From the NCBI RefSeq assembly GCF_040807025.1, contig NC_090943.1, forward strand, positions 20,303,213 to 20,367,212: a stretch of 64,000 bases of DNA, read 5' to 3'. Source of the DNA: Struthio camelus. Taxonomy: Eukaryota; Chordata; Aves; Struthioniformes; Struthionidae. A program made the position numbers and the translations under genes. The notes beneath the pieces were generated by a model. The model was not told the origin of the DNA. It saw nothing but the letters and a program-made list of their open reading frames with translations, and did not search any database. Of this stretch, positions 1-64,000 are shown in pieces. Every line of letters begins with the position of its first letter. The stretch's first letter is position 1.

Positions 1-3000
1 CCACGGCCAACTTCTCCTTCCAAGCTCTGTGAAGCCCTCCGTCGGTTCCGCTTCCGGCCCCACCTCCGATTGCCATTAGCGTTAGGGTTAGGGTTAGGTT
101 AGGGTTAGGAGAAGGACAAAGCGTGGAGACAAAAATGGAGTGGGGTGGCCAAGGGCATGCAAAGCACATGCGGGGCTACAGCAAGCTTGCTCCCACGCCA
201 ACTTCTCCTTCCAGCTCTGTGAAGCCCTCCGTCGGTTCCGCTTCCGGCCCCACCTCCGATTGCCATTAGCGTTAGGGTTAGGGTTAGGGTTAGGGTTAGG
301 AGAAGGACAAAGCGTGGAGACAAAAATGGAGTGGGGTGGCCAAGGGCATGCCAAAGCACATGCGGGGCTACAGCAAGCTTGCTCCCACGCCAACTTCTCC
401 TTCCAGCTCTGTGAAGCCCTCCGTCGGTTCCGCTTCCGGCCCCACCTCCGATTGCCATTAGCGTTAGGGTTAGGGTTAGGGTTAGGGTTAGGAGAAGGAC
501 AAAGCGTGGAGACAAAAATGGAGTGGGGTGGCCAAGGGCATGCCAAAGCACATGCGGGGCTACAGCAAGCTTGCTCCCACGCCAACTTCTCCTTCCAGCT
601 CTGTGAAGCCCTCCGTCGGTTCCGCTTCCGGCCCCACCTCCGATTGCCATTAGCGTTAGGGTTAGGGTTAGGGTTAGGGTTAGGAGAAGGACAAAGCGTG
701 GAGACAAAAATGGAGTGGGGTGGCCAAGGGCATGCCAAAGCACATGCGGGGCTACAGCAAGCTTGCTCCCACGCCAACTTCTCCTTCCAGCTCTGTGAAG
801 CCCTCCGTCGGTTCCGCTTCCGGCCCCACCTCCGATTGCCATTAGCGTTAGGGTTAGGGTTAGGGTTAGGGTTAGGAGAAGGACAAAGCGTGGAGACAAA
901 AATGGAGTGGGGTGGCCAAGGGCATGCCAAAGCACATGCGGGGCTACAGCAAGCTTGCTCCCACGCCAACTTCTCCTTCCAGCTCTGTGAAGCCCTCCGT
1001 CGGTTCCGCTTCCGGCCCCACCTCCGATTGCCATTAGCGTTAGGGTTAGGGTTAGGGTTAGGGTAGGAAGGAAGACCGTGGAGACAAAATGGAGTGGGGT
1101 GGCCAAGGGCATGCCAAAGCACATGCGGGGCTACAGCAAGCTTGCTCCCACGCCAACTTCTCCTTCCACTCTGTGAAGCCCTCCGTCGGTTCCGCTTCCG
1201 GCCCCACCTCGATTGCCATTAGCGTTAGGTTAGGGTTAGGGTTAGGAGAAGGACAAAGCGTGGAGACAAAAATGGAGTGGGGTGGCCAAGGGCATGCCAA
1301 AGCACATGCGGGGCTACAGCAAGCTTGCTCCCACGCCAACTTCTCCTTCCAGCTCTGTGAAGCCCTCCGTCGGTTCCGCTTCCGGCCCACCTCCGATTGC
1401 CATTAGCGTTAGGGTTAGGGTTAGGGTTAGGAGAAGGACAAAGCGTGGAGACAAAATGGAGTGGGGTGGCCAAGGGCATGCCAAAGCACATGCGGGGCTA
1501 CAGCAAGCTTGCTCCCACGCCAACTTCTCCTTCCAGCTCTGTGAAGCCCTCCGTGGTGTTCCGCTTCCGGCCCACTCCGATTGCCATTAGCGTTAGGGTT
1601 AGGGTCTAGGGTAGAGAAGGACAAAGCGTGGAGACAAAAATGGAGTGGGGTGGCCAAGGGCATGCCAAAGCACATGCGGGGCTACAGCAAGCTTGCTCCC
1701 ACGCCAACTTCTCCTTCCAGCTCTGTGAAGCCCTCCGTCGGTTCCGCTTCCGGCCCCACCTCCGATTGCCATTAGCGTTAGGGTTAGGGTTAGGGTTAGG
1801 GTTAGGAGAAGGACAAAGCGTGGAGACAAAAATGGAGTGGGGTGGCCAAGGCATGCCAAAGCACATGCGGGGCTACAGCAAGCTTGCTCCCACGCCAACT
1901 TCTCCTTCCAGCTCTGTGAAGCCCTCCGGTCGGTTCCGCTTCCGGCCCCACCTCCGATTGCCATTAGCGTTAGGGTTAGGGTTAGGGTTAGGGTTAGGAG
2001 AAGGACAAAGCGTGGAGACAAAAATGGAGTGGGGTGGCCAAGGGCATGCCAAAGCACATGCGGGGCTACAGCAAGCTTGCTCCCACGCCAACTTCTCCTT
2101 CCCAGCTCTGTGAAGCCCTCCGTCGGTTCCGCTTCCGGCCCCACCTCCGATTGCCATTAGCGTTAGGGTTAGGGTTAGGGTTAGGGTTAGGAGAAGGACC
2201 AAAGCGTGGAGACAAAAATGGAGTGGGGTGGCCAAGGGCATGCCAAAGCACATGCGGGGCTACAGCAAGCTTGCTCCCACGCCAACTTCTCCTTCCAGCT
2301 CTGTGAAGCCCTCCGTCGGTTCCGCTTCCGGCCCCACCCTCCGATTGCCCATTAGCTGTTAGGGTTAGGGTTAGGGTTAGGGTTAGGAGAAGGACAAAGC
2401 TGTGGAGACAAAAATGGAGTGGGGTGGCCAAGGGCATGCCAAAGCACATGCGGGGCTACAGCAAGCTTGCTCCCACGCCAACTCTCCTTCCAGCTCTGTG
2501 AAGCCCTCCGTCGGTTCCGCTTCCGGCCCCACCTCCGATTGCCATTAGCGTTAGGGTTAGGGTTAGGGTTAGGAGAAGGACAAAGCGTGGAGACAAAAAT
2601 GGAGTGGGGGTGGCCAAGGGCATGCCAAAGCACATGCGGGGCTACAGCAAGCTTGCTCCCACGCCAACTTCTCCTTCCAGCTCTGTGAAGCCCTCCGTCG
2701 GTTCCGCTTCCGGCCCCCACCTCCGATTGCCATTAGCGTTAGGGTTAGGGTTAGGGTTAGGGTTAGGAGAAGGACAAAGCGTGGAGACAAAAATGGAGTG
2801 GGGTGGCCAAGGGCATGCCAAAGCACAGCGGGGCTACAGCAAGCTTGCTCCACGCCAACTTCTCCTTCCAGCTCTGTGAAGCCCTCCGTCGGTTTCCGCT
2901 TCCGGCCCCACCTCCGATTGCCATTAGCGTTAGGGTTAGGGTTAGGGTTAGGGTTAGGAGAAGGACAAAGCGTGGAGACAAAAATGGAGTGGGGGTGGCC

Positions 3001-3140
3001 AAGGGCATGCCAAAGCACATGCGGGGCTACAGCAAGCTTGCTCCCACGCCAATTCTCCTTCCAGCTCTGTGAAGCCCTCGGTCGGTTTCGCTTCCGGCCC
3101 CACCTCCGATTGCCATTAGGTTGTTAGGGTTAGGGTTAGG
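1..3140 (+). repeat. Indel-rich part of the satellite array
   Basis: The same units as the rest of the array, but with many one-base insertions or deletions, mostly in homopolymers. Examples are a lost G in the hexamer run near 98, CAAGCTCTG near 30, TCCGGTCGG near 1926, CCAGCTCTG with an extra C near 2101, and GTGGGGGTGG near 2604 and 2990. These break the reading frames that run unbroken through the cleaner units downstream. The pattern fits uncorrected long-read consensus near a contig end, though real decay is possible. Confidence 0.8.
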
Positions 3141-3284
3141 AGAAGGGAGAGGCGTGGGAGACAAAAATGGAGTGGGTGGCCAAGGGCATGCCAAAGCACA
3201 TGCGGGGCTACAGCAAGCTTGCTCCCCACGCCAACTTCTCCTTCCAGCTCTGTGAAGCCCTCCGTCGGTTCCGCTTCCGGCCCC

Positions 3285-6200
3285 ACATTAGATAGACATT
3301 AGCGTTAGGGTTAGGGTTAGGAGAAGGACAAAGCGTGGAGACAAAAATGGAGTGGGGTGGCCAAGGGCATGCCAAAGCACATGCGGGGCTACAGCAAGCT
3401 TGCTCCCACGCCAACTTCTCCTTCCAGCTCTGTGAAGCCCTCCGTCGGTTCCGCTTCCGGCCCCACCTCCGATTGCCATTAGGGTTAGGGTTAGGGTTAG
3501 GGTTAGGAGAAGGACAAAGCGTGGAGACAAAAATGGAGTGGGGTGGCCAAGGGCATGCCAAAGCACATGCGGGGCTACAGCAAGCTTGCTCCCACGCCAA
3601 CTTCTCCTTCCAGCTCTGTGAAGCCCTCCGTCGGTTCCGCTTCCGGCCCCACCTCCGATTGCCATTAGCGTTAGGGTTAGGGTTAGGGTTAGGGTTAGGA
3701 GAAGGACAAAGCGTGGAGACAAAAATGGAGTGGGGTGGCCAAGGGCATGCCAAAGCACATGCGGGGCTACAGCAAGCTTGCTCCCACGCCAACTTCTCCT
3801 TCCAGCTCTGTGAAGCCCTCCGTCGGTTCCGCTTCCGGCCCCACCTCCGATTGCCATTAGCGTTAGGGTTAGGGTTAGGGTTAGGGTTAGGAGAAGGACA
3901 AAGCGTGGAGACAAAAATGGAGTGGGGTGGCCAAGGGCATGCCAAAGCACATGCGGGGCTACAGCAAGCTTGCTCCCACGCCAACTTCTCCTTCCAGCTC
4001 TGTGAAGCCCTCCGTCGGTTCCGCTTCCGGCCCCACCTCCGATTGCCATTAGCGTTAGGGTTAGGGTTAGGGTTAGGGTTAGGAGAAGGACAAAGCGTGG
4101 AGACAAAAATGGAGTGGGGTGGCCAAGGGCATGCCAAAGCACATGCGGGGCTACAGCAAGCTTGCTCCCACGCCAACTTCTCCTTCCAGCTCTGTGAAGC
4201 CCTCCGTCGCTTCCGCTTCCGGCCCCACCTCCGATTGCCATTAGCGTTAGGGTTAGGGTTAGGGTTAGGAGAAGGACAAAGCGTGGAGACAAAAATGGAG
4301 TGGGGTGGCCAAGGGCATGCCAAAGCACATGCGGGGCTACAGCAAGCTTGCTCCCACGCCAACTTCTCCTTCCAGCTCTGTGAAGCCCTCCGTCGGTTCC
4401 GCTTCCGGCCCCACCTCCGATTGCCATTAGGGTTAGGGTTAGGGTTAGGGTTAGGAGAAGGACAAAGCGTGGAGACAAAAATGGAGTGGGGTGGCCAAGG
4501 GCATGCCAAAGCACATGCGGGGCTACAGCAAGCTTGCTCCCACGCCAACTTCTCCTTCCAGCTCTGTGAAGCCCTCCGTCGGTTCCGCTTCCGGCCCCAC
4601 CTCCGATTGCCATTAGCGTTAGGGTTAGGGTTAGGGTTAGGGTTAGGAGAAGGACAAAGCGTGGAGACAAAAATGGAGTGGGGTGGCCAAGGGCATGCCA
4701 AAGCACATGCGGGGCTACAGCAAGCTTGCTCCCACGCCAACTTCTCCTTCCAGCTCTGTGAAGCCCTCCGTCGGTTCCGCTTCCGGCCCCACCTCCGATT
4801 GCCATTAGCGTTAGGGTTAGGGTTAGGGTTAGGGTTAGGAGAAGGACAAAGCGTGGAGACAAAAATGGAGTGGGGTGGCCAAGGGCATGCCAAAGCACAT
4901 GCGGGGCTACAGCAAGCTTGCTCCCACGCCAACTTCTCCTTCCAGCTCTGTGAAGCCCTCCGTCGGTTCCGCTTCCGGCCCCACCTCCGATTGCCATTAG
5001 CGTTAGGGTTAGGGTTAGGGTTAGGGTTAGGAGAAGGACAAAGCGTGGAGACAAAAATGGAGTGGGGTGGCCAAGGGCATGCCAAAGCACATGCGGGGCT
5101 ACAGCAAGCTTGCTCCCACGCCAACTTCTCCTTCCAGCTCTGTGAAGCCCTCCGTCGGTTCCGCTTCCGGCCCCACCTCCGATTGCCATTAGCGTTAGGG
5201 TTAGGGTTAGGGTTAGGGTTAGGAGAAGGACAAAGCGTGGAGACAAAAATGGAGTGGGGTGGCCAAGGGCATGCCAAAGCACATGCGGGGCTACAGCAAG
5301 CTTGCTCCCACGCCAACTTCTCCTTCCAGCTCTGTGAAGCCCTCCGTCGGTTCCGCTTCCGGCCCCACCTCCGATTGCCATTAGCGTTAGGGTTAGGGTT
5401 AGGGTTAGGGTTAGGAGAAGGACAAAGCGTGGAGACAAAAATGGAGTGGGGTGGCCAAGGGCATGCCAAAGCACATGCGGGGCTACAGCAAGCTTGCTCC
5501 CACGCCAACTTCTCCTTCCAGCTCTGTGAAGCCCTCCGTCGGTTCCGCTTCCGGCCCCACCTCCGATTGCCATTAGCGTTAGGGTTAGGGTTAGGATTAG
5601 GAGAAGGACAAAGTGTGGAGACAAAAATGGAGTGGGGTGGCCAAGGGCATGCCAAAGCACATGCGGGGCTACAGCAAGCTTGCTCCCACGCCAACTTCTC
5701 CTTCCAGCTCTGTGAAGCCCTCCGTCGGTTCCGCTTCCGGCCCCACCTCCGATTGCCATTAGCGTTAGGGTTAGGGTTAGGGTTAGGGTTAGGAGAAGGA
5801 CAAAGCGTGGAGACAAAAATGGAGTGGGGTGGCCAAGGGCATGCCAAAGCACATGCGGGGCTACAGCAAGCTTGCTCCCACGCCAACTTCTCCTTCCAGC
5901 TCTGTGAAGCCCTCCGTCGGTTCCGCTTCCGGCCCCACCTCCGATTGCCATTAGCGTTAGGGTTAGGGTTAGGGTTAGGGTTAGGAGAAGGACAAAGCGT
6001 GGAGACAAAAATGGAGTGGGGTGGCCAAGGGCATGCCAAAGCACATGCGGGGCTACAGCAAGCTTGCTCCCACGCCAACTTCTCCTTCCAGCTCTGTGAA
6101 GCCCTCGGTCGGTTTCGCTTCCGGCCCCACCTCCGATTGCCATTAGGGTTAGGGTTAGGGTTAGGGTTAGGGTTAGGAGAAGGAGAGGGCGTGGAGACAA

Positions 6201-8230
6201 AAATGGAGTGGGGTGGCCAAGGGCATGCCAAAGCACATGCGGGGCTACAGCAAGCTTGCTCCCACGCCAACTTCTCCTTCCAGCTCTGTGAAGCCCTCCG
6301 TCGGTTCCGCTTCCGGCCCCACATTAGATAGACATTAGCGTTAGGGTTAGGGTTAGGAGAAGGACAAAGCGTGGAGACAAAAATGGAGTGGGGTGGCCAA
6401 GGGCATGCCAAAGCACATGCGGGGCTACAGCAAGCTTGCTCCCACGCCAACTTCTCCTTCCAGCTCTGTGAAGCCCTCCGTCGGTTCCGCTTCCGGCCCC
6501 ACCTCCGATTGCCATTAGCGTTAGGGTTAGGGTTAGGGTTAGGAGAAGGACAAAGCGTGGAGACAAAAATGGAGTGGGGTGGCCAAGGGCATGCCAAAGC
6601 ACATGCGGGGCTACAGCAAGCTTGCTCCCACGCCAACTTCTCCTTCCAGCTCTGTGAAGCCCTCCGTCGGTTCCGCTTCCGGCCCCACCTCCGATTGCCA
6701 TTAGCGTTAGGGTTAGGGTTAGGGTTAGGGTTAGGAGAAGGACAAAGCGTGGAGACAAAAATGGAGTGGGGTGGCCAAGGGCATGCCAAAGCACATGCGG
6801 GGCTACAGCAAGCTTGCTCCCACGCCAACTTCTCCTTCCAGCTCTGTGAAGCCCTCCGTCGGTTCCGCTTCCGGCCCCACCTCCGATTGCCATTAGCGTT
6901 AGGGTTAGGGTTAGGGTTAGGGTTAGGAGAAGGACAAAGCGTGGAGACAAAAATGGAGTGGGGTGGCCAAGGGCATGCCAAAGCACATGCGGGGCTACAG
7001 CAAGCTTGCTCCCACGCCAACTTCTCCTTCCAGCTCTGTGAAGCCCTCCGTCGGTTCCGCTTCCGGCCCCACCTCCGATTGCCATTAGCGTTAGGGTTAG
7101 GGTTAGGGTTAGGGTTAGGAGAAGGACAAAGCGTGGAGACAAAAATGGAGTGGGGTGGCCAAGGGCATGCCAAAGCACATGCGGGGCTACAGCAAGCTTG
7201 CTCCCACGCCAACTTCTCCTTCCACCTCTGTGAAGCCCTCCGTCGCTTCCGCTTCCGGCCCCACCTCCGATTGCCATTAGCGTTAGGGTTAGGGTTAGGG
7301 TTAGGAGAAGGACAAAGCGTGGAGACAAAAATGGAGTGGGGTGGCCAAGGGCATGCCAAAGCACATGCGGGGCTACAGCAAGCTTGCTCCCACGCCAACT
7401 TCTCCTTCCAGCTCTGTGAAGCCCTCGGTCGGTTCTGCTTCCGGCCCCACCTCCGATTGCCATTAGGGTTAGGGTTAGGGTTAGGGTTAGGAGAAGGACA
7501 AAGCGTGGAGACAAAAATGGAGTGGGGTGGCCAAGGGCATGCCAAAGCACATGCGGGGCTACAGCAAGCTTGCTCCCACGCCAACTTCTCCTTCCAGCTC
7601 TGTGAAGCCCTCCGTCGGTTCCGCTTCCGGCCCCACCTCCGATTGCCATTAGCGTTAGGGTTAGGGTTAGGGTTAGGGTTAGGAGAAGGACAAAGCGTGG
7701 AGACAAAAATGGAGTGGGGTGGCCAAGGGCATGCCAAAGCACATGCGGGGCTACAGCAAGCTTGCTCCCACGCCAACTTCTCCTTCCAGCTCTGTGAAGC
7801 CCTCCGTCGGTTCCGCTTCCGGCCCCACCTCCGATTGCCATTAGCGTTAGGGTTAGGGTTAGGGTTAGGGTTAGGAGAAGGACAAAGCGTGGAGACAAAA
7901 ATGGAGTGGGGTGGCCAAGGGCATGCCAAAGCACATGCGGGGCTACAGCAAGCTTGCTCCCACGCCAACTTCTCCTTCCAGCTCTGTGAAGCCCTCCGTC
8001 GGTTCCGCTTCCGGCCCCACCTCCGATTGCCATTAGCGTTAGGGTTAGGGTTAGGGTTAGGGTTAGGAGAAGGACAAAGCGTGGAGACAAAAATGGAGTG
8101 GGGTGGCCAAGGGCATGCCAAAGCACATGCGGGGCTACAGCAAGCTTGCTCCCACGCCAACTTCTCCTTCCAGCTCTGTGAAGCCCTCCGTCGCTTCCGC
8201 TTCCGGCCCCACCTCCGATTGCCATTAGCG
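3285..8230 (+). repeat. Partial higher-order repeat, period 3036 bp (16 units)
   Basis: Variant units recur at the same offset. The ACATTAGATAGACATTAG variant lies at 3285 and 6321. The GTCGCTTCC substitution lies at 4210 and 7246. The following unit lacking TTAGCG starts its hexamers after TTGC at 4421 and 7457. All three pairs are exactly 3036 bp apart. The GGAGAGGGCG variant just before the first marker also recurs (about 3146 and 6182). The match in hexamer counts fades after about 8200, so the duplication appears partial. Confidence 0.7.
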
Positions 8231-10512
8231 TTAGGGTTAGGGTTAGGGTTAGGAGAAGGACAAAGCGTGGAGACAAAAATGGAGTGGGGTGGCCAAGGGC
8301 ATGCCAAAGCACATGCGGGGCTACAGCAAGCTTGCTCCCACGCCAACTTCTCCTTCCACCTCTGTGAAGCCCTCCGTCGGTTCCGTTTCCGGACCCACGT
8401 CCGATTGCCATTAGCGTTAGGGTTAGGGTTAGGGTTAGGGTTAGGAGAAGGACAAAGCGTGGAGACAAAAATGGAGTGGGGTGGCCAAGGGCATGCCAAA
8501 GCACATGCGGGGCTACAGCAAGCTTGCTCCCACGCCAACTTCTCCTTCCAGCTCTGTGAAGCCCTCCGTCGGTTCTGCTTCCGGCCCCACCTCCGATTGC
8601 CATTAGCGTTAGGGTTAGGGTTAGGGTTAGGGTTAGGGTTAGGAGAAGGACAAAGCGTGGAGACAAAAATGGAGTGGGGTGGCCAAGGGCATGCCAAAGC
8701 ACATGCGGGGCTACAGCAAGCTTGCTCCCACGCCAACTTCTCCTTCCAGCTCTGTGAAGCCCTCCGTCGGTTCCGCTTCCGGCCCCACCTCCGATTGCCA
8801 TTAGCGTTAGGGTTAGGGTTAGGGTTAGGGTTAGGAGAAGGACAAAGCGTGGAGACAAAAATGGAGTGGGGTGGCCAAGGGCATGCCAAAGCACATGCGG
8901 GGCTACAGCAAGCTTGCTCCCACGCCAACTTCTCCTTCCAGCTCTGTGAAGCCCTCCGTCGGTTCCGCTTCCGGCCCCACCTCCGATTGCCATTAGCGTT
9001 AGGGTTAGGGTTAGGAGAAGGACAAAGCGTGGAGACAAAAATGGAGTGGGGTGGCCAAGGGCATGCCAAAGCACATGCGGGGCTACAGCAAGCTTGCTCC
9101 CACGCCAACTTCTCCTTCCAGCTCTGTGAAGCCCTCCGTCGGTTCCGCTTCCGGCCCCACCTCCGATTGCCATTAGCGTTAGGGTTAGGGTTAGGGTTAG
9201 GGTTAGGAGAAGGACAAAGCGTGGAGACAAAAATGGAGTGGGGTGGCCAAGGGCATGCCAAAGCACATGCGGGGCTACAGCAAGCTTGCTCCCACGCCAA
9301 CTTCTCCTTCCAGCTCTGTGAAGCCCTCCGTCGGTTCCGCTTCCGGCCCCACCTCCGATTGCCATTAGCGTTAGGGTTAGGGTTAGGGTTAGGGTTAGGA
9401 GAAGGACAAAGCGTGGAGACAAAAATGGAGTGGGGTGGCCAAGGGCATGCCAAAGCACATGCGGGGCTACAGCAAGCTTGCTCCCACGCCAACTTCTCCT
9501 TCCAGCTCTGTGAAGCCCTCCGTCGGTTCCGCTTCCGGCCCCACCTCCGATTGCCATTAGCGTTAGGGTTAGGGTTAGGGTTAGGGTTAGGAGAAGGACA
9601 AAGCGTGGAGACAAAAATGGAGTGGGGTGGCCAAGGGCATGCCAAAGCACATGCGGGGCTACAGCAAGCTTGCTCCCACGCCAACTTCTCCTTCCAGCTC
9701 TGTGAAGCCCTCCGTCGGTTCCGTTTCTGGCCCCACCTCCGATTGCCATTAGCGTTAGGGTTAGGGTTAGGAGAAGGACAAAGCGTGGAGACAAAAATGG
9801 AGTGGGGTGGCCAAGGGCATGCCAAAGCACATGCGGGGCTACAGCAAGCTTGCTCCCACGCCAACTTCTCCTTCCAGCTCTGTGAAGCCCTCCGTCGGTT
9901 CCGCTTCCGGCCCCACCTCCGATTGCCATTAGGGTTAGGGTTAGGGTTAGGAGAAGGACAAAGCGTGGAGACAAAAATGGAGTGGGGTGGCCAAGGGCAT
10001 GCCAAAGCACATGCGGGGCTACAGCAAGCTTGCTCCCACGCCAACTTCTCCTTCCAGCTCTGTGAAGCCCTCCGTCGGTTCCGCTTCCGGCCCCACCTCC
10101 AATTGCCATTAGGGTTAGGGTTAGGGTTAGGGTTAGGAGAAGGACAAAGCGTGGAGACAAAAATGGAGTGGGGTGGCCAAGGGCATGCCAAAGCACATGC
10201 GGGGCTACAGCAAGCTTGCTCCCACGCCAACTTCTCCTTCCAGCTCTGTGAAGCCCTCCGTCGGTTCCGCTTCCGGCCCCACCTCCGATTGCCATTAGCG
10301 TTAGGGTTAGGGTTAGGAGAAGGAGAGGGCGTGGAGACAAAAATGGAGTGGGGTGGCCAAGGGCATGCCAAAGCACATGCGGGGCTACAGCAAGCTTGCT
10401 CCCACGCCAACTTCTCCTTCCAGCTCTGTGAAGCCCTCCGTCGGTTCCGCTTCCAGCGCCACGTGGCTCTAAGATTAGCATTAGGGCTAGGGTTAGGGTT
10501 AGGAGAAGGACA

Positions 10513-11520
10513 AAGCATGGAGACAAAAATGGAGTGGGGTCGCCAAGGGCATGCCAAAGCAGATGCAGGGCTACAGCAAGCTTGCTCACATGGCTACTTT
10601 TTACTTTAAGTGTAGAGCAGGATTTTTTCATTTTACTTCAGGCTTTAACAGAGATTAGAGCAAGGTTTCAAGTTAGGGTTACGGTTAGGAGAGGGAAAAA
10701 ACCTGGAGACCAACATCGAGTGGGGTTGCCAACAGCCTGTGTAAGGAAATGTGCAGCTACAGCACAATTGTTCCCAGGCTACTTTTTGGTTTTGGCCACG
10801 AATGGGCTTGGTGGATTCTGGTTCAGGCCCCACCCGAGATTAGAGCTAGTGTGAAGCGCAGGGAGCTCTAATCTCACTTGGTGCCTAAAGCCAAACTCAC
10901 TAAGCCCACTACTTCTGTTAAGCAGAAAGTGACCCTGGGAGTAAGCTTGCTGTAGCTCTGCATGTCCTTTGGCATGCGCTCTACAGGGTCCCTCCATTTT
11001 GAGGTCCAAGTTTTCTCCTAACCCTAATCCTCATTCTAATCTCAGGTCAGACCTGAGGCCAAACCCATCAAGCCCATTGCACACCTTGAATGGAAGAGCT
11101 GTCCTGGGAGCAAACTGGTGGTATCCTTCTATGTCCCCTGGCATGCCCTGGCATCCCCACTCCGAGGGGCTTTGGCTTGGGTCTGCAGGCTTTATCCTTC
11201 TCCTAACCCTTATTTGATCCCTAATCCTAATCTCAGGTGAGGCCTGAACCTGATCCAGATTCTAACCCCACTTTCATTCACTGGCCGAGACTAGGGCTAG
11301 GTTTAGGATTGCGATTAGGGTTAGGTTTAGGCTAAGTTTGACGTCTGGGTCTTGAATGGGCTTGTTGTGTTGAAATTCAGCTCCCTGAGATTATGGCTAA
11401 TGTTAGGGTTACGGTTAGGATTAGGATAAAGCCTTGAGCCTCCTGTGGATCTGAAAAGGGCGTGTCAAAGTGCATATGCGTACAGCAAGTTTGCCCTCTG
11501 GGAACTCTGGCCTCTGTCGG
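10513..11520. repeat. Diverged, partly inverted fossil copies of the satellite unit
   Basis: Past the array edge the same motifs continue with heavy divergence. Plus-oriented copies are at 10513-10855 and 11280-11500, the latter with GTTAGGGTTACGGTTAGG-like hexamers and TACAGCAAGTTTGCCCTC. Minus-oriented copies are at about 10864-11250: AAGCTTGCTGTAGCTCTGCATG and TTTTCTCCTAACCC are reverse complements of unit motifs. Degenerate hexamers (CTAACCCTAATCC, GGTTTAGGATTGCG) mark both directions. No coding potential is claimed. Confidence 0.8.
10836..10875. repeat. Inverted-repeat hinge in fossil satellite
   Basis: GAGATTAGAGCT (10836-10847) and its exact reverse complement AGCTCTAATCTC (10864-10875) flank a 16-bp spacer. 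The similarity continues outward, imperfectly, for about 40 bp on each side (TGGGCTTGGTGG against the complement of the CTAAGCCCA region). It marks the point where satellite-like units switch orientation. Confidence 0.75.
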
Positions 11521-14500
11521 GGAAGGTTAAGGCTGTCCATTTTCAGTAATCACCAGTACAACCTTTTTGGCATCCAGTAAGATATCAGAGAATCCAACAC
11601 ATTACTTTGATCACAGATAAAGCACAATGTTATGAGAGCTTACAAAGCAGATATTTAAATCTTCACTATGCTTCCAAACTCTGATAATTTTCAAAAATAT
11701 GTACTTCTAGATTTCTGAAACTAAGGAACAGAGTGAAAGAGATTACCTTAATAGGTTGTGGAAGCAAACCTCCATGTTGCATAATGATCCTTTGTATCCC
11801 TCCCATTTAAAAATCTCCAATTCCTTTTCCATAGGCAATCCCAGTCATTTAGCGAAGGCAAACAACTTTGCCGTACAATTATTTCAGAGCAACATTTCAT
11901 CAAAACCAAAAATGATAAATCATTCAGAAAAATAAAATCACTTGCATAAACAAACACAGCCTCTATGTGCAGTTACACTTGCTTGCTCTAGGCACAAGTT
12001 TGTTATATATGGCAAGTGAAAACACTTGTGGTTACAGTTCCCCATTCCACAGTTTCTCATTTCAAACTTCTTTGTAACCATGCTTATTAAGCAGTAGTTA
12101 CATAAGGCATGATTCCAAACATTTATAATCAACCTCTTAAAAAAAAACAATAAACTGCATCTAATTAGCTCTTAACGTGCTTTGAACTTGCATAGTAATC
12201 TGCAGATCTTCCTTGAAATATTAGTACTATTATTTATCAGGAGTCAGCACAGCCATTTTTTCTCATAGTGTTACATGCAAAGGTTTGGTTATATTAACTT
12301 AAAGTGGTTGCTGTATAGCTGACACATCCTCAGGCAAAAGGACAAATTCCGGGTCTTTTATTTCCCTCTTTTCCTGGAGTTGGACTATACATCCATGAGA
12401 CATCCAGGAAGCAACACCAACAATAGTCGACGGTTTCCACTGGTAGTGTGCATCACAGCCTACTCATCATGGCATTTCTGGCGACCCTGAACCAGCTTGA
12501 CTAACTTATTTCACTTATTTAGCTGTGTATATTTCTACTTACAAACCATCCTTCAGGCTAAGCCCTCTCCACATTGCAATCATCAGTCCTTGAGAACTGA
12601 GAAATAATGTTTCTTTCCTTAGTCTTTTTGATTTTCTTGTTTTTCAGCATCCTCTGTTGGGCAAGCTTCTTGCTCTTCTCAGTGGAAACGTAGACATTTA
12701 TCCCCATCTACTCACTTAGTGCTACGTCAGCTTACTAAAAAGAAAATTCAGTGTGTAACTTAACTTGAAAAGTAATGGCAGTATTACAGTATACAGTAGT
12801 ACAAATCAGTATTACAAATCATTTACTTTCTGATCAACTTTTTACTTTATTATGTTTTTTTTTTGCACTACTATTTACATGTACTTGAGAAAGTCATTTA
12901 CATTTTTTCCTTAAAATTTGCAGTGCGTGGGAGATTTTCAGGCCCTCAAATTCTACTGGTAGTCAATGCTAGACACTATTAATTCATAAGGTGTGCCTCT
13001 ACAGTCCTTGCAACAAAAACCTACCAAAACTCATTGATAATTCTGAAACTGTTCTTTTGACTGATAATTGTATTCAGTGTGCAAAAAAATCATATTATGT
13101 TTTGCACAGCCACCTCTGAAAGGCAACATAAGTCTAACAGCATGTTTGGAAAAAGACCATCTGGTTAATGTCGAAGTAGTACCTGCTCACTCAGCAAAGG
13201 CTGTCATTAGGTCAGCAACGGAGGCAGCCACTACTCCATCCACTCGGCAGTGTTAAATAATAGAAACCCAAATGAGAGGGCTGGAGCCTTGGCTGGTGGG
13301 CTGCATGTGGGACAGAAGGCTTAGCAGGAGATGTACACAAGCTTTACAAAAGTTATTCTAAAGCTGTGAAAGTTTCTCTACCACAAGTCTATCAAGAAAA
13401 AGAAATTCAGTCTAATATAACCCTTTCCATGGTATATAAGACTTGAAAAAAGTCCGTAACTAACACTGGATTCTGGTTTTAGCACATAAATTTAAGATAA
13501 TGTTTTTCTTCCAAACCAAAATGCAACTAAAAGGCTAGCTAAAATGGAACTGGAAATGTTTATTTAGCTCAGGTCTGATCTCACAGAGCTCTGAAGTCAG
13601 CCAAAAAAAAAAAAAAAAAAGCATTTTAAGCAAGGTAAGATCAGGGCCTTAACCATGCAAAAAAAAAGTACAATATATATACACCTCCATGTTTTGTAAA
13701 ATCTAGTGAACGCAGTTGTGCACTTATACTGGTTTAGTAGGTTGTGCTATGTTCCCTTTATGCTTGCTCTTAAGGAAAAAGGATAACAGAGTAATTGATT
13801 TTAGCATGCAAAGACTACAAGAAAACTGAAAAGATATAAAGTCTGCAAAGAAGGAAGAGCAGCCTGTGGACTCTTTTATCAACCTAAATGACAAGCATTT
13901 GAAAATATATTGCTTGGTAATTTTAACACTAAGCTATGAAAAATCCTCCCTCTGTACTGCAAGAAATATTATTTATACTGTTTTTTTCCTGTGAGTATTG
14001 TTATCAGCACTTCCTTATCCCAAAAGTCACCACAAGCCCCAAATGCTGCATCACATTCAAAACCTAAAACATATAGGTTTTGGCATTGTGTGTACTCTTG
14101 ATTTCAATATTAAGGAACTGTGATTTAATCGTTTATTTTAGATTCCTATATTACAGCAAAATTGATTCAAAAATTACAGTTGACAGGTCTCTAGCAGTAT
14201 ACAATGCTGTTAATTAGTGTGGTGTTTCTTTGACCTGGAACAATCACACATTTCTGTGTACTCCATAAATTAGTGAATATTGACGTATTAATCATTAAGG
14301 TTAAAAAATTTTAGTCAAATTTCTGTTCATTACATTTTCTAAAAATGAAAATATAAAAAGCCCATATAACATTACAAAAGTTTATGAGAGCCTTTCATTT
14401 AGAGCCCTTCAAAAACGGCAGAAAATGATGTCTAGCAAAATTCTGTTAGCAATGCCATCTTGTGGTTATAAGCTGTATATAACAAGAACTCTTAAGTAAT

Positions 14501-15869
14501 TTAAATTCACTTTTTACCAGTAAAATACCATGTATGCAGAAATAAGCTATTTATATATGGCCTTTCAGAATTGTACATTATTCTTTTATTAACCACTCTG
14601 GATGAAAATGTCTGTGAACACAGCTCTCCCGTCCTCATCTATATATAATTCTAATTAATTACGCACGGAGCGTTAGTTTCATTAGGAAGTGAGATGCATT
14701 TATTAGCATTTTAAACAGAATCAGATTGACACATGCAGTATAACTCAGTAAAGGAGCCCATTAAGTGTCTACTTTATTTAGATATAATTTAATAAACTAG
14801 TCTAAAGTGCAAGAAAATATACTCATTTTTCTCAAAATGTGTTTGTGGAACAGAACCCTTTGAACACACTTTTATGTCTTCCAAGCTTTCCAGAGCATCT
14901 TCGTAGATAAAAGGACAAGTTTAATTACGAAGATGGAATATTAGACTTTTCAATTTGTATTATTTAGATCTTACTGTGAGTTGAAAATGAATTGAAAATG
15001 GCTGTTGAATCACAAATTGCTCACGAAAGCACAGTGAAATGCCAGGTAAACAAGAATGGAAAGAAGGGGCTCAAAAGCATCTAATAAGCTTTAAAAGATT
15101 TCTAACTTTTAAAAGCCTAGAAAAAATTGATAGCTACATTCAATACAGCTGACATTTTCATAGGCATTTCCCTACTATATACGTTCTACTAATTTTCATA
15201 ACGAAAGTATATATTGCACAAACTATCACAATACATATTGCATAATGAAATTTAAAACTAATGAGCCACACCCTAATAGCCATGCATCAAGTCAGAGTGT
15301 GCATTAATAGTCCATTTGCAATTCTCTAGTGACAGAAAAAACAAGGCTAAACATATCCAGTAGCCTATTCAAAGTAACTTGTTCTGTATACAAATAACAC
15401 TATAGCAGAACTGAAATGAGTTCACCACTTCTAATGCCTGGGCAAGCCTCTTCAAATATTGTTCTTATTTTTGTTGGCATTTAAGTTATAATTTCACCTA
15501 ACTCCCGGGGCAGCCAAAAAAGACTGCTGTCATTGTTTGCTTTAACCTCTTTCATAACATGAACCAAAAGGCTTCCCTGAATTAGTTCTCTTCCTATGAA
15601 ATTTTATCTTTTTAGAAAATCATGTTAATCTAATATTGCCAGAATAGAGAAACTCTTACAATTCTGTTAGGTGCCTTCATCTCTACTTGCAATGTGTCTA
15701 ACTTCTACTTACAATCCTGGATCACTCTTCCGCTCCTAGACTGAAGATACCTCTATTACCAAATTTTTACTCCAGAGATGGTGCTTCCAGGCTAACCTTC
15801 CTTTCACTAAATTAAGCAAATTCTGTTTTTTGAGGCTTGCATGCCACTGCTTCTTATTAATCTTTTCCT
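11521..15869. other. Intergenic DNA, no gene recognised
   Basis: AT-rich sequence between the satellite flank and a CR1 relic. Open frames are short (under 75 codons) and show no recognisable family or convincing splice structure. An A18 run lies at 13603-13620. No RNA gene was recognised. Confidence 0.6.
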
Positions 15870-16290
15870 TGGTCTGATGACTCTCCTCTGAGCCCTCTCC
15901 TGTTTCCCCAGGATTACTGGAAATTGTGGATCTTGGGGTTGGGCACAACATTCCTTGTGAAAGGTTATATCAAAGTCAAATACAGACAGTAACATTACTT
16001 TCCTAACAGCACTCTCAATTCTATACATGATGATCTCACTGCTCCTTTTGGCCACATGGCATGCTGGAAATTAATGTTCAAATACTTTTCCAAGTCCCTA
16101 CTTCCCACAGCAAAGTACTCTATTCAGTATGTCCTGAAACCTCTGCTCCTAAAGACTCACTTCTTTAAGCTGCAAATGCAGTTTGCTTACTGCTCCCTGC
16201 CAAATAATTCCCTGCCAACTCTTACTCTGTGTAAGTGACCCGTCCCTGACACTATTTGTGTCATCTGTAAACATGATCAGTCTTTTTTTT
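15870..16290 (-). mobile_element. Decayed CR1-type LINE fragment
   Basis: The plus strand reads like the antisense of the CR1 ORF2 3' half found in sauropsids. CTCCTCTGAGCCCTCTCC (about 15884), CCTTTTGGCCACATGGCATGCTGG (about 16044), a TTTCCAAGTCCCTACTTCCCA stretch (about 16087) and GTGTCATCTGTAAACATGATCAGT (about 16258) come in the order expected of that family. The element is therefore on the minus strand. It is interrupted by indels and stops and cannot be active. The match is to a remembered consensus, so the edges are approximate. Confidence 0.6.
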
Positions 16291-19200
16291 TTTTCTTCAT
16301 ATTTCCTTAGCGAACTCATGGTTAAGAAGCAAATCAGGTGCTTTATAAAATTTTGCTGGACAAGAGTCCTATTTATCCATCTACTAATAGCCTATGCTCT
16401 ACTCTGAACCTTGCACCTGTTTCATGACACTGCAGTCAAGAAAGCGGCTAGAGACCATCTTATACAGTCACCTGGCAATAAAACCTTCTTGAACAAAAGG
16501 CACAAATAACATAGAACCACCACGAGGCCGGGAGATCCTCAGCAGTTAAACCTGAGAGACCAGGATCCAGATTGGTCTGCCTTTCAGATTGCTGTATTCT
16601 CAAAATTTGAAATTGAAGCAACAACTTCCCACTTTTGATAAATGTGCTGAGCACATTTTATGACTAGGATGAAAAAAACTAGTATTTAAATGTTTAAGCT
16701 GCTCGAATGTGTTTAGAATTAACTACTTGGTAATGTTAATTCACTGAAATTAACAACTCATTTCACACTTCTATTTCAGCCATTTGCAAGTCATTTTTCC
16801 GCCAGTGATCCTGAAAACATATAACGTTAAGTGAACCAAATCATGGCTGTCCAAGCCAACTGTTGACAGACAACTAGTTCAGCCCTCCACTGAACTAAGC
16901 GTGAAGAAGGGAAATTTTTAACTGGCATAGGTTTCCTTGTCTTTTCCTTATAAAATCCTCAGAAGACAGATATTCCATGTAGTGCCATAAAGTTTGTGGT
17001 GCAATGTAAATAGAGAGCTTACATATTTGGGGTTGTGGGTTCTTTTATATGTTTTCTAGGATGATGTGAGCTATTTCACTAACATCTGTCAACCTCAGCA
17101 AAGTGAATTATTAGATCATTTACTATATACCCAACTTTAAATAAAATATAGGAAAGAACATGTCTTTCAAGACTTTTAAAAATAGCACATTCTGAAACCT
17201 CTTCTTTATTTTATTTACATCATATTGATGGGATTTAAGAATATATTTGCAAAGAAAATGCTAGACCCTTACTTAGTGGATCCCTTACTATTTATTTAGA
17301 AAAAAATATAGCAACTACAAAGGACTATGTACATGTTTTAGGCATGCAGAAAGTGTGATATACTTAACATATATTCTTTAAGTCCTTGAATAACAAAGTT
17401 CATCTCTTGAAAAACAAGAATTTTCCATGTAGAGTCCCCTCTGCTTAAATATCACATCACCTTAAAAATCTAAATAGCAATTCTTTTTGTATTGCAAGAT
17501 GTATTCTTATAATAAAAAGTATAATAAAAATACAGACATTACATAAACTAGTTCTTGTTACATTTGTCCTTAAAAGTTTTTTCAGGTAGTATCAGTGACC
17601 AGCAGATTCATCTATACAGAAGAGTTATAGTTTAACTAAAGCTATGCTACTACTCCAGGTCAACAGAGCTAGTGGAGACGTGTATATATGCATGTGCACA
17701 CACTCTATACACTGGGCTTATATTGATTTAGGTTGCAGTATCCTATCATTAGGTAAACAGGAGCAAACTGTGTATACACCAAGCCTAAATAGCTTTAAGA
17801 ATCCTCTGATTCATCACAACATACATGTGCTTTTCTGTATCATTAACACATCACTTTCCCCCAAAGGAGTTGATGCAAAAAGTTGCACGACCCACCATTC
17901 AGTGAGTCCAATCTCTACAAAAGACAGAAAAACTAGCTTTTAATGTCCACTCTTAATGGTTAATGCCCTTTATATCTTTCCTCATACTGGTGGTGAAAGG
18001 GAGTGCAGTAACACTATCACAATATTTGTTAACTGCAGCATTTTGCTGAATGACATTTAGAAAGGCAGGGGCGGGGGTGGAAATGGGGCAAGGACTGCTT
18101 CCCTCACTATCCCATCTCCCCGCAGGCAGTCTTAGCTGGTAGGATGCTGGAAATTTCTTTTCTTCTCCCATTCCTCTAGGCGCAGCAGCACTGAGCAAGC
18201 CAGGAGACTGTATGCTGCAGCTATGACAACGCAGCATCAGCTCATACTTACAATGTGGAAAGCCAAAATCCTAATGCTACTGCTATACCTTCATAGTGCC
18301 CATTTTTAGAGTCCACAAGCAGATGTGATGCACAAAACCACTTCATATTTAAATTGAAGGTACAAAAAAGTCCAAAATTTAATTAAATGCTTAAAAAACT
18401 ATGAGTAAATACTGCATTGTTAAAGCCTTTAGACATTCTGAGAAATGTACTCTCTAACATAGGCTCTTTAACCACTGTCTTTATGCACCTGTATGTAGGA
18501 CTGGGAGCTTATATCTGAGCTCCATTGATCACTTTTATACTTCTTCAGTTCATGTAACAGTATCAACTGTGACAGTGGTTAAAGTGACATGAAAACCTCA
18601 GTTAGGAATTTTACTTCTAATCAAGTTTAAGTTATTGCCATGAACTTTGAAATACCAATTGTTAGACAGAGTCACACCACTGTGACTCTGTTAGGCATGT
18701 GGTTCATCTCTTTCTATCTAATAAATTAACCAACTCGAGGCAGGTCACAGATTTCCAGCTTAATGTTGTTTAAAATTTGAGCTTTTCTCTTGTAGGTGCT
18801 GTTTAGGAAATCAAGCTCCTCATTTCAGCTGTTTCTAGAATGTATTATAACAGTGTGTGATACATCATCCTGTGATGACAAATGGCATTAAGCCCTGTGA
18901 AGCAAGGCAGAAATTCCACAGAAAAATTCCTTATGCTGAAACCAGCTCCTGCTCCAGTAGGAGGAATTCGGACGTAGAATTCTGGTTTTGTCCTGAGCAC
19001 ATACAGTAAGCACATTATATTTCTTTTCACTTGAGCCTAATGTGAGAAATAAGTAGAAATATCCAGATAGGAAATGTGGATGTGTACTAATACACCTAGA
19101 CCAGCAGTGTTTTCTTAGCAATACATTTACGCAACTTTTTCTTACAGTACACGGATGTTTATTACATATTGAACAGCCTTTCTCATGCTGCCTCTGAAGA

Positions 19201-20509
19201 ATAAAAATGCAAAGTGATTTTCCAAAATTATTGCAGAAATAGCAAGGTAGGACTGAGCAGAGAATAGAAAGGTCCTGAAAAGACATCCAAGAATGGCAGA
19301 GTTCGGAAAGTTTTGTGTCACACCTTTGTAACTGGCTACATTTAACGTTGTATAATATATTCACTGTGGCAAACATAACATCGTGCTCCAGTCTTTCAGC
19401 TTACGTTGGAACCCAATACATCACATCATGTAAACTGAATGACAATTTTTCAAAAGTAATTTGCTGGATTGTACAATTAGCAAAATCAGATTGATAACAT
19501 ACTCACAGTTTAGGTTACACAAGGAATACCTCTGAGGCTGTCTCACTTTCCAGACACTGAAGTCCATCTTTCACTTTCTTTGATGAGATGCTAAGAAGTT
19601 TGGGAAGTTTCTTTCTTACACTAATTCATGCAAAGCTAATAAAATGTCAAGGAAATAAAACTAAAAAGAAGTGACAACCTCAGCAATCAGAATATTCTCA
19701 GAAAACCATACAACCTCTAAGATAAAACTTATATCATAAAAATTTAAAATACAAAAAAAAGAACTAAAATTAAATATTTATTTACACTTATTTAAGGAGA
19801 TTGCTGCTATTACTAACAAATTATTTTACAGCATTAAAAAAAAAGATTCTAAAGTTCAAATAGGAAAGGCCTAGGAAAGACTACAGCACACTGAAGGAAG
19901 AATTGTATTTCAAAAATTACTAAAAAATATTGAACAAAGGGTTCTGTTTTACAGCAGAAAATATCTGTGGGGAAGCACCGTCTGAAAAAACAGCAAAAGA
20001 ACCAAACTTTTATATAAAAGTTGGCCTCACAGTACCTAAAAACAACATACAAGACGACAACACAGTATATTGAATAGTTCAAGGAATTAACAATACATTT
20101 ATACTTGAATGGCTCAACCCTCATTAGTAACATGCAAACATCACGACAATATCTGACAATGTTTCAATACCCTAAGTGAAGTGAGTTAAAGTTTAACTAG
20201 TCACCCACTGACTAAGTGATCGTATCATTCTCACAAAACTAGAGCTAGCAGTCTCAGAAAGGTCAGACCACATTACTCTCTCCTTCAGTGAAGGATGCTT
20301 CAGGCTCATGAAGGAAACGGCGTTGCCCAGGAAAGCCTGCACAGCTGCTGGCTGCGCTATACATGACCTACATATTCCAAGCGTTCAGTACTCTTAATTC
20401 AGAATCTTTCACAACTACTAGAATTCTTACATGCATTACTTTAAATATACTGCTGAAAATTTGGCAATTGAATATAAAATTGAGGAAGTTAGCTGTGAAC
20501 TGGATAGAG
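16291..20509. other. Intergenic DNA downstream of THNSL1
   Basis: AT-rich with only short open frames. The longest is about 160 codons on the minus strand at 18888-19376; it matches nothing I recognise and has no clear exon borders. One perfect hairpin sits at 18666-18691. No gene is supported here. Confidence 0.55.
18666..18691. repeat. Perfect 11-bp inverted repeat (hairpin)
   Basis: ACAGAGTCACA (18666-18676) and TGTGACTCTGT (18681-18691) are exact reverse complements with a CCAC loop. No flanking transposon ends or transcript context could be identified. Confidence 0.7.
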
Positions 20510-20515
20510 TTTATT
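20510..20515 (-). terminator. Candidate THNSL1 poly(A) signal
   Basis: AATAAA on the minus strand (TTTATT on the plus strand), about 60 nt past the THNSL1 stop codon. Another lies near 19777 and could end a longer 3' UTR. Confidence 0.4.
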
Positions 20516-20573
20516 AAACATGCATTTTGTCAGCAAAGTATTGCAACTGACACAATAGATGTCTGATAGTTAC

Positions 20574-22796
20574 TCAGAAAACTTTCATAAAATGATTTTG
20601 AATTAAGGCTTCTATGCGAGACATCAGCATACTCGTATCAGCAGCACAGATCTGATGATCCTCATTCTCATTCTTTTTCAGTGTCTCTAATAGGCCCCAG
20701 TGGACTGGAGGCAGAGGGCTGTAAGAATTCAGCAAGTGAAGCTGACTTAACGGACTCTGTTTTATTTCTGCAATCCTCAAAGCCTTCAAGATAGCAGGTG
20801 CAAACTTAGAATAATGAGCTGTAGATGAAATAATAATTGGGCAAGTTCTGTCTTGTAATCGATCTGCAACCACTTTAGCAACAGCTGTGTGTGTATCCAA
20901 AATATACCCTGTAGTACTGTATACAGAGTGGATGGCAGCTAGACAGTCCTCCTCAGAGCACCACCCAGCCACCAAGTCCTGTTGCAGCTTTTCAAGTAGA
21001 TCTTTCTGTAGCTGGAAGTGGCCCTGATTTTCCAGTTGATTATATAATTGTGTCACCAGTTGTCCATCGCCATTAGCAATCAGGTGCAAATATCGCTCAA
21101 GATTGGAGGACTTCAAAATATCTACTGCTGGTGATAAAGTGGGAATTAATCTTCTTCCCCTCAAATCATAAATACCTGTTCTTATGAAGTCAGTCAAAAC
21201 ATTGTTTTCATTGGAAGCACAAATACATTTTCTAATAGGAATTCCCATCATTTTAGCATACAATGCAGCTAATATGTTGCCAAAGTTTCCTGTAGGAATG
21301 CAGACATCTACAGGGCTTCCAAAAGCAATAATATCTTGATGAACAAGATCAAGGTATGCAGAGGCATGATAAACTACCTGAGGAATCAGTCGTGCCCAGT
21401 TTATTGAGTTTGCTGCAGCTAAAGCTGTTCCATATTCTACAGTAAGAAAGCCAGTATAATCAGAATTAGTAAAGATTTGTTTTATTGCTGTCTGGCAAAA
21501 GTCAAAATCAGATTTGACACCTACTGACCAGGCATTTTCTTTCTGATAGCCAATCATCTGTGATTTTTGAATTTGGCTTACTCCATCCTCAGGAAAAAAA
21601 CTCATCACAGCAATTCTCTGTTTGTCAGTGTCATGAAGACGACTGAAGCCATCTAAGACAGCACTCCCTGTGTCACCAGAAGTAGCTACCAGAACCAAAT
21701 AATTGCAGCTTCTGGGAACACAGTATGCAAATATATGTGGCATCATCTGTAAAGCAAAATCCTTAAATGAAGCTGTAGGTCCATGAAATAACTCCAGGAG
21801 AAACTGATTGCCTGTCAGATGTCTAACTGGGGCAATTTTAGAACAGGTAAAGTTTTCTCCATAAGCAGTGCCAATAATTTCTCCCAGAGTAGAAGCAGGT
21901 ATATCAGCAGGATGTATGCACCTTTCCAGTATTACCTGGGCTCTTTCAGCATAGGTTGCTTCTATCAGGCTTTGCCATTCTCCAGCAGTGAATTTTGGAA
22001 GTCCGCTCCCAGGAACAAAAAGTCCTCCGTCAGGGGCTAAGCCTTCAGTGACAACATCACTGAAATATTTAGCAGAGTCTTTTTGCTTACAATTTCCAGA
22101 ACCACTAGACCTAGTTGAAATAAAAGTTTCCAATTCTGAGTTTTGATATCTCTTCACTGCATCAAGTACCTTTTCTGCTATAGCCTCTGCTGTAATCTCT
22201 CCTCCATAAAGAACACGGATATCATGCCACCTTTGGTAAAATTGCTTCCTAAACTGAAGTATGTCCTTAAGAGACATACCAGAACCGTGGCCCACAATGC
22301 GATCTACTTTCATTAATTTCAGCCTGCGCATAATGACTGCTGTGGGTACATCCAGATACACAACTATTCCATTTTTCTTCACATGCTGCATGCCAGCAGC
22401 ATGCATTGGATTGGACCCAGTAAGGGAAATTACACTTCCAGATGCTGAAATCTTCAACAGCGCTTTTCCTTCCTCCTCTAAAAATTGCTCATTACCAACA
22501 TCCTGCAGCTTTTCTGACACACTCATATTCCAGGTTGTTTCAAGGACATCATCATCTACATCTATGACAGGGCAATCTAGTTTCTGACCTACTATTCTCC
22601 CTACTGTTGTTTTCCCAGCACCTGGAGGTCCCATTAGAATAATATTCTTGTTTCCAATGAGAGAATGGCTTGAGAACCATGACTTCCCTATCTGTGCAAA
22701 AGCTACAGGTCTTGAAAACATTAGTTTTAAATACATGCTAGAAAGAGTGTTTTGGGTTATTAGTCCTAAAGGCCGATACTGAACAACGTGAAACAT
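20574..22796 (-). CDS. THNSL1: Threonine synthase-like 1
   Basis: A 740-residue single-exon coding region, close to the human protein (743 residues), which also has one coding exon. Residues ~48-220 form a shikimate-kinase-like domain with the Walker A loop GPPGAGKTT (56-64). Residues ~225-740 are a PLP fold-type II threonine-synthase-like domain. It has SFKD with the expected PLP lysine (K345), ATSGDTGSAV (371-380) and PTGNFGN (501-507). Vertebrates lack the threonine pathway, so neither plant- nor bacterial-type activity should be assumed; the cellular role is unsettled. The start is the first ATG, at 22796. An in-frame GTG at 22835 opens the frame further but is not a plausible vertebrate start. 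The basic N-terminus, with few acidic residues, could be a mitochondrial leader (inference). It is divergent with ENKUR, which shares its promoter island. Confidence 0.96.
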   Translation of the reverse strand: MFHVVQYRPLGLITQNTLSSMYLKLMFSRPVAFAQIGKSWFSSHSLIGNKNIILMGPPGAGKTTVGRIVGQKLDCPVIDVDDDVLETTWNMSVSEKLQDVGNEQFLEEEGKALLKISASGSVISLTGSNPMHAAGMQHVKKNGIVVYLDVPTAVIMRRLKLMKVDRIVGHGSGMSLKDILQFRKQFYQRWHDIRVLYGGEITAEAIAEKVLDAVKRYQNSELETFISTRSSGSGNCKQKDSAKYFSDVVTEGLAPDGGLFVPGSGLPKFTAGEWQSLIEATYAERAQVILERCIHPADIPASTLGEIIGTAYGENFTCSKIAPVRHLTGNQFLLELFHGPTASFKDFALQMMPHIFAYCVPRSCNYLVLVATSGDTGSAVLDGFSRLHDTDKQRIAVMSFFPEDGVSQIQKSQMIGYQKENAWSVGVKSDFDFCQTAIKQIFTNSDYTGFLTVEYGTALAAANSINWARLIPQVVYHASAYLDLVHQDIIAFGSPVDVCIPTGNFGNILAALYAKMMGIPIRKCICASNENNVLTDFIRTGIYDLRGRRLIPTLSPAVDILKSSNLERYLHLIANGDGQLVTQLYNQLENQGHFQLQKDLLEKLQQDLVAGWCSEEDCLAAIHSVYSTTGYILDTHTAVAKVVADRLQDRTCPIIISSTAHYSKFAPAILKALRIAEIKQSPLSQLHLLNSYSPLPPVHWGLLETLKKNENEDHQICAADTSMLMSRIEALIQNHFMKVF

Positions 22797-22839
22797 CTTC
22801 CTCTGCTGTTTTTTCAAGTCAACTTGACAATCCACTCAA
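22797..22839 (-). other. THNSL1: THNSL1 5' UTR part of the coding exon, with 3' splice site
   Basis: On the minus strand a T-rich tract and GAAACAG precede TTGAGTGG, 43 nt before the ATG at 22796. This is a good acceptor (AG at 22841-22840). It implies at least one upstream non-coding exon, as in mammals. Confidence 0.6.
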
Positions 22840-23466
22840 CTGTTTCAAAAAAATAATAATAATTAGTCCTTCAGCAAACAGCTAGAAGAAAACTAAAGAA
22901 TATGAAATTCAGAAGAGCAAGAATTAGAACATAAATCCAATTATAACTTTCTCAGTGCTAAAGAGGTAAATATTTTTTCCAAAGGTTATTTATTCCACTC
23001 CCCTCCATAATTCCAGCTAAGTTCCCATGGACAAATCTGACTTCTTACAGTCCATCTCCTGAGGGTAAACAAGGACCCATCAAACCTAACGTTACAATAC
23101 TATTTGCAAATAATATAGTACATAAGCATTCAGAACCAGTTGGTTTTGCCTATAAAATGCCAACTTTTATGTACACATTTACAAATAAAGAAGCTTGATC
23201 AAATTATTTTCTGGTAATCACCATGTTAACAAAATCTGTATTCATCCACTCCCTTAAGATATCTTTAACTTGGATTTCTTATATTTTCTTTCTAGAAATC
23301 AAATACAAGAACCATTTAAATACACAGAAAACTCACAGACTGTTGCGCAACAGCAAGGCTGGCAAAGTTGCATCCAGTTCTCTTCTAAAAAGATGGGAGA
23401 CCAAGCAAATGATACTTGAAGTACTCCTATAATGGAATTCTACTTGATGCAGTTTGTGTAAAATAA

Positions 23467-23498
23467 GGGAGAGAGAGAGAGAAAGAGAGAGACAGAGA
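23467..23498. repeat. Interrupted (GA)n microsatellite
   Basis: A run of GA dinucleotides with GAAAGA and GACAGA interruptions. Confidence 0.9.
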
Positions 23499-24284
23499 AA
23501 AAGAACATCACGAAGACATTCTATGCTCAAAATAAATCACTAGGAAAGCAGAATCTCCAAAATAGACGAAGAAAGAAGTTCTCAACAACATGTTATTTTC
23601 TTTGCTTAGGGAAATTGATACCAGTAAGTATCAACAGGAACCGCAGAATAAGAACCACGTGTGGTGTTTAGGAGTGAGGAGGAAGACCCTCAAAAAACCT
23701 GCACAGAAGAAAAACAGCACAAACTTGCATAAAAAGCTCTACAGAGTTATTTTTTCATTTTAGGAAGGCAAACAAGTGTCATGCTGTTATTTCTCCATTG
23801 ATCATGTCTAAAAATGCTTAGAGAAAACCAATACGGAACTTTCTTTTAGGAAACTAATGAAATTTTGGACATACAAATCCAGGAGTGCAATTACTTAGTG
23901 ATTACTTACCAATCCTTAAAAAGAGAGGGGAGGGGAAGCTAAGCGCGTGTACAAAATACATAAAAATCACTGTGTATTTTTTGAAGGTTACTTTTAGTTG
24001 CTATACTATGCAGGATTGAAAGAGATGGGTGACTGAGCTGCAAATTGTACAATTTTTTTTCTAGCACCATAACACACAACTAGAATTGCAATCAGCAATT
24101 TCTAATAACTAGATTTTAAAAATTCAGTCTAGCTCTTGATAATCCGGGTATTTGCTTAGCACTACTTATTAAAATACTTTCTTTAGTTTACATACAGGTT
24201 ACTTTCACCAGTGAAACGATTTTTAATGAGATGTTTCACCACGTTAATCTCGACAGACCACACAGAACGATTCAAGAAATTTAC

Positions 24285-24420
24285 TATAGAGTGAGATTCC
24301 AAATCCTTCAACCATTCCAATAGCTTTTCTCTAGACCCTCTCCAGTTTCAACAGCTTTTTAGAACTATGTAGAGCAAAAGCAGTCTAGCATTTCAGTAGA
24401 AGAAAGGTGAGCACCAAACA
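24285..24420 (-). mobile_element. Short CR1-like relic
   Basis: CATTCCAATAGCTTTTCTCTAGACCCTCTCCAGTTTCAAC, followed about 60 bp later by CATTTCAGTAGAAGAAAGGTGAGCACC, follows the antisense CR1 ORF2 pattern also seen at 15870-16290. It is highly decayed, and edges and family are uncertain. Confidence 0.45.
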
Positions 24421-26501
24421 GGAACTGCATTATCTTCCAAAGACCTGCTCATGAATTATCCATGTTTACGATCATCACAGCAGTCCTTTAAGACCCTACT
24501 GCTCCCCAGAGTACATAGCAGCAAATGACTCCAGGGACAAAGGTCACTCAAGCTTCAAAAATAACATGGAGGCTCACATTTACATTTGTAAGAGGCTGCC
24601 ATGAAAATAAAGACTTTTCAGTTCCAGTTCCGTATGCTCCTTGCTCTAGATCCTACTCTATGTTCCTAGATGTCTTTTATACTCCACATTCATTATCAGA
24701 CTATTAGTATACGCTGCAAAGCCAAAGAGCTTTTGATTTTTTAAATCTTTCCGTTCACTCATTTCTACATGGAGAGACGTTTTTGCAAAGGGTAAGCCCC
24801 TTAAATTGAATTCTATTTCATGTTGATTGTCAGTTACACCCAATACTGTGATTTAATGCAGACACTACAATTACAAGGCATAGATCAAACTACAACAGGC
24901 ATACCGTAGTTTCTTCCAGTTCTGGTAGTGTATAAGCGAATGCTCATGTTTAGAAGCAATATAATGGTTACTTAAAAAACAAAATCTGTGAAAAGCAGTT
25001 ATAATATTCAGTATCATTATAAAGCTGTACTGTATGACAACGTACTGTAGGGAACACATACACAGAGTATAGAGTCAGTAAAAGGTATTTTATTAACCTG
25101 ATAGATGTGAGTTTATGCTCAGGGTTCAAAACATTTAGGGATAGTATTTTAGTTATTTTATTTCTTGATCAGATGCATCACTTGGTACCTTACATATGAT
25201 GTAAGGGAGCCCATACCACACTCAGCTTTGTGGCCTACATGTCTAACTGTACTACAGATTCACTTTGAGGAGCAAGAACTAAGTATGTGCTGTAGAGCTA
25301 CATGATTTAACATCTAGATTGCTTTATGGACCTAGGCTATAGGGACTTACCCCTAAAAGGGAAAGGGACTGATGAAAGGGATTAGACTTTGATTTATCTA
25401 GTTATAGGTTTACCATGCATACATAAAGTTGCAACTGGTCTATGGTATTTTCTGATATCAAATGAGCTGGTCTGGTGCAAAAATTTGCAGGAAACTTCTT
25501 TATCCAGCTACTCAGTTGGTTTAACCTATGTCAGTGTAGTCCAGTTTTGCACCCATGTAAAGTACATATGCATACAAGCTTGCAGCAGTCAAACGCAACT
25601 GCTTTTGAAATTAGATTTTTATTCAGTTGGCAAAACTTTACTCTAAAAAAAGACTTGAACTAGACTTTATCCACAGTAGAGCATGCCAGTCTAGTTATAC
25701 CAACAATCCAACCTAGTTTAGATAGAGCTAATTCTGTCAAAATGTTTTTTTTTTTCTTGAAGCAGAGCTTACATTCCTACCTCCAGTGGAGTAATAAGCT
25801 TTGACAACACATCTTTACCCTCCACTTGGACTCTCAACAGCAGCATCATTAGAAAATATCCCTATTTTTAATAACCATCACTGATGCCAAGAGTTCTAGC
25901 AAACAGTGGCTTTAGTTCCTGGTGACTTGAGACAAATTCCAAATATGAAGTTTACATATGCATACTGTATGGTTAAAATTCAGTAACCAAGCAAGTCAGC
26001 AGCAGTTCACAGCTCTCAAAGACCTCAGATACAAGATGGGCAGTTGCCATACATCACCTGTGCCTTTTTGTCAAGCAGAAGTTGTGCCCTGTGTCTTTTC
26101 TCACAGCTTTTATGCAGAGAAAAAAAATCTCAAAGTAACCATTCAACTTCGACCACTCCATGATCATCCCACAGATCAAGTTTCTGAAAAGGTGTTGAAA
26201 AATCACCCATGTTTTGAGGAAATGGGTCTCCTCATCCCCTCAAAAAGCACTGCTGCATAACAGGTCTAGAAGTTTGGCTGCAACAGCAGAGAAGTGAGCA
26301 CAGCAGTCACAACCCGTGAAGGGGGGAGGAATTACTTACAAACTGTATTAGCAGATCTTAACTGCCACAGACCCCTGTGGGAGTCAGACACCGCGCAGAG
26401 TTTTCCCAAAAGACCTTTAGGTGTTGAAATAGTTTTAGGAGTCTTGCGCACTGCCAGGAAAGTGTCAAGCTCATTTCCGGGCACTGCTACGTCTGTAAAG
26501 C

Positions 26502-26570
26502 AAAAAAAAAAAAAAAAAAAAGAAGAAGAAGAAGAAAGAAAAAAGGAAAAAAGAAAGAAAGAAAGAAAAG
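26502..26570. repeat. A20 run followed by GAA/GAAA microsatellite
   Basis: A20 at 26502-26521, then GAAGAAGAAGAAG and GAAAGAAAGAAAG. It directly borders the CpG island and may be the tail of an old retrocopy or simple slippage. Confidence 0.9.
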
Positions 26571-26910
26571 CCGATCACATTTCACATTTGTGTTAAAGAC
26601 CCACAGCGATGACGCTGCCAAGATCGCGCCTGCAGCACGGCGCGCAGTCCGCAGAGGCCGACGACGAAGGCGTCGAAACGGGGGCACCGGCCCGTCGGGA
26701 GGCGCCGCAGGGCGACGGGAAACGTGACGCCGCAGCGGCGGGCCAGCCGCGCCTCGCCGCCGCCACCGGCGGGGCCCCCCCGGGCCGCCTGCTCCCCTCG
26801 GGAGTCGGCCGCGACGGTGCTGCCCCGGCCCCCTCCCTGCGGCGCCCCCTTCCCCCTGGAGCCCGACGACGAGCCCTGAGGCGCCCCCGCCCCCAGCGCG
26901 GCGCTCACAT

Positions 26911-26912
26911 AC
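26911..26912 (-). other. Candidate alternative THNSL1 5' UTR splice donor
   Basis: The minus strand reads CCGG|GTATGTGAG, a good donor. It could end an alternative non-coding exon (last base 26913). Confidence 0.35.
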
Positions 26913-26992
26913 CCGGCGGGGCAGGGCCAGGTGCCTCAGCCAGGTAACGGGCGAGCCCCACTCGCCCGCAGCCTCCCCTTCCCACCCCCCCT

Positions 26993-27004
26993 TGCGCATG
27001 CGCA
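26993..27004. promoter_or_regulatory. NRF1-type palindrome
   Basis: TGCGCATGCGCA is a full match to the NRF1 consensus and lies in the THNSL1-proximal half of the island. A variant, TGCGCCTGCGCG, sits at 27097-27108. NRF1 often drives genes for mitochondrial proteins. Occupancy is inferred from the motif only. Confidence 0.6.
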
Positions 27005-27084
27005 GCCACCTGCCTGCCCCCGCCCCCTGGAGCGTAATCAGGCCACCCGGCACGCCCGGCTTCAGCCCTCCGCTCCGGGCGCTT

Positions 27085-27086
27085 AC
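27085..27086 (-). other. THNSL1: Candidate THNSL1 first-exon splice donor
   Basis: The minus strand reads CGCGTAG|GTAAGCG, the strongest donor match on that strand in the island. The exon would end at 27087 and join the acceptor at 22840, removing a ~4.2-kb intron. Confidence 0.5.
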
Positions 27087-27244
27087 CTACGCGAAGTGCG
27101 CCTGCGCGGCTCGCCAGGTTTCCCAGCCTCTCCTCGGCCGTCGCTTGAAGGGGCTGCGCCTGCGTCAGTCACTGCTATTGACCTTGGCGTTGCGCTGCGG
27201 GAGGCGGAAGTGGGAGGGCGCAGGTCCCGCCCCCTCAGGGAGCT

Positions 27245-27257
27245 GTTACTAAGCAAC
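27245..27257. promoter_or_regulatory. RFX X-box motif 1
   Basis: GTTACT-A-AGCAAC has the two inverted half-sites of an X-box. It lies 250 bp upstream of the ENKUR start codon. RFX factors acting through X-boxes control motile-cilium genes. Confidence 0.6.
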
Positions 27258-27259
27258 CG

Positions 27260-27273
27260 GTTTCCCTAGCAAC
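27260..27273. promoter_or_regulatory. RFX X-box motif 2
   Basis: GTTTCC-CT-AGCAAC is a near-ideal X-box, 2 bp from the first. Paired X-boxes near a cilium gene's start strongly suggest RFX control of ENKUR. Confidence 0.7.
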
Positions 27274-27506
27274 CGTGGAGGCAACAGCATGTCGGCCTCT
27301 GTCTGCCTGCGCGGCTGGGCGCCCCCCGAGCGGGGTAGGGGTGCGGGACGGGCGCGGCGGCGGGAGGGAGCGAGGGGGTCACAGAAGCGGCTGAGTGCGA
27401 GGAGGGAGGGGCAGGGGCATAAGCAGGGCGAGCGCCGCGAGGGGGGAGCGGGAGGGCCCCTGGCGAGCGTGTGGCTGCCCCGCCCGCAGGGCCCCCCCGC
27501 CGCGGG

Positions 27507-27583
27507 ATGGCGGCGCAGCGCGCCCCGGAGAGCGTCTACAACCTCCTGCCCCGCCTGGAGGAGAGGCCTGTCAAGCCGCCCAG
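27507..27583 (+). CDS. ENKUR: ENKUR exon 1, coding part
   Basis: Starts GGGATGGCGG and ends CCGCCCAG|GTACGTG. It encodes 25 full codons plus two bases (phase 2). The peptide (ESVYNLLP...KPPR) aligns with the human N-terminus, CIYNLIP...PPR. Confidence 0.9.
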
Positions 27584-30500
27584 GTACGTGGCTGTGAGCG
27601 ACCACCTGCTGGCGCAGGGGCTAGCTCTGGCAAGCACTACACCTTATGAGTAGCAGACAGGTATTTAAAATAAAAAAAAATCTAATTATGGCATAGTTGC
27701 TGCTCCTACTAATGAGTGACACTAACATTTGAGGTTTAACAGCCTGCTCCTGAAGGACGATGATTGTTTGCTGTCTTTGATGCCAACCTGTTCATGGGCA
27801 CAGAACTTACAAAGCAGTGTTTTCCCACACAGAGGAATGACGTGGCAGCTGGAAAGCTCTTTCTTTGGGATTTTTCAGAAGTGTCACACATCCATTCCTT
27901 TTCAGTATCAAGTATGTCTTGTGACATTGCCTTTTCTTCCTTTACCAAATACTGACTAGATTAAAATCCTGAAGACCTCCATGACCGTGTTTTCTTCCTC
28001 CTGGCCCTTGCTAGCGCTGTATTTTTGGTGTACAACAGCATTTTACACTTGCTTGACCATGTATCAACAGACACCAAAAAGATACAGCTGCCACATCTAT
28101 TTGTCCAAAGAGGAATGCCTGCAGCTGTCTACAAAAGATGGCTACACCTTTAAAAGACATCTTTAAACCTTATACCCTTACATAGTAAACTCTCTAACTC
28201 AGTACCTTCTCATTCACTTTCCCATTTTGAGACCATGTGAACCCTAGTATATTTAACTCCACAAAATAAGTAAAAGTCAACATAAAGTTGCTGCTTTTCT
28301 CTATGGCCACAGTGCCTATGGCTGCAAAATGGTGAGGAACCTAATAATTTTTGAATATACTGGTTTTGTGTCTAATTCGGCAGCAGTTTGCCATGAAAAT
28401 AACAGAAAAGAAAATGAAGGCTTGTGTTTCTTGTAATTAGAGGTGTTTCTGGAATTATATGTAATCTTATATACATAATCCTCTTTCTCATTTTTGAGAC
28501 CAAATCTCAAGAAGAGAAAAAGTTCCACATTTTAACTGAAGTCCTTTCATGTTTGCTAATGTTGTGATGGAGTATAACTACATCTATCTGGCATTTGTAG
28601 CTCATATACAAATGTTTATGTCAGTGTTGCTACTGTGATTCCCATTCACTGGTCCAGCATTTCCTACTTTCTTTTCTCCTATTTTGGTAAAACAGGCTGC
28701 ATTATATTTAATCTTTTTGTCCTTTTTTTTTGTTTTCCTTACCTGAAAATGTGTTATAGCTCTTTAGGAAACACTCTAAGGTTTTTCTATGTGAGAAGAG
28801 TTCAGCCATTCTTCAGCCTTTGTCTGTCACAACTGAATATGACATTATTCCTAAAGATGGGCAGATTTTAGAAGGTACGTGGCAAGGTAGCCTTAGCTTC
28901 AGGAACAAGGAGTTCGGACACCTTCAGCAAAGCATCTATGAGAGGACAGTCCTCAGTTAAATGCAAGATACTACTAATCAGCTAATAATCAGCATTTGGC
29001 TTCTTTTGGAGAAAATGTCTCCATACTTTTGATTAAAGCAGGAGTTACAGCACTGTATGCACCATTATTCCAAACAGCAGTGAGTGCGTAGAGCTTTCCA
29101 TGTCTGAGTTCTTACTGATTTCCGTATTAGCCACAAGTTAGTGGCAAAGCCACCACTGATTTCAATAGTTCAGGGTCATAGTTCAGATCTGTGTCGCATA
29201 AGACATATACAGAATTTGCTGTTCTATTTCAGAGCAAATCATTCATCTAATCTAATCTCTTATATTAGCCTGTAACAGATGGTTCAAGAGCAGGATTGAG
29301 ACAATGATACAGTGGACAGTAATGAGGTAACCTGATGATCAAAGACGTTCTGTCCAACTCTCCACATCATATGTTTTAATGTGTTCTGAAGCATGAGGTT
29401 TTATACGCCTTTAAAATGTATTTCACCTCATAGAATGAAGCTATGAATGTTCTTGTTATCAATATAGAACTCATTTTTTGGAAGCCGACTGAGTTTTTTC
29501 CTTTGGTATGTCTGCTTAAAATGTTATGTAAGATCCCACAACATGCTTCACCTTCTGCAGCATGTGTGAGATACAGTAGCGCTTGCACCTTTTGCAGGCT
29601 ACAAGTTTTCAAATGTAGACAATCAAATGAAGTTGTCTCATGATTGATATTTTCCTGTAGATACACAACAGCAGTGTATTTTGGGCACGTTTTTGAACAA
29701 AGTATATAGCCCTATATGAAAATATATATTCAAAATATAAATTAAACATAATTAAAAAAATAAAGTGACCGAAGTGCGTAATGCATAACTTCATGAAAAT
29801 AATAAATTTATGTTTCTTCCAGAGTTTCAATAAGCAATACTCAAAACCATTTTGTTCCAGAATGTAGGGGTTTTCAAGCCTCAAAGGGCTTGTGTTCAGT
29901 ATTTTCAGTGCATGCAAGAACCATTTCTCCAAGTGTGATAATAGTGACCCGGAAGGCACAAAAGAGGAAGGAAGAAGCAAGTTATCTCTGGAACCAGAAG
30001 TATGCCTTTTCAGTGCAGTGCTGGGCCTAACCTTAGTAGGGAAGGTGTACGAATGATAGATTTTATTTGAGAGGGAACAGAACAACATAGCTTGGGCTTT
30101 TGGATTGAACAACTGCAAAAATGTGTATTCTTTGAACAAGTATTTTTTAATAATTTTCTGATCTTTAACTTCTTTATGGCTATTTTTTAACATCAAAGGT
30201 ATGTATCAACATTTAGACCGTCTGTCAAGTGTGAGACAGAGAAAAGTAAAGCTCAGTGGAAAACAATGGGACCAGCAAAAGTTGAAGTGCCCTCTCCAAA
30301 AAACTTTCTGCAGAAACATTCAAAGGAACCCAAGCTACCAGAGAGTAAGTGTTGACAGGAAATCTATGAAATGCAATAAGTTTTTGTTGTTTTAGAAATG
30401 CTAATATTGAAAACAATTTTGTTAATTATTGAGATTCTGATTTTTTTATATTTCAAATCATTTTTGCCTACTAGGATGATTTCCATTGTTCTTTTTTAGT

Positions 30501-33500
30501 ATCTGTGATTTTGAAATTATTTCTTTATTTTGCAAAAATATTTCTGTGTAAAATACTGAAACAAGCAAGAGGGAGATTATGAATGTGACTGCAAAATATT
30601 GTGACTAGAAAATATTGGAAGCATTTACTGTCATGTGATACAAAGCCAGCTGAAATGTATAGAAAAATCATTAAATCTCTTTTGGATGCAGCTATTTAGA
30701 TATTTAAGATGTGTCAATGATTTGTTCTACCCTGCTAATATTTAAATGCAGAATTATTTAATTTAGATTTGTATGTCAGTCTTTCCTGATCATTAATATT
30801 AAGGTAAATAATATAAGCTAGGGTGTTAAAAGTGAGCTAATTGTTTGTAAAGGTTGAACAGACATGGGGAAAGTATGTGCATCTTTCTTAATGTTATCAC
30901 CAACATACAGCTTTTACTCTTTAGCATTCATTGTTGGACCTTAATCCTGTAGCATTAAATTGGCTGGCAGTGTTCAAAGCTTAGAAGTTTCTGGAGAGCT
31001 GCATGCCACAGAAATAAAAAAAAAAACTGAATATTTCACTTTAAAATGCCTATTTTCCACCATCCTATCTTTGAACATAACTTGTAATTCTGGGGAGAAG
31101 GAGCTGGCAGATTTAATGTTCAGCCTCAAGGCCAATTCTGTAAGACTGGTCATATTCCAGAACAGACTAGCTTAATGCCGCTGGAGTGGTAAGTAGATCG
31201 CTGTCCGAATTTGTGATGGTGTTAGAAGGCTTTAGCCTGAAACTGTTTTTAGACTAGAAAAACAGATAATTTTAGATTACGGTATAACAGAAATACACTG
31301 TGTAATAGAGTGTGGGAGTCCAGCACCCAATCCTCCTGTCAGATGCAAACAACTTTGGCATTGAAAATATGGGCTATCCCATTAGGCTCTGGAGGTTTGA
31401 TGCCTCAGGCAATATGGATTATCAGAACTTTGAAGAAAGCTTAGGTTCCTGAGGTCCTGTAGGAATCTTGGCTGGTTTTTGAATAAATGCTTAACTTTTG
31501 CAGAAAAGCTAAACAGTATCCAGTATACCAGAATGTAATACTTCATGACATCTGAGTGCTTTAGATGGCTCTAGCAAAGAAGGTTTGATTCACCAGTAAC
31601 TTTGAGCAGTTCATAAGATCCCTTTTGATATACTTTGAGCAGTTCATAAGATCCCTTTTGATATACTTTTATCATAAAATTAGTGTTACCTACTTTAAAA
31701 TGGCCATATTTTGAGATTCAGTGCCCTCGCATTTTTCTCAAACAAGTAGCTCACAATATTCTTATTTCAACTTATTGATTCAGGGCTTCATACTAATATG
31801 TGTTTTGGTATTTACATTAGGAGACATTGTGCTAGAGCTTCAAAATGACCATGACACAGCATAACTTCCATACAGACTTGTTATTTCAGTGCCATGATTA
31901 TATTCTAACATCTCTTCAACAGGAGTTATATCATTAGCTCAGAAAGTTCTTACACATTTGATGGATGGAGTTTCATACGTACCTCAGAAAAATTACGCTT
32001 CTTAATCACCTCTTTTAAAGCACATGATCTATCTTTCTAAAGCATGCAAACATACTTTCATAACTTGGAATGCAACCAGTTACCAATTGTCTATATTGGA
32101 TTACAGCATTTTGTTGATGATATCTCTACTGCCTTTAAAACTAGGTTGGATCCATGTAGTTAAAAAGTAGGTTGCAGGGACAGAACAGAAACAAAGATTG
32201 ATTTTTTTTTTTTTTTTCACTGAAATCTAGGACAGTGTCTTCCTTGTGGAGCATGATCACTCACCACTTCCTTAGAGGAGGTGCGCTTCCTAACATTCGG
32301 CTGAATCTTGTTGTGTGAATGCCCTCCTGCATTCGTTCTAGCTAAAATCAGTTGCTGGCTCCAGAAGAAGTGGCAGTTCCCAAAACAGCAAGCGCGCGTC
32401 AGTGTCCTGCACATAAGGATGAGCCAGTGAGAAGAGATCTTCTTTCCAAAAAGAGATCCTGACAGAAATAGGGATTTAAGTCCCTGTATTCTACAGTGCT
32501 AAATTATGGAAACCTAGTAGGCTGTAAAAACAAAAACCAGGGAAGCATTGGTTCATGTCTTCAGTATCAGGAAATCATCCATTGTAGGAACGAGCTCTGT
32601 CATGTGTGACATTCCAGACTTATTTTCTGCCAAAGAAAAAGAACATGAATTTAGACAACCTGAATCAAACTACTGTAGCTTCTTCTGAGTTCTCTCTGAT
32701 AATGACAGTTAGAGTTATATCTGGTAGGAAATATGTGGGAAATGGATTGTTTTTCATCCCTCACCTGAACAGGAGGCTACTGACTTTCAGTTGACACCTT
32801 GGAGAAAAGCTTACACAAAAGAGGAAGGGTCTCTTTTTTCACTGGAGAAAGGATTGTGAATAATTGTTTATGAGCATCTTTGGTAAAAGTAGTTTTAATC
32901 ACATTTGAAAGGAATCCCACACAACTGGGCTTAAGAAGTAATGAGTGGCGTATTATATGGAAAACCTATCTAAAACAACACAGTGTTTCCTAGGTTAACT
33001 TCCATTATGCCCAGCAAGCATAGTAGTTTTCATCATAGTACATCTCCAGTCAATTTTTCATGTTTTAGATACATTTGATTTCTATTTTTATGTAGCTTAG
33101 TACATAACTTCTCTCTCTTGAGAAACGTAATAATAGTGAACTGTAAAGTTCTTTATGGTTATTGCTGAGGGTGTTTATATACTCAATTCACAGGAAAAAA
33201 AGAACAAGATAGTAGGAAAATGCCTACATTATCAGTGCCACGGAAGACAGATCACCCACTTATGGGAATTCAGAGTAAAAAGAATTTTATAAATGCAAAT
33301 GCTGTTGCTGCTATCATGGGGTTGGCTAAAAAGCCTCAACCTGTTTATGTTGATAGAAGACAGGGAGACAAACACCTGCTTGAAACTTCAGGACTTGTTC
33401 CAAAATATGTTAAAAAAAAGGTAAGCTGTATTAAATTACAGTGGAAATATCATTAGCAATGCCTATTTTTCAGTTCACTACTGTATTCTGCTGTGAAATG

Positions 33501-36500
33501 TTTATGATTCGTTTTGATACACTTAGGTACTGTTTGCATTAGAACATGCGAAATTTATCAAGGAGAAATCATTAGCACTACAGTTGTGCCTTGCCTTTGC
33601 TCTATATTCACTTGCTTATATTGTCAGCAAAAATTTGGCAAAATGATGCTGCTAAAGCAAAAGCAGATGTATTTTATTAGGAGCCCAGGCAGTATCTAAT
33701 GGAGAGACAAAGAGCTGGACTTGGTTCCTTCTGCTCACTCAGCAGTCCTACTAGTCAATAGCTAGCCCACCTCTAATGACCATGTGAGGCACTGGGCACC
33801 CACTCACCTCGCATCTCAGAGTAAAAGAAGAAAGAATTTTCCACCAGCTGGAACCAACTTATGGCTAAGTGATCTATTCACTTGGCAGCCTTCCTCATCC
33901 TTAGCATTTGGACTGATATTTCCAAAATTGAAACCCTACAGGTGGTACAAGATGTGTGGTTAGAGCACTATAGTTACTAGTTAGTTACTAGTTAGTAGTT
34001 TTGATTCTCTTCTATGGCATACAATGTTTTAGCAGAAATCAGGATGTAGAAAAACCTTTCAAAGAATATTTCTAAGGAACATGTATTTCCAAAGGTAGAA
34101 TTTGACACCATGTACAAATGTAAAATAATTTGCTGTCATTAACAGATTTCAAGTTCCTCACTCTGATGGTAATCAGTTCTTATAAAAAGGTGTTTTGGTT
34201 TCTGGCTTCTCTTGTCTTTTGAGGCTTTGGAGGAAAATTCTTCATGCTTTTTGATGAGACTACAGGGACAATCATGTTTGATACTTCTGCGAACACAGTA
34301 ATTTAAGATTTTATTGCTCTGTGGCAAAAAATTTCATTTCAAACTATTTTTGTAAATGCAATATACTATGTGTACAGGAATGTCTTTGATTTCTTTTTGA
34401 AAGCATATATAAACTTTTTCCTTGCCCTTGCAGGATTATGGTATTATACCAAAATATGTAACACAGAGAGATGAAGAAATTAAGAGAGCTCAGAAAGAAC
34501 ATGAGGCCTATATCTTGGAGTCTCTCAAAAAAAGAGCCATGAAACGGTTGTCTGATGAAGAAAGGAACAGTGTTCTGCAGGTGCATGTTTTGTTTTAGTG
34601 TATGTGGTAACATGCAAAAGATTAGTAGGGTAGTGTAAGTCCGTATAAATAGTGCACCAGATTTTTAAGCAAGGCAAATGGGCTTGCTGTGTTTTCACTA
34701 GGTGGAGCTATAGAACAGTTATGAATTTAGCTGAAGGGAGCTGGTGTATCTGCTGTTATAAATTGGCTTTATACAAGTACTTCAATTTTATTAGATTCAT
34801 ATCCTCTCCACCCACTTGGAATTTCAGTGAAGCTTCGAGGGGATGCAGAGAATCACCTGTATGGATCCAGAGACATTTCTGACTCTCTACTTGTGAATTA
34901 TAGAAAAACCCAAATTGCATCTTGTTTTTTTCTGATACATAACACCAGCACATTTATTGGTAGTTTCTGTCTTCACGTCATGACTTCACTGGCTAAAGCA
35001 TAAGGTCATGCTGTGGCATGTGACAGATATGGCAAAAATAGAAAATAGAATGCAATTGTAATATATTTGTAGAATTATGACTAAAAAATATATTTTGCCA
35101 AGCTGTTTTGTATAGTCTTCCATACAGTATGTATGAAACAAGTTTTTGCAAAGAGCAATAATAGCATAAGAGAAGTATAGAGGTAAAGAAACGTTTTAAA
35201 AGTATATTCAGGAAAAAAATAGCTGAGATTTGAAACAAAGTGCACTACTGATCTGTGAGCAGAGATCAGGCTGCCTGTCTGAGGTGTCAGAAACTGATGG
35301 GAAAAGAGACCTTGCATCAACTGTGTAAGACTAAGACTGTATGAGGAGATGAGAAGATAGGCACTGTTTCTCAATTTAAACCACAGATATTCATATAGTC
35401 AAATACTTAACTTTTGATACTAACTGTATATTGTAGTTAAACGGTACAAATACAGTGTTTTATTAAAAGAGACTTGCACTGATATAACTTATGTATTTAT
35501 CAACACCTTTTTATGTGATTTAGTTCTTGAACTGCAGTTTCTCATGACCGCTTTTTAGCTAAGTTTTCTATGAAAATAGTGAAGTCTATTTGTCAGCCCG
35601 TCCCTTAGTAACTGTTGATCTTGGCAACCATTTGCAGCAAATCAGCAGATAGGTGGACATCTCCAAGATACTAAATTCCCACAAAAGGCGAGCAGAATAT
35701 CTAGAGACAAAGCAGTGTTTAACTCACTTGCAAAGATTAACCGGTTAATCAGCAAGAGTATAGATCCGAAATAGCCAGCACGATGATGTGTCTCGCTTAT
35801 GGAGAAAGCAATAGAACCTAGGAAGGAGTATAGAAGAGAGGTGAGGGTATTGCAGTGGCAGCAATATAAGGAACATAACAGCAAGGGTGAAGATGAAGAT
35901 ATTACTGTGATGCGGAAGGCAGGGGAGAAGCTGATGGTTCCTCAAGTTGACTGTGCAACTAAAATATACGTGAAACAAGGCACACCAGTTCAACTGCTCA
36001 CAGTTCTGCATGTTGTTCAATAAAATTTTGTTTTACATTTTTCAAATACAAGAGTGAGAAGAAAGCTCATATTTGTTAGTTAAAAAATTTTTAGATCATT
36101 TTTATTAACTCAGTATCTTCTTTTAAATTTTTTAAAATGTTTTCTCGTTCATGGGCTAGATTATTTATACGGTTATAAAGTCAGGAGGAATTAGTGTCCC
36201 CAGGGTATGTGGCTTCTACCCAGTGCTCAGATGTAGACATATGGGAATTCCTGTCTTTTAAAATAATTGACTGTGCTAGTGCACACATGTGCACTATCTG
36301 ATTTGAAAGAATACGTGGCAATAAATGTCTGAGAGCAAAATCAAGCCCTGTGAACTTACAAAAATAAACAGAAATCATTTGTGCCAACATTTTTTGAAAT
36401 ATCTCTCAATTATGCTTATTTTGGTTGTGGTTTTATGAGAATAAAAGAGAATGTTGATAAATGCAGTACATATTTCTCACTGATCCAGCATGTATTAGAA

Positions 36501-39235
36501 TTCCTTATATAGAGTTAGATATTCAGCTTGTAATCTAGCCTGTAGCAATAACAGTCAACTTATTACATTGCTGTTGGAGCAGCTGTGAGGGAGCTTTTGA
36601 CCGAAGGAGTCATGATCTACTTTTGATCTCTCCATTCTGCAGGGATAGAATAAATTGTGATGAGTAGATGTTCTAATACGTTTTCAAATTCTCTTTGAAA
36701 AATTATCCAAAAAAGTAATGAATGACTCTTCTATGGAAGTTTCAGAAGTACTGTTATTTGTTTTCATGACTATGTATTTGTAAAGTGTACCTTATGCCTG
36801 GTATACTAGGAGCGTTATTTAAGTACTTTACAGCCTTTGATTGCAAAGACAAGTAGCATTACAAGACAGTAAATAAATAGGCTTTTATGTTGCTCTTAGA
36901 TTCACATATTGAGGTAGGGTTTTTTAATTTATTTAGATGGTTGCATGGGAAGATTGTGGGAATAACCATTAAAGTAAAAATACTTTGTCGAGTTTGAATA
37001 TGAATACACAAAGCACGAACTGCTATGCAACAAGTACTCTGCTTTGAATCCGGAAAATATTAGTTCATATTAAAATGCATGTTTTGCTTAGTCAGCATTT
37101 GCAGGGTGCAGTCTTTTTTTTGGTAAACTAATTCATGTAATAGAATAAATCAGGCAAGTTTTTAGGCGTAAGAGCTCTTCTTGAGTTCTGAAATAGAAGC
37201 AACAATCTCCAAAGCTCCACACATATTAAGAATAATTCTTTTAAGTTTAGCTTCAGTATGCTAGTCAGTATTTTGGGAGAGAAGGTGGTTAGTAATAGAG
37301 GAGAAGGGCATGTTAGTATAGGGTAGTACAATGATTATCCTAAAGAAAGAGAGAATGGTAATTCACCTGTTCAACAGATTGAGGGGGAAAGGAAATCATA
37401 ATATGTCATAAAGTCGTTGTATTGGATCCATTTTTCATTATAAAGGAGAGTTAAGAACTTGAGTTTCCAGGATAATGATTTCAGGTCTTCATTTTTGAAG
37501 ATATTTTGTGATCTCCCCTGGAGAAATAACTGAAAGCCAAAAGAATGAAATAGTGGTTTCGGAAAAATGTTCTCCTACTGATGACTAGGTGTTTCTATTA
37601 TTTGCTGATTGCTGTATAAGTTCTTTTTGGCAAGTGTCATTATTAAGTACACCCGCGTAGTTTTCTCGAGGACATTTGGTGCACTGAGTAAACTATATTC
37701 CATTTTGATATTGGCATGTATAGGATTTGTAATTTTCATGATTCTCTTGAGAGAAAGTGAGGAGCATTTTGTTGCACTAATTGTGAGGATTTAAGGGCAA
37801 ATTTTGGTGTTCTACCACAGTCTGGTTCCATTCAGCATATGTTGGTCAATGGACGTTTGCCTCTGATGCTAAGCTAACAGGGTTATGAGTATCTTTCAGA
37901 TGATTGCTTGTTTTGTTGAGGCAGGATTTTAGTCTTGGGCTTTTATATATGGAAGGTACAGTTTGCTTTATCTAGTAAGCTATTTCTTTGTGTTTCCATT
38001 TCTATCAAATGGAGAGATGACATTGAAATCATTGGTGATGATATTGAAATCATTGGTGATAGAGGTCAATGAAGGCTAGGTTTTTACTCGCAGTTATAAA
38101 GAAGTTGCCTGTAGATGTTAGTTGGAATGAGAATACAGTTATAAAGGATTTCTTCAAAGTAGCTCATAAAAGTTAAAATATTGTGGGATCAGTTTGGTGC
38201 CAGTGGTGTAAGGAAAGTCAAAATTATTGAAAATGAAGGTGTTGGTTAGATGAACTGAGTGAGACTGGCAGTGGATTTGGGCTGGAGTGTCAAGTATTGG
38301 TATTCTTGTAGATACTGAAAATAGTCTGTGACACCACTGCGTGTGATGTGTGGTGATATCTGTGATACCCAGATTGCTGTTTATGGGGAAGTGGTTTCTG
38401 TAATGAAGTTTGTAAAAGAACTCTGTTGCTTTTTGGAGAAAAGCAGGTCTTTGAGTGTTATGAGTTTTGAGGCGGGTTTTATGACTTCTCAGTGAGCAGA
38501 CTAGAATAAGATACAGTGGAGCAGTCAGAGTTGCCTCCTTGCAGGTCTTTGACAGCATAGACAAAGTCTCTTTTATAGAACAAAGAAGAGTTACTCTTTA
38601 TTTACCTTAGGCAGTTTTTATTGAAGATATTGAAGAGTTGAGATGCAGTGTAGAGTCTTCCTTGAGTTCCTGGTAAGCTGTAGAGTTGACTCTTAGTCAT
38701 GTTAGTATACTTTTCTCAGTTTAGCATTTTTGTAGCTCCTACTTTATTGTCTAGTTTAGGATGCCTCTTAAAAGATCATGTAGATTTTTCTCTCCAAGGC
38801 ACAGCGTTCTCTGAAGATCATCCTTTATTTTTCGTAAAAATGAGCCAAGATTATTTCCATTGGAACTACCTTATCTTTTAGGTATTTAATTAATTTGATC
38901 CAATTAGTTAGGATGATTAAGGATTTTCCATATGTTTATCTATTATTTTAACATTGCAATGACAAAGTCAATATTTAAAAAAATCTAAGGCACTTGTATG
39001 TATATTATTCTTAATGAAGTAAGTTTCTCTCATATATTTCCTTGTCATGTAATGGCTCTAGGGTCTCAAAAAGAACTGGGAGGAGGTGCATCATGAGTTT
39101 CAGGGTCTTTCTGTAGATATAGACACCATACCGAAGAAGATGCATAAAGAAAAGCTGGAATCACAGATGAAACAACTGGAGCATGACATAGATGTCATCG
39201 AGAAGCACAAAGTTATCTACATTGCAAATGAGTAA
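27507..39235 (+). CDS. ENKUR: Enkurin (five coding exons)
   Basis: Joined exons 27507-27583, 30199-30344, 33194-33420, 34434-34580 and 39062-39235 give 771 nt: 256 residues plus stop, the same length as human enkurin. Every junction has GT/AG ends and compatible phase. Recognisable blocks are the N-terminal proline-containing VKPPRY (SH3-ligand-like), GPAKVEVPSPKNFLQKHSK, TDHPLMGIQSKKNFINANA, GDKHLLETSGLVPKYVKKK, and the C-terminal enkurin domain (AMKRLSDEERNSVLQ, then KKNWEEVHHEF and KQLEHDIDVIEKHKVIYIA). Enkurin is a calmodulin- and TRPC-binding adaptor of sperm and cilia, and a microtubule inner protein of axonemal doublets. The first in-frame ATG after the island, at 27507, was taken as the start. 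Paired X-boxes upstream fit cilium-specific expression. Confidence 0.95.
27584..30198 (+). other. ENKUR intron 1
   Basis: 2.6 kb, AT-rich after the island ends at about 27620. It contains only short frames without a recognised family. Confidence 0.8.
30199..30344 (+). CDS. ENKUR: ENKUR exon 2
   Basis: Acceptor CATCAAAG|G and donor GAGA|GTAAGT. Translates to YVSTFRPSV...GPAKVEVPSPKNFL, matching the human block GPAKVEVPSPKDFL. Entry phase is 2, exit phase 1. Confidence 0.93.
30345..33193 (+). other. ENKUR intron 2
   Basis: 2.8 kb with a 33-bp tandem duplication and a T16 run (32202-32217). No gene was seen inside. Confidence 0.8.
31601..31666 (+). repeat. 33-bp exact tandem duplication
   Basis: TTTGAGCAGTTCATAAGATC... 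occurs twice with no spacer (31601-31633 and 31634-31666). The perfect identity suggests a recent duplication or an assembly artefact. Confidence 0.95.
33194..33420 (+). CDS. ENKUR: ENKUR exon 3
   Basis: Acceptor ATTCACAG|GA and donor AAAAAG|GTAAGC. Encodes the most conserved central block (KTDHPLMGIQSKKNFIN, AKKPQPVYVDRR, GLVPKYVKKK). Confidence 0.95.
33421..34433 (+). other. ENKUR intron 3
   Basis: 1.0 kb, no feature recognised beyond its splice sites. Confidence 0.8.
34434..34580 (+). CDS. ENKUR: ENKUR exon 4
   Basis: Acceptor CCCTTGCAG|GATTATG and donor CTGCAG|GTGCAT. Exactly 49 codons, from DYGIIPKYV to RLSDEERNSVLQ, with phase 0 at both ends. Confidence 0.95.
34581..39061 (+). other. 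ENKUR intron 4
   Basis: 4.5 kb, the longest ENKUR intron. It holds a 21-bp tandem repeat and an unrecognised repeat-like block ending in AATAAA (35590-36030). A minus-strand open frame at 38154-38558 (ATG start) has no recognised family. Confidence 0.8.
38019..38060 (+). repeat. 21-bp tandem duplication
   Basis: GAYATTGAAATCATTGGTGAT occurs twice in a row (38019-38039 and 38040-38060) with one mismatch, inside ENKUR intron 4. Confidence 0.95.
39062..39235 (+). CDS. ENKUR: ENKUR exon 5, last coding exon
   Basis: Acceptor GGCTCTAG|GGTCTC. Encodes GLKKNWEEVHHEFQGL to EKHKVIYIANE, then TAA at 39233-39235. The stop codon overlaps a donor-like GA|GTAAGA, so a short additional exon cannot be excluded. 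The stop reading gives the family length. Confidence 0.9.
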   Translation, partial: GLKKNWEEVHHEFQGLSVDIDTIPKKMHKEKLESQMKQLEHDIDVIEKHKVIYIANE

Positions 39236-39482
39236 GAACTGTTAAGTAAGTCCTTACTATGAGTAGGGACTGTTTTTCAAATATTGCCTCTTTCTTCCTT
39301 TTCTCTTTCTCTACCACTGCCTTTCAGAAACAAAAAACAAAAAATATAAATGCTTAGAAGAAATTGAAACAAATCCAACCATTCAGAATAAGACAATATT
39401 CAGCTAATATAAGCATGTAGTTTCTTAGGAAAGTTGCTACACATAGCTAATTCTCGTCTATACAATTCAAAAAACTGTTTTG

Positions 39483-39488
39483 AATAAA
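39483..39488 (+). terminator. Candidate ENKUR poly(A) signal
   Basis: AATAAA about 250 nt past the stop codon. Another AATAAA lies near 40057. Confidence 0.4.
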
Positions 39489-42400
39489 ATTCCTAATTAA
39501 CTTTCAACATAGAAGCAATTTGTACTATTTGTAATTTTTACTAACTAGTAAGATTTCTATAAACGTCATATGAAAGGCATAAAAAATAGTTTCTTATGTT
39601 TGGAGCACTTCTTCCATTTAACAGCCAAAACTAAGTGAACTGATGGGCTACTGAAGAAAACTTGGTAAAAAATAGCTTCAGGGTGGGATTCCTTCTCGTC
39701 TAGTTATTAAAGAGCTGAAGAGCTAAAGAGTTTAAACAATTCTATTTCTAAACAGTTTGATTTCTACCTAACATTTTCTACATTCATTGTTTGTTATCAA
39801 AATCATTTTTTACAGCAGAAGCCCATAACAACATAAGCTTTCTGCAGTGTAGTTACCACAGGTAGCATGCTATGTATGTGTATGTATGAATAATGCAATA
39901 ATGCTGTGCTAAGTTTACAACTAAAGTGGGAAAATATATATGGATTGCTATTGTACATATAATGTTAGATCAAAAGCAATATACTAATGAGTCATGATCT
40001 GGGAAGACGTTATATTGGCATACTGTACTGATTGGCATACTGTACTGCAATTATTTGAATAAAAACTGTTTCTTTTCCTTCTGCTCCATCTTTGCTTCAG
40101 AACACATCTCTTTCTGTATTATATCAATCATTTAGACCAGCAGCTGTTGTGACATCATAATACTTGACGTCAGCAGAGGATGAAATCATGAATTTCAAAC
40201 AAACTGTTAAGAGCCAAATTTTCACGTACATTAAGTTTCTTTCATAAATCTGTCAGGGAAGGGCTTTGAAGACTTTGCAGTCGTTCTAGGCTGTATTTCT
40301 TGTGTGTCTTAAGCTTGTCTAAGACATGCACTAGGAAAGCCTGGGTGAGCAGGAAAGTATATTTTGTTTTTTGTCAAGCAATAATGGTTATTTTCAAAAG
40401 ATATAAGATACACTGGAGGAAAAAAGTGGCTTCATAAAATATAAATTTCATTTGCTATTTACTCAGAAGAATGACTTATAGTGTATACTTTAACAAAATC
40501 CCACCAATCATAAGGATTGAATAACATGCTAAATTACCTGCAGATGAAGTACAAGATGCCTTTCCTGAGAAACACAGTATAATCAATCATGGGTGCTTCT
40601 TGTGGCTTACAGAAAAAGAAAACAGCTTTCAACTTTAAAATATAATGCATTCCCACCACCTCACTCTCAGCTGTTAGTTACTCAAAGACCATTTGACTGA
40701 GTAAGACTGAGGATGTGGATTTGGTTCTTCTATTTATCAGCAGTGCTGAATTTATGGAAATGCAAATTAGGAAATTGCCTACCCCAGAAACTTGCAAACA
40801 TGAAACATTTGCCATTCACCAGTAATAGCTACTCCTTGTTAAATTTGTCAGCATGAAACAGGGAGGGATACAAAAAGTACTGCTGTCTAGCATGAGAGAG
40901 AGACTAAAGCCAGTGCACTTGTTCAGTGCAATGAGCTGTCACTAGTATCTTTCAACAGCACTATGGTTTTTTTGCATAACCTCTTATAGCACTTTGCAGA
41001 TAGCTTTGCTGCCACGCAGTATGTTCTCCTCTTGGTACATGTGAAAAGCTCTGCTATCCTGTGGGTAGGGTATAACTCTTCCATTTATTTTGATGCATAT
41101 TTTATGACAGAATTATCAACACTTCTGATTATGGAAAATATATAATGAAAATCGTTGAAAGTACAGACACAAGAATAACATTTTTATCCTTTAACTCCCT
41201 CTGGGAAGTCTGACAAAATAAATTAACAGAATCCAAAGAATGTAATGTTTAGGAGGTGCCAATAGTTGAAGATGTAGAATTCCTGAATCAACTAACATGT
41301 ACTGTCAGTATAACTAAAGCAAAAAGTTGAATAGACTCAATTGTTGTGATAAAATTGTTCCTTTGTAAAGGATATGAAATCATAACAGAAGCAAGTCTCA
41401 AATTGCTTTTATAGGACAGTCTTCAGATCTGTAGGTCTTCCCTGTAGTAATCTGTTCCTCTGCCTGGAACTCTCCTAGAGTCAAATCAGACTGAGACCCA
41501 GGATGCAGACCTGAGAGCAGAACTTTTGCTCTAGTATTTTCAAACAAAATGAAATGATAACAGTTTAAAAGAAAAAAATTAACTGTCTTCTTGGTTTTAA
41601 CAAAATAAGATCTCAGAATTTTCTTAACACCTTAATTTAATATTAAAAAGCATCCTATAACTTTGATTTTATTAACAGATCAGTTAAGTATTGGAAATTT
41701 CCAACCTCCCCCATCTTTACCACAGTATTTTAATTGTAGTTAATAGCAAGCTGCTGGAGGTTTTACTGACATTTTGAAATACATTCTGAACACTTGCTGA
41801 GATGACTTCTGGAATGATGTAAAGTTGTGTAACTAAGGCAAATATCTCAAGTATGTAATTCAAACCTAGTGATGCCAGTGTGAACCCTTCTACTGACTGT
41901 AATTAGCTGATAGAAAAAAATATATTGATAGGAGAGTAAAAAAACACTTAACATTGATCAGTTGCTTTCCTGCAGACACCTGCACTTAGAATAGATGAAA
42001 ATTTTTTATTTTTCTACACTTGGCCTATTCAAATTATAATTTCCAGGTGTTTCACCTTCACGGAAAGTTAGTTATAACAGTTCTAGCTGCAATACAATTT
42101 AGTCCAGAAAATCAATATATTCTTGCAAATATGTTACATTTCATAAAGTGTCATTTAAACAGAACTGTGTATTGCATGCTAACAGTAAAACAGAATGAAG
42201 TCACACAGGGTGTGGACTTGCAACTTTCTACAGTAAGGTTTGAACTGTATTCTGCAAAACCAGTATTCATTGTGGGAGCTCTGACCACAGACTAAAAGTA
42301 GTATTACTAGTTCAAACATTCTCTAAATTCACTAGTCATTTACTAATAATCAATGAAATAACAAAAGAAAATCATCAAAATACTGCTAGTACTTTATAAT

Positions 42401-45400
42401 CATTTTCTCAAACTGATACAGTTAAATGGTCATTATTAAGTTGGATAGCAATCATAAAACACAGACTAAATTGGGCATGAACATTTTATTGGTCAGTAGG
42501 AGTTATGTTGCCACAAGCTGAAACCATTTCCTGTTGTAAGCTGTGCATGACAAAACTGTGTACCTATTTTTTAAAAATAGCAATGTGAAATGATAAATAT
42601 CCGACTGGCTATTCTTCAGAATGGAACTATTTATATTCAGGAAGTAAGGAATCAGATACGGCATCATCACAAATACAGGGAGTTCCTGGTTGTATGGTTC
42701 TGATTAGAGCAGCCTAGAGCAGACTCAGATCTCATAGAAGCATATGGCCTCCGCATGGCTTGTCTCAAAGCCCTGTGGTTTCTTGGGATGCACGTGCACT
42801 CTTGGGGACTAAGTCTGAGGATAGTTCCTCATCACCTTCCGTGCAGAGGGGCAACCTCGCTCCCCTAATGAAATACGAAGGTGGAAACGTTATGGGAGAA
42901 CGTTCTTACAGATTTAATTTTCATTAGTCCCTATATGGGGGTTTTACAGGAGGACGTGTTCTGGCCCTTTGAATATTTTTATAAAAAATTGGCATCATCA
43001 GCTGCTGTTGTGATCGATCGCTCTGCCACAAAGCTAAAGTCTACTCCTTTCACTGGCGTATGTTTCAGGGAAAACAATAGATCTAACAGTTTCAGTGATA
43101 ATGAAGGCAGACATCTTTCAGATAAGAAAACTGCACATATATGCAGATTAATGGGAGTCCTAGATAAAAAAACAAACCAAAGTCAGTGCTTTAATCCTCT
43201 CCTTTATGATGCTTATAATATTAATAATATAATTAGAGGAGAGACAGGTGGCAAAACCTATTATTAAAATAGGTTGCTTGACGTTTCCCATGGTCAGGGA
43301 AGCCTGCTGCTGAGCCCTGCAGCTGCTTGTGATTGTTCAGCTTGGTAACTAGAGGTATATCAATCCTGACCAGGCTTGGGAGTGGATATCTGAGGTGGTC
43401 ATGAGGGGTATACTTGACTATTGAATTTCTGTATTTTTTCATTCTGCCTTGATCTTGCTCCAGCTCTTTTTTGTTATGTAATGTTTTGTAAACAAAAGGG
43501 TGGGTAAATTCAGTGGTTCAATTCTCCAGCAGTGGCACAGTAGGAGTACAGAGTAAGTTGAGTTTCTTGTCTGTGTTTGAAGGGTGTACAGGGTAAGCAT
43601 GACTGCCATCTCACCAAGTTATTAAAAAAAAAAAAAACTCAAAACTTGTTCTTTTTCTTATTATTCTAGACTGTACCTGCAACATATTGTTGCTAATAAG
43701 CAACCATAGCGAAATAGTAGATTACATTCATGTCAGCTGTTCTTGATATTGCTGTGAGGATGAAATTCCATTTGATCTCTCAATACTAGCCTATGTTGTT
43801 AATTCATTATTGCATGCTTTTCATCACATTGACTCCACAGCGTAGAGGAGTTCACACAAACTTTTGAACGCTGGAGTAACTTATGTTCAAATCCTCCCTT
43901 AAATGTTCGTTTGCATGCAGGAAATTGGTCAAGAGCTGAGCAGCAGAGCTATGCAGTTTACTTGAAATTTCCCTGGCGTTCTGTAGCCATTTGCTGTTTC
44001 TTGTTTTATGCTTAAATTGTAAGTTATCTATCTAACTGTGGATCTTCTTTTTCTCTTTGCATAGTGGCTAGCATATGATGGAATTTTTGTTCATAAGTAG
44101 AGCTCCTACGTGCTCAAAGTAACAATAAATATGATCATCTGGGCATGAATCAATACTATGCCATAAAGGGGATGAATTGAAGTTGTGTAGTAAACGGATC
44201 TGTTTTTCAAGAACCCTGATCTCATTTGCTTTAGCAGTTGAAAAATAGATAAAGAATTATAAGAAAAGAAATGAGATTTAAGGCACTTAACTAATTCCCT
44301 GGAGCAATAAGATTTATTCATGTCTTTGTCACAGAATTTCTTTGAAATGCAGTAGTAAATGACTTCTATCTGGCTTTTTACTGTTAATCATAAATTCATA
44401 AATACTGCAAATCTCATTTCTGGGGTTCCTGACTTCTGCGTTTTGAGCTCATATGTGTTAAGTACAGGGTATGCATGCCTGAAGTTAGAACAAGCTATGC
44501 TTTGAGCATAGAAAGCACTGTATAATAGTTTGAAAACTATTATCTCAAATCGTACCTCAAAATTGATGAAGTTATTGTTTAATTTAATCTTGCTAGGGGT
44601 GATATGGAAAATTCAGATTGCTTTCTAATTCACAGAACTGTTGTAGAGATAAACTAGTACCCCTAGAACTGTTCCATTATTACTTTAAGGGCCATATTAA
44701 AGCTCAGGAACCAACATAATAACTCTCTCTTCAGAGGAAAAAAGATTTTGTGCAGTACTTAGGGCCACATGTTCAAGGAAGAATAAACAACCACATTTTG
44801 ATATTTGTTCAGAGGGAATGGTCTGTTTTGTACACAGAATGATAAAATTAGCAAATGGTCCAAATCCAGCATTCCAGTGCTCTTAGGGAGTGGGCCTTTC
44901 TGTGCAGCAATAGAGTTCAGCAGCTGGCCAGCCATGAACATTTAACATGCCTACCCTACAGGAGAACTTGCTGGACTAGATTCTGCTTTTCAATACACTT
45001 TTTTTTTACTGCACTGTTTATTCAAGGCAAGCTGTGAAGTATACAAAATTGCATCAAAGAAGACTGAGCTATTTTGGCAATGAAAAATCAGTCACTGTTA
45101 TCCACTTACTTGTTTGAAACATTCAGAATTCCTCTGCTTTGCAGATTTTGTTCAAATTTGCTGTAGCTTAAAAAAAAAAGTGTGTGTGTGGAGGGGAAGC
45201 CAAATGAACAACTTCCTTAGGAAAAAAAACAAAAACAAAACCTCTCTCTAGCAGTTAAATTCAATACATTGGGTGTGACCCACTATAAATTTACAATTTC
45301 CTGACTAGTTTTCATGGCCACAAGTGATGAATTTGTCACAGGATATAACATGAAGAGCTTAACTGGATAATAATGCTTTATCATTCAAATGTGTATACTT

Positions 45401-48400
45401 CTCATTAGCTGGTGGGGACAATATTTCCATAATCCTATGAAATAAATAAACATTATTCTAATATTAAAGGACAAAAGGAAACATTTGTTTGCATTTATTT
45501 CAACTATAAAAAAACATTATATTAATAACATAAACCTGAAAAGCAGAAACTGTATCTTCAGGAGCCAGGAAATTGCAAAGTGAAGCTACTAGTTGCTCTA
45601 GTCTCACACAGTGAGATGAATAATAAACAAAAATGCAATTTTGTATTAAAGATGTTTATCATGGAACAAATAAGTCAAAATTCAGAAATCCCTCAAGCAG
45701 CATCTAATCCTGATTTAAACACCATATTAAAACAGACTGACATCTCAATAGAGGTTAACTGTAATAGTTGAATATTCTGAATTTCACTTTTAGGTCTCAG
45801 AAACTGCAGTTGTTTGAAAGCTGAACTTCCCAATGTTCAACGGCATTCTCTGGTTCTGCTGAAATTGAAGGTGGAAAGAAGTTAGATTCCGGCTTGCAGT
45901 GCCACTCCATTAGCTGCTTTATGACAGTAGTTGCAAAGGGGAAATTAAACAGTGTCTACGCTACGCAAAAAAGTAGGATGCTACCCAGCTAATCTGCCTA
46001 ATTGGACAGCTTTTCCCAAAGTGTCCCCAGGTTCTTGAATGTAGGAGAGCAGTTTGAAGTACCACTCCTTGTTGTGCAAGGTGTCTGTTAACAGTCTGGC
46101 ACATAGTTTTTGCTGCAGTCCCGCTCTTCAGCAGCCACCCTAAGGATTTGGGAACTGCCTCAGGTAATGCAAGGTAACTCGGAATTCTGGAATGTATTAA
46201 AGTTGGATATGAAAGCAATTCTAAACTGCTTTCAACATACCCTGAAGTATTTATCTGGTACACTTTACTTTTTAGTATTCTCTTCAGCGATTATCTTTCT
46301 TACCTAAAAAGGTAAGCATCTTTCCCTGCAGCAATAGGGGGATTCACCTACCTTGTAACAGCCAACAAATGCCGCTTTATGCTTGATAAGATTGTTTACC
46401 GTACTGCTTTTTGTGTAAGAGCTGCAGCAACAGGCAGAACCAGAATAAGAGCTCTTACTTCATCCCTTAATTGGCAGGCTTCTGCCCAGGTAAGCCATAC
46501 CTCTTGAAATATTCTGAACTTTCATGTTGTTTTTTTTTTATTGTTGGTGTTTACTTGAAATAAGTAACGATAAGACATCCGCTATCTCTTACGTACTGAA
46601 CTGAGTTGTCAAATCTTTGTTATAACCTCTCAGGAGAAGAATTTATAATGCAATTGCAAAAGCTAACTGGCAACTCCATGATACTGTTTTGTACTACTTT
46701 CTCGATATATACTCACCTCCAACCTTCTGTTTTTGTTATTTCTTTACATTATAGCTGTGAAAGGGTGGATACTACATGTGCTGCTTTATGATCATCAGAA
46801 GCAGGATAAGAGGGGAAAGGATGTGTAACTGAAATTATAGAGTTATTTTTGTAGAGGCCCAAGGTGTAACTCCTTTCACAAGAGATTTGCATTTAAGCCA
46901 TAACTCTGCTTTGCTTCTGTCTGTGTCGCTTTTTCCATCTGTTCCTTTATGTTTTTTGGCTATGTGTCCAGACCTACTTGTTAGTATGAGTTCACTGTTC
47001 TTCTACTCTATTTTCTTTGTTCTTTTCCCCTTTGATCATTTCCTATGGTTGTATATCTGAAAGTGTTCATTCTTTTCCTACTATTTTTAGTTTGTAAACA
47101 AACATGTAAACAAAGATAACAGGAAGGTTCTTCAGAACTCGTACAATCTTTTTCAAAGTTAAGGCTGATAATCCTGTTTTGGCTCTAATTAAAAAGGTTT
47201 TCAAAATCTACTGTAAACTTATGAATGGTATGCCAGTTCAAACTGTAAAAGCCTGTGTAAACTTTCGGTACATACATATACCTCCATAGGAAAATCCTTA
47301 GCAGCTTCATTTCCATCATGCCCAAAGAACCTTCTATGGGTTTCCAGAAGCACAATTTGTTTTCTCATTTGTACCAAAACTGGAAAAAAAAATTACATTT
47401 TATATTATGTCAATGAGTAGTCTTACATGCAGAAGAGCAGTTTGATGGATTGGACTGGTGGCTGTTGATAGCAGCACTACTCTTCAAACTGTACCCCAGC
47501 TAAATTTATTTAGTTTTTCATTTCCATATTCCTATTTATTATTATTATTAGCAAGACATGACACTTCTTTATGCTTCTGAAGTGAGCCCAGTAAAACTAT
47601 TGGAAGGGGAGAATACCAAAAGGAAGGTTTGACAGAACGCAGTCATCCAACCTGGACAGGAAGAACAAACATTTCCTGTTTAAGTTTATCAGCACAATGC
47701 CAGAGGAATTTATTTTTCAGTCTCTTGTTCATGATAATCTTTTCCAAATCTCTGAACTACTGTCTGTGGTGTTCTGTCTGTGATGCAGTTAGAATGCTCT
47801 CTTGTATTCCTGTGGTCCTATAAAAGACATGGTTAAGAGGCACAAATTCTGTAAAAATAACCCAACAAATTCAAATGGTAAAAGAAACCAGTAGGCATAC
47901 AGCATTGGCAAAACGCTGAAATTGTAACTGTAATCTAAGCAGCTTTAAAACTGTAGAGCCCAGTTCCGTGATGTTTATGCAGGAGAACTTTATCTGTAAC
48001 ATGGAGGTAACTGAATCAGATTGCATTCACTTTAGGATGCATGTGGGCTTTAGATGGGCTTTCTCCACACCTTCAGGCAAGAAAAATCTTCAGATCTTCA
48101 GAAGTGCTTGTTTGTACAAATCAGTGGCATTTGATCCCAAAGTTTAGATGAAACAGTAGACTTTCTTTCTGAATAGTTGTAAGAAATATTGACATGCGTC
48201 AGAAACGCAAAAGGATTTAGGGATTCTCCATATTATGAAGATCTAGATATAGCTTACAGAAATAATTTTATTTACTTGATGTAGGTTTTTACAAATCCGT
48301 ACATGCTCTTTATCAAATTCGCCACCTTTCGCTAAGCTCATTTTAAGACTCTGTGAACAGATAGAATCTTTTTCCAGCACACCTCAGTCTTCATATACGG

Positions 48401-49059
48401 TGATCGCTTCCAAGACAGAAATACTCTGGATTGAGCCTCTGTCACTCTGTAAACCTGGTCCTTTGTTCTTTCAGCTATGTTGTCAGTTGTGATAGTTCTT
48501 GTAAGAGTAGGTCTGTAACCCATTAAAAAGCAAATATTTTGGTTTTTTACAGGAAACAAAGCAGTCATCACAAGATAATTTTAACTGCCACTATAGTTTA
48601 ATCTGCAGTGGACTGAGAGGCTGTTAGCATTTTCCCCTAAAAGACAGGGTACAAAAAAGATAGAGCAAGTCCATCAATTTTGAGCTTCTTAAATGGAAGC
48701 ATTAAAGGTAGACAATGATCAGAGTAACCCAAGAGAAGAAGGAAGCTTTCTCAGCTGGCAGGTTGTAAAAGCAAAACAGCAATACTGACAATTTTTGCAG
48801 AATCAAAATCATCACAGAATCGGAATGGCCTCCTGAAATGCTCTCCTTTTAGTGAACAGACAGCACGAGGAACAGAGGCGGGCTGAAGGAAACGGGAAGC
48901 CACAGCTTATTGCAGCACGGAGGGGAAGAAGGGGCAGCAGTTCAGCAGCCAGCCGGGAAGGAAGGCAGGATTACTGACGTGCTGCAACCGCCTGCTTTCT
49001 GGCCTCCTTTACTTCCCTAGGATATGAGCGCAAACCTGCTACAATGTCAGTCTGAACCA
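39489..49059. other. Intergenic DNA between ENKUR and PRTFDC1
   Basis: About 9.6 kb, AT-rich. It contains a 17-bp tandem duplication and an A-rich run at 43622-43635. Two longer plus-strand frames (42020-42295 and 42881-43267) match no family I know; the second opens with GTG, not ATG. No convincing exon was found. Confidence 0.55.
40014..40047 (+). repeat. 17-bp exact tandem duplication
   Basis: ATTGGCATACTGTACTG occurs twice without a spacer. Confidence 0.95.
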
Positions 49060-49541
49060 CACCGGTTTCATTCAACGCAGGCAGCTCGGGACGCCCAGGC
49101 CCGCTGCCTGCCTCCGTCCGGCCCCCTCGCCTGCCGCCGCCGCCGCCGCCCCGGGGGGGGGGGGCGCCGAGGCTGCTCCCTCCCCCTGCCGCGAGAACGG
49201 CAAAGACACTGCCGTTTCCTTCCCGAGTTCGTTGTTAACAGCTACCCTGTGACGCCTTACGTATGCTTTAGCACGTTATCATCAGTATTTTCTCCGTTAA
49301 AAAGAGACCTCTAATGATTAAGCTTTATCTTGTCATAGGAGAAGACGACGGAGCTTGTCTGAGGCTCCTGTCCTCCATGCTTCAGCCTGCGTCGGGAACG
49401 TTACTGCCTGCGTAACTCGCGCGGAGAAGGGAAGCGCTGCGGGGCCGCGCAGCTCGGCCCGGGCGACGGGCGGCGCCGGGGGGCGGCGCGGCTCCAGCCC
49501 CGGCCCGCCCGCAGCAGCGCCGGGGGCGGGCGCGCAGCAAG

Positions 49542-49601
49542 ATGGCCGGGCAAGGCGGGAGCGGCGCGGCGGCGCGCGGAGGCGGAGGCCGCGGCGTTGT
49601 G
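49542..49601 (+). CDS. PRTFDC1: PRTFDC1 exon 1, coding part
   Basis: ATG in GCAAGATGGCC, then 20 codons ending GRGVV and a donor GTTGTG|GTAAATG, phase 0. The peptide is almost all Gly, Ala, Arg, Ser and Gln, unlike the acidic human MAGSSEEAPDYGRGVV, but it shares MAG and GRGVV. Confidence 0.85.
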
Positions 49602-52600
49602 GTAAATGGACGCGTCCGCCCTGCCCGCGCTGCTGCGCGCCCTCCCGCCTTCCGGGCCGCCTTTCCCTCCCTTCCCCGCTGCCCGCCCACCCCCGGTGCA
49701 GCTCCTCGGCCGCCGCGGCGCCCCCGCCGGCCCGGCCCGGCCCGGCCCGGCCCGGCCCGGCGCGGCGCGGCGCGGCGCGGCGCGGCGCCCGGGGCTCCGC
49801 TCCTTGCGCCCGTGCCCCGGCCCCGCAGCCCGAGGCCGCCGCAGGCCTCGCCGTCGCCTCAGGGCCGCGGCGCCGCCTGCCGCCCCGCGCAGCCCCGGCC
49901 CGCCGGGCCCTCCCCCGCCCCCTCGGTGTCTCCCTGTTCGCTTGTCTCTCTGGAGCGTCCCACCCCACCGCGCCTCGCACGGGTCTGGCTGCTGCAGGAG
50001 GAAAGCGAGCGGCCGTGCGCGAAGGCGCTGCCGGGCTCGGGGCCGGCCGGGCCGCCTCGCCTAACGCGGCCGCGCCGCGGGCTTCCACCTAGAAAGCCCC
50101 ATCCGTCCTCTGCGTCGTCTGCAGCGATGGCTTCGGCTGTTAGATACGTCCCTGCTTGAGTAACTGAGCAGAAGATCCCCAAAGGTGTATGAGTGTCTGG
50201 TGCGCACTGGAAAGCTTAGATACCTTTGGGGAGATCTGGGAGCTCTGGTAAAAACGCCCTGCGAGGTTGTCCGTATTTTGTTTTTCTGTAGTAGGAAAAA
50301 TAATGCATGTGGCCTTGTGTTCTGAGTACCTATTAGGTTGAATAAATTATGCTAAAAGCAAAATATATATATATATATTCATTATTCTGAGGGACAAAGC
50401 AGATTCTTCTGTAAAACAGATGTCAAACTCAGGGGTTCTCACCACTTCAGAAACGTTTTTATTTCAGTGTAGTGTGGGTGTTTTAACCAAATTCCAGAAC
50501 AACAGTCCAAATTGTAGCCCAGAGCTGAGAGTTTTGCTTAGGTAATGGTTAAATCCTGCCTGCCCCAAAGTCCCCTCCATTTCCCTCCTCCCCAAAATGG
50601 CAGAATTATGTTTGAGCTGTGCCTGAAGCCGCTGCGTTCCAATTGTCACTTGTGACACCTTGGTAATAAATGCCATTTTTAAAGTGGATGACTGTGTTTA
50701 GCACCAAAGCAAACTGGGGATCTTGCAGAGGAGAGGCTGAATGTTCAGAAAGCATGTTCTGCTGTACTGATTTCTCTTCTTTTGTTTGATACACACACGT
50801 GCACATGCACCCTCATACCTCTGCCTCCAGAAACCAAAAGTAAGGCTAATGTAGTATGATATAGTTTAAGTTTACCAAAGTTGTAGTTTACTTGATGCTC
50901 AGCTCACTTATTTTATACTAAAGCAGAATCTAGGTCTTTGTTACCTAAGTGGAAATATTTACTGTGCTTAAACGTGATGTGCACCCACCTTTTGTACAAA
51001 ACTAGCAACGTGCTTCCAAAGGTATTGCAGTCGGATTTCTCTACTTTCTCTCGTGTGCCTCAATATTCCTCATATTCCTTCATGCTCCTCATGATGGAAC
51101 ACTTTCAGACGTTGCCATGTATTTATATTTTTGATAGTATACATTCACATCAGCTCTTTAAGTCTGAATTTCTGCTGGCCTGTTTGAACATGCCAAATCT
51201 GAACTTAAAAAAAAGCTGTTTGTTGATTTTACTATATGGCTTTTTACACACTTGTATTGCAATATGTGTAGCATATATATCTATATATATTTTTTTCTCT
51301 CTTTTTATTGAAGCAGTCACATATATTTTCTTATATATTCTATGCTTAAAGCCAGAAGTAAACAGAAGTTGAGTTTAATTTGGGTTGGGACTTTTTTTGA
51401 TACTTAGCTATATAAGCTGAGGACAATCACAGATTTTTTTAATTCTCATGTGGAATGCTCTTCCAAATTTACAGTTACCTGAAAATTGTCCTGTAGCATA
51501 ACACTGTGGACAGCTTCAGGGTAAATTAGAATTCCGAACGCTCGTAATTGGTTAGTGCTTGTTTAAATGAAAGATGAGTGGGGAATAGGCTTATTATATT
51601 AGAAAAATAATAAATTGGAATGCATGTGAATTTAATCTTATATACCAGATGCCAGTGAGCACTTTTACAGGATAATTTCGTTATCCTTTCAAATTTATAT
51701 TCTTTTATTCAAAAGAACCAGGAAGATTGATAGAAAAATCAAAATTTCATCCTAATCTTGTTTCATAAAGGACATACTGTAATTTAAGTAAAAGCTATTG
51801 GTTTGTGTGGTTTCTCAAGCCGTTTCTAGTCGTTTAATTTAGTCTTCTACATCTAATCTTAAAAACCTCTAATTTGATGAGAATGCTGCCTAAATAAGCA
51901 ATACTGACATGGGTTCCTAGTGTGTGTTAATAGTACTTATGCAATTAAAAGGAAATTTTAAATTGTTTCCTTTAAATATTAAAATACTTTTGAACAAAAT
52001 CATGCCAGACAGTTCATTGCTACAAAATGCTTAAAAAGCGTCAGCTGCTCCTAGGTACTGCACATGAAGATGGGAAAACAACATAGAAAGGCTTGCTAGG
52101 CCTCCTGCAGCAGTGTTTTTGTAGCGAGATCTGACCCAATTAAAAACTTTGACAATGAGGGTATGTATGATCTACTGTTTCTATGGAAATGAGGAATGTA
52201 ACTAAGTAACTCTTCTTTTGTGTCTGTCTAGTTTCAAGGCTCCTATGGATCAATGGAAATACTTTCATTGACTATTGTTTTCTGAATCATGTGCAATATT
52301 CAATAGTACTTACCAACAAATAACTTCTTTTGATACAGAAACTATTGGGCGTGCCTAGACTGGCATGACAGTCTAGGCATCTGTAGATGCCAATGAATAT
52401 GCAACCTCTCCCCAAATTAACCTATTAGATGGAAGACTTTGTTTCAGTGCAGTATTAGCTGGGTAACGTCAAAAAGACTGCAAATCTGGAGGAACAGCTT
52501 AACATCTAATATGCTGTGTCAGTCTAGTTATTTTTGAGACGTGGTTTATTGTCCTACTAGATGAAATAGTAAGCATAGGTTAATTTCAGTGACAATTCTT

Positions 52601-55600
52601 TAAGGAATCCATTTAGCAGAAATGCTATTAAAAATACACTTCACAAAGGCAAGTCTCTCACCTTTTATCTTTCTAATCAATGTTCATGGGCCTGAGCTGT
52701 GGAAAGAAGAAGGCAAGTATGTTGCTCAAGGAACGTGATGGTAAAGCAAACCTAATAGGTGTCACTTTTTATTCTGAACCAATCTCAAAACAAGAGCTCT
52801 AGAATGATTCCAAGAAGTCTCATGAACCTGGAGGTGTTGTTTTTCATATTGACGTATATGTGAAAATTGTGGATTTGGAGTTTGTTTAGTTTTTGTTTTT
52901 TGTTGAAGTGTACTTTGCATCTTCATAGCTTTCTGAAGGCTTTCTGAAGCCTTTGCCCATTGGCCAATTTTTGTCCAACATGATCTCTGTAGTCTGCTGT
53001 TGCATTTTATGTGATCTCCTAAGCGTAGTGCTCTGATAGTTGTGAAGCTAACATATTAAATCTGTAAAAGATTTGTTCAGTAAATGTATGGCTTTGCAGA
53101 TTATCTGATAGTAAAGTGAGATGAGAACTTTTTTAAACACTTACCTTTGGTGACTTCTAAATTAAGGACCTCACCATTCACAAGTGGTACAGTCTTCCAT
53201 TGACTTGTACAGATGCAGTCTGTGAATCACATAATTTATTCTCCCTTTGTGCTCTTTTGTCTGTAGAATATATATTTATGTGAGATTCTAAAATATCTCT
53301 AAAACAGAAATTCACAGTTTTAAAGTATGATTTTGTGGGTTCTAAGTCCCACTGGGTGACTCTCCCATTGAAGATTCTCTTTGTATTAGTAGTCTTACAT
53401 TTGGATTTCTAGTTTGAAAGTAACAAGAAACTTGGACCTGTCACTAGTTTAGTATTAACTATTTCCCCTTTATGTCTCGGTGTTTGTAATTTCAAGTGAA
53501 ATTTCCCGCATTTTGTGGGAAAAGAAACTAAAATGCTCTTCTGGAAAATTTAATTTTAAAAAATGATATTTTTTCCAGTATTTGATTTCTGAGATATACT
53601 AAGAAGCAAAATAATTAGTAGGAAAATTGATATGGTGAGTTTTGACTGTATCTACTGCTGATCACAAAATTTTGTAGTTTACCATTTGAGTGCCACTGTA
53701 TACAGAAGAGAGTATGTCATACAATTAACTCAGCCAGTATGGTGTACCAGAACACTGATTTTTATGTCAGTTGCATATTGTCAGACACCATGAAGCAGTC
53801 TTAACAGTACTATTTGGTATTCAGATTTCAGACAACTGGCCAGGATATAGTCTGGATTTGTTCACTTACCCTCAGCACTACTATGGAGATCTGGAATATG
53901 TGCTCATACCTCATGGCATTATTGTTGACAGGTATGTGTGCCTTCAATGTTACTAAATAAATATTTTGGTTGGAATTATTATTGTTTTTCAAAAAGCCTG
54001 TCATCCACAAACAAGGTATATATAAATATATTATAAAAATCTTTTATCAGTTATAAAAATACTTTTATTTATTTAATTGGCAAAGTCAAAAATACTTGAA
54101 GGTTAGGAAGCGCTAGTTACAGTTGTCTTTGCAGCTCTTTGCCTAATTTCTTTCATGTAATTTCTTTTCTGGGAATTGAACGAGATGGGAGTCTCATAGA
54201 AAAGAGTGTATGATCATACAGTAAAATTGGCATCGTAATGTAAATATGCAAAAGGGGACATCTGAAGTTGGAAGGGCAAATACAAAGCATTCTGTATTTA
54301 GTAATATTTGAGTTACTCACTTGCACCCTCACTAGCTTGTGTTTTTAATATAAAAAGCAGAAAACCGGCATTCAATTACGTAAAACTTTGGCAACTCCCT
54401 AGTACAAATCATTAATATGAGATAACCTAATGGCTTCCTACTGCACCATTGACTTCCTCCATTTAAGCTGACGAGCACAAGAGAGAAGTGTGGTGTGGAC
54501 TGTTTGGGTCCAGAAGCGAAATCTGGAGGGTTGTGGGAAAGCTTGAACATCTCCCTTTCCTCACCTTGTGGTAGTTCCTGTATGTTCTCTCTCTCCTGTG
54601 TGCATCTGAGGGTGCTTCAGTATTCGTGGTAGTCCAGCTCAATGTTCATGCTCAGTTATTATTTTGACATGCTGTTAAAGATCTTTTGAAAAGGCTACAA
54701 AACGGAAATGGTAATTTTTAACAGTGTATTTATTGCGAACATCTGAATTTCATGAGACATTTCCAGCCTGCGGTTTTCTACCTACCACATTTGAACAGCC
54801 GGTTGCAAGTACTGAAATTGTTGGAACTCCTTGAAAGAAGATCATAAACATCCATCATAAGGAAGAGTAGTGACTCCTGTATTTGTTTTGAAACACAAGT
54901 TTTCTTTTATTGCCCTTCAGTTAACATTGTGTTGAATTTTTCATCTCTTCTGATTAGGGTCAACTGACTGTTAATTCCTCTTTTAAAATAAATATGTTAC
55001 AACTTCATTTCACATAGGATTCAATAAATATTTTTTGAAGTGTGCATTGAATGCCAGTGTCGTCTCCTGCTCCAGCAGAAAGATTGGTTCAGTTCTGATG
55101 GAAAAGGAAACAGAGTTGAATACACTGTGATTATGGAAAATTTTCTTGTAAGAAGGTGGCTGTACACTTGAGAAAATTCTTTTGTCAGTAGGAAGCAATT
55201 AAATATAGGTTAAAAGCTAGTATGCTTTTATTTATTGGCAACTCCCTAATACAAATCATTATACTCTGGAGTCCACACTCTTAAAATACAGAAGTGGTCT
55301 ATGGAGTTCTTGGAAATTTCAGCTCCTAAAACAATCTGAGAAAAAATATAAGTAGATGGAAATCAGCAGAAGAATGTTTCCTCACTAAAGAAAGGTTTTT
55401 CCTATTATTCTCAGACTTGATAAAAGATGATAAAAGATTAGTTGATCTTCATCCTTGTATCAGTAAAAGGAATTATGTTTGAGGTGAAACAGAACGATCT
55501 AATTATATCTTCTGTTTTTTAAATCTAAAAAATACTAACGTTTTTGATCCAAAAATTGTTATATGGAATATACTTGAGTGTTACAAAAATGTGAAAATGA

Positions 55601-57139
55601 AAGTTAGAGAGAGCAGCTTTTGCTCATAACTAGCATATTATTTTCCTGTTAGAGTTTATTCTTCTCTGGTACATGCATAGAAGGGAGATTTCACTGTAGT
55701 TCTGTGTACGTATGGAGAAGCAAATGGATTCCCATGTTACAATAGGAAGGAACAAAAAATTGATAGAGGAAAAAGGTGACCATGAAAGACAGAGCATAAA
55801 TTGTAGGATCATTTAATAAATTACGTCCTACCAAAATGTCCATCCTCATTGGAAGCACTGACTCATTCAGAGAGCTACCAAAGAACTTTCCAGAAATATG
55901 TTCACCACAAATAGTCCCCTAAGCTATTTTCCCCTGAAACATCAGATGGCATTTTTCAGTTTTCTGTTGAAACTTGCTTTACGTCCGATGTACATAAGTC
56001 ATATTTGGTGTATGCCAGAAATGGAAGATTGACTCAAAAAAAAAAAAAAAAAAAAAAGGACTGATGACTGAACGTGGCATTTTAAAAGTTCAGTTTTCCA
56101 GAAATGCCATCTACCTTATTCTGTAGAAATCAAAGTCACTTAAGATGATCACTCTTGTTTATTTTTTTGTCTTGAAGATTTCTCTGCTATTGTATCAGAG
56201 AGGTGATTCTTCTGATTTCAATCTGTCATGTTGTTTTTGCGATGCACAGCCGTCAAAGAGAGAAAGATTTAGGAACCCTTCCATTCCAGATTAATCAGAG
56301 CATAACCTTGAGGATTGCCATGTGTGTGACCTTGAACAAGTCACTTAAGCTCATTCCACTCTATTTTTTTTCAGTGTGAAATAGTGATAGCGTACATTTT
56401 TCAAAAAATGTTGATTGATGATATATTTCTTTATAGTATTTGTTTATATATTTGTTAAAATTGTAGGGGTACCATTTTCCAAAGCCAGTCAATGTGAAAA
56501 ATGTATAGTGTTTCTCTTTACCTTTCACTTAACTTATTGTTTTTAGAGAGTTACTAACATAACAAATTCTGTGATTGTACAGAAATATTTTGTATTCGTG
56601 TCTGCTGCGAGGAGAAACTGAAGGCTCAATTTCTTCAAGCATCTCCAACATCTCTGAAATACTTACGGATTCAGTATATGCTGAGAAGTGTTACTCCTTT
56701 TTTCTGTAACTGGGGAATTAATGCATTAAAGGTTAACCAGTTTGATTCATATGCTTTGCACCTTGCATCCTACATTCTGTATCTGCCTATTGTGAGCTTG
56801 ATCCAAAACACATTCAAGTCAAATCAAGAAACCTGAGCAAACTGTAGGTCAAGCTAGATACTCATTCTGATGTTTCTTTGTAACCACAGGGAAAGCATAC
56901 CATGAACTTAGAGAAACTGCATCTAATGTTATTTTATCCTTAATTTTCACTTCAGGACAGAACGATTGGCCAAAGATATTATGCAAGACATTGGAGACAA
57001 TGATATTGTGGTTCTCTGTGTACTCAAAGGTGGCTACAAGTTCTGTGCTGACCTTGTGGAGCACATTAAAAATCTCAGCAGAAATTCAGAAAGGTTCATC
57101 TCCATGAAAGTCGATTTTGTTAGAGTGAAAAGTTACCAC
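49542..57139 (+). CDS. PRTFDC1: Phosphoribosyltransferase domain-containing 1, 5' part (exons 1-3)
   Basis: Joined exons 49542-49601, 53825-53931 and 56956-57139 encode the first 117 residues; the human protein has about 225. After an N-terminus rich in glycine and alanine ending GRGVV come [34 protein letters not shown], then [18 protein letters not shown] with the LKGG phosphate-binding loop, and [11 protein letters not shown]. The [12 protein letters not shown] stretch fits PRTFDC1 better than its paralogue HPRT1. HPRT-family enzymes join hypoxanthine or guanine to PRPP; human PRTFDC1 is reported to have only weak activity. Exon lengths 107 and 184 equal HPRT1 exons 2 and 3. The PRPP-binding motif and C-terminus lie beyond the window, so activity cannot be judged. 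Promoter: a CpG island. Confidence 0.93.
49728..49785 (+). repeat. (CCCGG)n followed by (CGCGG)n
   Basis: About six CCCGG copies (49728-49760), then five CGCGG copies (49761-49785), within the CpG island in PRTFDC1 intron 1. Confidence 0.93.
52352..52379. repeat. Perfect 11-bp inverted repeat (hairpin)
   Basis: TGCCTAGACTG (52352-52362) and CAGTCTAGGCA (52369-52379) with a 6-nt loop, GCATGA. Arms are short for a microRNA precursor, and no longer flanking pairing was seen. Confidence 0.8.
53825..53931 (+). CDS. PRTFDC1: PRTFDC1 exon 2
   Basis: Acceptor GGTATTCAG|ATTTCAG and donor GACAG|GTATGT, 107 nt, phase 0 to 2. Encodes [13 protein letters not shown] to LIPHGIIVD plus part of the Arg codon. 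Confidence 0.95.
53932..56955 (+). other. PRTFDC1 intron 2
   Basis: 3.0 kb. It contains half of a 27-bp near-identical dispersed pair (54388-54414 and 55235-55261), an A22 run (56036-56057) and a MIR-like SINE relic. Confidence 0.8.
56310..56400 (+). mobile_element. MIR-like SINE relic
   Basis: TGTGTGACCTTGAACAAGTCACTTAAGCTC, followed after ~30 bp by GTGTGAAATAGTGATAG, matches the conserved core region of MIR/CORE-SINEs (GTGACCTTGGGCAAGTCACTTAA...). The element is ancient and truncated; edges are approximate. Confidence 0.65.
56956..57139 (+). CDS. PRTFDC1: PRTFDC1 exon 3
   Basis: Acceptor TCACTTCAG|GACAG and donor TACCAC|GTAAGT, 184 nt, ending in phase 0. Encodes [31 protein letters not shown] and [12 protein letters not shown]. 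Confidence 0.95.
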
Positions 57140-60100
57140 GTAAGTCAACAACTTATTTATGTAGACTCTGGTTGTATTCTCATAAGAAATAGTAGACTTC
57201 TGTAGTGAGAAATTAAAAAAAAACTTTTAGATTATAAGACAATCAGTGTGATTTTTTTTTTAAATTGATGAGTTTTTTTTTTCAAAATATTCCTGTCCCT
57301 TTATACTTTTTGGATAACATGAGTAATGATATGAGGCATTCTCAAGCTGTATTTTTTTTCATTTAACCCGTCTTCACTTTTGGACAGAAAATTAGTCAGA
57401 TTTCCATCATGTAAAATGTCTACATGTTGTTTGTTCTCACAATCCTCCGCAGTCCTGTCAAGTTTATTTCACAGGATTTCATATTCCACCTCCCTTCATA
57501 CTTAAGTTTAGCATAACTGCAAGATGATAAATCTGTGTCTTATTCTACATGTTTAATGCTAAATTAAATGTTTTATTCTTCATAACATGCAGTTTATGTA
57601 AGAGCAGAGTATACCACTAGATGATGATAGTGCTTTATAATAAAATGAAATAAGTCATTGAACCAAATCCAGTGCTGAGATAAAAGTCAAAACTTTCTGT
57701 TATCTTCAGAGGAAATTACGCCGTAGTGATTCATTTGTTTCAGTGAGGCAGTGATAATGAGAAGAGCTGCTTCTTTTTAGAAAGATTGGTTACAATTTCT
57801 GTTTGCACAAGCTATATTTTTATTTTCGACCATTTATGCTGCACTATATAGTGAGGGAGCATTTCTAGAAGTAAGTTGTCCTAGAAATGTCTAAGGAAGT
57901 ACACCAAATATATGTAGTGATAATAAGCTTTCTCTTTGACCACTAATGCTATGTAGTGATAATAAGCTTTCTCTTTGACCACTAATGCAACTTGCTGAGT
58001 CTGATGGCTCCCATGATAACTCCACCTCCTTTCCATGGAAAGAGGTTGGTGGGTTGGCATTTTACTCCAAAGCCAGTGACCATAACCTTTTCCTGACTTT
58101 CACGAATCCAGCCTATATTTTTTCCATCATGGAAGAGAACTGAATGAGAGTCTTTTGTAGCCGTTTCAGCAGGATTTGATCCTGGGACTACTCTTTTGAG
58201 AACTGATCTGCTCTATGAAGGACATATGCAGTACAGAGATTGCACTGTTTCTAGCTATTTAGCGTTATTACAAGAGAACTAATTAATAAAGTAAAATACG
58301 TATTTGTCTTAACATACGAATGTGTGGAAATTATACTTGATTTTTTTTTTGGTGTGGTAACACTAGCACTTCTATTTTTTAGCAATGCTTTTGCTAACGG
58401 TAGGACTATTTAAATTGATTTTTCCTTTGCACCTGGCATTATAGGTAATGCACATGCTTTTCCTATTGGGTTGTCTTGTATCTAGTATGAGGATACCCCA
58501 ATTGTGTAAAATTATTTTCCTTGGTGACCAGCCAAATCTTATTAGCAGTATTACCTCTTAACCATTGAGTTGCAGGAGATGTATACCACAGCAGCGTGGA
58601 AATCTCCCCATCATTTTTTAGGAAATGAAGTATAAGTATACTATATAAAGCTGAAACTGCAGTGGAAATTTTGTTATGCTGGAGTTAATTACAAAAGCCT
58701 AGATGATCCTACTGTTTAATGGCTGCGGATGTTCTGTATCTTAGCGTCATGCTTCAGTAGGAAGGTAAGTGATTCCCCAGAACTAGGGGATTCTAGAACT
58801 AGAAGAAATTAGCTTGCAACTAGTTTTTAAAAAATAAATTCTCTTTTTTTGTGTGTGCTTCCAAACAGGTGTCATGTATTTAGAGACTAGAGCTGTGCTT
58901 TAGTTAGTGCTGAATATGAAACCTTCAACAATGCTTGATTTCTGGCTGGTCTTGAGAAGCTGGGTAACACTTCAGTATAAATTTAAAATAACATTAATAT
59001 TAATGGATTCGTTCAGTGAGTGAGAGGTAAAAATAATGCCAACTAAAGTACCAATATCACTCTCTGCCATCCTTTGGGTTCTGGGTTATCATTTTGTTGT
59101 ATTCTGTCCAACTGGAGGCAAGGATAGGTTCTCTAAAATTGGAAATCATGGCCATGTGCGACATAGCTGTGCTTAGAACGCTTAAGTGAGTAAGGAGCTT
59201 TTATTAGTTTGAGTGGCCACATATCCCAGCCTTATATGAGACTCCGAAGTTACCCGTGTCAGTTTATTCTGTAAAATTTTCCCTTCACAGTGCTTTTAAA
59301 CTTTAATCACAGGCAAATAATTACCTTCTGAGATGTAAGGCTCTACCTGAAGTCTTGGAGCACTTCCCTCTCTTTGCTTTTGCTGTTCCACTTTCTATTA
59401 GGACTTATTATTCTCTACTCATTTTTCTCTCTTTTTATCCCTCTCACATTTTACAGACACTGTTCTTCTCACATAATTTCTCCTGCTTCCTTTTACTAAC
59501 TGTTCTCTCCTTCTCTCCTAAAGGGAGTCCTGCTGCTCTCAATACATTTCCTTCAGATATGTCTCCCCTTTCCCCCAGGCTGTCTAAATCCAGCAAGTAA
59601 CTTCAGCTCAAACTGGTGGGATTTTTGAATTGGCTCATTTCAACTTCAGTACCAAAGGTTAGTCGATGTTTTGAGGTTGTAACTGAAAGGGGGAGTTCTT
59701 GATTTAATTGTGTTGCAAAAATGAGCTCTGATCAAACTCTGAACTTGGCATCAGTGAAAGTACATCTTAAGTGTGACGTATCCGCAAAAAATGTCGTATT
59801 TTGATGTCTGGCAAACAGAGACGATTGCCTTTCAAATAAAAAGAGATTGCAAATTAGTCCAGCTTTACAGCACTCTCTGTTTTTCAAACCTGTCATATCC
59901 CAGAATTTAGACAGTTGTTGAAATAAAATCTTAAGTTCTGCTTTCATATTAAGTAGCTGAAAGTTGGACATATACATTCTTTTTTAGACTTTGGGCTCTA
60001 GAAGTTGAACTATGTTTTCCATTTCTTTAGGGTTTTTTTCTAGAATGATAATATAATACAGAAGAGAAAGAGTTAAGAAAAGTATACAAGTGGACAGAAA

Positions 60101-63100
60101 CTTACAGACTCAAGTTTAGATCAGTAAAGAAAAAGATAGATGTGCCTAATTTTAAGCAAACTTTGTATCTGGATCTGTAAATCGAGAAATATATAATTTA
60201 CAAATGAACACTTGATTACCTTTCAAAACTTATTGTTTTGAAAGCTTCCTAGTCAGTAAGAATGATATTTAAAAAATTATGAAATGGAAAAGAATTGTGG
60301 TTGGAAAATATGTGGAATGATATTCTCCATATAAATATGATAAGCTCTTGGAAGAATGCGATTTCTTGTAGACTTACAGGTTGTGTGGCATACTTTTTCT
60401 CCTGTTAATTTTATGCATTTGAATGATTATCAGAAGCTCAACATAAGGAGATTCTTTAAGTGGGGATTTGATTAGAGACTATATGATGAGTTTTCAAGCT
60501 TCTAGCACAACAGGCAAATTAGAAGAAAGGTCCAAGGTGAGAGTTAGAAAAGGTGATTTTTAAGAAATAAACAAATATGAAAGTCATGTAGACTTAAGAG
60601 CAAGAGTCAGAAAGTGGATGAAGGGGGAAATAACATCCATTGATGGTGATTTGAATGAGAAGCAGCTTACTTTTAAGAGGCAGAAAGGAGAAAAAGTTAT
60701 TTTTGGAATGGACTGGTGAGTAGTGAGGCAACAAGTCTTGTGGATAGACAAGGAAGCACTAGAATAGTCCTCACGTGAAATATGAGGGTATGGATAAGCT
60801 GCATGCCAAGATTTAGGCAAAAGATATATTCTAGAAACACTAACATAAGAGCTGATGGAATTTGGCAGCATCTTAGATACTAATTTATAAGAGATTGAAT
60901 TTGAATAAAGCACAGGTCAGGAACAGTGGAGTTAACTTAAGAGATTTTTGAATTTAAAAGTGGAAGAATAAAATTTAATGTATTCAATTTTCACCATACC
61001 AATTTTTTTCCTGGTTGGTAGCTTATCCACAGTGAATCAGAGCTCTGAAATTGAAAAGAGGGTGAGAGTTTGAGGTTCATAGAAGAATTTGAAAATATTT
61101 TGTAGTTATTTTTAGTAGTTAGTCCATGATGAAAAGTAGTGGAAGAAGATAGTGGTCTTGGGAAGGTAGCACAAGGAGAATATGACACCAGCAGGAGAAC
61201 TAAAAAATGTGGATCCAGAAATTCTGTAGTATGTTTGTAATATTGATAACTTCAGTTGATTAAAGAACTAATTAAGAAGAACCCAGAGGGAAGTACAGCA
61301 GAGGAAGCAGGAGAGTGTTTTACCAGGGTGTTCACAGACTAATGGAGACGACTAGACAAGAAAGAAGGAATGTTTGAGGATGAGGGAAAGAGGGAGTGAA
61401 CAAAGGAATAAAAGGAGACGGGTGGCAGAAACAGAAGGGCTAAAGGAAATCTCTTTGTTCAATGTGGAAGAGATAATTTAAGACAAACTAACAAAGGTGA
61501 AAGTTAAATTAGAACTTGAGACAGGAGAGGACATTGGGTTTATCAGATCTAATCCCCTACTAATAGATGCAACATCACTTAGTCCATTTCCAAGCCAAAT
61601 GTGATCTTTAAACCAAAGCTCAGTTTTGAAATGGAATTGAAAAAAATCAGTAGAAAAGCAGAGAAAGTATACAGAGAGGAGTTCTCAGCAACCTGTCAGT
61701 AGAAGAGAAAGTAGATGTGTGAGAATTAACATTTCTTTAGTAGACTTTGATGGAAGCTAAAAATTTGAAGAATCATGCTAAGAGTTGTGATTGAAATTGG
61801 GAGTTGGTATGACAGCAAAAAACTACACATACTTACATTAGGCAGACCAGTCTGCTTTCTACATGCATAGTTACTTGTTCTTGTGAAAATTTTAGTGTTC
61901 CCATATTGTTATCCATAGCTGGATATGCATTTAATACTTGTAATTCTTAAAAAATGCAAAATAGGTAAGATAATAAACCTTGAATTTGGGGGAGGGGCAG
62001 CTGAATCTCAGTGGCATGGTTTTGCAGTGAAAACCATGGTGAGCTAATCTAGTAGTCAGATTGAGAGAGTTAATTTTCCTTAACCCTTCTGTGATTTCTT
62101 TGCTTATTCTTGTACGGACTAAAATGCCAGAAAATGACCATTCATCTGTGTTATTTTGTAACTTTGCACATCTGAAAGAGGATAGTAAATGAACTGTGAT
62201 ATTCAAATTATACCTCTTCATTGCAAATTCTCTTTCAAGTACAGATTATTACAGAATGTTGCTATATTTTCCATCTAGTCCCTGAACTGTGGATTTTAGA
62301 AGTGCATTGTTCATCTTCTGATGAAAATATTGTTGAAAATTATTCTGAAAAATGTGAATGAACTTCAAAGGAATGTTGCTTGCTAATCGCAAAGAAGAAA
62401 CTTGTAGACGATTGTGTATTAAGCCAAATCATGTAATCCTTTAAAATTAATACATTATTTATGATTTCCAGAACATAAGTAATTTAAAAAAATGTGACCT
62501 CTGAATTGTAGTCCATGCACAATGGTTATATTGATGTCTGTTCACAAATACATTGACATGATCTGTTTCCTCTTCAGCCTCCAGTTGTTTGAAATATATT
62601 TACAACTGTTAATTATTAATCTTGGCATAAACAGAACCGTTAGTTCTGCAAAATTGTGAAAACAAGCAACAAAACAGGCATTGTTTAGTAGAAATCTGAG
62701 TGTTTTTGTCTGTATGAGGCTATTTCAGTAAATAGTTTTGCTAAATCTCTCTGCCGTAGGAGTAAAGGAACAGAGGGATTTTATAATGAATAAATTGTAA
62801 GCCATTTGGTAAATGTACTAAAATTACTTATTTTTCTACCTCAAAGCTTTACTTCTAAAATGCCACTACTAAGTACTTACATCTTAAAAAACACAACAGC
62901 ATGAGGCATCAGACTATAATCACAGTGGAAAAGTAAAAAATACACATCTATGCTTTGCATAATAATGTATTCCTATTCGGTATAATTTTACTGTATTAAA
63001 CTTATGTTTTTGGGATCAGTATGAACTTTGCATCTAAAACCAATGTTTTGTAATCTGGAGATTAAAAAAGGAAATAACTTTTTATTTAAACACAAAAGAA

Positions 63101-64000
63101 ACACCAAAGTGTACTGCTTGGGTTTAATGATGCATATCTATACCCAAACTCTACACCAATGTTACAATGATTCTTTGTTTCAATGTTTATTTGCTATGAA
63201 AATACAACTCATGGTCTTCTGAGAAAAATGTGCCTCCTGAGATGAAGGAGAATCCTCATTATCTTACAGGCTTTCTCTTGAGCAGGTTACTGAATTCTCT
63301 TTATGTTGCTTCATATATGCTGTTCAGCTGATGACCAGTGATCTTCCTTGATGGTGAGCAGCCATGAATGAATTAGAAATTGGAGCCTACCTGGTAGAAT
63401 AAAATTCCTATGAATTTTAAGGCCAAATTTTGCAATTATGAACTCCAAATCTGCTGCAATTTATCAATTTGACATGCAAATAAATATACTAAAAAACTAA
63501 AATATACTCTTAATCTTTTTCAGCTGCACAGCTTGCAGTCGGTGCTGTAGATCGTGAACACCTTGTACAGAGATGAGAATTTTGCAGCATTATATACTGT
63601 GTAGCCAATGGACAACAAAAATTGTCATTACTTTAGTCTACAGAGGCTACCAGTGTCGAGGATATGGACCTTAAATTTGTTGCTGCTCTGAGAAATGTTG
63701 CAGCGATTGTAGGAAGAGCAGCCAAATAGCTGTCTTTCTTACAGGCAAGCTAAACATGACTAGAATTGTACTCCTAGCAAAGTTCCAAAGGGATGTTATC
63801 TTGGCATACTTTTCCATGTCTATAAATGGATAAAATGGTGTCCACATCCTGAAGTAGTAACATCTTTTTGAGTAAGAGCTCTGTAAAATGAGCAGGCATG
63901 TTAAAACCAGTGAGTGAAAGCTCCTTTACAGTTCCAAGCCCAAATACTCTTAAGTCTAAAGCAGGTGCTGCTGCTGTCTCTGTATCTCTGACGCTTTCAT
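57140..64000 (+). other. PRTFDC1 intron 3, continuing past the window
   Basis: The next HPRT-family exon (NDQS...GK, 66 nt in HPRT1) was not found before 64000, so this is taken as intron. It has a 39-bp tandem duplication, a purine-rich stretch at 60400-61800 that may be an old interspersed repeat, and an unexplained short frame at 63634-63729. Confidence 0.65.
57912..57989 (+). repeat. 39-bp tandem duplication
   Basis: ATGTAGTGATAATAAGCTTT... occurs at 57912-57950 and 57951-57989, with one difference at the end. Confidence 0.95.

Follow-up and report, generated by a model that had tools for sequence, protein, structure and literature searches.

A tandem array of 192-bp units, each carrying a short block of telomeric hexamers, in the interior of an ostrich chromosome

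The window, that is the whole 64,000-nucleotide stretch of ostrich DNA analysed here (Struthio camelus, GCF_040807025.1, NC_090943.1, positions 20,303,213 to 20,367,212), begins within a large tandem array and continues into gene-bearing DNA. It opens at a scaffold gap of 200 N, and base 1 is therefore not a natural end of the array. In the genome, the array spans C2:20,114,374 to 20,313,796, approximately 199 kb when read in samples, and further units are present on unplaced contigs. As C2 is a chromosome of 173.66 Mb, the array at 20.1–20.3 Mb is far from the chromosome end. To the right and 10 kb away is a 753-residue open frame on the minus strand (20577..22835), which contains shikimate-kinase and threonine-synthase N-terminal domains, is assigned to THNSL1 by this domain make-up and serves as the right-hand synteny marker. 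An additional open frame on the plus strand (56927..57202) contains a phosphoribosyltransferase exon, which we take to be PRTFDC1-like. GAD2, approximately 0.53 Mb to the left of the array, is used as the left marker because the search for the nearer GPR158 was uninformative: none of the 18 matches to the 7tm_3 family lies near the array, and the domain is perhaps split between exons.

Tandem Repeats Finder reports positions 1–10587 as a single array with a period of 192, 56.0 copies and 95% matches. When units are cut at a HindIII-bearing motif, positions 1..10584 of the plus strand resolve into 56 head-to-tail units, each with exactly one AAGCTT (56/56). Each unit comprises a 158-bp body and one in-register hexamer block, most commonly TTAGCG, four copies of TTAGGG and then TTAGG, as at 842..876 (plus strand). 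The 192-bp consensus is matched exactly by 24 of the 56 units. The number of exact TTAGGG copies per unit is two (n = 10), three (n = 8), four (n = 36) or five (n = 2). Between 3403 and 10398, all 37 units are 180, 186, 192 or 198 bp in length, so that length changes only in 6-bp steps. In this region, where 36 of 38 units could be split, substitution divergence of the body is 0.40%, and a hexamer block of 22–40 bp lies between 158-bp bodies in all 36 split units. The sequence TTAGGGTTAGGG occurs 140 times in the window, where shuffles predict 0.03, and all occurrences are on the plus strand between positions 82 and 10312.

The original prediction of about 55 units, each with two to five TTAGGG copies at a fixed position, is thus borne out by the 56 counted. 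Its preference for a composite satellite over a plain interstitial tract also holds, as the body separates the blocks, and the shifts of unit length by whole hexamers support the change in hexamer number that it proposed. A plain interstitial telomere or heterochromatic repeat (Het-ITR) was rejected, as an extended, uninterrupted (TTAGGG)n is absent and 158-bp bodies intervene. The array is head-to-tail with two to five exact TTAGGG copies in every unit, which is how satellites whose monomers contain TTAGGG clusters are arranged. This composite satellite is apparently non-coding. Long open frames are present within it, and these can arise mechanically because the unit length is divisible by three.

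The part of the array that adjoins the gap (1..3402, plus strand) differs in quality from the remainder. Here, 12 of 18 units have indels in the body, compared to 1 of 37 units beyond it (Fisher p = 4.8e-7), and the single exception is the diverged edge unit. Assembly errors are the best explanation for the single-base indels of this 3.4-kb part. A two-unit stretch has been copied within the array, as unit 18 is identical to unit 34 except for one inserted C, and three substitutions are common to units 17 and 33 (units 17-18, 3041..3402; units 33-34, 6067..6438; both on the plus strand). There is no regular higher-order period in a permutation test of lags 1–23 over units 19–55 (p(max) = 0.62), in which single lags of 14 (p = 0.049) and 21 (p = 0.005) stand out before correction. 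Periods of 5 and 16 units seen by eye failed this test and only the copied stretch was retained.

The array had been predicted to end at 10512. Instead, it ends at 10584, and diverged copies in both orientations continue to 11493. The last unit (10399..10584, plus strand) differs from the consensus by 17 substitutions. It is followed by a relic copy with degenerate hexamers (10646..10765, plus strand, nhmmer E=4.3e-18), two inverted relics on the minus strand (10943..11110, E=3e-16, and 11112..11256, E=2.1e-13), a weak relic that is largely hexamer-like (11238..11333, plus strand, E=4.6e-5) and a final relic copy (11388..11493, plus strand, E=7.1e-10). These relics are body-plus-block units and are 65–76% identical.

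Related units are also present on other chromosomes. C1 carries an array of 0.55–0.60 Mb, and diverged units are found on C3 and C18. With the hexamer block removed, body identity to C2 is 64% for C1, 71% for C18 and 65–71% for three C3 units, where two of the three alignments cover only 107 columns. Each of these body scores exceeds all of 300 shuffles. A candidate at C1:59.85 Mb is not clearly a member of the family, since only one of six body comparisons (with C18) beats all shuffles. A 28-mer of the C1 type occurs genome-wide 0 times in forward and 2028 times in reverse orientation, as expected from one array in one orientation, and the 100 places among the matches listed are all on C1. 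The opening 1 kb of each of 20 other contigs yielded no body match; it reads as telomere in two, N in two and other DNA in 16. Genome-wide, (TTAGGG)3 is counted 46,088 times forward and 84,886 times reverse; these totals include true telomeres as well as satellite and do not give a satellite count. From similarity within this one species, we infer that the composite unit is of old origin and occupies several loci, and that its copies on different chromosomes share common descent. The existence of body-plus-block units as relics, on C3 and C18 and in the large C1 array, indicates that the composite was made well before the C2 array. Capture of a chromosome end, originally suggested as a possible origin, is thus unsupported at the C2 locus, as the composite predates the array and GAD2 and THNSL1 flank it.

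That the array is an assembly artefact deserves almost no credence: it is true that the window opens at a gap with likely errors in its first 3.4 kb and that a private variant is common to the unplaced contigs and the window, but like units with 0.3–0.4% divergence flank the gap on both sides, diverged units lead into other DNA at both outer edges of the array, and C1 carries an array of its own. Telomere hexamers in the middle of a chromosome, with inverted relics adjoining them, might also point to an ancient fusion of chromosomes, or to an inversion that carried a telomere into the interior, with the array as its scar. We consider this very unlikely. GAD2 and THNSL1, which we take to be neighbours in human at 10p12, flank the array within approximately 0.8 Mb and follow the human order, and their position on either side argues against a fusion scar. 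Furthermore, the hexamer blocks of the array in the window all have the same orientation, without a head-to-head telomere tract, and related units are present on C1, C3 and C18. An unlikely but more serious alternative places the C2 array, and likewise the C1 array on its own chromosome, among centromeric or pericentromeric satellites; the centromere may have been repositioned, and the hexamers would be passengers. The array sizes of 199 kb and 0.55–0.60 Mb, the occurrence of types specific to each chromosome and a unit of about nucleosome length would all suit such a role. Against it, the C2 array lies 11.7% of the way along its chromosome; GAPDH, which presumably marks the neighbourhood of the chicken chromosome 1 centromere, is at C1:90.96 Mb, 41 Mb from the C1 array; and no CENP-B box match was found in the array. 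A CENP-B box is not required in birds. The centromeric reading gains from chicken, where the CNM arrays at the centromere cores of seven chromosomes contain (TTAGGG)n, according to an excerpt of PMC9974502.

Sequence decay bears on a further reading, in which selection keeps the hexamers as a platform for telomere proteins (e.g. TRF1/TRF2) that would anchor or silence the locus. The array in the window has 196 YTAGGGTTR sites, compared to 4 in the remainder of the window, and this motif is, we assume, the TRF binding site. In addition, the block is found in 38/38, 213/215 and 118/121 anchored units. However, body divergence is 0.3–0.4% in the right part of the C2 array, 2.7% in the left part and 8.1% on C1 (the last from 25 of 111 units), and interior hexamers mismatch TTAGGG at 0.5%, 2.3%, 4.9% (C1) and 14.8% (C3) of bases, which is near the body rates. 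With the two parts of the unit decaying at comparable rates, we see no selection on the hexamers. The hexamer blocks of the relics are also degenerate, making the platform highly improbable. On C1 the hexamers are somewhat better kept than the body (4.9% versus 8.1%), which could reflect weak maintenance or only slippage.

Satellites of this kind are already known, which reduces the novelty of the array: short TTAGGG clusters in the monomers of a chaffinch satellite are reported in the title of Liangouzov et al. (2002, Russ J Genet 38:1359). On the evidence of that title, the chaffinch repeat resembles the C2 array as a bird satellite with clusters inside the monomer, and the ostrich adds two arrays, each specific to one chromosome, together with flanking genes and relics on further chromosomes. 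The Het-ITR, as excerpted from PMC7348932, is likewise a large interstitial accumulation of TTAGGG, whereas here blocks of a few hexamers alternate with a 158-bp body. The chicken CNM arrays, in the excerpt of PMC9974502, also place hexamers in tandem arrays away from chromosome ends. There, the repeat is the 41-bp CNM and the arrays are at centromere cores; here, a block is present in every unit of approximately 192 bp and, by few markers, the arrays are in chromosome arms. Interstitial telomeric repeats with flanking telomerase-RNA copies (TERC-ITS, PMC8537989, in excerpt) share short internal telomeric runs beside other sequence, but the ostrich locus is a tandem satellite instead of a single insertion, and no Rfam family matched up to E=5. 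A telomerase-RNA origin gains no support, as there was no Rfam match in 8700–11600 up to E=5, where short telomerase-RNA fragments could be missed, nor one in the whole window at gathering scores. Comparison with motifs of bird CR1 and similar elements gave nothing convincing, and among the open-licence PMC papers listed, none has a title or abstract opening that describes the 192-bp unit.

The reading that we favour, and regard as probable, is that the window contains the last part, on the right, of an interstitial array. The family to which it belongs would be old and dispersed, with a unit of 158-bp body and telomeric hexamer block that was amplified separately on C1 and C2. The composite unit would have formed once, long ago, and then reached several chromosomes. 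Later amplification on C1 and C2 may have proceeded by unequal exchange or break-induced copying, with one or several units involved each time, while slippage during replication or exchange inside the block would have added and removed whole hexamers. The telomeric tract would then be an inherited component, which may ease amplification through stalled replication forks. The array most likely has no dedicated function.

An interstitial TTAGGG signal is often interpreted as the mark of an ancient chromosome fusion (PMC7348932, in excerpt). In ratites and other birds, (TTAGGG)n FISH signals are usually read as fusion scars. Here, a large interstitial TTAGGG locus is situated between old neighbour genes, the satellite unit already bears the hexamers and it is present on several chromosomes. 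Its relatives on other chromosomes suggest that such a composite unit need not mark the site of a chromosome fusion. Arrays and relics of differing age show both the amplification and the decay of a telomere-bearing unit. A broader and tentative proposal, which we think rather doubtful, is that the family is ancient and widespread in bird genomes, with independent blooms on different chromosomes and hexamers that favour re-amplification, so that some of the FISH signals in ratites and other birds would be such blooms. If the family is common to birds, part of the cytogenetic evidence for fusion would need to be re-read.

The array occupies window bases 1–10584 and comprises 56 tandem units with a period of 192. 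Each unit joins a body of 158 bp to a telomeric block, whose commonest form, in register, is TTAGCG-(TTAGGG)4-TTAGG. There are two exact copies of TTAGGG in 10 units, three in 8, four in 36 and five in 2, and a single HindIII site is present in each of the 56. The sequence TTAGGGTTAGGG has 140 matches in the window, all on the plus strand and all inside the array, against a chance expectation of 0.03. This is a real composite satellite, and the original prediction of units that each carry two to five TTAGGG copies holds for all 56.

Among the 37 units of bases 3403–10398, the lengths are 192 bp (22 units), 186 bp (9), 180 bp (5) and 198 bp (1). These are steps of whole hexamers, which point to slippage or exchange within the block. 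Unit 18 is identical to unit 34 except for one inserted base, with six substitutions relative to the consensus being common to both, and units 17 and 33 share three substitutions. A regular higher-order period is unsupported in the window array (p(max) = 0.62, lags 1–23).

The genome assembly is 1.45 Gb in 262 contigs, with the window at C2:20303213-20367212, on a chromosome of 173.66 Mb, and a run of 200 N directly abuts window base 1 on the left. Chromosome sizes, which include 15.5, 5.3 and 0.92 Mb, and the spacing of genes point to a bird genome. Body indels are present in 12 of the 18 units of the first 3.4 kb versus 1 of 37 later, this single unit being a diverged edge unit. Left of the gap, they are present in 3 of the 50 units examined, two of which are the last two before the gap. 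The body indels near the gap are read as putative consensus errors. Units in the same orientation extend left of the window to C2:20,114,374 and the right end lies at 20,313,796, giving an array of ~199 kb; here, the 20 kb at the right end, the 40 kb at the left end and five intervening 2-kb samples were read, from which, together with the list of exact matches, we infer the remainder. No unit is present in nine of nine 2-kb samples of C2 from 15.3 to 20.1 Mb. Genome-wide, a 26-mer of the body occurs 1259 times forward and 423 times reverse and, among the 100 matches listed, all are on C2. C2-type units are also found on the unplaced contigs C44, C54 and C118, and a private variant of the window units has nine matches: three in the window, two on C108 and four on C142. 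These unplaced contigs may be missing parts of the array or the other haplotype.

A related array on the minus strand of chromosome C1 starts at 132,202,381 (first exact 28-mer), was seen in seven of seven samples taken between 132.300 and 132.751 Mb, and is absent from the sample at 132.800 Mb. Genome-wide, the C1-type 28-mer has 2028 reverse matches and no forward ones, as expected of a single array in a single orientation, and all of the 100 matches listed are on C1. Tandem copies that have diverged are found at C3:33.53 Mb and C18:1.75 Mb. The search for dispersed relatives scored 40 of 88 candidates, so that those named here are a minimum. The flank of the window array contains four clear relics in both orientations (10646–11493) plus two weaker ones. 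Once the hexamer block is taken out, body identity to C2 is 64% for C1, 65–71% for three C3 units and 71% for C18, and every alignment score exceeds all 300 shuffles. The alignments span 148–159 columns, nearly the whole body, for C1, one C3 unit and C18, and 107 columns for the other two C3 units. They place the block between the same two body ends in C1, C2, C3 and C18. Two short tandem units at C1:59.85 Mb have hexamer blocks and a different body that fails the shuffle test against that of C2, and their kinship with the family is doubtful. A relative of the flank relics occurs at C10:23,246,532-23,735,048 as 11 matches spaced ~48.8 kb apart, so that a segment of this length appears to be tandemly repeated.

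In the body, substitutions relative to the local consensus average 0.40% in the window (36 of 38 units separable into body and block), 0.32% left of the gap (49/50), 2.7% at the C2 left end (191/214) and 8.1% in C1, where 25 of 111 units could be separated. Mismatches of interior hexamers to TTAGGG affect 0.5% of bases in the window (block in 38/38 anchors), 2.3% at the C2 left end (213/215), 4.9% in C1 (118/121), 14.8% in C3 (5/6), 9.5% in C18 (3/3, 7 hexamers) and 19% in the plus-strand flank relics (2/2, 7 hexamers), and since hexamers with more than two mismatches do not enter the count, old blocks appear better kept than they are. The roughly equal pace at which body and hexamers decay counts against strong selection on the hexamers, although those of C1 are somewhat better preserved.

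Other repeats were seen at the starts of contigs. Degenerate CCCTAA/CCCTGA-like DNA follows the leading N runs from C1:7501 and C2:2501 onward, and a 17-bp tandem repeat, AAAGAGAGGGAAAGAGC or a rotation with the same period, lies near the telomere tracts of two chromosome starts (C3:8330-9967 and C4:4670-5230). The first 1 kb of the short contigs C50, C110 and C140 consists of tandem repeats with ~90% G+C, C110 and C140 having an 80–81-bp unit in common. Within the window, 26000–28000 and 48000–50000 have a G+C of 0.59 and 0.57 versus ~0.36 around them and look like promoter CpG islands; a (CCGGC)n run lies within the second (49727–49786).

To the right of the array, a frame at window 20577–22835 encodes shikimate-kinase and threonine-synthase N-terminal domains, a make-up we take to be that of THNSL1. 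To the left, a Pyridoxal_deC gene spans five exon-like stretches (C2:19,564,501-19,586,606); for the two compared with solved structures, the best match is glutamate decarboxylase 2 (2okk; E-values 2.9e-17 and 2.5e-31), with GAD1 scoring behind. As GAD2 and THNSL1 adjoin each other on human 10p12 in the same relative orientation, the C2 array most likely sits inside old synteny. This synteny and the related units on C1, C3 and C18 do not bear out the proposal that a chromosome end was captured at the C2 locus. A GAPDH-family match lies at C1:90.96 Mb and, as chicken GAPDH is near the chromosome 1 centromere, the array at 132 Mb on C1 probably lies away from the ancestral centromere.

The kind of system is already known: PMC9974502 places (TTAGGG)n within CNM arrays in chicken centromere cores. 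Searches of open-licence PMC papers turned up no description of this satellite family and its 192-bp unit, nor of the two arrays of different age or the GAD2-THNSL1 location. The C2 array most likely belongs to an old satellite family blooming locally, of which the hexamers are an inherited component.
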